Below are positions 1 through 44,225 of a stretch of DNA of 44,225 nucleotides, piece by piece. The notes under the pieces are model-generated. The model was not told where the DNA came from and did no database searches. It worked only from the letters and a program-made list of their open reading frames with translations. The translations under genes were made by a program, and so were the position numbers. The DNA comes from an uncultured Lachnospiraceae bacterium (GTDB taxonomy: Bacteria > Bacillota > Clostridia > Lachnospirales > Lachnospiraceae): NCBI GenBank assembly GCA_944380065.1, contig CALWGM010000023.1, positions 1 through 44,225 of the forward strand. The letters run 5' to 3'. Each line of letters begins with the position of its first letter. Positions within the stretch are counted from its first letter, which is position 1.

Positions 1-9
1 AAAAAATGT

Positions 10-38
10 TTGACAAGCCCGGGAAAATAGTGTATATT
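10..38 (+). promoter_or_regulatory. Promoter of the tRNA-Gly gene
   Basis: A perfect -35 box TTGACA (10-15) is followed after 17 bases by TATATT (33-38), with a TG directly before the -10 box. It points into the tRNA gene about 30 bases downstream. Seen directly in the sequence. Confidence 0.8.
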
Positions 39-70
39 ATGATTCGTGCTCAGCACAAAACCTCATACAT

Positions 71-143
71 GCGCGAGTGGCTCAGTTGGTGGAGCACGAC
101 CTTGCCAAGGTCGGGGTCGCGGGTTCGAGTCCCGTCTCGCGCT
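71..143 (+). tRNA. tRNA-Gly (anticodon GCC)
   Basis: The cloverleaf can be folded by eye. The acceptor stem is GCGCGAG (71-77) with CTCGCGC (136-142), and the discriminator base is T143. The D arm contains the usual GTTGGTGGAGC stretch. The anticodon stem is CGACC/GGTCG (97-101 with 109-113) around the loop TTGCCAA, giving anticodon GCC at 104-106. The T arm contains GGTTCGAGTCC. CCA is not encoded. It stands alone between its own promoter and a strong terminator. Confidence 0.97.
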
Positions 144-144
144 T

Positions 145-186
145 AAAATAAAATGAATCATCCACAGGGATGATTCATTTTATTTT
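145..186. terminator. Bidirectional terminator between tRNA-Gly and the HxlR gene
   Basis: A perfect 19-bp inverted repeat (145-163 with 168-186) closes a 4-base loop. Its ends are A/T-rich, so either strand gives a stem followed by U-rich sequence. It lies between the tRNA (plus) and the end of the convergent HxlR gene (minus) and can serve both. Confidence 0.85.
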
Positions 187-246
187 GTGCACAGGACAAT
201 CGCGAAAAACCGCGCAGGTTCGATCACTATGAGCGCTCAGCGCCCG

Positions 247-579
247 TCACAACCGGTTCTCCTCTCCCCAGACACACAGCTGATCCAGAATTTTCATCAG
301 AGATTTCCCGCGATCACTGAGGCTGTATTCCACCTTAGGCGGAATCTGCGGGTATTCTTTCCGCACGATCAGCTGATCTCTTTCCAGCTCTTTCAGATTG
401 CTGCTCAGCGTCTTATCCGATATATGTTTCAGATACCGTTTCAGTTCATTAAACCGCACCATCTCAAACTCCATCAGGCAGTACAGAATCACCATCTTAT
501 GCTTTCCTGAGATCAGCGACATCGTATAGCTGAATCCTGTTTCTTCAAAATTTGCTTTTTCTATATAATTTCTGATCAT
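247..579 (-). CDS. HxlR-family winged-helix transcriptional regulator
   Basis: A 110-residue protein, the usual size for the HxlR (MarR-like) family of small dimeric redox- or aldehyde-responsive regulators. The family pattern is visible: 'SLISGKHKMVILYCL' near residues 22-36 opens the winged helix, 'RFNELKRYLKHISDKTLSSNLKELE' (written in the usual place of the recognition helix, about 42-66) follows, and 'VEYSLSDRGKSL' forms the wing. The family's usual N-terminal sensing cysteine is not obvious; the only cysteines lie near residues 34 and 103. It is divergent from the flavin reductase-like gene across about 127 bases, the usual layout for an HxlR regulator and its target. Family is clear; the inducer is unknown. 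Confidence 0.88.
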   Translation of the reverse strand: MIRNYIEKANFEETGFSYTMSLISGKHKMVILYCLMEFEMVRFNELKRYLKHISDKTLSSNLKELERDQLIVRKEYPQIPPKVEYSLSDRGKSLMKILDQLCVWGEENRL

Positions 580-600
580 TCTTTACTTTCCCTTAAGATA

Positions 601-628
601 GTACCTGTTTTTAATATCAGTACTTGTT
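601..628. repeat. Candidate HxlR operator: two direct repeats
   Basis: GTACCTGTT (601-609) recurs as GTACTTGTT (620-628), a 19-base period, close to two helix turns. The second copy overlaps the -35 box of the flavin reductase promoter and the first overlaps a possible -10 (TACTAT on the minus strand) for the regulator gene. Repeat seen; operator role inferred. Confidence 0.5.
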
Positions 629-652
629 CTTTTTTCTTCGTGTCTTTATAAT
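624..652 (+). promoter_or_regulatory. Promoter of the flavin reductase-like gene
   Basis: TTGTTC (624-629), a 17-base spacer and a perfect TATAAT (647-652) precede the gene, whose start lies at 707. The -35 box is weak, which fits a regulated promoter. Confidence 0.65.
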
Positions 653-706
653 TGTAATCGAAGAAACGTCTATCGTCAATGACAGTTTGAAAGCGAGGTA
701 TACAAA

Positions 707-1273
707 ATGCGAAAACAGCTTGATCTTACAGAAGGGATCTTCCCGATGCCTGTTCTGATGGTGGCAACTTATAATGAAGACGGCAGCGTAAACGTAATGA
801 ACGCCGCCTGGGGTACCATGCAGGCGCGTGACACCGTAGCGCTGAATCTTACGGAGTCGCACAAAACCGTGAAGAACATAAAGGCCAGAGGCGCTTTTAC
901 CGTCAGCATAGCAGACGCGGCACACGTGATGGAAGCAGACTATTTTGGCGTGGATTCCGGGAACCGCACGCCTGAAAAGTTCCAAAACAGCGGTCTGACC
1001 GCCTCCCGCTCCGATCTCGTGGACGCACCTGTGATCAACGAGTTTCCTCTGTGCCTGGAGTGTGAGTTTATCGAATATCAGGACAGCAAATATGGCTGCG
1101 GCGTCATCGGAAAAGTAGTCCGGATAACAGCAGACGAGAGCGTTATGAAAGACGGCAGACCGGATATGTCTCTGGTAAACGCCATTGCGTTTGATCCCTA
1201 TACCCATGGATACTACAGAGTCGCCGAGCGGGTAGGCGAGGCATTCAGCGACGGGTTAAGGCTCAGAAAGTAA
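707..1273 (+). CDS. Flavin reductase / flavoredoxin-like FMN-binding split-barrel protein
   Basis: A 188-residue protein of the flavin reductase-like (flavoredoxin, FMN-binding split barrel) family, expected to bind FMN and pass electrons from NAD(P)H or an iron-sulfur partner. Family signs are the N-terminal 'FPMPVLMVATYNEDGSVNVM' stretch (about 12-31), 'MQARDTVALNL' and 'HKTVKNIKARGAFTVSI' (about 52-68), which shape the FMN pocket, and 'KVVRI' near 133. The length is normal. GAGG about 9 bases before the ATG supports the start. It is read away from the HxlR gene and ends at a short hairpin. The physiological substrate cannot be read from the sequence; a redox or quinone stress role is a guess from the HxlR pairing. 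Confidence 0.88.
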   Translation: MRKQLDLTEGIFPMPVLMVATYNEDGSVNVMNAAWGTMQARDTVALNLTESHKTVKNIKARGAFTVSIADAAHVMEADYFGVDSGNRTPEKFQNSGLTASRSDLVDAPVINEFPLCLECEFIEYQDSKYGCGVIGKVVRITADESVMKDGRPDMSLVNAIAFDPYTHGYYRVAERVGEAFSDGLRLRK

Positions 1274-1279
1274 CACAGG

Positions 1280-1306
1280 GCAGATGGATTTCCCATCTGC
1301 TCTTCA
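1280..1306 (+). terminator. Hairpin after the flavin reductase-like gene
   Basis: An 8-bp stem, GCAGATGG (1280-1287) with CCATCTGC (1293-1300), closes a 5-base loop and is followed by TCTTC. The U tract is poor, so it is a weak terminator candidate. Confidence 0.5.
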
Positions 1307-1327
1307 CAAAACAAAGTCCGCGCATCC

Positions 1328-1369
1328 GGATAACGGGAGGATTTCACTCACGAAATCCTCCCGTTATCC
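1328..1369 (-). terminator. Long hairpin overlapping the stop codon of the last ABC gene
   Basis: A perfect 18-bp inverted repeat (1328-1345 with 1352-1369) closes a 6-base loop. Read on the minus strand, the 5' arm encodes the last six residues of the ABC exporter and its TGA stop (1348-1350) lies in the loop. There is no clear U tract directly after the stem, so it may be a 3'-end stabiliser or a termination signal of the long heme operon. Confidence 0.6.
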
Positions 1370-3063
1370 ATCTCCACGACAACATCTGCCGCCCGCATCG
1401 TTGATTTCCGGTGCGACACCAGCACCACCGTCTTATCCCCTCTTTCTTCGTTTAAAGACTTCAGGATCATCCCTTCATTCAGGGAGTCCAGATTGCTGGT
1501 AGGCTCATCCATCAGAATCAGCGGCGCATCGTGCAGGAACGCCCGGGCAATACCGATTCTCTGTTTTTCCCCTCCGGAGAGCGTGTCTCCCAGCTCCCCC
1601 ACCTCTGTGTCATATCCTTTGGGAAGGCTCATGATAAATGCATGGACAGACGCTTTTTTCGCCGCCTCCATAATCTCCTCCCGGGAAGCCCCCGGCCTGC
1701 CCACTGCAATATTATTGGCGATGGAATCATGGAACAGGCAGGTTTCCTGTGTCACATAAGATTCCATCTCCCGCAGGTTGGCCGTATTGATCTTCCTCAC
1801 ATCCCTGCCGGAAATGCAGACCGTTCCGCCCTGCACGTCCCAGAAACGCATCAGCAGTTTCAGAAACGTGGACTTTCCGGAACCACTGGCTCCATGGATA
1901 CCGACAATCTGGCCGCGGGGAATCCGGATGGAAAAATCCTTTAAAATCTGCTCTTCTTCATAGGCAAAATCCACGTGCTCCGCCTGCGCGTCTGAAAAAG
2001 AAACCGTTTTCTCCCCGCTCACCTCTTCCACCTGCGGTGTTTCTTCCAATATGGAAAGCACTCGTTCCCCGCTGGCCAGAGTCTGGTTCAGGTTGTTGGC
2101 CAGATTCGCCAGCGCCGTCACCGGACCAAAGGAGCCCATCATGGCAATGGTTCCCACCAGCATCCCTGTCAGGCTGACCATTCCCGCCTGCCGCTGCAGG
2201 ATCATCAGAAACAGCATGGCAAAAGAAAACAGCAGGATCGCCAAATTCGTGACCGAGCGCTGTGCGCCTTCCAGACGGCTGAGATCCTTTTGCAGGCCGC
2301 CCAGCTGACGGGAACGCTCCGCCATTTCTTTCCGCCTTTTCTCTCCCTGCCCGTACTGAACCGTCTCATCCAGCCCCCGCAGGGAATCCAGGATAAAACT
2401 GTTCAGATCCCCGAAGGCGCTGCGGAACTCCATGCCTCTTCGCGCGCCGCGCCTTCCGAAAAACAGGGGGATGACAGCTCCTACCGTCAGATAACCCGCC
2501 AGCGCCAGCAGAGCAGCCGCCACAGAAAATTGTCCCAGAAACAGAATCAGGATCAGGGAAGTCACCACCGCGATGGCAATGGGCGAGATGGTATGCGCAT
2601 AAAATACTTCCAGCAGTTCTATATCCGTTGTGAGCACGGAGATCAGATTTCCTTTCTCTCTGCCGTCCAACTTTGCCGGACAGAGCTTCCTCAGCGCTGC
2701 AAAAACCTTGTGCCGGATGATCGCCAGCAGCTTAAATGCAATATAATGATTACAGTACTGTTCTCCATAGTGCAAAAATCCCCGAGCCACCGCTATCACC
2801 GCCAGCAGGATGAATATCTGCGGCACCCCTCCTGTCAGGATATGCATCACGCCAAGTCCGGCCAGGATGGTCAGAAAGATAGCGCACAGATAGCCAGCGG
2901 TTCCCAGCACAATCGCTAAAAGCATCACCGGAAGCAGCGGCTTTACCAGCCCGATCAGCTGCCCCATGATGCGGATTCCACTTCTTCGGGTCTGCCCGCG
3001 TCCGTTTTCCGCGCCGCTTCCTGTCCCGGCAAAAACGGCTCCCCGGTTCTGTTCCCCGCTCAT
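1348..3063 (-). CDS. ABC transporter half-fusion (membrane domain plus ATPase), second of a pair
   Basis: A 571-residue type IV ABC protein: an N-terminal membrane domain with about six hydrophobic segments (roughly 30-320) and a C-terminal ATPase. The ATPase has Walker A 'GASGSGKST', Q-loop 'YVTQETCLFHD', signature 'LSGGEKQR', Walker B plus catalytic Glu 'LILMDEPTSNLD' and the switch His in 'VLVSHRKST'. The organisation resembles CydC/CydD or other heterodimeric exporters. Its ATG overlaps the stop of the preceding gene by 4 bases (ATGA), so the two products are very likely made together and pair. As the last gene of the heme operon it may move heme, a porphyrin or a thiol; the substrate is unknown. 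Confidence 0.85.
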   Translation of the reverse strand: MSGEQNRGAVFAGTGSGAENGRGQTRRSGIRIMGQLIGLVKPLLPVMLLAIVLGTAGYLCAIFLTILAGLGVMHILTGGVPQIFILLAVIAVARGFLHYGEQYCNHYIAFKLLAIIRHKVFAALRKLCPAKLDGREKGNLISVLTTDIELLEVFYAHTISPIAIAVVTSLILILFLGQFSVAAALLALAGYLTVGAVIPLFFGRRGARRGMEFRSAFGDLNSFILDSLRGLDETVQYGQGEKRRKEMAERSRQLGGLQKDLSRLEGAQRSVTNLAILLFSFAMLFLMILQRQAGMVSLTGMLVGTIAMMGSFGPVTALANLANNLNQTLASGERVLSILEETPQVEEVSGEKTVSFSDAQAEHVDFAYEEEQILKDFSIRIPRGQIVGIHGASGSGKSTFLKLLMRFWDVQGGTVCISGRDVRKINTANLREMESYVTQETCLFHDSIANNIAVGRPGASREEIMEAAKKASVHAFIMSLPKGYDTEVGELGDTLSGGEKQRIGIARAFLHDAPLILMDEPTSNLDSLNEGMILKSLNEERGDKTVVLVSHRKSTMRAADVVVEMDNGRIS

Positions 3064-4889
3064 TCTGCAGCCTCCTTCCTCTTTCCTGTCGCCCGCACCA
3101 CTTTCTCACGCTCTGATTCCGTATCCTCCTGCGTTTCTGCCCCTGCTTTCCCGCTGATATCCCCGGCTCTTCCATAATTCTCCAGCTCCATCTGGGCCTG
3201 ATACAGTCTTGCATACGCCCCGTTCTGTTCCATCAGCTGTCCGTGAGTGCCGGTTTCCATGATCCTCCCCTCCTGCATCATATAAATCCTGTCAGAGTGA
3301 ACCACATTGGCCAGACGGTGTGAAATCAGGAGAACTGTTTTCTTTTTCGCCAGTGAATGAATCACTTCCATGATCATCTCCTCACTCTCCGCATCGATAT
3401 TGCTGGTAGCCTCATCAAAAATATAGACCGGGGTATCATGCAAAAGCGCCCGGGCAATGGCCAGACGCTGACGCTGGCCGCCGGAGAAATTCGCGCCGTT
3501 CTCCAGCACCGGAGTCCGAAGCCCCTGCTGCGCCTCTAAAAAAGCCAGCAGGTTCACCTGTGCCAGCGCATCCCGCATCTGCGCCTGCGAGGCTTCCGGA
3601 TCACCCATCCGCAGATTTTCCTCCACCGTTCCCCGGAACAGGTAGCTGTTATGGCTGACCAGTGTGATCTGCGCCATCAGACAATCCTCCCGGATCCGCG
3701 ACAGTTCCTTTCCCTGTACCGTTACATGGCCGCTGTACCCTTTGTTCCTTCCCATCAAAATAGCCGCAGCCGTACTTTTTCCACAGCCGGAGGTTCCTAC
3801 AATCGACGTGAAACTGCCCGCCGGGAACGCCATGCTGACCCCCTTCAGGATCTCACGCTCCGGCTCATAGGAAAAATGAACATCCGCAAAACAGATTTCT
3901 TCCCGCTTCAGATCCAGCCCCTCCGTCATTTCCTCCGGTTCCGGCAAATCCAGAAGGGCAAAGATTTTATCGCTGGCCGCCATCCCGTTCATGGCAATAT
4001 GGAAGAATGACCCCAAAAGACGCAGGGGAATAAAAAACTCCGCCGCCAAAAGGATCAGCATCAGGGTTCCCTGGATACTCAAAACTCCTCTGGCAAACTC
4101 TGTCAGCGCAACAATCATCCCCACAGCCGCGCCGCCATAAGCAATGATATCCATCACACTGGTAGAATTCAGCTGCATCGTCAATACCTTCATGGTAATC
4201 CGCCGGAAACGCTGCGCCTCCTGATCCATTTCCTCCGCCTTGTTCTGGTCAGCCTGATAAATTTTCAGGGTGGTCAGCCCCTGCAGATTTTCTAAAAAGC
4301 TGTCGCCCAGTTCTGTATAGATTCCCCAGTATTTACCCAAAAGCTTTTTGGCAAACTTCTGAACCGCCACAATAGAAAGCGGAATCAGCGGAACACAGAG
4401 CAACAGCACCAGGCTGGCTTTCCAGCTCACAAAGGACAGAACCACAAACAGCGTGACCGGAGCCAGCAGGCTGTAAAACAGCTGGGAAAGGTATTTTCCG
4501 AAATAGGTTTCCAGCTGCTCCACGCCCTCCGCCGCCATCTGTACCACCTGCGAGGTACTGACCTTTTCCCTGTAGGACGCCCCTAATTTCAGAAGCTTCT
4601 GATAGATGCGGTCCCGCAGGATCCGTTTCACATCCACACTGGCGCGGTAAGAAGCCCTGACCGCTCCCCGGTCACAGACAAAACGCAGGATCAGCGCCGC
4701 AGCTAAAATCCCCGGATAACGCGCCGCCATCGCAGCCGTCACCTGACCGTTCAGCGCCTGCTCCAGCAGACAGGCCGCACACCAGATCATCACAATCTGG
4801 CAGATCAGCGCCGCCCACTGCCATGCCACCTGATAAAAGACATACTTTTTTGCATGGGCCAGCAGATGTACAAGCCTTTTTCTGATCAC
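3060..4889 (-). CDS. ABC transporter half-fusion, first of a pair (GTG start)
   Basis: A 609-residue membrane-plus-ATPase fusion. The ATPase shows Walker A 'GTSGCGKST', signature 'FSGGQRQR', Walker B '[11 protein letters not shown]' and switch 'LLISHR'; about 40 acidic and charged residues follow at the C terminus. The start is set at a GTG (4889) that overlaps the stop of the DUF454 gene and has GGAGG 6 bases before it; a longer reading from 4988 would run through the DUF454 gene in another frame and has no such site. With the next gene it should form a heterodimer. The CydCD/thiol exporter class and heme or siderophore half-transporters look alike at this level, so the cargo is not assigned. 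Position in the operon argues for a heme-linked job. Confidence 0.85.
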
Positions 4890-5326
4890 AGGTTTCCTCC
4901 TTCCCGCGCCGTGGCCTCCCCCGCCTGCGCATCCGGTTCGCCCGGCTTTACGGTTTTGACTCTCACAAAAAAGTACAGCAGATGACATACCCAGACAACC
5001 GCCAGACAGATCCGTCCGATGGGAACCTCTTTCATCAGGATAAAACCGATGGCCATCACCACGGTAACGGTTCCCACAATTTTCAGCTTTGTTCCAATGG
5101 TCATGGCGCGCTTTTTCACAAAACTGTCCAGATGCTTCTGATACATCCTGGTTCCCACAAACCAGTCATGGAGCTTCTGTGAACTTCTGGTAAAGGCAAA
5201 CAGCGCCACTAAGAAAAACGGCACAGTAGGCAAAATCGGCAATACGATCCCCACCGTCCCCAGCCCCAGACACAAAAGTCCCAGGATCAGCCAGAAAATC
5301 CGGAATGGATTCTTTTTCTTATTCAT
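4886..5326 (-). CDS. DUF454 / YbaN-family inner-membrane protein
   Basis: A 146-residue membrane protein. The N-terminal segment '[20 protein letters not shown]' (about 9-28) followed by '[14 protein letters not shown]' and the later '[19 protein letters not shown]' is the DUF454 (YbaN) pattern; two further hydrophobic segments lie at about 80-120. The C-terminal 25 residues are polar. No biochemical role is established for this family, though members are often found by heme and respiratory genes. It sits 76 bases after the heme-type ATPase gene, behind a stable hairpin, and its stop overlaps the GTG of the ABC gene. The ribosome site is weak. Confidence 0.85.
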
Positions 5327-5365
5327 TTTAAAATTCTCACTTTCTTTCAGGCCGCCCCGGCGTTT

Positions 5366-5394
5366 CCTGCCCGGTCTTTGCAGATCCGGGCAGG
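5366..5394 (-). other. Intercistronic hairpin between the heme ATPase and DUF454 genes
   Basis: A 9-bp GC-rich stem, CCTGCCCGG (5366-5374) with CCGGGCAGG (5386-5394), without a U tract. It may protect the upstream part of the message or lower readthrough into the exporter genes. Hairpin seen; role inferred. Confidence 0.45.
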
Positions 5395-5402
5395 ATTTCT
5401 GA

Positions 5403-6188
5403 TCACACCGTCAGCACAAATTTTTTCCCTTCTATCGTCGTCACATGCAGGGAGATCCCGTACAGTTCCCGGATACATTCGCTGTCAATGATCTCCTCCG
5501 GAACCCCGGCCGCCGCCACATGTCCGTCCTTCAGCCCGATGATCCGGTCAGAAAAATGGATCGCCTGGTTCATATCGTGGAGCACCATAATGATGGTGAT
5601 CCCATACTCCCGGTTCAGTTTCTGCACCAGTTCCAGGATCTCGATCTGATAACGGATATCCAGATACGTCGTGGGCTCGTCCAAAAACAGAATTTTCGTG
5701 TTCTGCGCCAGCGCCATGGCGATCCATACCCGCTGCCGCTGACCGCCGGAGAGGCGGCTGACCTCCCGGCTCCGGTATTTGGCGATATTCGTCACCTCCA
5801 TCGCCCATTCCACCAGCTTTTCATCCTCGCTGCTTCGGGCATGCATCATCCTCCGGTGCGGGGTGCGGCCGAAGGATACCAGCTGTTCCACCGTAACATC
5901 GTCCGCCGACGTGTTATACTGATGGACGATAGAAACCTGCTTCGCAAATTCCCGCAGCGTCAGGTTCTGGATATTTTTCCCCCGCAGAAAAATGTTCCCT
6001 TTCCGCGGATACAGATTTTTCGTCATCAGGTTGAACAGTGTGGATTTTCCGCAGCCGTTCGCTCCCATGATGGTAGTGATTTTCCCTTCTTCAACCGTAA
6101 GGGAAATATCCTGAAGCACCCTGTTTTTCCCGTAGGCGAACGAAAGATTCCGCACCTCCATCGCCGGTTTTTCCCTGTCACGCTGCAT
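5403..6188 (-). CDS. Heme/siderophore ABC importer ATPase (HtsC/FecE-type)
   Basis: A 261-residue cytoplasmic ATPase of the FecE/FhuC/BtuD class that powers uptake of iron compounds. Visible motifs are Walker A 'GANGCGKST' (about 39-47), Q-loop 'VHQYN', signature 'LSGGQRQR', Walker B '[12 protein letters not shown]' (the 'TTYLD' form is typical of iron-siderophore ATPases) and switch 'VLHDMNQA'. Its start overlaps the end of the permease gene by 11 bases. The order lipoprotein, permease, ATPase directly after Shp matches the streptococcal shp-htsABC arrangement, so heme is the likely cargo. Start at the first ATG is favoured by an upstream AGGAGG, at a slightly long spacing. Confidence 0.92.
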
Positions 6189-7188
6189 ATTTCTTCGACC
6201 TCCTTAACAGAATGATGAAGAATGGCCCGCCGATCACACTCATGATAATGGACGCTGACACTTCATAAGGCGCGGCCACCGTCCGGCCAACCGTATCGGC
6301 CAGCAGAAACGTCAAAGCTCCGGCCAGCATGGAAAACGGGATCAGCGCCCGGTGATCACTGCCTACTAAAATTCTTCCCATATGGGGCACGATCAGCCCC
6401 AGAAAACTGATGGCCCCCACAACGGCCGTAGAAATGCTGGCCAGCAGCACCGCGATCACAGAGATCCAGATCCGCATCAGGTTTACATTGACCCCCAGAC
6501 TTCGGGCAGTCTTGTCCTCCAACGCCATCAGATTACAGGTCCTGGTAAACAAGAGCGCCAGGATCAGCCCCACGATCACATAGGGCAAAAGCGTATGTAC
6601 ATCATCCCAGGTTTTCTGTGTAATGTTTCCCTCCACGATCGACGCCACGCCGGAAGAGCTTCCCCCTGACATGGAATTCAGGGCTTCGGAAAGCCCGGTG
6701 AACATGGCGCTGACCGCCACGCCGGTGAGAATGATCCGCAGCGGACTCAGTCCTCCCTTCCACGACAGGCTGTACACGAAGAAAAACGCCAGAATGCCTC
6801 CCGCAAACGCAAACAGCGGAGTGAAAAAATACAGCGCCGGAAGAAAGGCTGTGATCAGGACGGCCAGAAAACCGGCGCCGCTGGAAATACCAATGATGCC
6901 CGGATCTGCCAGCGGATTTTTCAGCACCGCCTGGAACAGCACCCCGGAAACCGCCACTGCGGCTCCCGCAAACAATGAGATCACGATCCGCGGGAAACGC
7001 AGGTCATAGATGGCTGTCACCTCGTCGCTGGGTTCAAGAAACAGTCCCCGGAACAGTTCCGGAAAAGAAACCTTCAGGCTCCCCACATTGACCGAAATAA
7101 AAATCATCACGACCAGCAGCACGCCCACAGCGGCAAAAGAAACCGCCGCCCGGGCAGCCTTCCGTTTTGTCCTGTTTTCTTCCTCCAT
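6178..7188 (-). CDS. FecCD-family permease, probable heme importer (HtsB-like)
   Basis: A 336-residue integral membrane protein of the FecCD/BtuC family, the usual length. It has about 9-10 hydrophobic segments and family landmarks: 'LRFPRIVISLFAGAAVAVSG' near residues 63-82, 'NPLADPGIIGISSGAG' near 91-106, and 'GAISFLGLIVPHMGR' near 262-276, which forms the loop contacting the ATPase. GGAGG lies 7 bases before the ATG, and the gene starts 12 bases after the lipoprotein gene. It forms a dimer as the membrane channel of the importer. Heme rather than another chelate is inferred from the neighbours. Confidence 0.92.
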   Translation of the reverse strand: MEEENRTKRKAARAAVSFAAVGVLLVVMIFISVNVGSLKVSFPELFRGLFLEPSDEVTAIYDLRFPRIVISLFAGAAVAVSGVLFQAVLKNPLADPGIIGISSGAGFLAVLITAFLPALYFFTPLFAFAGGILAFFFVYSLSWKGGLSPLRIILTGVAVSAMFTGLSEALNSMSGGSSSGVASIVEGNITQKTWDDVHTLLPYVIVGLILALLFTRTCNLMALEDKTARSLGVNVNLMRIWISVIAVLLASISTAVVGAISFLGLIVPHMGRILVGSDHRALIPFSMLAGALTFLLADTVGRTVAAPYEVSASIIMSVIGGPFFIILLRRSKKYAA

Positions 7189-7200
7189 GATCCGTCCTCC

Positions 7201-8328
7201 TTATTTTGTGATTTCCTGCAGTGTCTCTTCGTCTGTTTTTTCGGATGCCTGGCTTTCCCTGGCTGCCTGCGCCGCCCGGTCGCTGTTTTCCTTTGCTTCC
7301 TCCGCCCCATCTTCCGATTCCGGATAAAGCATGGGCCGCAGCTCCTCCAGCGCCTGGGGATAATTAAAATCCGCGCTCATACCAAAATATTCGTAGGTCA
7401 GGTCATAGACCCTTCCGTTTTTCACCGCATCAAAATGCTGCCAGATATCGTCCGTGGCAAATTCTTCCTGAAACATCTCAATGATCTGATCCGGCAGGGC
7501 ATGGGCCGCCCGGAGAATCACATCCGGCTCCTTCGTTTTCATATCTTCCGTATTCACAGTCAGAAATTCCTGGTCTGTCCCGGCGTAAACGTTCTCGCCG
7601 CCGGCCAGTTCCACCAGGCTCCCCACATAGGAATTTTCCGTGGCGATGATGTAGCTTCCCGGAAGTCCCATCAGAATCAACACCCGCGGGGCTTCTTTTC
7701 CCTCATTCTGATCCTGATATTCCTCATAAAAGGCAGTGAATTCGTCCACCATGGCCTGCGCCTGTTCTTCTCTGCCGAAAATCTCCCCTAATTCCTGGAT
7801 GGAGCGGTACATGCCCTGGACGCTCCGCAGGTTCAGAAACGCCCAGTCCGTATCGATGGCCTCGTATTTGGGCTGCAGGTCGGACTGCAGGGTATCCGGG
7901 CTTAAAATCCAGTCCGGATCCAGGGAGGCCACGATCTCCATATCCGGCGCCATAGCCGTCCCTACCGTCTCCGCATCCGCATAGCGTTCCGGCAGTTCGG
8001 AAATAGTGCTGGAACACACGCCTGCCAGGTCAAGTTCCAGGCGATCGCAGATTTCCACAGTGGAAGGGGAGGTAGCTATGATTTTCGGCTCCGTCCCCAG
8101 AGCCTGCACCTTTTTCTTCGCCGCCTCCACAGCAGCCTTTTCCTCCGGGTCTGTGATCTCTATCATCAGTTCCACACTCCGATCTGCTGTCCCGGCTTCC
8201 CCGTCCGCAGAACCTCCGCCGGAGCTTTCCGAATGGACTGCACAGCCGGACAGGGAAGCGCCAGACAGCGCCGCGCACAGCAGGATCGCCAAAATCCCCG
8301 CTTTCTTTTTCCTGCTTTTACTCATCAT
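7201..8328 (-). CDS. Heme-binding lipoprotein of the ABC importer (HtsA/IsdE-like)
   Basis: About 375 residues, a class III periplasmic-binding-like protein anchored as a lipoprotein. The signal peptide ends in the lipobox 'LSGC' near residue 30. The core shows 'TVEICDRLELDLAGV' (about 92-106), a Met-bearing stretch 'AMAPDMEIVASLDPDW' and later 'ILRAAHALP', positions reminiscent of the Met and His heme ligands of IsdE and HtsA, and 'FNYPQALEELRPML' near the end of the fold. A 45-residue tail rich in Glu, Ala and Lys follows. Several ATG codons are possible; the one at 8328 sits 8 bases after GGAGG. The gene overlaps the end of shp by 11 bases, supporting transfer of heme from Shp. Confidence 0.88.
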   Translation of the reverse strand: MMSKSRKKKAGILAILLCAALSGASLSGCAVHSESSGGGSADGEAGTADRSVELMIEITDPEEKAAVEAAKKKVQALGTEPKIIATSPSTVEICDRLELDLAGVCSSTISELPERYADAETVGTAMAPDMEIVASLDPDWILSPDTLQSDLQPKYEAIDTDWAFLNLRSVQGMYRSIQELGEIFGREEQAQAMVDEFTAFYEEYQDQNEGKEAPRVLILMGLPGSYIIATENSYVGSLVELAGGENVYAGTDQEFLTVNTEDMKTKEPDVILRAAHALPDQIIEMFQEEFATDDIWQHFDAVKNGRVYDLTYEYFGMSADFNYPQALEELRPMLYPESEDGAEEAKENSDRAAQAARESQASEKTDEETLQEITK

Positions 8329-9334
8329 CCTCATATCCTCCGCCCCAGCGCTTCCAGTTTTTCCGGAAGAAATAAACGATAACGGCTGCCGCAGCCATCA
8401 AAATCAGACCGGATACGGTCACAGCCGCGCCGATGGCAAACGCCCGGTTTCCGCCGGACGCGGCCTGTGTTTCTCCCCCGGCTTCCGCTTCTGTGGACAG
8501 GCTCAATCCCTGCGCATCGCTTAATTCTCCGTCTGTATCTGCCGACGCCGCCGGCGCTGCCGCCTCCTCAATGGAACTGGTCAGGGCAGGCGTTTCTGCC
8601 TGGGTATCTTCACCGGAATCCTCACTGTCTCCTGCGGATCCGGCTGCCGGAAGCGCAGAATTCCCCTGCAGGGAAGAACCTCCCGCTGTGGAACCGGAGC
8701 CGGAATTTCCGGAATCCGCTGTATTGTCTGCTGCAGCATTTCCGCCTGCCGACGCGCTATTTTCACTTCCGGACGCAGATGTCACAATGGTTGCGTTCAT
8801 ATCCGTATTATTTCCCGCAGTGTAATCACTGGGATACAGATAAAAAATCACATCCCGCCCCATAGGTTCCACATACATGGACCCCCGCACAATACAGTTT
8901 TCACTGGGCACCTGGATGCAGACGTCCGCTGTCGATCCGTTATTGTCCGAACCGTTCCCCGTCACTCCCACAGCCGGGGCTGACCAGCCGGAATCTCCCA
9001 CATTCTGTACCCAGAAGCTGTGGCCGGAGGTCTGATCCATCAGGCTCAGGCGGACGGTGAGATAATATTCCCCGCTGTCCGTCAGTTCCAGAATACCGGT
9101 GGAGTAAACTGTACCTTCCACCATTCCCTGTCCGGTGGCATAATTTCCCGCTCCCGCGGAATCCTCGATTTCCCCGGTTACCGGATGGGCATAGCAGGGA
9201 TGGATCACACAGGTGTATACATTTCCGCTGGCCGCCTGCGCGGGCACAGCGCCCGCTGCGATTATTGCAATCAGGACTGCTGCTGCCGTAACAAGTCCGG
9301 CCAACACCTTTTTCACGATTTTCTCTGTTTTCAT
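8318..9334 (-). CDS. shp: Shp-like cell-surface heme-binding protein
   Basis: About 338 residues. After a signal peptide ending at 'AQAASG', the 'HPVTGEIEDS', 'GQGMVEGTVYSTG' and 'RGSMYVEPMGRDVIFY' stretches match, by memory, the heme-binding domain of Streptococcus pyogenes Shp, which holds heme through two methionines; methionines are present at both places here. A Ser/Gly/Glu-rich linker of about 120 residues follows, then a C-terminal membrane span and a charged tail. There is no sortase motif. An odd point is a Cys-x4-Cys pair ('CVIHPC') at the start of the domain. The start is placed at an ATG 6 bases after GGGAG. It should accept heme from surface NEAT proteins and pass it to the lipoprotein next door. 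Confidence 0.9.
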   Translation of the reverse strand: MKTEKIVKKVLAGLVTAAAVLIAIIAAGAVPAQAASGNVYTCVIHPCYAHPVTGEIEDSAGAGNYATGQGMVEGTVYSTGILELTDSGEYYLTVRLSLMDQTSGHSFWVQNVGDSGWSAPAVGVTGNGSDNNGSTADVCIQVPSENCIVRGSMYVEPMGRDVIFYLYPSDYTAGNNTDMNATIVTSASGSENSASAGGNAAADNTADSGNSGSGSTAGGSSLQGNSALPAAGSAGDSEDSGEDTQAETPALTSSIEEAAAPAASADTDGELSDAQGLSLSTEAEAGGETQAASGGNRAFAIGAAVTVSGLILMAAAAVIVYFFRKNWKRWGGGYEDDE

Positions 9335-9400
9335 TCTTTTCTCCCGAACCACGGGAAGGAGCCGCAGTTTACCAGCAGCCCCTTCCCGCATGATGAAAAA

Positions 9401-11620
9401 TTATATTGCTCTGCCGGATTTCTTCTTCCGCAAAATTCCTGCTGCACAGGCCGCGCCTCCGGCTGCAAAAAGAATTGCCCAGACCGCCATGTTTCCTGAC
9501 ACATCCCCGGTCTTCACTTTGGAAAGACTGTTTCCCAGCGAACTGCCGCCCAGGGAATTCCCTCCCAGAGAATTCTGACCCAGGCTGCTTCCGCCGGGAA
9601 GGCTGGAACCGCCATTCAGGCTGCTGCCTCCATTCAGACCGCTTCCGCCGCCGTTTCCATCGTCACCGCCCGGAACTGTCCCCGGTTCATTGTCATCCGT
9701 AAAGGAAGGATCGTCCTCCTCTGTGGCTTTCAGCGTATCCCAGTCAAGGGCAAGATACACGGACTGCTGCCCGATCCCCTCCGCAATGGACTCCATCAGG
9801 GGCACGAACACCTGCAGGGGCGCATAGCCGTCCTCCAGAGCCTCCGGGATCAGTTCAAAAGTAACCTGATCCGGATAATCCGTCCCGTAATCGTCGCTGA
9901 CACGGCTTCCATCCGCGTTCAGCTGGTAGGACTCAATGACTGCGTCGGCCAGTTCGCCCTGCGGATTGCCATAGGAATCCTGCGTATAGCCTGTGAGGAA
10001 ATACTTCAGACCTCCCAGATATCCCAGCTGGCCGTTTAAATCCAGCCCCTTCAGATCCAGGGTAATGTAATATTTTCCGTCCTTCACCGTCAGTTTTACC
10101 GTATGGTTGATCGCGTTGTCCGACATGGACAGCGTTGTTTTGTCCGGCTTTACCATATTTCCCGTCAGGGAATACACGCCGTCTTCCAGATGAAAAATAT
10201 CCAGATCCGTATCTCCTGGATTTTCCGGGTTTGCCGGGTCATCCGGTTCTGTCGGATCGTCCGGATCCGACGGGTCGTCCGGGTCTGTGGTCTGGCTGCC
10301 GCCGCAGGTGATGGTGAACGTCGTCGTTCCGGTGTAATTTCCCGGAGCCGCAGCCGCCACATCTTCGCCCGCGATGATAATATTTCCGGAGAGAACCGCC
10401 TCCTGTCCTTCTGTCTCCGCCTGTCTCACAGCGTCTGCCTGGAAGCTCTGCGTGCCAAAGTCATTGGCAAACGGCAGTTCCTGTTCGCCGCTGAAAAGCA
10501 TTCCTTCTTCCGGCGCGCTTACTGTCACCGTTCCCTGTCGATCCGCAGAAGAAATCCGGATCTCATAAGGCTGGATATTGTCGGCGGCAGAATTCAGTTT
10601 TCCCATCGACAGGGAAGAGGGCACCGATACTTCACAGGAAGGCGAAGAGATCTCTTCCTTTACGTCGGCTGTGATCTCCATGCTCTGGCTGGTCTCTTCC
10701 CCGGATCCCTGAGCGCCCTGTCTCTGCAGGGTATCCCAGTACATGGTTACGATGGTTTTGACGCTGAATTTCCCGTTTTCAAAATGAATCCCGCTGATTT
10801 CCCCGTTCAGGTTTCCCATGGCAGGGACATAGATGGTGGTATTGTTATAGTAATACTGGCTGAGTCCCTGCAGCGGGAAGGTCACATCCGTCACAACTGT
10901 ATAATCGTTTCTCTCCTCTGTGCTGTATGTGACGCCTTCTGTCAGCAGTTCCTGATCCGGGTCATTGTCTTTGTAATATCCGTTAAATCCCAGGATATAC
11001 ATGGGCTCCTGATCCGTTCCCGACACCATGGTGTAGGAAAGACTCATCTGACCCGACGCATCCACGGTCAGCACAGCATCCGCTGTTTCTGTCTGCACCA
11101 GGCTGTGATCCACCACATCGCTGCGTACAGCCACTGTAATATCGTAGGTCCCCGGTTCCGGGATTTCATCCGGTACGCCCGCCGGCGTATCCTCCGCCAG
11201 TTCCAGACCCAGCGCGTTGGCCACCGCTTCACGGATTCCCTCCGACGTATAGGTGGCCCCGGACACGGCGTCAACTGCCCGGATCCCTTCCGCGTCGTCA
11301 TCCGCAAGGCCTAAAAACCGGTCGCGCATTCCCTCGATGGCAGAGGCCAGCTTCCCTTTATTGACCTCCGCGTAGGTGCCTCCGAAATTCGCCCCTGTGA
11401 TCTCCAAATCGGTGATCTTTCCATCTGTGACAGTCACATCCGCGCTGATATCGTACTCACCGAACTGGTCGATATGGAACGTACCGTTTTTGGTGTAAGA
11501 CCCGGAAGCCGGCAGCGCCGATGCTGCCTGAATCTGTGCCGCCGGCGCCGCCATACCTGTCAGAAGAACGCCCGTCAGGAGCAGCACTCCCCATCTTTTC
11601 TTCCTTCTATTTTTTTTCAT
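9401..11620 (-). CDS. Surface protein with FMN-binding (flavinylation) domain and NEAT-like heme domains
   Basis: A 739-residue secreted protein. A signal peptide (1-33) is followed by an FMN-binding domain (about 40-140) carrying 'DAVSGATYTS', the flavinylation motif in which ApbE attaches FMN to a threonine, probably Thr125. A NEAT-like domain (about 155-298, ending 'YWDTL'), a beta-rich domain (about 313-440) shared with the next gene upstream, an Asp/Pro linker, a second NEAT-like domain (about 475-645, with 'LSMSDNAI' and 'VYLALDWDTL') and a Gly/Ser/Leu-rich stalk follow. 'VKTGD' at 702, a hydrophobic segment and 'RKKK' end it, a sortase-like anchor. GGAGG precedes the ATG. A flavin beside heme domains suggests electron transfer to bound heme. 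No apbE gene lies in the window. Confidence 0.8.
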   Translation of the reverse strand: MKKNRRKKRWGVLLLTGVLLTGMAAPAAQIQAASALPASGSYTKNGTFHIDQFGEYDISADVTVTDGKITDLEITGANFGGTYAEVNKGKLASAIEGMRDRFLGLADDDAEGIRAVDAVSGATYTSEGIREAVANALGLELAEDTPAGVPDEIPEPGTYDITVAVRSDVVDHSLVQTETADAVLTVDASGQMSLSYTMVSGTDQEPMYILGFNGYYKDNDPDQELLTEGVTYSTEERNDYTVVTDVTFPLQGLSQYYYNNTTIYVPAMGNLNGEISGIHFENGKFSVKTIVTMYWDTLQRQGAQGSGEETSQSMEITADVKEEISSPSCEVSVPSSLSMGKLNSAADNIQPYEIRISSADRQGTVTVSAPEEGMLFSGEQELPFANDFGTQSFQADAVRQAETEGQEAVLSGNIIIAGEDVAAAAPGNYTGTTTFTITCGGSQTTDPDDPSDPDDPTEPDDPANPENPGDTDLDIFHLEDGVYSLTGNMVKPDKTTLSMSDNAINHTVKLTVKDGKYYITLDLKGLDLNGQLGYLGGLKYFLTGYTQDSYGNPQGELADAVIESYQLNADGSRVSDDYGTDYPDQVTFELIPEALEDGYAPLQVFVPLMESIAEGIGQQSVYLALDWDTLKATEEDDPSFTDDNEPGTVPGGDDGNGGGSGLNGGSSLNGGSSLPGGSSLGQNSLGGNSLGGSSLGNSLSKVKTGDVSGNMAVWAILFAAGGAACAAGILRKKKSGRAI

Positions 11621-11650
11621 TGCTTCCTCCTTTTCACAATGCCAGTACTC

Positions 11651-12607
11651 CTACTGTACCGCGTAAGAAATGGAGAAGGTAGTGGTTCCGGTGTAGTTGC
11701 CTGCCGCTGCGGCTGCTACCGCTTCAGCTGTGATGCTGATGGATCCGGAAAGTTCCTGCGCATCTGCAGACTCGTTTGCTGTCTTAGTACCAAAATCATT
11801 CGTAAATGCCAGCTTGTTACCTTCTGCGTCTGTCAGTTCCCCAGCATCAGGAGCTGTTACCGTAAGGGTTCCCCCGTTCAGATCAGAAGCAGTTACATCT
11901 ACGGTATAATTCATGATATTCTCCTTATCTGCATCCAGGGTTCCCATGGATACGGCAGACGGAACACTTACCATATAAGAAGGTGCTGACGGTGTATCGC
12001 TGATTTCTGCGGAAATCTGCATATCATGCGTCTCTGTCTCTTCCGGCTGACCCGGTTCCGCCGTCGGGTCTGCCTGCAGGTCGGTCACCTGCACAAAGAA
12101 ATTCTGAGTAGAATTCATAACTACATTCACATAAGCGCTGGCGGAAACAGTCCCTGCCTCCAGGTCATCCAGCACATCCCGGGGAAGTTCCACCGTCAGC
12201 ACCTGGGTCGGAAGCACATCCCCCGCGCTGATGCCGAACAACGCCGCATCGGTATCAAACTCTTTTTCCAGCTTTGTGGTAATGTCCGATTCTGCCGCAT
12301 ACTCCGTTCCATCCACCGTGAGTACCACATCTTTGACGGTTCCGTCCGCTCCCTGATCGGGGAAGCTCGGAATCGGATACGCCACATAGAAGGTCAGCTC
12401 TGCACTCTCCTCCGTCAGGGTTACCTCCGCCTCATGGCAGAAGATCGGATCGCACATACTGTTGTTTCCGCTTCCATTGGCATTCAGGAAATGGATCTCC
12501 CCTGTGTAGTCTCCGTCTGCCGGTTCTGCCGCAAACGCGGTGCCGCACATCATAGCTGCTATCATTGCCGCCGCAACGGCTCCTGCTGTCATTTTTTTCA
12601 GTCTCAT
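11651..12607 (-). CDS. Secreted NEAT-like protein, possible hemophore
   Basis: A 318-residue protein with a signal peptide cleaved near 'AFAAEP' (about 26). Residues 30-185 look NEAT-like: it opens 'DGDYTGEIHFLNANG', has the Ser-Met found in the heme-pocket helix of NEAT domains ('NNSMCDPIFC'), and ends in strands 'NVVMNSTQNFFVQVTDL'; the usual ligand tyrosine appears replaced by Phe. Residues 195-318 repeat the beta-rich domain of the FMN/NEAT protein, sharing 'FTNDFGT'-like and 'GNYTGTTTF' stretches. There is no membrane span, sortase motif or lipobox, so it may be released or held by partners. AAAGGAG lies 8 bases before the ATG, and the gene is about 30 bases upstream of the FMN/NEAT gene. 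Confidence 0.7.
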   Translation of the reverse strand: MRLKKMTAGAVAAAMIAAMMCGTAFAAEPADGDYTGEIHFLNANGSGNNSMCDPIFCHEAEVTLTEESAELTFYVAYPIPSFPDQGADGTVKDVVLTVDGTEYAAESDITTKLEKEFDTDAALFGISAGDVLPTQVLTVELPRDVLDDLEAGTVSASAYVNVVMNSTQNFFVQVTDLQADPTAEPGQPEETETHDMQISAEISDTPSAPSYMVSVPSAVSMGTLDADKENIMNYTVDVTASDLNGGTLTVTAPDAGELTDAEGNKLAFTNDFGTKTANESADAQELSGSISITAEAVAAAAAGNYTGTTTFSISYAVQ

Positions 12608-12709
12608 ATTAGGACTCCTTTCTGCTGAAAAAATATTTTATGTCAAGCGCTTTTGACGCTGTAACATCACAGTTCCAAATGCTCTCAGGCTGATACGCCC
12701 TCTGCATCC

Positions 12710-13216
12710 TCATCCCTGCTGCCTCACGATCAGTGTGCAGCTGACGTCCGCCCCGTTCTGCGGCGCCATCGCCTCGTCCGCCGTAAAGGTCGCATATTTC
12801 ACCGTCAGCGGATACTCGCCTGCTTCCATCTCCCGCTCCAGCGTAATGTCATAGAGATGCTGCCCCGGACGGATCAGGTCAGAAGTGTAGATCGTCTCAT
12901 CCGTATCCGGCAGGTAAAAGGAAATCTGGAAGTAAACCTCATTTTCTTCCGGGTTCATCAGTTCCACGGAGACGTCCTTCGTCCCGGCCGGGATCACGAT
13001 CGAGTCATAGCCCGGGATCTGGATCCCTTCATCCACCGATCCTTCCTGGTCTTTGTCATCCGGTTTTTCCTGATCCTCCTCGAAAGCCACATCGGAATTG
13101 GTGACCTCCCCGGGCTGGCGGCTCCGGTAAACAGCAATACCGGAAGCCGCCGCAGCGACTGCAAGGATCACGATCAGTATGATCAGTTTTTTCTTTTTTC
13201 TGTCCATCGCCTGCAT
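12710..13216 (-). CDS. Membrane-anchored protein with extracellular beta-sandwich domain, unknown function
   Basis: I do not know a function. The chosen start (ATG 13216) overlaps the TAA of the large NEAT/LRR gene by one base (TAATG) and gives 168 residues. A basic start 'MDRKKKKL', one membrane span (about 10-30), an acidic linker and an extracellular beta-rich domain are visible: 'IQIPGYDSIVIPAGTKDVSV', 'NPEENEVYFQISFYLPDTDE', 'YTSDLIRPGQHLYDITL'. Similar small anchored proteins accompany many Gram-positive surface protein genes. Coupling to the NEAT/LRR gene suggests help in surface display or heme transfer. A longer reading upstream would overlap the large gene and is not favoured. Confidence 0.7.
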   Translation of the reverse strand: MQAMDRKKKKLIILIVILAVAAAASGIAVYRSRQPGEVTNSDVAFEEDQEKPDDKDQEGSVDEGIQIPGYDSIVIPAGTKDVSVELMNPEENEVYFQISFYLPDTDETIYTSDLIRPGQHLYDITLEREMEAGEYPLTVKYATFTADEAMAPQNGADVSCTLIVRQQG

Positions 13217-16200
13217 TACTTCTCTTCTCTGCGTTTTCTCTGCGCCGCTGTTCCTGCCGCCAGGGCTGCGCCTCCAAGAGCTGCCACACTCCACAGGACT
13301 GCCGCGGAAGGATCACCAGTCTTCACGCTCTTATTCAGGCTGGTGTGCCCGCCATCCTGGTCTGTACCGGATGTCGGATCTTTTCCATCATCAGAAAGAT
13401 TCTGTCCGCCCTGGCTGCCGCCGGAAGGATTCTCCGGTGCGGTATCGTCCGGGTTCTCCGGCTTCGTATCATCCGGGCTCTCCGGTTTCGTATCGTCCGG
13501 ATTCTCCGGTTTCGTATCGTCCGGGTTCTCCGGTGTCGTATCGTCCGGGTTCTCCGGCTTCGTATCATCCGGATTCTCCGGCTCCACATCCGCGCTCATC
13601 TGGAACAGTTCTACCGCTTTCTGCAGATCTGACGCTGCTACCTGAAGTTCTCCTGCATCGGTGCTGTTTTCCAGATAATATTCCGCAAGGCTGATGGCAT
13701 TCTGCAGAATCAGCCACGCAGTATCCGTCTTATTTCCCTGTTCCACCGCCTTTGCCGCGTCGATCGCTTCCTGAAGGGCTGCTTTCTCTGCATCCACAGA
13801 TATCTGGCCGCCTTCTGTCGTTACTTCATTGGATACGGCGGTAAATTTGTAGTCCAGGTTTCCGTAGGTGCTGGCGTACAGCGTCTTTACAACCCGGTAT
13901 GTGCCGTCTTCCTCCGGTGCGTAACTTCCGGACACCGCATCCGCCTGATCATTCTCATAGCTCCGGGAAACGGAAACGAAATGACCGTCCGCGTCTTTTT
14001 TCTGGATCTCCGTCCAGATCTGCCAGTCGTACCCCTTTTCATCCATAAAGGAAACCAGATCTCCATCGGTCAGCCCCTCGCGCTCCAGCAGCGCCCGGTA
14101 ATCCTCCACACTGGTGATCTCATCATCCGTGTAAGAACTGGTGGCGTCATACCAGTACTGAAGATCCAGAACCGTCAGATCCTGGCTCCACTCCAGACGG
14201 TCTCCATTCTCTTGCATCGTCAGGTTCAGGTCAGTCAGCTGCGGATAAATCTTTCTGTCTCCCACCAAAGCCTTTACCTCGTCGTCCACCGACGCCAGCA
14301 GATTCATCTGCAGATCCAGCGTCCACATGGAAATCCCTTCCGGGAGAATATCAGCGGAAAAACCGGTCAGGCAGTTGTTATAAAGCTTTAAGGTGGATAA
14401 TTCTGTATTCGCCGCAAATGTACCGGATTTGATCTCCCGGATCTGGTTGGAACCCAGATCCACCTGGGAAAGGCTGGCCAGGTTTTCAAAATTCACATTC
14501 CCGACAGACGCAAGCTGATTGCGCGCTGCCGTCAGCCAGCTTAAATTCTCCATCTTCCCAACGGAAGCAGGCAGCGAAGTCAGTTGATTGTCATCCAGCG
14601 TCAGGAATGTTACATTTCTCAACGAATCAAATACCTGATCCGGGAGAGCCGTCAGCTGGTTGCCATTCAGCGCCAGCGATGCAAGCGCATCCAGACCTTC
14701 AAAAGTATCCTCCTCTACAGAGGCAATCGCGTTGTTTCCAAGATCAAGTTCGGTCGCTGCAGTCAGCCCGGTGAAGTCCCCGGCCTCCAGAGAAGGAATC
14801 AGATTGGAGGACAGGTTGACCCACGTCAGTTTCTCGTTATTTTTGAAAAACCCTTCCGGGATTCCGCCGATCAGGTTGCTGGACGCATAGAATGTCTCTA
14901 AGTTGACCAGATTGTCCAGCATCCCTTCCGGAAGCACTTCAATTTTATTTCCGGTCAGGTCGATACTGGTTACTTTATCCGAAAGATTGGTCAAAAGACT
15001 GATGTCCGTCAGCTCCTGATAACTCAGATCCAGCGGGCCTTCAATCGCCTGGATTTCCTCCGGGCTCATCTCGCCATCCCCGTTTAAATCATATCCCTTA
15101 TCGCAGAGGGCTTTTACCAGCTTCGCTCTGCCGTCCGCTCCTTCCGGCTGATCGATTTCATACTGATAGCCTTCCCATCCTTTCCGGATATCTTCTCCAA
15201 ACGTGAGATCCAGCTTGGTATATTTTTCGTAATTTCCCTTATCGCTGATCTGTCCGCCCATAGCTGTTACCAGAACAGCGCCTTTGTGCATGACAGAAAG
15301 ATCTTCGATCGGCATGGTAAACTCCTGCATGGAATAATTTCCCGAAGCGTCGGCGGTTCCGATATACTTCTGCTCCGACTGCGGATATTCCCCATTGGAT
15401 TCGATACTGAAATCCAGCAGCGCCCATACCAGCGCCGTGTTCATCATGGAGATGGTCATCTTACCGTCTTTGACTGTCAGTTTCACCCGGGGATCAAACG
15501 CGCCCTGCAGCATGGAAGATTCTTCCATTCCCTCCTGGTTTGCCACAAAAGACAGGGTATATTCGCCGTCCTCCAGGTGATCCACGTCAATCTCGCCGCC
15601 CGGTTCCGTGGTCTGGCTTCCCTGGAATGTCTCAATCGCCTGGGTCAGCGCATTCACTGCCTGCGTCACCGCATCTGCGGAATCTGCCGTTTCAGCAGCT
15701 TCCTTTGCCGCAGCAATGGCGTCCTGCAGCGCCTGCCACGCCTCATCGCTTTTATCCCCCTGTGTTATCGCTTCCGCCTCTGCGATCTTATCCATCAGGG
15801 CTGTCTGATCCACCGTGTCGCCGCCCGGAACCTGGGTGCCGGAAGCCGAATCCTCCTGTGATACAAACGTAAAGGTATCCCCGGATTTTGTGAACACGAT
15901 GGTTTTATCCCCGTATCCCTCCGCGCTGACAACTACGGTATTCTCGCCTTCCTGAATAGCGCCGTCATAAATACGGAGGCCATTGGCCGAAACCTCCCAC
16001 GAATAGGGAATCTTTGCGTCATCCTCATAAACATCATAATACCAGCTGTATGCCTGTCCGTTGACGGACACGCCGGTAATTGCATTTGCGTAATTCACAT
16101 CCGCCTCTGCTTCCGCATACTTACTGATATCCGGAAACTGTACGCCGCCGGGACCGTCCCCCCAGGGAGTATATACCTCCACGCCGGTTACCTGTGTGCC

Positions 16201-16848
16201 TGCCGGAAGTCCCCCGCCGCCCGGTTCATCTCCCGGCTCCTGGTCTTCCTCAATCTTCACTGCCTCCAGGCTGTCCCAGTCCACGGCGATCAGAACTCCC
16301 GTCGCCCCCATTCCCATCGAAGTCATCACGGGAACATCCACCTGGCACCTTATGTAGCCTTCCTGATCCCCTGCATTTTTATTCAGCAGCGGCAGCTCCA
16401 GCGTCTCCGGATACAGATAGTCCGCCGTTCCGTCTTTGTCCGCGTCATTATAGTCATCCACAATCTCTTCATAGCTGGATAACACCTCTGCCTTCCGGTA
16501 AGCACTGCCGTCCCAGTAGGACAGGCTCTTCAGATACCCGGTCAACGGCCCTATGGCCATTCCTTTGAATCCCACCTGCAGATAGTAACTGCCGTCTCTG
16601 ACAAACAGTGATGCCTGCGGCTCCACCGCATTATTCGCCATGGAAGGGTTTGCCGGATTAGAAGCATTCCGCAGGCCGATTTTTACCGAATACTCCCCGT
16701 CCTTCAGGTTTGCCGGATCCAGCCCCTCCGCGATTTCTGTCTGCACGGCCGCCGGCGCTGCCGCCAATGCCATCCCTGCCGTCTGTGGCACGCACATGCT
16801 CACAACCAAAGCTGCGGCCAGAAATTTAATAACAAGTTTGTTCTTCAT
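13216..16848 (-). CDS. Shr-like surface hemoprotein receptor (NEAT, DUF1533-like, FIVAR, NEAT, LRR, FIVAR)
   Basis: A 1210-residue wall protein with a signal peptide (1-30). In order: NEAT-like domain (about 48-200, 'PSMANNAV'...'AVDWDSL'); a DUF1533-like domain (about 215-325, 'YANAITGVSVNGQAY', 'GENTVVVSAEGYGDKTI'), the type that binds hemoglobin in streptococcal Shr; a FIVAR helical domain (about 347-410); a second NEAT-like domain (about 423-560) with a possible ligand Tyr; an EF-hand-like 'DLNGDGEMSPEE' (about 587-598); leucine-rich repeats (about 605-880); a second FIVAR (about 1020-1085); six 8-residue PENPDDTK-type repeats; 'VKTGD' at 1175, a membrane span and 'KRREEK'. It contains the modules of Shr in another order. 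Role: capture of hemoglobin or heme. Confidence 0.85.
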   Translation of the reverse strand: MKNKLVIKFLAAALVVSMCVPQTAGMALAAAPAAVQTEIAEGLDPANLKDGEYSVKIGLRNASNPANPSMANNAVEPQASLFVRDGSYYLQVGFKGMAIGPLTGYLKSLSYWDGSAYRKAEVLSSYEEIVDDYNDADKDGTADYLYPETLELPLLNKNAGDQEGYIRCQVDVPVMTSMGMGATGVLIAVDWDSLEAVKIEEDQEPGDEPGGGGLPAGTQVTGVEVYTPWGDGPGGVQFPDISKYAEAEADVNYANAITGVSVNGQAYSWYYDVYEDDAKIPYSWEVSANGLRIYDGAIQEGENTVVVSAEGYGDKTIVFTKSGDTFTFVSQEDSASGTQVPGGDTVDQTALMDKIAEAEAITQGDKSDEAWQALQDAIAAAKEAAETADSADAVTQAVNALTQAIETFQGSQTTEPGGEIDVDHLEDGEYTLSFVANQEGMEESSMLQGAFDPRVKLTVKDGKMTISMMNTALVWALLDFSIESNGEYPQSEQKYIGTADASGNYSMQEFTMPIEDLSVMHKGAVLVTAMGGQISDKGNYEKYTKLDLTFGEDIRKGWEGYQYEIDQPEGADGRAKLVKALCDKGYDLNGDGEMSPEEIQAIEGPLDLSYQELTDISLLTNLSDKVTSIDLTGNKIEVLPEGMLDNLVNLETFYASSNLIGGIPEGFFKNNEKLTWVNLSSNLIPSLEAGDFTGLTAATELDLGNNAIASVEEDTFEGLDALASLALNGNQLTALPDQVFDSLRNVTFLTLDDNQLTSLPASVGKMENLSWLTAARNQLASVGNVNFENLASLSQVDLGSNQIREIKSGTFAANTELSTLKLYNNCLTGFSADILPEGISMWTLDLQMNLLASVDDEVKALVGDRKIYPQLTDLNLTMQENGDRLEWSQDLTVLDLQYWYDATSSYTDDEITSVEDYRALLEREGLTDGDLVSFMDEKGYDWQIWTEIQKKDADGHFVSVSRSYENDQADAVSGSYAPEEDGTYRVVKTLYASTYGNLDYKFTAVSNEVTTEGGQISVDAEKAALQEAIDAAKAVEQGNKTDTAWLILQNAISLAEYYLENSTDAGELQVAASDLQKAVELFQMSADVEPENPDDTKPENPDDTTPENPDDTKPENPDDTKPESPDDTKPENPDDTAPENPSGGSQGGQNLSDDGKDPTSGTDQDGGHTSLNKSVKTGDPSAAVLWSVAALGGAALAAGTAAQRKRREEK
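13430..13583 (-). repeat. 24-bp tandem repeat coding for Pro/Asp-rich stalk
   Basis: Six copies of a 24-bp unit, plus a partial one, encode PENPDDTK and close variants (TT, PES, TA). Copies differ mostly at silent or single positions. It lies between the second FIVAR domain and the wall anchor, the place where wall-spanning stalks vary in length. Confidence 0.9.
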
Positions 16849-16872
16849 CTTTCCAATTCTCCTTTACTAATT

Positions 16873-16890
16873 TTAGTTATATTTGTCTAA
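16873..16890. promoter_or_regulatory. Candidate DtxR-type operator at the Shr-like gene
   Basis: TTAG-N10-CTAA with the left part TTAGTTATAT, directly downstream of the predicted -10 box of the Shr-like gene. Related sites occur at 18846 and 19723. The motif resembles iron boxes of DtxR/MtsR regulators. Binding is inferred. Confidence 0.5.
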
Positions 16891-16899
16891 CCGTTAATC

Positions 16900-16929
16900 A
16901 GTCTACCATCACGATTTTCTGCCTGTCAA
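16900..16929 (-). promoter_or_regulatory. Promoter of the heme operon at the Shr-like gene
   Basis: On the minus strand a perfect TTGACA (complement of 16924-16929) is followed after 18 bases by TAGACT (complement of 16900-16905). The gene starts at 16848, about 45 bases after the expected transcription start. Confidence 0.6.
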
Positions 16930-17045
16930 TTCTTTTCCCGGCCTCCGTCAAACGCATGCACGGTTTCTGTCCGCCTGTTTTTCCTGATATTTCCTTGCTT
17001 TTTCCGCCTGCGTTTTCTGCCCGTCCCCGCTTTTAACTTTGATCG

Positions 17046-17879
17046 TCACAGCCAGAAAACCAGTCGTGCCGTGCTCTCCGGCATATGGATCCTCCCCACG
17101 CTGCAGGTGGCGGTCACAAACACATGGCCGCAGATGCCCCCGCCCTGCATGATGCGGATCTGGCAGGCCTCCAGCGGGATCCGCATCTTTCCCTGGCTTT
17201 TCCTGGCCAGATGCAGTATCCCGTCCTGCTCGTACTTCAGGGTCTCCAGGTACCCGGTCATCTCCTCCCCTTCCACCGGCGACCAGGCTCTCATCTCACA
17301 GGGCTCCAGCTCCAGCCAGCTCCCCCGCTTATTGCGGCGGATGACGGCCGGTTTCCGGAATCCCCGGTTCGCCATGGAAATCTCATTCCCTTTTCTCATC
17401 TGGAAAACCATGAAAAAGACTTCATGGCTGCCGTAATCCAGAATTTCCTTCAGCGGATTCCCCGCCGGCTGTCTGCCCGGCTCTCCATTTACAAAATGAT
17501 CCTGCTGATTCCGCAGATAACGCGCCATGATGGACAGGGTATGATAATCCACATGTTCGATCAGGCGCCTGACATTTTCCCCGATCTCTCCGGCCGGTAC
17601 CCCCGCCCTGCGCAGAAAAAGCGGGATATCCTCCCGCAGTTTCCCATAACCCCGAAGCCAGATTTTTCCTTTTCCTGTCAGCTGCAGATCCTCTGTCAGG
17701 ATCCCGTTCTCCCGGCAGAGTTTAAAATAACGGCTCACGGAGCTGTGATTTGCCCCACAGTTCTCCGCAATCGCCGCGATACAGCCCCGGCCGCCTCCCA
17801 GACGCTCCAATTCCTCCAAAAAATTCAGCATCTGCACCGTAGGCAGCCCGTCCCTCTTAAAATTCTCTCCCTTCGCCAT
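17046..17879 (-). CDS. DtxR-like regulator with C-terminal extension, metal site altered
   Basis: A 277-residue protein. Residues 10-70 form a winged helix ('IAAIAENCGANHSSVSRYFK'), and 'FLRRAGVPAGEIGENVRRLI' followed by 'EHV' (about 88-112) matches the dimerisation helix of DtxR/MntR proteins. In DtxR the primary metal site reads Cys-x2-Glu-His; here the Glu-His remains but the Cys position holds Arg. The remaining 130 residues are not an SH3-like DtxR tail; they are beta-rich ('LELEPCEMRAWSPVEGEEMT') and I do not recognise them. The gene follows a second DtxR-like gene by about 100 bases and precedes the Shr-like gene. AAAGGAG lies 9 bases before the ATG. It probably controls heme uptake with its partner. 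Confidence 0.7.
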   Translation of the reverse strand: MAKGENFKRDGLPTVQMLNFLEELERLGGGRGCIAAIAENCGANHSSVSRYFKLCRENGILTEDLQLTGKGKIWLRGYGKLREDIPLFLRRAGVPAGEIGENVRRLIEHVDYHTLSIMARYLRNQQDHFVNGEPGRQPAGNPLKEILDYGSHEVFFMVFQMRKGNEISMANRGFRKPAVIRRNKRGSWLELEPCEMRAWSPVEGEEMTGYLETLKYEQDGILHLARKSQGKMRIPLEACQIRIMQGGGICGHVFVTATCSVGRIHMPESTARLVFWL

Positions 17880-17981
17880 GCATATGGTCTCCTTTCTCCC
17901 GGCCGCGCCTGCCCGTCAGGCATCCTCCCGGGCATTTTCCCGTCTTTCATACTGCCTGTTTTCAGCAGGATGGCTGCCCTG

Positions 17982-18827
17982 CTACCAGATGTGGATATTC
18001 AGTTCCCGGCAATGTTCCCTGGTAATCACGGAACAGTCCTCCCCCGGGTTCGTCCAGGCCGTCAGGCACTCGCCCTCACCGATGGGTTCCTTCTGGAAAA
18101 ACATGAAGCGGAACACATCCGTGGGGATCTGCAGGCACTCCTTCTCCCTGACCGCCTCCCGCCAGCCCTGCTCCGAAAAATACCAGAATATCTCCTCCTG
18201 CGGAACCAGCAGCCGCAGCCGGACATAACTCTTCTCCTGCCCGATCTTCAGTTCCGCCGTCTCCGCAAACCATTCCTGTTCCTCCGCCAGCCTGCGGGGA
18301 TAGCGGATTTCCGGTTCAAACAGACACATGCTGCAGGGATATGTTCCCGGCGCATACTGAAAGCGAAGATTACTGTTTTTCACCCAGCGCTCCGCCTGAT
18401 CTCCATATTTTAAGAAGCCGGCAAAACCTTCCGCTACCTCCTGGCTGATCACATGCTCGATCCGGCAGGCATTTTCTTCCGCAGCCTGACCATCCACGCC
18501 GCAGATCAGCTGGATAAACTGTGTCAGATTCTGATGACGGCTCAGGCACTCAGCCCCCTGCGCTTTCCCGAATTCCGTCAGCCGAAGCAGTTCCCCGGAA
18601 TCTTCCGGTTCGATATACCCGTCCCGGATCATCCCTTTTGCCAGATCTCCCAGTTCCCGTTTCGACAGCTTCGCCTCCCGGCAGACCGCATCCCTCTTCA
18701 AAGGATAGCCGTCCCGGTACCAGCGGTATAAAAGTTCCAGAAGATCCTCCTGGCGTTCCTTGCGGGTCAGTTCCATATCCTGTCCGATTTCCCGCAGTTC
18801 TCCCGTATGTTCTCCATCCTTTTTCAT
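17982..18827 (-). CDS. DtxR-like metalloregulator with C-terminal extension, primary metal site intact
   Basis: About 281 residues. Residues 15-75 form a winged helix ending 'LTEFGKAQGAE', and 'SRHQNLTQFIQLICGVDG' then 'ACRIEHVISQEV' (about 90-130) match the DtxR/MntR dimerisation and metal-binding helices, with Cys, Glu and His of the primary site all present. The ancillary-site His98 equivalent appears to be Glu. A 135-residue extension follows, opening with 'CSMC' and aromatic-rich, that is not the usual DtxR C-terminus. An ATG at 18827 with AGGA upstream is preferred to GTG codons at 18836 and 18833. It has its own promoter and operator-like box, so autoregulation is likely. MtsR, a DtxR relative, controls the equivalent locus in S. 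pyogenes. Confidence 0.8.
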   Translation of the reverse strand: MKKDGEHTGELREIGQDMELTRKERQEDLLELLYRWYRDGYPLKRDAVCREAKLSKRELGDLAKGMIRDGYIEPEDSGELLRLTEFGKAQGAECLSRHQNLTQFIQLICGVDGQAAEENACRIEHVISQEVAEGFAGFLKYGDQAERWVKNSNLRFQYAPGTYPCSMCLFEPEIRYPRRLAEEQEWFAETAELKIGQEKSYVRLRLLVPQEEIFWYFSEQGWREAVREKECLQIPTDVFRFMFFQKEPIGEGECLTAWTNPGEDCSVITREHCRELNIHIW

Positions 18828-18845
18828 AGTCACCACTTCCTGTAA

Positions 18846-18862
18846 TTAGTTATATCTAACTA
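18846..18862. promoter_or_regulatory. Candidate DtxR-type operator at the first regulator gene
   Basis: An inverted repeat TAGTTA-TATC-TAACTA (18847-18862), containing TTAG-N6-CTAA, lies between the predicted -10 box and the start codon of the regulator, where a bound repressor would block transcription. It is 12 of 14 bases identical to the site at 19723-19736. Confidence 0.6.
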
Positions 18863-18873
18863 TCTACTGATAT

Positions 18874-18901
18874 ACTATACACCTTCCCTGAAATTTGTCA
18901 A
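18874..18901 (-). promoter_or_regulatory. Promoter of the two DtxR-like genes
   Basis: On the minus strand a perfect TTGACA (complement of 18896-18901), a 16-base spacer and TATAGT (complement of 18874-18879). The operator-like repeat lies directly downstream. Confidence 0.7.
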
Positions 18902-18946
18902 TCCAAAGAATTGATTGTGCCCTTAACATTCACGGAAAAAATTCTA

Positions 18947-18975
18947 TTGACAAACCAGCGTCTTCAGCATACAAT
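18947..18975 (+). promoter_or_regulatory. Promoter of the tetR-like gene
   Basis: A perfect TTGACA (18947-18952), 17 bases, and TACAAT (18970-18975). The gene starts at 19017. It is divergent from the DtxR-like promoter about 45 bases away. Confidence 0.8.
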
Positions 18976-18986
18976 ATAACAGCGAT

Positions 18987-19003
18987 ATATAACATTGTTA
19001 TAT
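18987..19003. promoter_or_regulatory. Perfect TetR-type operator
   Basis: ATATAACA-T-TGTTATAT is a perfect 8+1+8 palindrome directly downstream of the tetR-like promoter. A third half-site, AATATAACA, lies at 18974-18982 and overlaps the -10 box. Position and shape fit autorepression by the TetR protein. Confidence 0.7.
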
Positions 19004-19016
19004 TCAGAGGTAAAAC

Positions 19017-19643
19017 ATGGACAATACAGAACTGAGCACCCTGCAGCGTATACATTCCGCAGCGATGGAAGAGTTTCTGGAAAAGGATTTCCAGTCAGCA
19101 TCCCTGCGGAATATTGTGAAAACAGCGGGCGTGACCACAGGCGCTTTCTATGGCTACTATAAAAGCAAGGCAGACTTATTTGAGGCGCTTGTTGGGAAAC
19201 AATACGAATATTTCATGAACTGCTTCTGCCGGGCGCAGGAACAGTTTGCCGCGCTTCCCCCGGAACAGCAGCCGGAGCGTATGAGCAGTGTTTCCGGCAC
19301 CTGTATGCACGAAATGCTCCATTACGCCTACAGCCACCTGAAAGAATTCAAACTGATCCTCTGCCACGCCGAAGGTACCCGCTTTTCTCATCTGATCGAC
19401 GACATGGTGGAAATCGAGACAAAGGGGACACATGATTATCTGGCGGTTCTGGAGCGGCTGGGGATGCCGTCGCCTCCTATCGACCCGCGTCTGGAGCATA
19501 TCCTGATCACAGGTATGTTCAACACCTTTTTTGAGCTGATCCTGCACGAAATGCCCCTGGCTGAGGCAGAACACTATCTGCAGGAGATGCGCGCCTTTTA
19601 CACCGCCGGCTGGATGAAGATTATGGGGCAGCCACCCAGATAG
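19017..19643 (+). CDS. TetR/AcrR-family transcriptional regulator
   Basis: A 208-residue protein of standard TetR size. The N-terminal helix-turn-helix is clear: 'IHSAAMEEFLEKDFQSASLR' then 'VTTGAFYGYYKSKADLFEAL' (about 39-58), with the typical 'GAFYGYYKSKADLF' recognition region. The C-terminal ligand domain is helical and lacks a recognisable ligand signature. An AGAGGT site lies 6-7 bases before the ATG. It reads in the same direction as the ABC pair 180 bases downstream and most likely controls it and itself through the palindrome at 18987. Confidence 0.92.
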   Translation: MDNTELSTLQRIHSAAMEEFLEKDFQSASLRNIVKTAGVTTGAFYGYYKSKADLFEALVGKQYEYFMNCFCRAQEQFAALPPEQQPERMSSVSGTCMHEMLHYAYSHLKEFKLILCHAEGTRFSHLIDDMVEIETKGTHDYLAVLERLGMPSPPIDPRLEHILITGMFNTFFELILHEMPLAEAEHYLQEMRAFYTAGWMKIMGQPPR

Positions 19644-19684
19644 CTCCGCACCCGCAACTCAGGAATGAAGAAACGTCAAAATTG

Positions 19685-19710
19685 ACTCCGCAGATGATGC
19701 GGAGTTTGCT
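19685..19710 (+). terminator. Weak terminator after the tetR-like gene
   Basis: A 7-bp stem ACTCCGC (19685-19691) with GCGGAGT (19699-19705) around 7 bases, followed by TTGCTT. The short T run suggests partial termination between the regulator and the exporters. Confidence 0.5.
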
Positions 19711-19721
19711 TCCGAATACAG

Positions 19722-19737
19722 ATTAGTTATTGCTAAT
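19722..19737. promoter_or_regulatory. Candidate DtxR-type operator upstream of the ABC pair
   Basis: ATTAG-TTATTG-CTAAT, containing TTAG-N6-CTAA, almost the same as the site at the DtxR-like gene. It lies about 90 bases before the first ABC gene. No strong promoter boxes were found around it, so the exact relation to a promoter is unclear. Confidence 0.45.
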
Positions 19738-19823
19738 TTTTATATGTTTCACTTAACTGCTGTCGATATACAGGGCTCCCATATTCCCTGTTATCATAAA
19801 TTTTCAAACAGGAGGTCTTTTTC

Positions 19824-21626
19824 ATGCAAAAACAATCACATCTGTCAAGGCTGATGTCCTATGCCGGAAAACACCGGATCCTGACCTGGCTTTCCTGGCT
19901 GCTCTCTGCGGCCAGCGCCCTGCTGGCTCTGATCCCTTTCTGGTATATCTGGCGCATCATCCACGACATCTTAGAGGTTTCTCCCGATTTTTCCCGGGCC
20001 CGAAATATAACCCATTACGGCTGGATGGCCGTACTTTTCGCGGTATTGTCTGTAATCGTCTATATCGCAGCTCTGATGTGCTCCCACTTAAGCGCGTTCC
20101 GCGTGGCGGCAAATATCCGCAAGGAACTGATGCGGCACATCGCCTCCCTTCCTCTGGGAACCGTCGAATCCTATGGCAGCGGCAGGCTGCGGAGAATCGT
20201 CAACACATCCAGCACCGCCACGGAAAATTATCTGGCGCACCGGCTTCCCGACAAAGCGGGTGCCATCGCCACTCCCCTCGGCCTGCTGGTTCTGCTGCTT
20301 GTTTTTGACTGGCGCCTGGGGCTTCTGAGCCTGATTCCGGCAGCGCTCGGTTTTCTGATCATGACAAAAATGACAGGCGCTGATATGGAGCAGAAAATGA
20401 AGGAATACCAGGACGCCCTCGCCGATATGTCCAACGAAGCTGTCGAGTACGTGCGTGGTATCCCCGTGGTCAAAACCTTCGGACAGACCATTTTTTCCTT
20501 CCGGCGGTTCAAAGCTTCCATTGACAATTATGAAAAATGGGTGATTTCCTACACAAAAGCCCTGCGGCTGCCGATGATGTTTTACACAACGGCGATCAAC
20601 GCCGTGTTTGCGTTCCTGATAGCGGGCGGAATCCTTTTATCGGGCAGCGGTGTGACCGACGAACTGCTGCTGAACCTGATCTTCTATATCGTAATCACCC
20701 CGGTCATCGGCACCACGCTCACCAAAATCATGTTTATGAGCGAGGATTCCATGATCGTCCGGGACGCCATTGGCAGGATCGACCAGGTTCTCCGTGAACA
20801 GCCCCTGCCGGAACCGGCAGCCGGACACACGCCTTCCGATGCTTCCGTCACGCTGGATCATGTCTCCTACAGCTACCACGCTGACGGCGCTCCCGCAAAA
20901 GACAGCGAACCCCGCAAAGCATTAAATGATGTTTCTCTGCGGATTACCCCCGGACAGACCGTCGCCCTGGTTGGCCCTTCCGGCAGCGGGAAAACCACTC
21001 TGGCCAGCCTCATTCCCCGGTTTTTCGATCCACAGCAGGGCTGTGTGCGGATCGGCGGTACTGATATCCGGGAAATTCCGGAAAAGCAGCTGATGGATAC
21101 CGTATCTTTTGTTTTCCAGGACAGCCATCTTTTGAAAACCTCTGTGCTGGAAAACGTGCGGATGGCCAGACCGGACGCTTCCCGCGAAGAAGTCCTGCAC
21201 GCCCTGAACGCCGCACAGTGCATGGACATCGTTAAAAAACTTCCGCAGGGCATCGATACCGTTATCGGCGCCGACGGCGTCTATCTGTCCGGCGGCGAAA
21301 TGCAGCGGCTGTCCATCGCCCGGGCGGTCTTAAAAGACGCCCCCATCCTGATCCTGGACGAGGCCACTGCTTTTGCTGATCCCGATCACGAAGTGCAGGT
21401 ACAGCAGGCGCTCTCCGCACTCTCAAAAGGAAAGACCGTCCTGATGATCGCCCACCGGCTGTCGTCGGTCACAGACGCAGACTGCATCTGCGTCATGCAG
21501 GACGGCAGGATCGCCGAAAAAGGTTCCTGGACGGAACTTCTGCAAAAAGACGGCCTGTTCGCCCATATGTGGAAACATTATTCCCAGGCTGCGGAATGGA
21601 AAATCAGAAAGGAGGAACTGGTATGA
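19824..21626 (+). CDS. ABC transporter half-fusion, YbtP/Q or IrtA/B-like, first of pair
   Basis: A 600-residue fusion of a six-helix membrane domain (about 15-310) and an ATPase (about 345-590). Motifs are Walker A 'GPSGSGKTT', Q-loop 'VFQDSHLLK', signature 'LSGGEMQR', Walker B 'LILDEATAFADPDHE' and switch 'MIAHRLSSV'. The 'ATAFADP' D-loop form is, from memory, typical of the YbtQ/IrtB group of iron-chelate ABC proteins, which look like exporters but import siderophores. AGGAGGT lies 8 bases before the ATG. It overlaps the second ABC gene by 4 bases. Regulators on both sides (TetR and a DtxR-like box) suggest an iron or heme chelate, or a toxic compound; the direction of transport is open. 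Confidence 0.88.
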   Translation: MQKQSHLSRLMSYAGKHRILTWLSWLLSAASALLALIPFWYIWRIIHDILEVSPDFSRARNITHYGWMAVLFAVLSVIVYIAALMCSHLSAFRVAANIRKELMRHIASLPLGTVESYGSGRLRRIVNTSSTATENYLAHRLPDKAGAIATPLGLLVLLLVFDWRLGLLSLIPAALGFLIMTKMTGADMEQKMKEYQDALADMSNEAVEYVRGIPVVKTFGQTIFSFRRFKASIDNYEKWVISYTKALRLPMMFYTTAINAVFAFLIAGGILLSGSGVTDELLLNLIFYIVITPVIGTTLTKIMFMSEDSMIVRDAIGRIDQVLREQPLPEPAAGHTPSDASVTLDHVSYSYHADGAPAKDSEPRKALNDVSLRITPGQTVALVGPSGSGKTTLASLIPRFFDPQQGCVRIGGTDIREIPEKQLMDTVSFVFQDSHLLKTSVLENVRMARPDASREEVLHALNAAQCMDIVKKLPQGIDTVIGADGVYLSGGEMQRLSIARAVLKDAPILILDEATAFADPDHEVQVQQALSALSKGKTVLMIAHRLSSVTDADCICVMQDGRIAEKGSWTELLQKDGLFAHMWKHYSQAAEWKIRKEELV

Positions 21627-23353
21627 TCCACATGTTACAGAAACGTTTTGCTTTATCCCGGCAGGGAGCCAGAGACCTGATCCGCGGATGCATCGCCTGC
21701 GTCCTGCAGGACATTTCCTTTATGTTCCCGGTGGGACTTTTATACTTTTTTGTCATCGACCTGATGGAGGACGGAATCAGAAACACTCCTGCCTCCCTCT
21801 ATGTGCTTGGCGTCTGCGCCTGCCTGATTTTCATCTTTGCCGTCACCCGTTTTCAGTACAACGCCACCTATCTGGCCACTTATGTGGAAAGCGGCGTCCG
21901 GAGAATTTCCCTGGCGGAACAGCTTCGCAGGATCCCCCTTTCCTTCTTCGGGAAAAAGGATCTTGCCGATCTGACCAACTCAATCATGAGTGACTGCACG
22001 ACACTGGAACAGGCGTTTTCCCACTATGTCCCGGGACTGGCAGGCTCGCTCATTTCCACAGCCCTGATCGGGATCTGCCTCTTTTTCTTTGACTGGCGCA
22101 TGGCGCTGGCCGCCATCTGGGTATTGCCGGTTGCTTTCGCGATCACTCTTTTCTCCGCCCGCATCCAGGAATATTTCAACCGGAAATCGGTAGCGGCAAA
22201 TGTCGCACTGGAAGAAGGGGTACAGGAATGCATCGAAAGCCTCCGGGATCTGAAATCCTGCTGCGCGGAGCAAACGTATCTGCAGGGACTGGACAGGAAA
22301 ATTGACTATGCGGAAAACCGCCATATCATTTCCGAGCTCGGCACTGCGCTGTTCGTCGTCTCCTCCACGCTGATCCTGAAATTCGGCATCGCCACCGTCG
22401 CCCTGACAGGCTCCATTCTGCTGATCCGCGGAGAAATCAGCATCCCACTGTTTTTCCTGTTCCTGCTGGTCGCATCCCGGCTGTACTCCCCTCTGGAAGG
22501 CGCGCTGCAGAATCTGGCCGCAGTGATCTCCACCAGAACCAACATCAGCCGCATGAACGAAATTCTTGACCATCCCGTCCAGACCGGAAAGCGCCAGCTG
22601 ACGAACAACGGCTGTGACATTGTCTTTGACCATGTGGGCTTTTCCTACAACAGCGGGGAAACTGTCTTAAAAGATGTATCCTTTACAGCCAGACAGGGTG
22701 AGGTCACTGCCCTGGTCGGCCCCTCCGGCGGCGGAAAAACCACCGTATCGCGCCTTGCGGCAAGATTCTGGGATATCCGCCAGGGGAAAATCACCGTCGG
22801 CGGCATGGACATCTCCGAAACCGATCCCGAAGCGCTGCTTTCCCTGTATTCGATTGTATTTCAGGACGTAACGCTGTTTAACAATACGATCCTGGAGAAT
22901 ATCCGCATCGGCCGGAAGGATGCCACCGATGAAGAGGTGCTGGCGGCCGCCAGACTGGCAAACTGCGACGAGTTCGCCCTCCGGCTCCCGGAAGGCTACC
23001 GGAGCATGATCGGCGAAAACGGCTGCGAGCTCTCCGGCGGGGAACGGCAGCGGATCTCCATCGCCCGTGCCTTCTTAAAAGACGCTCCCATCATTTTGCT
23101 GGATGAAGCTACTGCAAGCCTTGATGTAGAGAATGAAACGCAGATCCAGGCCGCCCTGTCCCGGCTGATCCGGCAGAAAACGGTGCTGGTCATCGCCCAC
23201 CGGATGCGCACCGTCAGCGGCGCGGATAAAATCGTTGTCCTTTCCGGCGGCGTTGTCGCCGAGCAGGGCTCCCCGGAAGAACTGATGCGCACCGGGAAAA
23301 TCTATCCACACATGGCCAGACTGCAGCAGATAAGCACGGAATGGGGAATCTGA
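21623..23353 (+). CDS. ABC transporter half-fusion, second of pair
   Basis: A 576-residue membrane-plus-ATPase fusion. The ATG at 21623 overlaps the TGA of the previous gene (ATGA) and has GGAGG 7 bases before it; an upstream in-frame ATG at 21569 lacks such support. The ATPase carries Walker A 'GPSGGGKTT', Q-loop 'VFQDVTLFN', signature 'LSGGERQR', Walker B 'ILLDEATASLD' and switch 'VIAHRMRTV', so both composite ATP sites of the pair look active. The membrane domain holds 'LRRIPLSFFGKKDLADLTN', the normal coupling region. It is followed by a strong bidirectional terminator. It should form the heterodimer with the preceding protein. Confidence 0.88.
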   Translation: MIHMLQKRFALSRQGARDLIRGCIACVLQDISFMFPVGLLYFFVIDLMEDGIRNTPASLYVLGVCACLIFIFAVTRFQYNATYLATYVESGVRRISLAEQLRRIPLSFFGKKDLADLTNSIMSDCTTLEQAFSHYVPGLAGSLISTALIGICLFFFDWRMALAAIWVLPVAFAITLFSARIQEYFNRKSVAANVALEEGVQECIESLRDLKSCCAEQTYLQGLDRKIDYAENRHIISELGTALFVVSSTLILKFGIATVALTGSILLIRGEISIPLFFLFLLVASRLYSPLEGALQNLAAVISTRTNISRMNEILDHPVQTGKRQLTNNGCDIVFDHVGFSYNSGETVLKDVSFTARQGEVTALVGPSGGGKTTVSRLAARFWDIRQGKITVGGMDISETDPEALLSLYSIVFQDVTLFNNTILENIRIGRKDATDEEVLAAARLANCDEFALRLPEGYRSMIGENGCELSGGERQRISIARAFLKDAPIILLDEATASLDVENETQIQAALSRLIRQKTVLVIAHRMRTVSGADKIVVLSGGVVAEQGSPEELMRTGKIYPHMARLQQISTEWGI

Positions 23354-23373
23354 CCTCCCCTTGCGCACACGCA

Positions 23374-23422
23374 AAAGGCCGCCGGTTTGCTGTCCATCCA
23401 TGGACAGCAGCCGGCGGCCTTT
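23374..23422. terminator. Bidirectional terminator between the ABC pair and the S41 peptidase
   Basis: AAAGGCCGCCGG (23374-23385) pairs with CCGGCGGCCTTT (23411-23422), and an inner GCTGTCCA/TGGACAGC stem continues it. The stem is GC-rich and flanked by A and T runs on both sides, between two convergent genes. Confidence 0.9.
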
Positions 23423-23471
23423 CATTCTTCTTTTTCTGCAGCGACCTTACATCTTTTCCGGTTGGGTCGGA

Positions 23472-24737
23472 CTATTTTGATTCCTGCAGAATCCCCAGCG
23501 CCTCCTGGATCTGATTATCCAGCGACACATCATACGCATCCTCCTCGCCGCCCAGGAACTGATACTCCAATTCCACATCCGGGGTAATGCCGATATCCTG
23601 GATACAGGTGCCTCCGGGCGTAAAGTAGCGGTGTGTGGTCAGCTTGAAAGCGCTCCCGTCCTCCAACCGGCGGATGGACTGCACCACGCCTTTTCCATAA
23701 GTCGTCGTTCCCAGGATCGTTCCTGCCTCCCCATCCTGCACCGCTCCGGCAAAAATCTCCGAGGCGCTGGCGCTGTTCTCATTCACCAGAACAACCATGG
23801 GAAGATCCAGGTACTCATCATCCTCTGCCTCATACTCTTTCCGGTTGCCATACCGGTCTTCCGTATAGACCAGCAGCCCTTCCGGAAGCACCTCATCCAG
23901 CATCGCGCAGACAGATTCCAGCACGCCGCCCGGATTATCCCGCAGGTCGATGATCAGGGATTCCATTCCCTGTTCCTGCAGGCTGTCAAGCGCCTCCCGG
24001 AACTGATCCACCCCGGACTCCGTAAATTCTGTAATAGCCAGATATCCCGTATCTTCCGTCAGCATCTCGCTGCTCACCACCGGAAGATCCAGCGTCCGCC
24101 TGACGATATCAAATTCCAGCTGTTCCCCTTCCCGGTAAACCGTCACATGCACCGTCGTGTTTTCTTCCCCCTTGATGTAGTTGACCAGCTCCGACAGTTC
24201 CATGGAAAAGGCGTCATAACCGTCTACCGTGGAAATAATATCCCCGTCCTGCAGTCCCGCCTCCTGCGCAGGGGAACCCTCATAAACATGGGCAGCCGTC
24301 ACAGTCATCGTGTCCATATCCTGCTGCAGGAGGGCTCCGATACCGCAGTATGTACCGCTCAGCGTATTCTCATACAGTTCCTCGTATTCTTCTGCCGTGT
24401 AATACCGGGAATATTCGTCCAGATTATCATACAGCCCCCGGTACAGCCCTTCCTGCAGCTCTTCCGTAGCGACTTCCTCATAATACGCGCCCTGAATATA
24501 AGCGGACAGCTCCTCAATCTTATTTTCCGTATCCTGATCCAGCACCGTTTCGTAAGGCGACATGGCATTTCGGGCTCCGGGAACGATCATGCAGACCGCA
24601 ATCCCTGCTGCAACTGTCAGAAGAATTCCCGCCAAAAATCCTCCCGCGAATGTTCCTTTCCGCCTTTCTGGAGATTTTCGGGAAAGATCCCGCTCTTCTG
24701 TCGCATACGATTCCTGTTTCCACTTGCTTTTTCTCAT
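23472..24737 (-). CDS. S41-family C-terminal processing peptidase (CtpA-like)
   Basis: About 421 residues. A basic N-terminus, one membrane span ('GFLAGILLTVAAGIAVCMIV', about 30-50), a helical region, a PDZ domain (about 145-230, 'GSPAQEAGLQDGDIISTVDG') and the S41 catalytic domain. The catalytic Ser lies in 'NENSASASEIFAGAV' and the Lys in 'TYGKGVVQS', both intact. It cuts proteins outside the membrane near the wall. It follows ftsX by about 190 bases, a common clostridial order. Start codons at 24743 and 24815 are also possible; 24737 has GAAGG at 8 bases. An 8-bp hairpin (24757-24776) lies just upstream. Substrates could include the wall hydrolases controlled by FtsEX. Confidence 0.9.
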   Translation of the reverse strand: MRKSKWKQESYATEERDLSRKSPERRKGTFAGGFLAGILLTVAAGIAVCMIVPGARNAMSPYETVLDQDTENKIEELSAYIQGAYYEEVATEELQEGLYRGLYDNLDEYSRYYTAEEYEELYENTLSGTYCGIGALLQQDMDTMTVTAAHVYEGSPAQEAGLQDGDIISTVDGYDAFSMELSELVNYIKGEENTTVHVTVYREGEQLEFDIVRRTLDLPVVSSEMLTEDTGYLAITEFTESGVDQFREALDSLQEQGMESLIIDLRDNPGGVLESVCAMLDEVLPEGLLVYTEDRYGNRKEYEAEDDEYLDLPMVVLVNENSASASEIFAGAVQDGEAGTILGTTTYGKGVVQSIRRLEDGSAFKLTTHRYFTPGGTCIQDIGITPDVELEYQFLGGEEDAYDVSLDNQIQEALGILQESK

Positions 24738-24928
24738 CCTCATAACCTTCTTTTCCGACAGCAGGCCGCTGCTGTCAATTTCAAAAACGGCGGTATGAAA
24801 AGCATTGCCATCCAAAACTCTTCACTCCGCCGTTATTGATTCTGTCATCATCCTATGCAGGTCTTCCCTTCCGTATGCCTCTGAAAAACCGGACAGCCGC
24901 CGTAAAAGGGCTTCTTCCTGCGCAAAAA

Positions 24929-25837
24929 TTATACGTTGATATGTTTGTGTACAGTCACACGGCTGCCGATATAACCGATACCAATTCCCAGAATCAGCCC
25001 CACCGGAAGCAGAACCATAAATACATCCCGCACCGGCACAAAGGTGAGCATGTTGCTGAGGAATTCAAACCGCTCCATCACATAGCGGATTACCCGCCCG
25101 TATACGGTATAGAGGATCGCCAGCGGTATGATGGCCCCTACAGCACCGATCAGGATACCCTCCACAATGAATGGCGCCCTGACGAAAAAGTCCGTCGCGC
25201 CGATCATCTTCATAATACCGATCTCTTCCTTCCTCACCGTGATACCTGTCCGCACCGTGTTGCTGATCAGGAAAACCGCCACGCAGATCAGAATGATAAT
25301 GATCGCCGCCGAGACAATCCCGATCACCGTGTTCACGTCCGAAAGCGTATTGGCCACTTCCTCGGACTGGCGGACCTCACGCACATTTTCCACACCGCTC
25401 AGGTAATCCACCAGATCCTGCTGATAGGAAATATCTGTCATATAAATCTCATAGGTGGCGTCATTGGCCAGAGGATTATCACTGCCGAAGGACTCCGCAG
25501 CGCTCTCGTCCCCGTCAAAATAAATCATCTTATACTCATCCCATGCTTCCTCCGCAGAAACATAGTTAAAGCTGGCGACCTCCTCCCGGGAAGCAATCAG
25601 CTGCCCGATCTGGTCGATCCTGGTCTGAGGCGTTCCCTCATCAAAAAACACCGTAACCGCAACCTCAGACTCCACATCCTGCATCACATTCTGAAAATTC
25701 ACAAGAATCGAATAGAAAACGCCAAACAGGAAAATACAGGCAGCCATAGTCGCTATGGACGCAATGGAAAACACCTTATTTGTCCAGACATTTTTAAATC
25801 CCTCTTTTATGGTATATCCGATCGTACTAATCTTCAT
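24929..25837 (-). CDS. ftsX: Cell division ABC transporter permease FtsX
   Basis: About 302 residues, the normal FtsX size. It starts '[20 protein letters not shown]' (the ATG overlaps the end of ftsE by 11 bases), with one span near 22-45, an extracellular domain (about 50-170) and three further spans ('[20 protein letters not shown]', '[20 protein letters not shown]' and the C-terminal one). '[20 protein letters not shown]' (about 198-217) is the conserved FtsX stretch before the ATPase contact. FtsX signals through the membrane to a coiled-coil wall hydrolase; in this window the CwlO/PcsB-like protein at 34.6-35.8 kb is the best candidate partner. Confidence 0.95.
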
Positions 25838-26513
25838 TGGTTTCACCGCCCATCTGTACATCACTCACCACATGTCCCTGCTGCAGTGTGATCACACGTT
25901 TTTTCATTTCTGTCACAATCTCCATATTATGGCTGACCACCAGGACTGTCGTCCCGCGCTGGTTGATCTCCTCCAGCAGCTTCATGATCTCCCATGCGTT
26001 GCCCGGATCCAGGTTTCCTGTGGGCTCGTCCGCCAGCAGGATCTTCGGCTCATTCACCAGGGCCCTGGCAATCGCCACCCGCTGCTGCTCGCCTCCGGAA
26101 AGCTGGTTCGGTTTGGAACGGTATTTTGCCGCCAGTCCCACCAGGGAAAGGATCCTGGGAACCTTTTTCTTAATGGAACGGTTGGAGGCAGAAATCGCCC
26201 GCTGGGCAAAAGCAACATTGTCATATACATTCTTATCCTTTAAAAGGCGGAAATCCTGGAACACACAGCCGATATTCCGGCGGTAATACGGGATCTGTCC
26301 CCTGCGGATCTTATCCAGGCTCTTTTTATTGACCATAATGGTACCGGAAGTCGGATCCAGCTCCTTTAACAGCAGCTTGATCAGCGTGGACTTTCCGGAA
26401 CCGCTGTCGCCCACAACAAACACAAACTCTCCCGGATCGATGTGTATATTGACATCTACCAGCGCATGCGCGCCTTCTTCATATGTTTTACTGACATTTT
26501 TTAACGTAATCAC
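25827..26513 (-). CDS. ftsE: Cell division ABC transporter ATPase FtsE
   Basis: 228 residues with a GTG start at 26513, the exact usual FtsE length. It opens '[20 protein letters not shown]' and has Walker A 'GDSGSGKST', Q-loop 'VFQDFRLL', signature 'LSGGEQQR', Walker B '[12 protein letters not shown]' and switch 'VVSHNMEIV'. GGAG lies about 8 bases before the GTG. A longer reading to an ATG at 26633 would add 40 residues that do not look like FtsE. It is co-transcribed with ftsX (overlap) and drives FtsX to switch on wall hydrolysis at division or along the cylinder. Confidence 0.95.
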
Positions 26514-26599
26514 TTTGTTTTCTCCTTCCCGGGCATATTGTCCTGCCGCCCACACAGGATCCCTGGACTTTTCTCCTGATACGTCCATATCATGGAAAT

Positions 26600-26628
26600 G
26601 GGGACACCGGGTATAAGCTCGTGTCCCC
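26600..26628 (-). terminator. Hairpin after the PucR/CdaR-type regulator gene
   Basis: GGGGACAC (26600-26607) with GTGTCCCC (26621-26628) form an 8-bp stem; read on the minus strand it is followed by ATTTCC. It may reduce readthrough from the regulator gene into ftsE. Confidence 0.5.
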
Positions 26629-26640
26629 AACACACCTTGA

Positions 26641-27723
26641 TCAGTAGTCTAAAGTCTCCATATATTTCATGTATTTTACCACCATCAGCGCAATCTTAAA
26701 CGTGATCGCGTCCTCAAACACCCTCAGATCCAGCCCGGTGCTCTTCTGCAGCTTATCCAGCCGGTAAACCAGCGTATTTCTGTGGATATAGAGCTGTCTG
26801 GATGTTTCCGACACATTCAGGCTGTTCTCAAAGAATTTATTGATCGTGGTAAGGGTCTCCTCATCGAACTCATCCGGTGAACGCCCGTCAAAAATCTCCC
26901 GGATGAACATTTTGCACAGCGGGATCGGCAGCTGATAGATCAGACGCCCGATCCCCAGGTTCGCGTAGGCAATCACGTTCTGATCCTCAAAGAAAATCTT
27001 TCCCACGTCCAGAGCCATATGCGCTTCCTTATAAGAACGCGACACTTCCTTGATCTCATTCACCACCGTGCCATACGCCACATGGATATCCCGGTCTCCC
27101 TTAAAGAGCCCGTAAATCACTTCCGCTGTCTTAAACAGCTCCTCCGGCGCATCATTCTGCCCGACTTCTTTGACTACAATAATATTCTTTTCATCTACCG
27201 CAGTCACAAAATCCTGGTTCCTGCCCTCAAAGATGCTGCGCACACGGTCCAGGTCGTTCCCATCGCGGTCATGGTTGGTCTCTACTATATATACCACTCT
27301 CCGCACATCTGTTTCAATATGCAGTTTCTTTGCGCGGTTATAAATGTCTACTAAAAGCAGATTATCCAGCAGCAGATTTTTGATAAAATTATCCTTATCA
27401 AAACGCTCCTTGTACGCGATCAGAAGATTCTGGATCTGGAAACTGGCAATCTTCCCTACCATATAGACGTCGTCGCTGTCCCCGTACGCCAGCAGTACAT
27501 ATTCCATCTGATGCTCATCAAACACCTTAAAAAACTGGCATCCGGAAACCACCTGGCTGTCCGCCGGCGAATCCACAAAAGCCACCGCCGGCTCCACATA
27601 ACGGTCTGCCTCGGCAAATGTGCTCGCCAGGATCTTCCCCTCTGTATCGATCACGCACAGATCTACCCTCGTGATATTCTTTAATCCGTCAATCGTCGTC
27701 TGCAAAATCTGATTTGAAATCAT
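26641..27723 (-). CDS. PucR/CdaR-type transcriptional regulator
   Basis: About 360 residues. The N-terminus (about 5-110) resembles a small-molecule sensing domain seen in CdaR/sugar-diacid regulators ('TIDGLKNITRVDLCVIDTEG'). A central GGDEF-derived region (about 140-265) is followed by a C-terminal PucR-type helix-turn-helix: 'NVSETSRQLYIHRNTLVYRL' and 'LDKLQKSTGLDLRVFEDAI' (about 305-345). The ATG at 27723 has GGGGGAG 6 bases before it; an ATG 36 bases upstream lacks this. It lies just before ftsE on the same strand. The ligand and target genes are unknown. Confidence 0.82.
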   Translation of the reverse strand: MISNQILQTTIDGLKNITRVDLCVIDTEGKILASTFAEADRYVEPAVAFVDSPADSQVVSGCQFFKVFDEHQMEYVLLAYGDSDDVYMVGKIASFQIQNLLIAYKERFDKDNFIKNLLLDNLLLVDIYNRAKKLHIETDVRRVVYIVETNHDRDGNDLDRVRSIFEGRNQDFVTAVDEKNIIVVKEVGQNDAPEELFKTAEVIYGLFKGDRDIHVAYGTVVNEIKEVSRSYKEAHMALDVGKIFFEDQNVIAYANLGIGRLIYQLPIPLCKMFIREIFDGRSPDEFDEETLTTINKFFENSLNVSETSRQLYIHRNTLVYRLDKLQKSTGLDLRVFEDAITFKIALMVVKYMKYMETLDY

Positions 27724-28025
27724 TCGCTGCTCCCCCTTCAAAACCATCCCATGATACATAACATTGAATCACTATGCAATATCCACAATCCCCAAAATCA
27801 GATTTAGGGATATTTCCAGTCACACATTAGTATTTTAAGACAAAACCCCCAAAGAAGTAAAGAGGAAATCTGATTTTTTTTATGCATTTCCGATAAATTT
27901 TAGAATTTGTTCACATATTGCGCCAAAAACAGCCTCAGATTTCCGAAAAATCCATGTCAAGTACAATTTCAGGTTCCATTTGCAGATTAGCAAAGTACAC
28001 AAATTCTGAAAATGCAACAGGGAAT

Positions 28026-28129
28026 TGTTCACAAAAAGAATTTTCCGCAAAAAAGTTATCCACAATGCAATTGTATGAAAAATTGCCGTTTTTCCGAAGT
28101 TTTGCACAAAGTTATACACATTATCCACA
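28026..28129 (+). other. Cluster of DnaA boxes
   Basis: TTATCCACA at 28056-28064, TTATACACA at 28112-28120 and TTATCCACA at 28121-28129 are consensus DnaA boxes, all on the plus strand, the last two directly abutting. One-mismatch copies occur at 27906 and 28026 (TTGTTCACA), near 28102 (TTTTGCACA) and near 28181 (TTGTGCACA). The DNA around is A/T-rich. No dnaA, dnaN or other origin gene is in the window. Confidence 0.7.
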
Positions 28130-28260
28130 GAAAAAGAAGAAAAAAACTTCTTCTGTCTCCCTTTCTGCCGGAACAGATGTTTTGTGCACAACTCATAGTC
28201 CGTATCCTTTTCTCCTTTTCCTCCCCGCGATCTGCGCTGTCCGAAAACACCTCTGCTTTT

Positions 28261-28313
28261 AAAAAGGCCCGCACCTGCCGGTCTCCTGCCGTACCGGCCA
28301 ACATGCGGGCTTT
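28261..28313 (-). terminator. Terminator of the SH3/NlpC-P60 gene
   Basis: On the minus strand GCCCGCA (complement of 28304-28310) pairs with TGCGGGC (complement of 28267-28273), with a further GCCGGT/ACCGGC stem inside, followed by CTTTTT. It starts a few bases after the stop codon. Confidence 0.85.
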
Positions 28314-28322
28314 CTTCCTTGC

Positions 28323-29357
28323 TTAATTAAAAATTCTTCTCACCGTTAAAATATTGTTATAGGTTGCAGACGAAACCTTGATCCCGGAACGCTCATTGGC
28401 CGCATGTACGATCTGGCCGCCGCCAATATAGATCGCAACATGGCCGCTGTAACAGATGATATCACCCGGCTGTGCCTCAGAATAGCTGACCTCCCTGCCC
28501 ACGCCGCGCTGCGCTGCGGAAGAATGGGGAAGCGATACCCCGAAATGAGCGTACACGCTCATGACAAACCCGGAACAGTCCGCCCCGTTGGTCAGGCTTG
28601 TACCGCCCCAAACATAGGGATTCCCCACAAACTGAAGGCCATACTCTGCAACAGCGCTTCCTCCGGATACCTGCTCCGGTTCTTTTGCGTACAGGAATGT
28701 ATCCGCTACAGAAACATAATCCGCAGACACATACCCCTCGCCTTCCGCTGTACTGACCTTCACCCAGCCCGGGATGCTCTCATCTAAAACCTGCAGCTGG
28801 CTTCCGTCCGCCGCCAAGGTCCGGATCTCTGCTTCCGTGGAGGCTTCCGCCCTCACCCGGAGCGTGTCCGCCTGTACCTCTGCCATCCGCAGTTTCACAG
28901 AATCAATCAGTTCCCGGTCCCCAACCGTCAGGAAATCTCCCCGGATATATCCGGAAATAGAACCGGATGTGATACGGTACCAGCCGTTTTCCTCACCTTC
29001 CACCTGGGCTACCGCATGGTTTTCCATTCTCCCCACGATCTCACTGTCTTCCGTGGCTCCGCTTCTGACATTGACATAATCATCGGTCTGTACAACGCCT
29101 GTCCTGGCATAAAACTCCGCCAGCGCCTGTTCGGCCGCCTCCTGTTCTCTGGCAGCTTCCTCTGCCTCCTGTTTAATATCCTGGCTGAGTCTGTCCTCCT
29201 CTTCCAGATCCACATCTGCCAGGGCCAGGGAAAATCCTGCCATCGGCAGATCCGCGGCATCTTTTGCCCCGCCTGCCATCGCCGGTGCAGCACCAGTGGA
29301 AAAAAGAATCGCCCCTGCCAGCAGGCAGGCTGTCAGTTTCATTCGTCTCGCTTTCAT
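28323..29357 (-). CDS. Secreted NlpC/P60 peptidoglycan endopeptidase with two SH3 domains
   Basis: A 344-residue secreted protein. A signal peptide (1-28, ending 'APAMAGG'), a short charged helical stretch ('EAEEAAREQEAAEQALAEF'), two bacterial SH3 domains (about 92-145 and 160-220, 'YVNVRSGATEDSEIVGRM' and 'LRVRAEASTEAEIRTL') and an NlpC/P60 domain (about 238-344). The catalytic Cys is in 'NGADCSGF', the His in 'GHVAIYIGGG' and the third polar residue in 'IVHAAN'. It cuts D-Glu/diaminopimelate-type stem peptide bonds. GGAG is 6 bases before the ATG. A consensus promoter and a WalR-type box precede it. Its catalytic domain closely resembles that of the second hydrolase at 34.6 kb. Confidence 0.94.
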   Translation of the reverse strand: MKARRMKLTACLLAGAILFSTGAAPAMAGGAKDAADLPMAGFSLALADVDLEEEDRLSQDIKQEAEEAAREQEAAEQALAEFYARTGVVQTDDYVNVRSGATEDSEIVGRMENHAVAQVEGEENGWYRITSGSISGYIRGDFLTVGDRELIDSVKLRMAEVQADTLRVRAEASTEAEIRTLAADGSQLQVLDESIPGWVKVSTAEGEGYVSADYVSVADTFLYAKEPEQVSGGSAVAEYGLQFVGNPYVWGGTSLTNGADCSGFVMSVYAHFGVSLPHSSAAQRGVGREVSYSEAQPGDIICYSGHVAIYIGGGQIVHAANERSGIKVSSATYNNILTVRRIFN

Positions 29358-29402
29358 CCGTATCTCCTACTATTTCTTTCCGTTATATTTTAGTTAAAAA
29401 TT

Positions 29403-29419
29403 ATTACATAATTGTTACA
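29403..29419 (-). promoter_or_regulatory. Candidate WalR box in the leader of the NlpC/P60 gene
   Basis: On the minus strand TGTAAC-N5-TGTAAT fits the WalR (YycF) consensus TGTWAH-N5-TGTWAH exactly. It lies about 15 bases downstream of the -10 box, a position that would favour repression. Confidence 0.55.
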
Positions 29420-29433
29420 TTTATTGCGATATG

Positions 29434-29462
29434 ATTATAGCAAACTGAATTTTGTATGTCAA
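29434..29462 (-). promoter_or_regulatory. Consensus promoter of the SH3/NlpC-P60 gene
   Basis: On the minus strand TTGACA (complement of 29457-29462), exactly 17 bases, and TATAAT (complement of 29434-29439) with a TG one base before the -10 box. It is the strongest vegetative promoter in the window; the leader is about 70 bases. Confidence 0.88.
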
Positions 29463-29499
29463 GAAGCGAAACTATGTTTTCTGATAAGAACAATATGAC

Positions 29500-29544
29500 A
29501 AAAAGCTGCCGCATCCATGATGCAGAACATCACAGATGCGGCAG
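29500..29544 (-). terminator. Terminator of the class A PBP gene
   Basis: CTGCCGCATC (29506-29515) pairs with GATGCGGCAG (29535-29544). Read on the minus strand, the stem is followed by CTTTTTGTC. It lies 10 bases after the PBP stop codon. Confidence 0.85.
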
Positions 29545-29554
29545 TCCGCATATT

Positions 29555-32095
29555 CTATTGTGCCGGCTCCGTCGGGACGGCAGTCTGCCCTCCCCCGGCG
29601 CCGCCCTGTATATTCTGCAGGATCTCATCCAGAACCCCGCCGCCGGTATGCACATCACAGGTCTCCGTCGGTTTCTGCGTTGCCGGATCTGTGGAATTCT
29701 TCACAAAAGTCTTCTGCTGGCAAAGCTCCTCCGGACAGTTTGGCCCTGCCAGTTTTCCGGAAACCGTACAAATCTTCACGCTTTCATGGATATCACAGGT
29801 CTCCGTCGGCGCGTCATCCCCGGCAAAATACTCGGTCTGCAGCTTGTCGCAGACGCCTTCCACCGCAAGCTTGCCGGAAGCCGCGCACACCGTACACTGG
29901 GTAATCCCATCCGGTCTGGGAAAACCGGTATCCTCCAGATTTTCATGAACTCTGGACATGGTCTCTCTCCACAAAATCCTGGTAAACCTGGTAGACTCCA
30001 GTTCCGAATTGTCATCATATCCGCCCCAGATGGCGCAGGTATAATAAGGCGTGTAGCCAACGAACCAGGACGCCCGGGTAGATGTGGTGGTTCCCGTCTT
30101 GCCGGCAATGGACATTCCAGAGAAATCCGCCAGCCGTCCGGTTCCCTCTGTCACCACGTCCTCCATGGCCGAGGTAAGCAGGAAAGCCGTCGTCGACTTG
30201 ATCACCTGATGGGACTCCGGCGTCTTTTCCAACAGGACATTGCAGTCATGATCTAAAATCTTCGTATAATAAACAGGCTCCTGATAGAGACCGCCGTTGG
30301 CAATCGCCGCATACGCCGCTGTCAGCTCCACATTCGTCACGCCGTCCGTGATGCCTCCCAGCGGAAGCGCTTCCACCATATCGTTCTCTTTCTCCAAAGT
30401 GGTAAATCCAAAATTCAGCACGGACTGGAAACATTTTTCCAGCGTCACCATCCGGCTGGTCTTTACAGCCACCACATTGACAGAATCCGTGATCGCATCC
30501 CGGACGGTTGTCAGGCCCCGGTACCTGCCGTCTGCGTTCCTCACCACTTTCCCGGAGGCATAGGTGATGGGTTCGTCCACAATCCCGGTGGCCAGGCTGA
30601 CCAGTCCCTCATCCAGTGCAGGCGCATACGCGGAAACGATCTTGAACGTAGATCCCGGCTGCATCGTGGTCCCGGACGCACGGTTCAGGGTCTGGCTGGC
30701 GGTCTTTTCCCCCCTGCCTCCCACCAGGGCTTTTACCTGCCCGGTCTTCTGGTCTATCACGGTCATCGAAACCTGCGGCTGTATGGTATAGGTTACATTT
30801 TCGCCGATCACGGTCCCGCCGCCCTGAAGCACCGCTGCTTTGTATTCCGCAATCGCCGCGGCAGCAGCCTCCTCACTGTCGTAATTCAGTGAATTCCTGC
30901 CCTTCTCAGATTTCAGCCAGGACAGCATCTTCTGCTGGCTGAAATGCTCCACAGAGCCATCCGGCTGCTGGACGGACAGTGCATAAGAAAAGGATATCTT
31001 GCTGCCAATCTCATAATTGGAATCATCCCTGACGGTTTCATCACAGATACTCTGGATCCCCGGATCCTGCGTGGAATAAACCGTCAGCCCTCCGCTGTAC
31101 AGCATCTGGTAGGCCTGTGCCTCGGAATAGCCAAGCTCCTCCTGCAGATCCTGGATCACCTCTTCCGTCAGCGCATCCACAAAATAGGACGTCACATTGG
31201 CCGGGCTGCTCTCATACGCCGTATTCGTATCACTGATCCTTGAATAGACATCGTCCGTCAGGGCTTCTTCGTACTCCTCTTTACTGATATAACCCTGGTC
31301 GCGCATGTTTTCCAGGACTTTCTGGCGGCGCACCTCGTTCTCCTCCGGATGGGAGATGGGATTGAACCGGGACGGGTTCTGGGTAATCGCAGCTAAAACA
31401 GCACATTCCGAAAGGTTCAGTTCTGACACATCCTTGCCAAAATACCGGTTGGAAGCCGCCTGCACCCCCAATGTATTCTGCCCCAGGTTGATGGTGTTCA
31501 GATAATTTTCCATGATCCATTCCTTGGAAACTTCTTTTTCCAGTTCCACGGCCAGATACTGTTCCTGCAGCTTCCGCCGGACCCTCTCCGTCTCCGTCTC
31601 TGAAGTCCAGCCGTCAAACACGTTATTTTTCAAAAGCTGCTGTGTGATCGTGCTGGCTCCCTCAGAAAATGTACCTGTCGTGATCCCCTGCATCCCCGCA
31701 CGGATAATTCCCTTGATATCAATACCATTATGCTGATAAAAACGCTCGTCCTCAATCGCCACAAACGCATGCTGGAGATCTTCCGGGATCTCCTCTAATG
31801 TCGCATACACACGGTTGGATCCTGTCCCCACCAGCTGCGCCGACACATTTCCGGCCGCATCGTATACTGTAGACATATATCCGGAAGGCGTTACATCAGC
31901 AAGATCGATCTCCGGCGCGTTGGCCATGGTATCCTTCACATAACCATAGACCCGGATCCCCGCATATCCGATCCCGGCAATCAGGACAACCAGCAGGATC
32001 AGCAAAATCAGCGTTTTGATCCAATACCGGGTCGCCAGCCGCCGGGAGGAAATCAGTTCTCTCTTTTTCCGGATCCCTTTCCTGCCATAATCCAT
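29555..32095 (-). CDS. Class A penicillin-binding protein (PBP1A-like glycosyltransferase/transpeptidase)
   Basis: An 846-residue membrane-anchored enzyme that polymerises and cross-links peptidoglycan. A basic N-terminus and one span (about 27-50), then a GT51 glycosyltransferase domain (about 85-260) with 'IEDERFYQHNGIDIKGIIRA' and 'GASTITQQLLKN', and a transpeptidase domain (about 440-730) with the active Ser in 'PGSTFKI', 'SVN' and 'KTGTT'. The C-terminal 110 residues are unusual: eight cysteines and twice the phrase 'PTETCD' followed by Ile/Val-His, with 'CTVSGKLAGPNC'-like units. AGGAGG precedes the ATG. A promoter with TTGCTA and TATAAT faces that of the divergent YigZ-like gene. Confidence 0.95.
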   Translation of the reverse strand: MDYGRKGIRKKRELISSRRLATRYWIKTLILLILLVVLIAGIGYAGIRVYGYVKDTMANAPEIDLADVTPSGYMSTVYDAAGNVSAQLVGTGSNRVYATLEEIPEDLQHAFVAIEDERFYQHNGIDIKGIIRAGMQGITTGTFSEGASTITQQLLKNNVFDGWTSETETERVRRKLQEQYLAVELEKEVSKEWIMENYLNTINLGQNTLGVQAASNRYFGKDVSELNLSECAVLAAITQNPSRFNPISHPEENEVRRQKVLENMRDQGYISKEEYEEALTDDVYSRISDTNTAYESSPANVTSYFVDALTEEVIQDLQEELGYSEAQAYQMLYSGGLTVYSTQDPGIQSICDETVRDDSNYEIGSKISFSYALSVQQPDGSVEHFSQQKMLSWLKSEKGRNSLNYDSEEAAAAAIAEYKAAVLQGGGTVIGENVTYTIQPQVSMTVIDQKTGQVKALVGGRGEKTASQTLNRASGTTMQPGSTFKIVSAYAPALDEGLVSLATGIVDEPITYASGKVVRNADGRYRGLTTVRDAITDSVNVVAVKTSRMVTLEKCFQSVLNFGFTTLEKENDMVEALPLGGITDGVTNVELTAAYAAIANGGLYQEPVYYTKILDHDCNVLLEKTPESHQVIKSTTAFLLTSAMEDVVTEGTGRLADFSGMSIAGKTGTTTSTRASWFVGYTPYYTCAIWGGYDDNSELESTRFTRILWRETMSRVHENLEDTGFPRPDGITQCTVCAASGKLAVEGVCDKLQTEYFAGDDAPTETCDIHESVKICTVSGKLAGPNCPEELCQQKTFVKNSTDPATQKPTETCDVHTGGGVLDEILQNIQGGAGGGQTAVPTEPAQ

Positions 32096-32198
32096 GGTCT
32101 TCCTCCTTTTCAGGCTGTTTTATTCCTGTTTGTTACTGGTCACTCCGTTCACAGCAACACCTGTTTTCATTCATTGCGCCAAAAAAACGCAATAAGTT

Positions 32199-32232
32199 AT
32201 TTTATTATATCAAAAATATGATATAATAGCAA
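32199..32232. promoter_or_regulatory. Overlapping divergent promoters of the PBP and YigZ-like genes
   Basis: A 10-bp inverted repeat, TATTATATCA (32203-32212) and TGATATAATA (32219-32228), holds a -10 box on each strand. Minus strand (PBP): TTGCTA at the complement of 32227-32232, 17 bases, TATAAT at the complement of 32204-32209. Plus strand (YigZ-like): extended -10 TGATATAAT (32219-32227) without a good -35. The PBP -35 overlaps the plus -10, so only one polymerase can bind at a time. Confidence 0.65.
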
Positions 32233-32257
32233 GAAACCATACTACAGGAGTCAATTT

Positions 32258-32908
32258 ATGTCATATAGAACCGTCTTCAACGGGGGACAGGCGGAGATCG
32301 AGGAAAAGAAATCCCGCTTTATCGCTTCTGTCCGCCCGGTGGACAGCGAAACGGAAGCCCTGAATTTCTTAGCTTCCACCCGTAAAAAATACTGGGATGC
32401 CAGACACAACTGTTACGCCTATACCATCGGCAAAAACCACGAGCTGCAGCGGTGCAGCGACGATGGGGAGCCGGCCGGGACCGCCGGCCGGCCCATGCTG
32501 GATATCCTGTTAAAGGAGGACATTCATAACTGCATCGTTGTGGTCACCCGCTATTTCGGCGGTACGCTGCTGGGCACCGGCGGGCTGGTGCGCGCCTATC
32601 AGAAGGCCGCCCGGGAAGGGCTGGCCGCCAGTACGGTGATTGAGAAGCGCAGCGGACAGAAGCTGACCATCCGCACCGATTACAACGGCCTGGGGAAGCT
32701 TCAGTATCTGGCCGCCAAAACCCATACCTCCGTCCTTGACACCCGTTATACGGACATCGTCGAGATGGATGTCATTGTGCCTGCCAAAGAGGTTTCCGCC
32801 TTCTGCAGCCAGGTCACGGAGGCCACTGGCGGAAAGGCGAAGCTGATTCCCGGTGACGCGGCAGAATACGCCGACGCAGACGGCGACCTGCTTCTGTTTG
32901 AAGAATAG
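32258..32908 (+). CDS. YigZ/IMPACT-family protein
   Basis: A 216-residue protein of the UPF0029/IMPACT family, normal length. The N-terminal domain (about 15-125) has the family stretch 'CYAYTIGKNHELQRCSDDGE' followed by 'PAGTAGRPMLDIL' and 'VVVTRYFGGTLLGTGGLVRA'; a C-terminal ferredoxin-like DUF1949 domain (about 138-195) follows. Eukaryotic IMPACT regulates Gcn2; the bacterial role is poorly known, with translation or nucleic acid links suggested. ACAGGAG lies 9 bases before the ATG. It leads a three-gene plus-strand unit with the thioesterase and CvfB genes. Confidence 0.93.
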   Translation: MSYRTVFNGGQAEIEEKKSRFIASVRPVDSETEALNFLASTRKKYWDARHNCYAYTIGKNHELQRCSDDGEPAGTAGRPMLDILLKEDIHNCIVVVTRYFGGTLLGTGGLVRAYQKAAREGLAASTVIEKRSGQKLTIRTDYNGLGKLQYLAAKTHTSVLDTRYTDIVEMDVIVPAKEVSAFCSQVTEATGGKAKLIPGDAAEYADADGDLLLFEE

Positions 32909-32921
32909 GAGGAGATACCCC

Positions 32922-33629
32922 ATGTACAGTTTTCAGACGCGCGTCCGCTTCAGTGAGGTGGACAGCGAGCTTCATATTACACTGCCTGCAATCCTCACTT
33001 ATTTCCAGGACTGCAGTATTTTTCATTCTGACTCCATCGGCCTGGGCATTTCCCGGCTGATGCAGGAGGGACACGTATGGATCCTGTCTTCCTGGCAGAT
33101 TATCGTGAACCGCTATCCGGCCCTGGGCGAGGAGCTGTCCATCGGCACCTGGGCTTATGGCTGGAAAAACTTTTTCGGTTACCGGAATTTTACCATGACG
33201 GACGCAGAGGGAAATCTGGCCGCCTACGCCAATACCAACTGGATCTACACCGATATTCATACCGGCAGACCGACCCGGATCCCGAAGGAGGTCAGCGACG
33301 CCTACTCCATCGAACCGCCTCTCAATATGGAGTTTTCCGGACGGAAGATTTCCGTTCCAAAAGAAGGCGTTTCGCCGGAGCGCGTTTTTGCCGTCCGCAA
33401 ATCGGACATCGATTCCAACCACCATGTCAATAATGAGCGCTATGTGCTGATCGCCCAGGAATTCCTTCCCGCCGGGTTCCGTACCAGGCAGATGCGGGCA
33501 GAATACAAACGATCCGCGAAATATGGGGACACCATGTACCCGGTGGTTACAGACGAGGGAGATAAGATTACCGTTGTGTTAAACAATAAGGAGAGCAGCC
33601 CGTATGCGGTCATCGAATTCAGCCGCTGA
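32922..33629 (+). CDS. Acyl-ACP thioesterase-like hotdog protein
   Basis: About 235 residues. Two hotdog folds in tandem, as in acyl-ACP thioesterases: the first begins 'YSFQTRVRFSEVDSELHITL' and includes 'WILSSWQIIVNRYP' and 'FFGYRNFTMTD'; the second has 'VRKSDIDSNHHVNNERYVLI', where the Asn-His-containing stretch is the catalytic region of the family. It releases fatty acids from acyl carrier protein. AGGAGG about 9 bases before the ATG at 32922 fixes the start; a longer reading would overlap the upstream gene. Gap to the YigZ-like gene is 13 bases. Confidence 0.9.
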   Translation: MYSFQTRVRFSEVDSELHITLPAILTYFQDCSIFHSDSIGLGISRLMQEGHVWILSSWQIIVNRYPALGEELSIGTWAYGWKNFFGYRNFTMTDAEGNLAAYANTNWIYTDIHTGRPTRIPKEVSDAYSIEPPLNMEFSGRKISVPKEGVSPERVFAVRKSDIDSNHHVNNERYVLIAQEFLPAGFRTRQMRAEYKRSAKYGDTMYPVVTDEGDKITVVLNNKESSPYAVIEFSR

Positions 33630-33648
33630 GGATACTGCCGGAAGGGAA

Positions 33649-34494
33649 ATGGAAAACATGATGAAATTAGGAGAACAACAGATATTAACCGTAGTAAAAA
33701 CCGTGGATTTCGGCATCTACCTGGCCGAGCACCAGGAGGACGACACCCGTGTCCTGCTTCCCGCCAGCCAGGTTCCGGCCGGGACAAAACTGCATGACCG
33801 GCTGAAGGTCTTCCTGTATAAAGACTCCAAAGACCGTCCCATTGCCACCATCCGGGAGCCCAGGCTTACCATCGGGCAGGTTGCGCTCCTGCGCGTTGTC
33901 CAGGTCACCGCTGTGGGCGCATTCCTGGACTGGGGGCTGGAGAAAGACCTGCTTCTCCCCTACCGGGAACAGCTGCGCAAGGTCCGGGAGGGAGAGGAAA
34001 TTCTGGTCACCCTCTACCTTGACAAGAGCAAACGCCTCTGCGCCACCATGAGGGGACTTTATCACCTGCTTTCCACAGATTCGCCTTATCAGAAGGACGA
34101 CCTAGTCACCGGGCGTATTTACGAATTCAGCAATAACTTCGGCACCTTTGTTGCCGTAGACGACAGATATTCCGCCATGATCCCTGCCTTCGAGAACACA
34201 TCCTCCATGAAGATCGGCGATGTGATCCAGGCCAGGGTCACACATGTTAAGGAGGATGGCAAGCTGGATCTGACTATCCGGGAAAAGGCCTATGTACAGA
34301 TGAACGCCGACGCCGAGGCCGTCCTGCAGCTGATCACCGAATACGGCGGCGTCCTGCCCTTTAATGACAAGGTTTCCCCGGAGATCATCAAACGCGAGGC
34401 ACACATGAGCAAAAACGCGTTCAAACGCGCCGTGGGCCATCTCTACAAAGAGCGGCTGATCGAATTTACAGAAAAAGGCATCCGCCTGCTCTGA
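33649..34494 (+). CDS. cvfB: CvfB-like S1-domain RNA-binding regulator
   Basis: About 281 residues, the usual size for CvfB/YitL. Several S1-type domains: 'GIYLAEHQEDDTRVLLPASQ' opens the first, 'VQVTAVGAFLDWGLEKDLLL' the second and 'GTFVAVDDRYSAMIPAF' the third; a C-terminal winged helix ('MSKNAFKRAVGHLYKERLIE') closes the protein. It binds RNA; in Staphylococcus it affects virulence gene expression. The start may be the ATG at 33649 or the pair at 33658/33661; the one used has GGAAGG only a few bases away. A longer reading overlaps the thioesterase gene. Confidence 0.9.
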   Translation: MENMMKLGEQQILTVVKTVDFGIYLAEHQEDDTRVLLPASQVPAGTKLHDRLKVFLYKDSKDRPIATIREPRLTIGQVALLRVVQVTAVGAFLDWGLEKDLLLPYREQLRKVREGEEILVTLYLDKSKRLCATMRGLYHLLSTDSPYQKDDLVTGRIYEFSNNFGTFVAVDDRYSAMIPAFENTSSMKIGDVIQARVTHVKEDGKLDLTIREKAYVQMNADAEAVLQLITEYGGVLPFNDKVSPEIIKREAHMSKNAFKRAVGHLYKERLIEFTEKGIRLL

Positions 34495-34507
34495 GCCTGA
34501 CAGTCAG

Positions 34508-34565
34508 GCGGAAATGAAAATCCCCGTCCCTTCCGATCGGAAGGGACGGGGATTTTCATTTCCGC
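34508..34565. terminator. Perfect 58-bp palindrome, bidirectional terminator
   Basis: Both 29-base arms match without a mismatch or spacer, centred on GATC at 34535-34538. It contains GC-rich blocks flanked by AAAA and TTTT, so each strand gives a stem followed by U-rich sequence. It lies between the convergent cvfB and NlpC/P60 genes. Confidence 0.88.
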
Positions 34566-34588
34566 GGCAGTCACGCCGTAAACATCCA

Positions 34589-35848
34589 TTAAAAGATCCG
34601 TCTGATTGCAACTACTGTCCGGTATGCGTAATTCGGGCTGATCTTGATCCCGTCTTTTTTGTTGCTGGCATGCACGATCCGGCCTCCGCCGATGTAAATC
34701 GCCACATGTCCGTCATAGCATACGATGTCGCCCGCCCGCATCTCAGATGCGGAGACAGCCCGTCCCACGCTGCGCAGGGAATAGGACGAATGCGGAAGGG
34801 AAACGCCATAATGCGCATATACCGCCTTGATAAAACCGGAACAGTCTGCCCCGTTGGTCAGGCTCTCGCCGCCCCACACGTACGGATTTCCCACAAACTG
34901 GCAGGCATAATCCGCCACCGCCTGTCCTGATCCGCTGGTGCTGACATTGGAATCGGATGAGCTTCCGGAACCGCCGGACGGCTTCTTGCCCTCATCCTTC
35001 TTATCATCATTGTCTTCCTTTGCCGGAGCGGAAGGCTGCTCATCCCGGGACGGCGACGCAGGCCTCTGCGCCTGTTCCCGCTCCGCCTCCGCTGCTGCCC
35101 TCTGCTGGGCGGCAACCTCGTCGGCAATCACCTGATTCTGCTGGTCAATGGTAGCCTTGTACTCTGCCGCCAGCGCCTGGGCGTCTGCCAGCTTCGCGTC
35201 GAAATCCGCCATCTGCGCCCTGCCCTCGGCAATCTGGGCGTTCAGCGAATCCTTCTGCGTCTGCAGATCCGCCTGCTGATCCTGCATGGCGGCCTGCTCT
35301 TCGGCGATCTCGGTCACCAGGCTCTCAATCTGTGCCTCTGTCTCCTGGTACTCCTCCAAAAGCGTCCGGTCAAAACTGTACACCGATGAGAACATCTGAA
35401 TCCGGTTCAGGACATCCGCAAAGCTCTCAGCGCCCAGAAGGGCATTGAAAAAGGAAATATCCCCGCCGTTGGTGTACATGTAACTGATCCGTTCCTTCAT
35501 GGCAGCATACTGCTCGGCTTCGGTCTCTTTTGCAACTTCCAGATCCGCGTTCGCCTGATCCAGCTCAGATTTCTTTTTCGCAATCCCATCTTCCAGAATA
35601 GAAATATTGGCAATCGTGGTCACAAGATCCGCATCCAGGCTGTCAATCTCTGCCTGCAGGCTGTCCTGCTGTCCCTGGAGATCCTCAATATCCCCCTGTA
35701 CAGAATCCAGGCTGTCCTGTGCCTGCGCCTTCTTCGACTGCGCGCTGGAAAGCGGGGTCGCCATCGCGGTTCCCGCCGAAGCGGCTGCCAGGCAGACAGC
35801 CAAAGCTGCAACTGTCACTTTCTTTCTGATGTGTTTGTATCCTGCCAT
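34589..35848 (-). CDS. Coiled-coil NlpC/P60 endopeptidase (CwlO/PcsB-like)
   Basis: A 419-residue secreted wall hydrolase. A signal peptide (1-31, 'GTAMATP'), long coiled coils (about 35-135 and 170-260, many 'QADLQTQKDSLNAQI'-type heptads) separated by 'YMYTNGGDISFFNALLGAES' (the hinge typical of PcsB/CwlO), a Pro/Lys/Ser linker (about 265-308) and an NlpC/P60 domain (about 310-419) with Cys in 'NGADCSGF', His in 'GHVAIYIGGG' and 'IVHASN'. In Bacillus and streptococci proteins of this layout are activated by FtsEX, whose genes lie 9 kb away here. AAGGAGG precedes the ATG; a promoter lies at 35919-35946. Confidence 0.94.
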   Translation of the reverse strand: MAGYKHIRKKVTVAALAVCLAAASAGTAMATPLSSAQSKKAQAQDSLDSVQGDIEDLQGQQDSLQAEIDSLDADLVTTIANISILEDGIAKKKSELDQANADLEVAKETEAEQYAAMKERISYMYTNGGDISFFNALLGAESFADVLNRIQMFSSVYSFDRTLLEEYQETEAQIESLVTEIAEEQAAMQDQQADLQTQKDSLNAQIAEGRAQMADFDAKLADAQALAAEYKATIDQQNQVIADEVAAQQRAAAEAEREQAQRPASPSRDEQPSAPAKEDNDDKKDEGKKPSGGSGSSSDSNVSTSGSGQAVADYACQFVGNPYVWGGESLTNGADCSGFIKAVYAHYGVSLPHSSYSLRSVGRAVSASEMRAGDIVCYDGHVAIYIGGGRIVHASNKKDGIKISPNYAYRTVVAIRRIF

Positions 35849-35918
35849 TCTTCCTCCTTACGTTTCCATGTTACATTTCGTTTGGTATGTATCCGAATGT
35901 CATAGTTACCTGTATCTC

Positions 35919-35946
35919 ATTATAAACATAATTTTTGATTTGGCAA
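35919..35946 (-). promoter_or_regulatory. Promoter of the CwlO/PcsB-like gene
   Basis: On the minus strand TTGCCA (complement of 35941-35946), 16 bases, TATAAT (complement of 35919-35924). The leader of about 65 bases contains one TGTAAC half-site but no full WalR box. Confidence 0.7.
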
Positions 35947-35980
35947 GGCTTTTTCCACAGAAAGTCTTAAAAAAACCTCA

Positions 35981-36031
35981 AAAAAAACTTCAGAATGCCG
36001 CAGCCTTTTTATCCGCCGCGGCATTCTGAAG
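35981..36031 (-). terminator. Terminator of the aminotransferase gene
   Basis: CTTCAGAATGCCGC (35988-36001) pairs with GCGGCATTCTGAAG (36018-36031), 14 bp; on the minus strand the stem is followed by seven T. It begins 7 bases after the stop codon. Confidence 0.9.
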
Positions 36032-36038
36032 TACCGGT

Positions 36039-37322
36039 TTACTGCTCTAAAAGCTTCTCCACTGTTGCCAGTTTCACGCAGGTAATAAATACCGTGCAGG
36101 CCTCGTCCAGCTCCTCTAAGGGCGGAAGCGTGGGCGCGATCCGGATCACGGAATCCTGCGGATCCTTCTTATACGGGAACGGCGCTCCCGCACCGGTCAT
36201 CACCACGCCTGCCTCTTTTGCCTTCGCCACAATATTTTTCGCGCAGCCTTCGTTAGCAAAGAAAGCAATGAAATAGCCGCCGTTGGGGTTCGTCCAGGTT
36301 CCTACGCCCAGGCCGCCCAGTTCTTTTTCAAACCGGTTCTCCAACAGTTCAAATTTCGGACGGATCAGAGCCGCATGCTTCGCCATATGCGCAGCAATGC
36401 CTTCCTGGTCTTTCAGGAACTTCACATGACGCAGCTGGTTGATCTTGTCAAAACCGATGGTCTGTACCGTCAGCTGTTTGATGATGTCCGCCTTGTTGGC
36501 CGGGCTGGTAGCCAGACCGGAAATGCCGGAACCGGAGAAGGTCACCTTGGATGTGGAACAGAACTCATACACCATATCCGGGTTTCCTGCCTTCTCACAT
36601 TCCGAGATAATATCCAGGATCTTATCCTGCCTGTCCTCATAAAGATGATGTACACAGTAGGCATTGTCCCAATAAATCCGGAAATCCTCTGCCGCCGGTT
36701 TCAGATGGGCGAAACGCCGCACCGTCTCATCGGAGTAGGATGTTCCGGTGGGGTTGGAATATTTCGGCACACACCAGATTCCCTTGATGGAGGGATCTTC
36801 GCTGACCAGCTTCTCCACCATGTCCATATCCGGGCCGTCCTCATAGAGCGGCACATTGACCATCTCAATGCCGAAAAATTCACAGATGGAAAAATGGCGG
36901 TCATAGCCGGGTACCGGGCAGAGGAACCTGATCTGCCCCTGCTTCATCCAGGGCGTATGTCCCAGCACGCCGTGCACCATGGAACGGCTGACCGTATCAT
37001 ACATAATGTTCAGGCTGGCATTCCCGTAAACGATCACATTCTCCGGTTTGGTATCGATCATGCCGGCGATCAGCTCTTTCGCCTCATCGATCCCGTCCAG
37101 CACGCCATAGTTGCGCAGGTCCGTGCCCATGCGGCTCTCCAAAACCGTATCCGCGTGAAGTACGTCCATCATCGGCTGGGACAGATCCAGCTGTGCTTTG
37201 GACGGTTTTCCCCTGGACATATCCAGCTTTAAGCCCTTCGCGCAGATCTCTTTATACTGCTGCTCTAAAGCCTCTTTTTCCTGCAATAACTCTTCCCTGC
37301 TCATCTGACTGTATGGTTTCAT
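36039..37322 (-). CDS. Class Ic aspartate aminotransferase-like PLP enzyme
   Basis: A 427-residue cytoplasmic enzyme. Fold type I PLP motifs are clear: 'LDMSRGKPSKAQLDLS' near 33-48, 'YGNASLNIMYDT' (phosphate-binding region), 'PKYSNPTGTSYSDETV' (about 187-202), 'YWDNAYCVHHL' (the Asp holding the PLP ring nitrogen) and the Schiff-base Lys259 in 'STSKVTFSGSGISGL'. The spacing matches the class Ic aspartate aminotransferases (AspT type) rather than AspC. It interconverts aspartate and oxaloacetate with 2-oxoglutarate. It has a strong terminator and stands alone after rarA with a 96-base gap. Confidence 0.9.
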   Translation of the reverse strand: MKPYSQMSREELLQEKEALEQQYKEICAKGLKLDMSRGKPSKAQLDLSQPMMDVLHADTVLESRMGTDLRNYGVLDGIDEAKELIAGMIDTKPENVIVYGNASLNIMYDTVSRSMVHGVLGHTPWMKQGQIRFLCPVPGYDRHFSICEFFGIEMVNVPLYEDGPDMDMVEKLVSEDPSIKGIWCVPKYSNPTGTSYSDETVRRFAHLKPAAEDFRIYWDNAYCVHHLYEDRQDKILDIISECEKAGNPDMVYEFCSTSKVTFSGSGISGLATSPANKADIIKQLTVQTIGFDKINQLRHVKFLKDQEGIAAHMAKHAALIRPKFELLENRFEKELGGLGVGTWTNPNGGYFIAFFANEGCAKNIVAKAKEAGVVMTGAGAPFPYKKDPQDSVIRIAPTLPPLEELDEACTVFITCVKLATVEKLLEQ

Positions 37323-37418
37323 TTTCTCATCCTCCTGCTGTTTTCTTCATTTTCCCTGCAATGTATACAGGGTATATCTTCAATCTGCGCCGAAGCCCTG
37401 TTTTCTCCTGCTGCGGCG

Positions 37419-38741
37419 TCAGATCTTTTTACCTATTTTCTCAAAATATTCACGGATGGTTTTCTCATATCCGTTCTCTGTGGGCTCATAAAATCTCATA
37501 TCTTTATAAGCGTCCGGCAGATACTGCTGCTCCACATAGTGGTTGGGGAAATCGTGGGCGTAGAGATAACCGATGCCCCGCCCTAACTTCCCGGCGCCCT
37601 TGTAGTGGCTGTCACACAAATAAGGCGGAACCGGCGCTGTCCTGGACTGGCGCACCACCTCCATCGCCCGGTCTACCGCCAGGTAAGCCGCATTGCTCTT
37701 GGGGGCGCTGGCCACATAAGTGGCGGCCTGGGAAAGCACGATCCTGGCCTCCGGCATACCGAGGCGCTCCACCGCCTGGGCCGCGCTGACTGCCACCGTC
37801 AGAGCCATGGGATCCGCGTTCCCCACATCCTCCGAGGCGCAGATCATGATCCGCCGGGCGATAAAAGCCACATCCTCCCCCGCATAAAGCATCTTCGCCA
37901 GATAATAGACCGCCGCATTGGGATCCGAACCGCGCATGCTTTTGATAAAAGCAGAAATGTTATCATAGTGGCTGTCGCCGCTTTTGTCATAGCGCACCAC
38001 CCGTTTCTGGATACATTCTGACGCCACGTCCATCGTAATATGGATCTTCCCATCCCCGCTTTTCTCTGTGGTGAGGATACCCAGCTCAATGGCGTTTAAT
38101 GCGCTCCTGGCATCTCCGTTGGCCACATCCGCCAGAAAATCCAGCGCGTCCGCATCGATCACCGCGTGATAAGCTCCCATTCCCTTTTCTTTATCCGTCA
38201 CAGCCCGCAGCAAAAGCGTCCTGATATCCTTCGCCTCCAGCGGTTTCAGTTCAAAGATGATGGAACGGGAAATCAGCGCGCCGTTCACCTCAAAATAGGG
38301 ATTCTCTGTGGTAGCGCCGATCAGAGTAACCGTACCGTCCTCCACAAACGGAAGCAGGTAATCCTGCTGCCCCTTATTAAAACGGTGGATCTCATCAATA
38401 AAAAGAATCGTCCGCTTCTGATACATGCCCTGCAGCTGCTTCGCCTTTTCCACCACAGCCTCCATATCCTTTTTCCCTGCGGAGGTGGCGTTGATCTGCA
38501 TGAATTCCGCGCTGGTGGTGTGGGCGATCACCCTGGCCAGCGTCGTCTTCCCCGTCCCGGGAGGGCCGTAGAAGATAACCGACTGCAGCTTGTCCGCCCG
38601 GATCGCCCGGTAAAGCAGCTTGTCCTTCCCGATGATATGCTGCTGTCCCACCACCTCGTCCAGCGTTGTGGGACGCAGCCGGGAGGCCAGGGGCGACTCC
38701 TTTTCCTGATTCTTTTCCCGCATATAGTCAAATAAATCCAT
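37419..38741 (-). CDS. rarA: Replication-associated recombination protein RarA (MgsA family ATPase)
   Basis: A 440-residue AAA+ ATPase that acts at stalled replication forks. It opens with the short N-terminal stretch and 'PLASRLRPTTLDEVVGQQHI' (about 16-35); Walker A 'GPPGTGKTT', Walker B 'ILFIDEIHRFNKGQQD', sensor 'LIGATTENPYFEVN' and the C-terminal tetramerisation region ('KSMRGSDPNAAVYYLAKMLY', 'VGNADPMALTVAVSAAQA') are all in place. Length is normal. It is the usual clostridial RarA; nothing suggests an altered activity. Confidence 0.95.
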   Translation of the reverse strand: MDLFDYMREKNQEKESPLASRLRPTTLDEVVGQQHIIGKDKLLYRAIRADKLQSVIFYGPPGTGKTTLARVIAHTTSAEFMQINATSAGKKDMEAVVEKAKQLQGMYQKRTILFIDEIHRFNKGQQDYLLPFVEDGTVTLIGATTENPYFEVNGALISRSIIFELKPLEAKDIRTLLLRAVTDKEKGMGAYHAVIDADALDFLADVANGDARSALNAIELGILTTEKSGDGKIHITMDVASECIQKRVVRYDKSGDSHYDNISAFIKSMRGSDPNAAVYYLAKMLYAGEDVAFIARRIMICASEDVGNADPMALTVAVSAAQAVERLGMPEARIVLSQAATYVASAPKSNAAYLAVDRAMEVVRQSRTAPVPPYLCDSHYKGAGKLGRGIGYLYAHDFPNHYVEQQYLPDAYKDMRFYEPTENGYEKTIREYFEKIGKKI

Positions 38742-38980
38742 ATGAATTTTCCCTGAAAGTTTCCTTCATTTTATCTGTATCCAAATTTCCCTGTCCGAAC
38801 AGCAGAAACCTGCTTTATCCTACTTCCAGCAACCATCTTCCGCCGGGGGCAGACAGCAACAAAAGAACCTATTTGAAGGTTCTCCTGTTCCAATCTTGCA
38901 ATTTCTCCGTATACCATAGCGCAAAACCGCTGTTCTTGCAAGCTATTTTTTCTTTTTTATCCAATTTGCCGATCCCCGGC

Positions 38981-39334
38981 TCAGTCCAGAAGCGCCGCTT
39001 CCCATTCCTTCTCCCGGAATCCGGTCAGGACTGTCCCGTCTTTTACAAGCACCGGACGTTTCACTAACATCCCGTCCGATGCCAGCAGTTCAAACTGCTC
39101 CTCCTCCGTCATCCGGGGCAGACGCTCCTTCAGGTTCAGCTCCCGGTACAGCATACCGCTGGTGTTAAAAAACTTCTTCAGCGGCATGCCGCTCATGGCG
39201 TGCCACTGCTTTAACTCCTCCGCTGTGGGGTTGTCCTCCACAATATGCCGGTCTTCATAAGCCAGACCATGGTCGTCCAGCCACTGTTTCGCTTTCTTAC
39301 AGGTACTGCATTTCGGATATTCTACAAATAACAT
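38981..39334 (-). CDS. ArsC/Spx-family thioredoxin-fold protein
   Basis: A 117-residue protein with the ArsC/Spx/YffB fold. The N-terminal 'YPKCSTCKKAKQWLDDHG' has a Cys-x2-Cys active motif; 'RPVLVKDGTVLTGFREKEW' near the end holds the cis-Pro-containing stretch of the family. Spx proteins bind RNA polymerase and usually carry Cys-x2-Cys too, but the Spx Arg/Gly features cannot be confirmed by eye, so reductase versus Spx-like regulator is left open. GAAGGA lies just before the ATG. It follows the LRR gene by 75 bases and may be its last operon member. Confidence 0.85.
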   Translation of the reverse strand: MLFVEYPKCSTCKKAKQWLDDHGLAYEDRHIVEDNPTAEELKQWHAMSGMPLKKFFNTSGMLYRELNLKERLPRMTEEEQFELLASDGMLVKRPVLVKDGTVLTGFREKEWEAALLD

Positions 39335-39409
39335 AATCCTTCTTCTCCTTTCCGGACACTGCGCCGGTTACCCATTCCGGCAGCATCTCTGCCCATACCA
39401 GTCTTTTTC

Positions 39410-41011
39410 TTATAAGCTGAAATCAAACTCCTCTGTCCCCAGATACTCCTGCTTGAAATTCAGCAGGTAACTCATTTCCTGCGCACATCCGGGATGATAA
39501 AAATGTTCCAGCGCTTCCTCGATATTCTCTGCCGTAAAAAATCCCAGCTGTGCCAGGTCTGCCAGATGCGCCAGGTCATGGCTCCCGGCAATACTGTCCA
39601 GGATTTCCGCCAGATGTCCCTTGAGAAAATCCTCATATCCCTGACGGACTTCTGCATCTAAAAGCACCGGATATTTCAGGCGGCAGAGCGCCATTCCATA
39701 CTGATCCGGCAGGTTCAGGTAAGTATGGAACAGCCCGTCATATCCCCGGTAATCAAATACATACATCCTGTAGGGGTCTTCCTGCCGTTTCCGGCGCGCG
39801 CCGGAAATGGGCGCCCGGGCAAACACCTGCCACTTTTCCGGCAGGACGATCTCTTCCTGGCTGACTTCCTGCCGTCTCGCCTCCAGCTCCGGAGAATAAA
39901 ACAGGGCGGTCACCTCATCTTTGCGGTACACCGGCTGTCCCGGCACATACAGGCGCGTCCCGGATTCCTCCAGGAAAATTTCCTCCAGATACCTGCACTC
40001 CCGGAAAGCGTCCTTCCCCGCTTCCCGCACGGACTTCGGGACAGACAGCTTCCGAACATCCGCCCGGCGGAAGGCGCCCGGCAGGATCTGTGTCACATCC
40101 TCCCGGATCTGATACTCCCGCCCGTGTCCAAAATATTTCACCACCGCCCTGCCGGGAAACAGCTTCTGGTACAGGCAGCCTGCGTCCGCCTCAAACACCG
40201 GATTTCCCTCCGCCACGGTGATCTGCTCCAGCCCGTTCAGCGACTCGCTCCAGCCAAAGGTATCCGATACCGCGTATTCTCCCAGTTCCTCCAGCGATGG
40301 CGGCAGCTGCAGGGAACGCAGGCTGATACAGTGGCTGAACGCATTGGCCCCGATCCGGCGCAGCCCCGCCGGCAGGACGATCTCCCTCAGCTGCTGGCAG
40401 CCCTCAAAAGCCGCCGCGCAGATGGTATGGACACTGTCGGGCAGCCGTACCTCCTGCAGAGACGGATTCCCGGCCACCGCATTTTCCCCAATCACTGTGG
40501 TTCCGGCCTCCACCACATATTCTGTCCGCTCCTGCGGCTGATATACCACTAACAGTTCCTTTTCCGTTCCATCGGTTCCCGGCGGTTTCCGGTACAGGCC
40601 GTAACCATCTGTGGAAAAATACGGATTCCCGGCGTCAATCCGGAAACGGATCCCGCCCAGCTCCCAGGGCTGTCCCAGCGCCGACACCGTGTCCGGCAGA
40701 TACAGTTCTTCCACCGGCGTCAGGTAAAGAGCCTCCGCCCCCACGGTTTCCAGGCCGCTGTGCAGGATCAGCTCCGTCAGGCTCATACACATCTTAAACG
40801 CGCCGTCCCCGATCCTTTTTACAGAGGAAGGGATCTCCACCCGCTCCAGGAAGGCGCCGTTTTCCGCAAAGGCTTCCTCCCCGATCTCCGTTACCGGACT
40901 GCCCTCCAGCACAGCGGGGATCTGCACAGACGTCTCCTCCGTCTCCGGCACATACTGCGTGATCGCAATCCCGCCCGCTGTATGCCTATATCTGTAACTT
41001 TTCCACTGCAT
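39410..41011 (-). CDS. Cytoplasmic leucine-rich repeat protein (BspA-type LRR_5)
   Basis: A 533-residue protein without signal peptide or membrane span. The first 400 residues hold LRR_5 repeats such as 'TEIGEEAFAENGAFLERVEI', 'SSVKRIGDGAFKMCMSLTEL' and 'GLRRIGANAFSHCISLRSLQ'; the repeats are interrupted by less regular segments. The C-terminal 130 residues are helical ('DYRGYDGLFHTYLNLPDQYG') and unknown to me. The ATG overlaps the MoxR gene by 26 bases and has its own GGAG 7 bases upstream, so the two are translated together. BspA-type LRRs are usually exported; an intracellular copy beside a MoxR/VWA pair suggests a recognition or adaptor subunit. Confidence 0.85.
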   Translation of the reverse strand: MQWKSYRYRHTAGGIAITQYVPETEETSVQIPAVLEGSPVTEIGEEAFAENGAFLERVEIPSSVKRIGDGAFKMCMSLTELILHSGLETVGAEALYLTPVEELYLPDTVSALGQPWELGGIRFRIDAGNPYFSTDGYGLYRKPPGTDGTEKELLVVYQPQERTEYVVEAGTTVIGENAVAGNPSLQEVRLPDSVHTICAAAFEGCQQLREIVLPAGLRRIGANAFSHCISLRSLQLPPSLEELGEYAVSDTFGWSESLNGLEQITVAEGNPVFEADAGCLYQKLFPGRAVVKYFGHGREYQIREDVTQILPGAFRRADVRKLSVPKSVREAGKDAFRECRYLEEIFLEESGTRLYVPGQPVYRKDEVTALFYSPELEARRQEVSQEEIVLPEKWQVFARAPISGARRKRQEDPYRMYVFDYRGYDGLFHTYLNLPDQYGMALCRLKYPVLLDAEVRQGYEDFLKGHLAEILDSIAGSHDLAHLADLAQLGFFTAENIEEALEHFYHPGCAQEMSYLLNFKQEYLGTEEFDFSL

Positions 41012-42509
41012 CGGCTATCTCCTGCTGTCTCTCATAAATCTGGAACTTCTTATTATATTTCTCATATTCCCTGCAGCCGCAGCGGCCGATAAACTTCGCG
41101 CTGTTGGTATTCACCGTCAGGTCTGTCACCAGCACCAGCATCTCATTCCCGGCGCCAAATACCTTTTCCACAAAGCGGAACAGGTTGCTGAGCTTTCCGC
41201 CAATCTGCTCCCGGTGAGATTTCATCTCCCCTACTTCCCGGTCAAATCGCTCTTTGATCAGAGCAAAGGCGTCCTGGGGCCGGTATACCCCCGCCAGGCG
41301 GATCTCCTTCGCGTCTGCCTGCAGGATGTCGATCACCTGCTGGTACTCCCTGCGTTCCGCCGGACGGATGGCGTTCGCCTCATCCTCCCGGCTCAGCATC
41401 TGCTGCAGGGATTCCCAGTCTGACCGCAGAATATTTAAAACCGTCTGCTCATCCCACTGCGCCACTTCGCCCAGACGGATCTTCAGATTTTTCAGGGTCA
41501 GGAGCAGCTTGCGCAGCATGTCCTCCCGCTCCACATTTTCCCGGATCTCCCCCTGGATCGCGTCCAGAAGCAGTCCGATCAGGGAAATCCGCTCATCAAA
41601 CCCGGCCTTCTTCGCACGGCTGCGCACTTCGCCGTCGTCCTCTCCGGACAGGATCTTCTGCACCCGGTAATCCTGTTTATATTTCTGGTACAGGTCGTAG
41701 TAAGCCGCAAACTCCCGGGCGATCCGCCTGCTGCGGATATACTGCCCGATCAGCGTCTCATCCACCGGGAAGCCGTTTTCTTCATATAAATACATCGTTT
41801 CCGACAGATCCTCCCAGCCCCGGGCCGTCACATAGGACTTGCCGTCCACCGTATTCTCGATCTGGTAAAAATCACTCTTCTTGATATCCAAATAGGTGAT
41901 GATCGAGCCGTGGAGTCCCCGGTTGACCGCATATCTGCGCCAGGTATCATAATCCGCCTCCACCTCCAGCACCTTCAGACGGTCCATGGTCACCACATCA
42001 AACTCCCGCACTGAGCGGTTGAACTGGGGCGGATTGCCCGCCGTGGCCACCACCCAGCCGTCCGGGATCCGGTGTTTGCCAAAAGTCTTGTACTGCAGAA
42101 ACTGCAGCATGGACGGGGCCAGTGTCTCCGATACACAGTTGATCTCATCCAGAAACAGGATGCCCTCCTTCTTCCCGGACTTTTCCATCATCTCATAGAC
42201 CGATGCGATGATCTCGCTCATGGTATACTCGGACACATCGAACTCCGCGCCCTGATATTCCCTGTGGCGGATAAACGGCAGCCCCAGCGCGCTCTGACGC
42301 GTGTGGTGCGTCATGGAATAGGAAACCAGCGCAATGTCCAGCTCCTGGGAAATCTGTTCCATGATGGCCGTCTTGCCGATCCCCGGCGCTCCCAGCAGAA
42401 ACACCGGGCGCTGACGCTCAATGGGAATCCGGTAATTCCCATGGGAATCCTTCATCAGGTAAATCTTTACCGCCCGCTCAATCTGTTCCTTTGCCTCCTG
42501 TATATTCAT
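40986..42509 (-). CDS. MoxR-type AAA+ ATPase
   Basis: A 507-residue ATPase. The AAA domain (about 1-250) has Walker A 'GAPGIGKTA', 'SYSMTHHTRQSALGLPFI' (pore-loop and following region), Walker B 'ILFLDEINCVSETLAPSMLQ' and sensor-1 'VVATAGNPPQFNRSVREFD'; the arginine finger region lies around 'MDRLKVLEVEADYDTWRRYA'. A long C-terminal helical region (about 270-507) distinguishes it from short MoxR proteins. Such ATPases work with VWA proteins as chaperones or remodelling machines (RavA-ViaA, NorQ-NorD). The VWA-like gene is 49 bases upstream and the LRR gene overlaps downstream. Confidence 0.9.
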   Translation of the reverse strand: MNIQEAKEQIERAVKIYLMKDSHGNYRIPIERQRPVFLLGAPGIGKTAIMEQISQELDIALVSYSMTHHTRQSALGLPFIRHREYQGAEFDVSEYTMSEIIASVYEMMEKSGKKEGILFLDEINCVSETLAPSMLQFLQYKTFGKHRIPDGWVVATAGNPPQFNRSVREFDVVTMDRLKVLEVEADYDTWRRYAVNRGLHGSIITYLDIKKSDFYQIENTVDGKSYVTARGWEDLSETMYLYEENGFPVDETLIGQYIRSRRIAREFAAYYDLYQKYKQDYRVQKILSGEDDGEVRSRAKKAGFDERISLIGLLLDAIQGEIRENVEREDMLRKLLLTLKNLKIRLGEVAQWDEQTVLNILRSDWESLQQMLSREDEANAIRPAERREYQQVIDILQADAKEIRLAGVYRPQDAFALIKERFDREVGEMKSHREQIGGKLSNLFRFVEKVFGAGNEMLVLVTDLTVNTNSAKFIGRCGCREYEKYNKKFQIYERQQEIADAVEKLQI

Positions 42510-42558
42510 ATCGTCCTCCCTTTTGTTTTCCTGTATATCTGCGGGTACGAACGTAATC

Positions 42559-44004
42559 TCAGATCTCGTCCTCCCCCAGTACCAGCCGGATCGCCCAGGA
42601 AGGCACCTCCGGAATGGTATATCCTTCTTCTATAAACACAAACGCCGTCTCATAATCCGGCATCCGCTCAGGGAATGTCCCCTGCCCGTCGGTAAAATAG
42701 ATCAGCCCCCTAAGATCCTGGAATTCATGCCGGGCAATCATCTCATCCACATATGCAAAGACAGGCCGGAAATCGGTCCCGCCAAAACCGGACAGCTCCA
42801 CATCCTGCATATAGGCGTCAAACTCCTCGTCCGAGGTGACCTTCACATCCCGCTGGATCTTTGAATCACACTGGATGATGTGGATATTTACCCGCCGGAA
42901 ATAGCTCTCCGTGTTTTTCAGGATGTCATAGGTCTTCCGCAGAAACTTTTCCACCGTGGCTCCCTGGCAGGAACCGGAGGTGTCAATGGCGATCACAAAC
43001 TCCCGGATCCTTTTATTCTCCCGGTATTCCAGCGGCTCCACCAGCGGCAGATTCCCGTACAGCTGCAGCCCGTAGGTATAATACACATAGTCGAACTCCT
43101 CGTCATTGATATGCATCTCCTCACCCAGAACCGCAAACCGCTTCAGGAACGCCCCGTAGTCATATTTCTCCCGCAGAGCTTCCTTCAGATTCCGCAAAAG
43201 GCTCCCCGCGCCGAACCCCTGCTCCCGTGAGAAGGTTTCCAGATCCAGTTTCGCGTGCTGGCTCACGTCCGCCCAGTCGTCCTGGCTCTGCCCTACCAGC
43301 GCCTCCTCCAGGTCTTCCACCTGGTCTTCGCCCTCTTCCCCGGTATCCGCCTCATGGCAGCCCATCATGGCCGTGCGCGTATCCATGGTGATGGTGTCGC
43401 CTGTCCGGTCTGCCGCGTCAACCTCCTTAGGGGGAATCCAGTGAATGTGGTCGTCCTGCACAAAAAGCCCGGCCGATGCGAGCCATTCCCCGGCCCGCTC
43501 CGGGTGATCCTTCAGGAACCGGTAAACCCGCTCTGCCGTCAGGGCGGGAACCTCCTCCGCAAACTGTTTCAGGAGCTTTTCCCGCTTCGTATCCGCATCC
43601 AGACGGGTATCGGCCAGACGCAGATCCAGGATCGACTGCTCCACCGCCACGTCGCAGGCAAAATCCCAGTATTCCCGCTCCATCTTTTCATACTGGAACG
43701 GATGACTGAAAATACAGTGCAGGATCATATGAAGAAACGCCCGGGTACAGCGGTTGGGCTCCTGTCGGAACGAGCGCAGCACATGCTCTGCCTGGAAATA
43801 AATCACCCGCCCGTTGACCCCGTAAGTCTCCACCGTATCCGTGGGGATCATGGGCATACGGAACAGAGCCCGATCCAGAAAACGCATGGAGACCATGATC
43901 TGATCCCGGGCAAAGGTCATGATTTTTGCCGCCAGCGCCTGATACTCGGCCTTCCTGGCGTCCTCCTCTTCCATGATTTCACGCATTTCCTCTGTCAGCT
44001 GCAT
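42559..44004 (-). CDS. VWA-like / DUF2201-type protein, partner of the MoxR ATPase
   Basis: About 481 residues. The N-terminal domain (about 1-260) fits DUF2201 (putative metallopeptidase fold) and contains 'HMILHCIFSHPF', an H-x4-H pattern in the place of that family's histidine motif. The C-terminal domain (about 335-481) is VWA-like with an intact metal site: 'AIDTSGSCQG' (Asp-x-Ser-x-Ser), 'GFGGTDFRP' and 'YFTDGQGTFPE'. An acidic linker separates them. The ATG at 44004 has AGGAG 7 bases upstream; a longer reading reaches into the intron junction. It opens the three-gene set. Confidence 0.87.
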   Translation of the reverse strand: MQLTEEMREIMEEEDARKAEYQALAAKIMTFARDQIMVSMRFLDRALFRMPMIPTDTVETYGVNGRVIYFQAEHVLRSFRQEPNRCTRAFLHMILHCIFSHPFQYEKMEREYWDFACDVAVEQSILDLRLADTRLDADTKREKLLKQFAEEVPALTAERVYRFLKDHPERAGEWLASAGLFVQDDHIHWIPPKEVDAADRTGDTITMDTRTAMMGCHEADTGEEGEDQVEDLEEALVGQSQDDWADVSQHAKLDLETFSREQGFGAGSLLRNLKEALREKYDYGAFLKRFAVLGEEMHINDEEFDYVYYTYGLQLYGNLPLVEPLEYRENKRIREFVIAIDTSGSCQGATVEKFLRKTYDILKNTESYFRRVNIHIIQCDSKIQRDVKVTSDEEFDAYMQDVELSGFGGTDFRPVFAYVDEMIARHEFQDLRGLIYFTDGQGTFPERMPDYETAFVFIEEGYTIPEVPSWAIRLVLGEDEI

Positions 44005-44065
44005 ACATACACTCCTGTTTCCCTGCACAAATCTAAACTCATGCCGCGCTCCGGCCCGCATTCAC

Positions 44066-44225
44066 TACTTTAGTAGATATGGGGATTACTCCCCATATCC
44101 CTATACAAAACCGTACGTGCGCTATTAACGCATACGGCTTTTCACCTTATATTCCATACACTATCTGTAAAACAAACTCACCTTAATTCTTGGTTCAGGT
44201 AGTGGAAATGTTTTAAGTAAGCCAT
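44066..44225 (-). mobile_element. 3' end of a group II intron (partial, continues past the window)
   Basis: Read on the minus strand, AGCCGTATGCG...CGCACGTACGGTTTT (complement of about 44108-44141) has the AGC triad, bulge and ACGTACGG of domain V. It is followed by a 10-bp hairpin with a GTAA tetraloop (complement of 44076-44099) in the place of domain VI, then TACTAAAGT near the expected 3' splice end. Further upstream a short open frame ends at 44178 (15 residues, or 20 residues in another frame ending at 44161) and could be the tail of the intron-encoded reverse transcriptase. The 5' part lies beyond the window. Domain V recognised by pattern; the exact 3' junction is not fixed. Confidence 0.7.

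Follow-up and report, generated by a model that had tools for sequence, protein, structure and literature searches.

Heme chains of NEAT proteins are generally regarded as passive and driven by affinity, and among the closest described counterparts of the locus analyzed here is the Shr–Shp–HtsABC relay of Streptococcus pyogenes. To our knowledge, streptococcal Shr lacks an FMN domain, and such a relay can therefore run without FMN. The heme ligands of Shr NEAT2 are Met997 and Met1107 (PMC12796733). According to this structure paper, neutral Met may coordinate either iron state (PMC12796733), and isolated Shr contains both ferric and ferrous heme (PMC2266757). When heme is transferred in vitro among Shr NEAT domains and Shp, the receptors end mostly ferric (PMC12796733), and reduction is thus unnecessary for transfer as such. 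Two further systems bear on the locus. FMN_bind proteins flavinylated by ApbE are extracytosolic and include proteins associated with P19 iron uptake (PMC8238504); the potential reported for one flavinylated FMN protein, SaFMN3, is -184 mV (PMC10339131). In Bacteroides, the de-chelatase HmuS serves anaerobic iron harvest from heme, and HmuS-bound heme is reduced by NADH (PMC12583661).

We analyzed a stretch of 44,225 nucleotides (the window) from an uncultured Lachnospiraceae bacterium, in which an Shr-like protein, Shp and a heme ABC importer are encoded together. The order on the minus strand is two regulators, the Shr-like gene, genes for 194-, 318- and 739-amino acid (aa) proteins, Shp, HtsA/IsdE, HtsB, HtsC, DUF454 and a CydDC-like pair:

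17982..18836, minus strand: DtxR-type regulator, 284 aa (PF02742, E 1.2e-9)
17046..17879, minus strand: regulator, 277 aa, with a NEAT-like C-terminal domain unmatched by the held-out NEAT profile described below
16900..16929, minus strand: promoter-like site TTGACA-18-TAGACT before the Shr-like gene (consensus match only)
13216..16848, minus strand: Shr-like protein heading the run, NEAT - HID - NEAT - LRR (PF05031, PF07550, LRR)
12710..13294, minus strand: 194-aa protein in which one hydrophobic stretch is visible by eye, also found upstream of the 318-aa gene in relatives
11651..12607, minus strand: 318-aa protein with a NEAT-like domain (residues 27-180, SMCD motif; profile E 1.4e-4) and domain W
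9401..11620, minus strand: 739-aa surface protein, FMN_bind - X (divergent NEAT) - W - NEAT - anchor tail
8318..9391, minus strand: Shp heme-binding protein (PF11545, E 6.6e-59)
7201..8334, minus strand: HtsA/IsdE heme-binding lipoprotein of the ABC importer (TIGR03659, 392.2 bits against a cut-off of 298.65)
6178..7188, minus strand: HtsB permease (FecCD)
5403..6188, minus strand: HtsC ATPase
4886..5326, minus strand: DUF454 membrane protein (PF04304, E 4e-36)
1348..4988, minus strand: CydDC-like ABC exporter pair (3060-4988 and 1348-3063), under the CydD and CydC cut-offs

From the Shr-like gene to HtsC, neighboring genes overlap or have at most about 100 bases between them. Given these short gaps and overlaps, together with promoter-like matches just ahead of the Shr-like gene, this part of the run is likely to be a single operon; promoter consensus sites number 19 in the window, versus 10.2 expected in shuffles. 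The true start of the 194-aa gene is probably downstream of the annotated one. The 318-aa protein had no PF05031 match in Pfam, and the profile that gave its E value of 1.4e-4 contained one related row from locus L028 and none of the 318-aa type. As an initial sequence-only reading of the window had stated, no heme oxygenase is named among the matches listed for its 23 scanned proteins (Pfam/NCBIfam; part at E ≤ 1e-20, and the best 25 families for three ABC ATPases).

NEAT-like C-terminal domains also occur in heme-gene regulators elsewhere (L110:11934-12764, minus strand; L106:3516-4340, plus strand), and no signal peptide was seen by eye in these proteins or in the window's regulator. The L110 and L106 proteins have MarR/DtxR-like N-termini, and their PF05031 matches (E 6.3e-6 and 3.3e-4, respectively) are both under the cut-off. 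The regulators' domain aligned to NEAT in hhalign at 97% over about 70 columns, and the motifs SM(A/G)(N/D) and MP(E/K)S are present in all nine regulator rows (eight distinct). These proteins might act in the cytosol as heme sensors, with two Met residues as ligands.

The sequence-only reading had proposed that the 739-aa product joins a flavin-binding domain to NEAT-like domains. This proposal was borne out by domain searches, in which PF04205 and PF05031 both matched the product above the Pfam cut-offs. Its parts are as follows:

11210..11452, minus strand: FMN_bind domain, residues 57-137 (PF04205, E 1.1e-9), with attachment Thr123 in DAVSGAT
10712..11173, minus strand: domain X, residues 150-303, divergent NEAT, with H172, L174 and M268 conserved
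10295..10699, minus strand: domain W, residues 308-442, common to the 739-aa and 318-aa proteins
9731..10192, minus strand: NEAT domain, residues 477-630, Shr NEAT2 type, with M499 and M609
9404..9520, minus strand: KVKTGD (beginning at residue 701), hydrophobic stretch and KKK tail, resembling a sortase anchor by eye

PF04205 scored 39.2 bits against a cut-off of 22 on residues 57-137, and the motif DAVSGATYTS, with T123 as acceptor, is of the DxxSGAT type; we infer that the protein carries covalent FMN. At the C-terminus, PF05031 scored 43.7 bits on residues 477-527 (cut-off 32.8, E 4.5e-11). Residues 477-630 align without gaps to the solved Shr NEAT2 structure (9w5y, E 3.4e-37), and NEAT2 of streptococcal Shr is the closest relative. 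By offset, its ligands Met997 and Met1107 map to M499 and M609. Both were confirmed in the window, and all 13 aligned rows have them; these comprise 11 of 15 rows plus those of L022 and L023, where that gene lacks the FMN domain. The C-terminal domain is a candidate heme-binding domain. Domain W, which lies between X and NEAT and was absent from the sequence-only description, had no Pfam match above cut-off. FMN_bind and NEAT are both above their cut-offs in L012 and L018 as well, and in L105 and L107 from another family of the same order. The best hit in the homology search was to an uncultured Lachnospiraceae genome, with 74% identity in its top segment. Homologues also turn up in isolate-named records (Eubacterium sp. 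ER2, Lachnoclostridium sp. An118, Blautia sp. An81 and An249), which rules out an error of assembly as the source of the fusion.

The reading we prefer, which we rate as evenly poised, is that covalent FMN on this protein would give electrons to heme on X or on a NEAT neighbor, yielding ferrous heme for the Met-ligated Shr/Shp/Hts relay. The sequence-only reading had expected heme to be handed on to Shp, and the gene does sit within an Shr/Shp/Hts run. It had also envisaged iron being stripped from heme outside the cell, which now appears less likely: the same run encodes a whole-heme importer, and the flavin for that reason most likely acts on heme in transit.

Two NEAT-like domains had been claimed for the 739-aa protein. 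The C-terminal one was upheld by PF05031, but X had no PF05031 match in any of 15 members and could be assigned only by profile-profile comparison. That X is an ordinary NEAT domain was ruled out by this Pfam result, and a first, narrow hhalign comparison with the C-terminal NEAT domain gave only 21%. A wider NEAT profile was therefore grown from the C-terminal NEAT domain, with 33 X domains masked and the Shp and regulator proteins held out; a check of its training rows found that zero X-type rows had entered. Against this X-free profile, 24 X sequences (23 distinct) aligned with 96% probability over 131 columns. Controls with reversed X, FMN, W, HtsA and the 194-aa protein were all at or below 4%, and Shp, which we take to be a NEAT relative, gave 75.5 to 93.8% as the positive control. 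Single-sequence hmmsearch with the X-free profile was weak: in the last round 9 of 33 X domains matched, 2 of them at E < 1e-3, and none did when reversed. The window's own X was outside these nine (E 2.8 with the preceding-round profile). Judged by the profile comparison, X is a divergent NEAT domain. A relationship to DUF2271, another flavinylated domain, was dropped as chance (1 of 15 members, E 0.029).

X departs from the Shr type at the heme ligands. At the first ligand site, Leu is found in 24 of 24 rows, while the second retains Met in 23 of 24; two axial Met residues of the Shr type are thus not found in X. This alignment represents 23 distinct sequences, without the truncated X domains of L111, L021 and L112; a first alignment of 18 rows had left 17 in the FMN-X alignment and 15 in the initial X alignment. 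In a joint NEAT/X alignment built with X included, 24 of the 25 distinct X rows show Leu in the first ligand column and 23 show Met in the second. Of the 150 other NEAT-like rows, 121 have Met in the first column and 88 have it in both; among the remaining 62, 48 are gapped at one or both sites.

Because the first Met is missing, X may not bind heme. It might instead have no heme site and serve to bind or dock hemoglobin, Shp or the flavin, and FMN would then act directly on methemoglobin or on the heme of a partner. The invariant Leu, at a position where most other NEAT-like domains keep Met, is what such a domain might show. However, H172 and M268 are each conserved in 23 of 24 rows, and the sole exception, L026, is changed at both, a pattern that looks like a liganded pocket. 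We consider a docking role for X unlikely and favor the reading in which X, despite the altered site, or its NEAT neighbor may hold heme for the flavin.

The distribution of X across genomes links it to Shp. Samples held one genome per species, evenly drawn, and several of the counts come from draft genomes. In the family, 45 of 299 genomes contain a match to at least part of the 739-aa protein; FMN plus X is present in five, as read from the matched ranges. Among 392 genomes of the order, X is strong in 13 and weak in two (G327 and G463, both Shp carriers and outside the 13), and Shp is found in 34 (33 above cut-off). All 13 strong-X genomes have Shp, compared with 34 of 392 overall. The probability of this overlap by chance is 1.4e-15 if genomes are independent and 2.5e-9 by genus (9 of 9 versus 23 of 174), with relatedness making both values too small. 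X and Shp share a contig, at most about 11 kb apart, in 11 of the 13 genomes; G028 and G589 have them on separate contigs. Sixteen named loci contain an FMN-bearing relative, and Shp is visible in eight of them (L007-L014). It was not seen in the available DNA around the gene in the other eight (L015-L020, L026, L027), several of which are short stretches. In L027, neither Shp nor Hts matched within about 7-10 kb on either side of the FMN-X gene, and in G021, a genome that has the same stretch, Shp and FMN-X are on different contigs.

These data bear on a second alternative, in which the NEAT heme is a cofactor and flavin and heme together make up an electron wire on the surface that leads to an external acceptor, heme uptake being a separate job of the neighbors. 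FMN_bind proteins often serve extracytosolic electron transfer (PMC8238504), and such a wire would accommodate the loci where Shp is not seen and the genomes with Shp on another contig. The proximity of X and Shp in 11 of 13 X genomes speaks against it, as does the C-terminal NEAT domain, which is closest to a heme-transfer domain. An electron wire is quite improbable in our estimation, and we retain the proposal that the flavin reduces heme on its way to Shp.

Several other arrangements of these domains were observed. The 318-aa protein contains SMCD and VVM motifs, and in L027 a domain resembling its NEAT-like part is joined directly to FMN-X. In the second family, proteins containing X reach 2778 aa; each of the three scanned (the 2778-aa protein as two halves) combines FMN_bind with several NEAT domains, and S-layer domains are found in two. 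Second-family loci L107, L109 and L110 have an extra FMN domain with no X after it, and in it TSAT replaces SGAT. In a genome of the window's genus, L061:594-7058 (minus strand) encodes two surface proteins with choline-binding repeats, one with FMN_bind and Tp47, near FMN_bind-like and ApbE-like open reading frames (ORFs) as judged by reading.

Flavin attachment had been assigned to ApbE, and the window's genome (95.68% complete) does have one ApbE match (E 5.3e-90), along with two FMN_bind matches. ApbE is present in 15 of 17 X genomes (missed in G551 and G688), and all 21 Shp genomes lacking a strong X match have it as well. Since genomes of the latter kind carry it too, its presence is uninformative, and we dropped it as support for the reading. 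The second FMN_bind gene has ApbE and an RnfD-type gene within 5 kb; RnfG and the other Rnf names were assigned by ORF reading. An RnfD/NqrB-type gene was found in all 15 X genomes tested, and no dedicated membrane electron donor was recognized in the gene run.

Cytochrome bd subunit I was absent from all 15 X genomes searched. This fits anaerobic hosts and weighs against a role of the flavin in defense against oxygen or peroxide, or in driving heme breakage at the surface with oxygen; the import of whole heme by the run argues in the same direction. Reduced SaFMN3 does react with dioxygen (PMC10339131), and X may leave a coordination site open, but we find an oxygen-linked role very hard to credit beside heme reduction for the relay. 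A chelatase route was likewise considered. CobN (PF02514) had no match in 14 of 15 X genomes, among them the window's, and because it occurs in only one of the 15, G550, such a route is not general; an HmuS-type de-chelatase was rejected as the general route. In G550 (L104:1816-6224, minus strand, and L121), the CobN-type gene (PF02514, E 1e-266) and a ChlI-like ATPase gene sit between the FMN-X-NEAT gene and genes for a NEAT protein, Shp and the heme importer.

The FMN domain directly precedes X in 26 of 28 X proteins, and the other two begin within X at a contig edge (here, as in the acceptor-Thr and ligand-column counts, each repeated row entered only once). Of the 28 FMN rows, 22 have an exact SGAT and six an altered one (TSAT in two, SSAT in two, AGAT in one, TGAT in one); these departures could mark a relic domain without flavin, but the acceptor Thr itself is conserved in 28 of 28 rows across at least two families of the order, making a relic the least credible of the alternatives.

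Under the preferred reading, in which FMN reduces heme in transit, ApbE would attach FMN to Thr123 outside the membrane. The flavin, once reduced, would pass electrons to ferric heme on the adjacent X or on a nearby Met-ligated NEAT domain. The ferrous heme thus produced could be held by the Met-ligated NEAT and Shp sites, which would help heme pass from the Shr-like receptor through Shp to HtsA and the ABC importer. Electrons would probably come from the membrane. Rnf is the leading candidate donor, RnfG being the only other FMN_bind match in the genome. A flavin near -184 mV, the SaFMN3 figure, could plausibly reduce a Met-ligated heme. A more specific proposal, which we offer tentatively as possible rather than probable, is that X is a new kind of NEAT domain serving as the heme reduction site. 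With Leu in place of the first Met and with M268 and H172 kept, X would hold a single-Met or His/Met heme, which the flavin would reduce with electrons supplied by Rnf, and ferrous heme would then move to the bis-Met NEAT domain, Shp and HtsA. If this is correct, the locus would encode a flavin-powered, one-way heme relay on the surface of an anaerobe. A covalent flavin in a NEAT relay would add a powered redox step and couple heme uptake to the membrane electron supply. Such a step could also explain why Met ligands are retained in the relay.

The sequence-only reading knew of no described heme relay with a flavin built into a NEAT protein. Its suggestion that nothing similar is described was too strong, given that the key of abbreviations in the legend to Table S1 of a 2014 NEAT survey names FMN as an additional feature of NEAT proteins (PMC4143258). 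Because of that legend, the FMN/NEAT combination has probably been seen before. FMN occurs nowhere else in the survey's main text. A NEAT review contains no word beginning with flavin (PMC7815599), the main text of a flavinylation survey has neither NEAT nor PF05031 (PMC8238504), and NEAT is absent from PMC11334425. In searches of literature outside bioRxiv and with few subscription papers, we found no paper on an FMN-binding domain together with a NEAT domain, on NEAT domains and heme in Lachnospiraceae, or on flavinylated heme uptake in Lachnospiraceae, and no discussion of the FMN/NEAT combination. What is new here is the link to Shp loci, domain X, its ligand change and the Met series.

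Overall, the locus shares features with several known systems. HmuS resembles it in drawing on heme anaerobically for iron (PMC12583661), and the CobN-type gene of G550 recalls it; the difference is that most X genomes, the window's included, have no CobN match. The legend to Table S1 in the 2014 survey likewise points to NEAT proteins with an FMN feature (PMC4143258). The S. pyogenes relay is matched by an Shr-like protein (NEAT, HID, LRR), Shp and an IsdE/HtsA-type importer in one run, and the bis-Met ligand positions of streptococcal Shr are retained in the C-terminal NEAT domain. The window differs from that relay in that three more proteins are encoded between the Shr-like protein and Shp: another multi-NEAT protein, which carries FMN_bind, along with the NEAT-like 318-aa protein and the 194-aa protein. 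With ApbE-flavinylated FMN_bind proteins, including those associated with P19, the 739-aa protein shares the DxxSGAT motif, a predicted extracytosolic location and a link to iron uptake (PMC8238504). What sets it apart is that its FMN_bind domain is fused to NEAT and lies within a heme locus.
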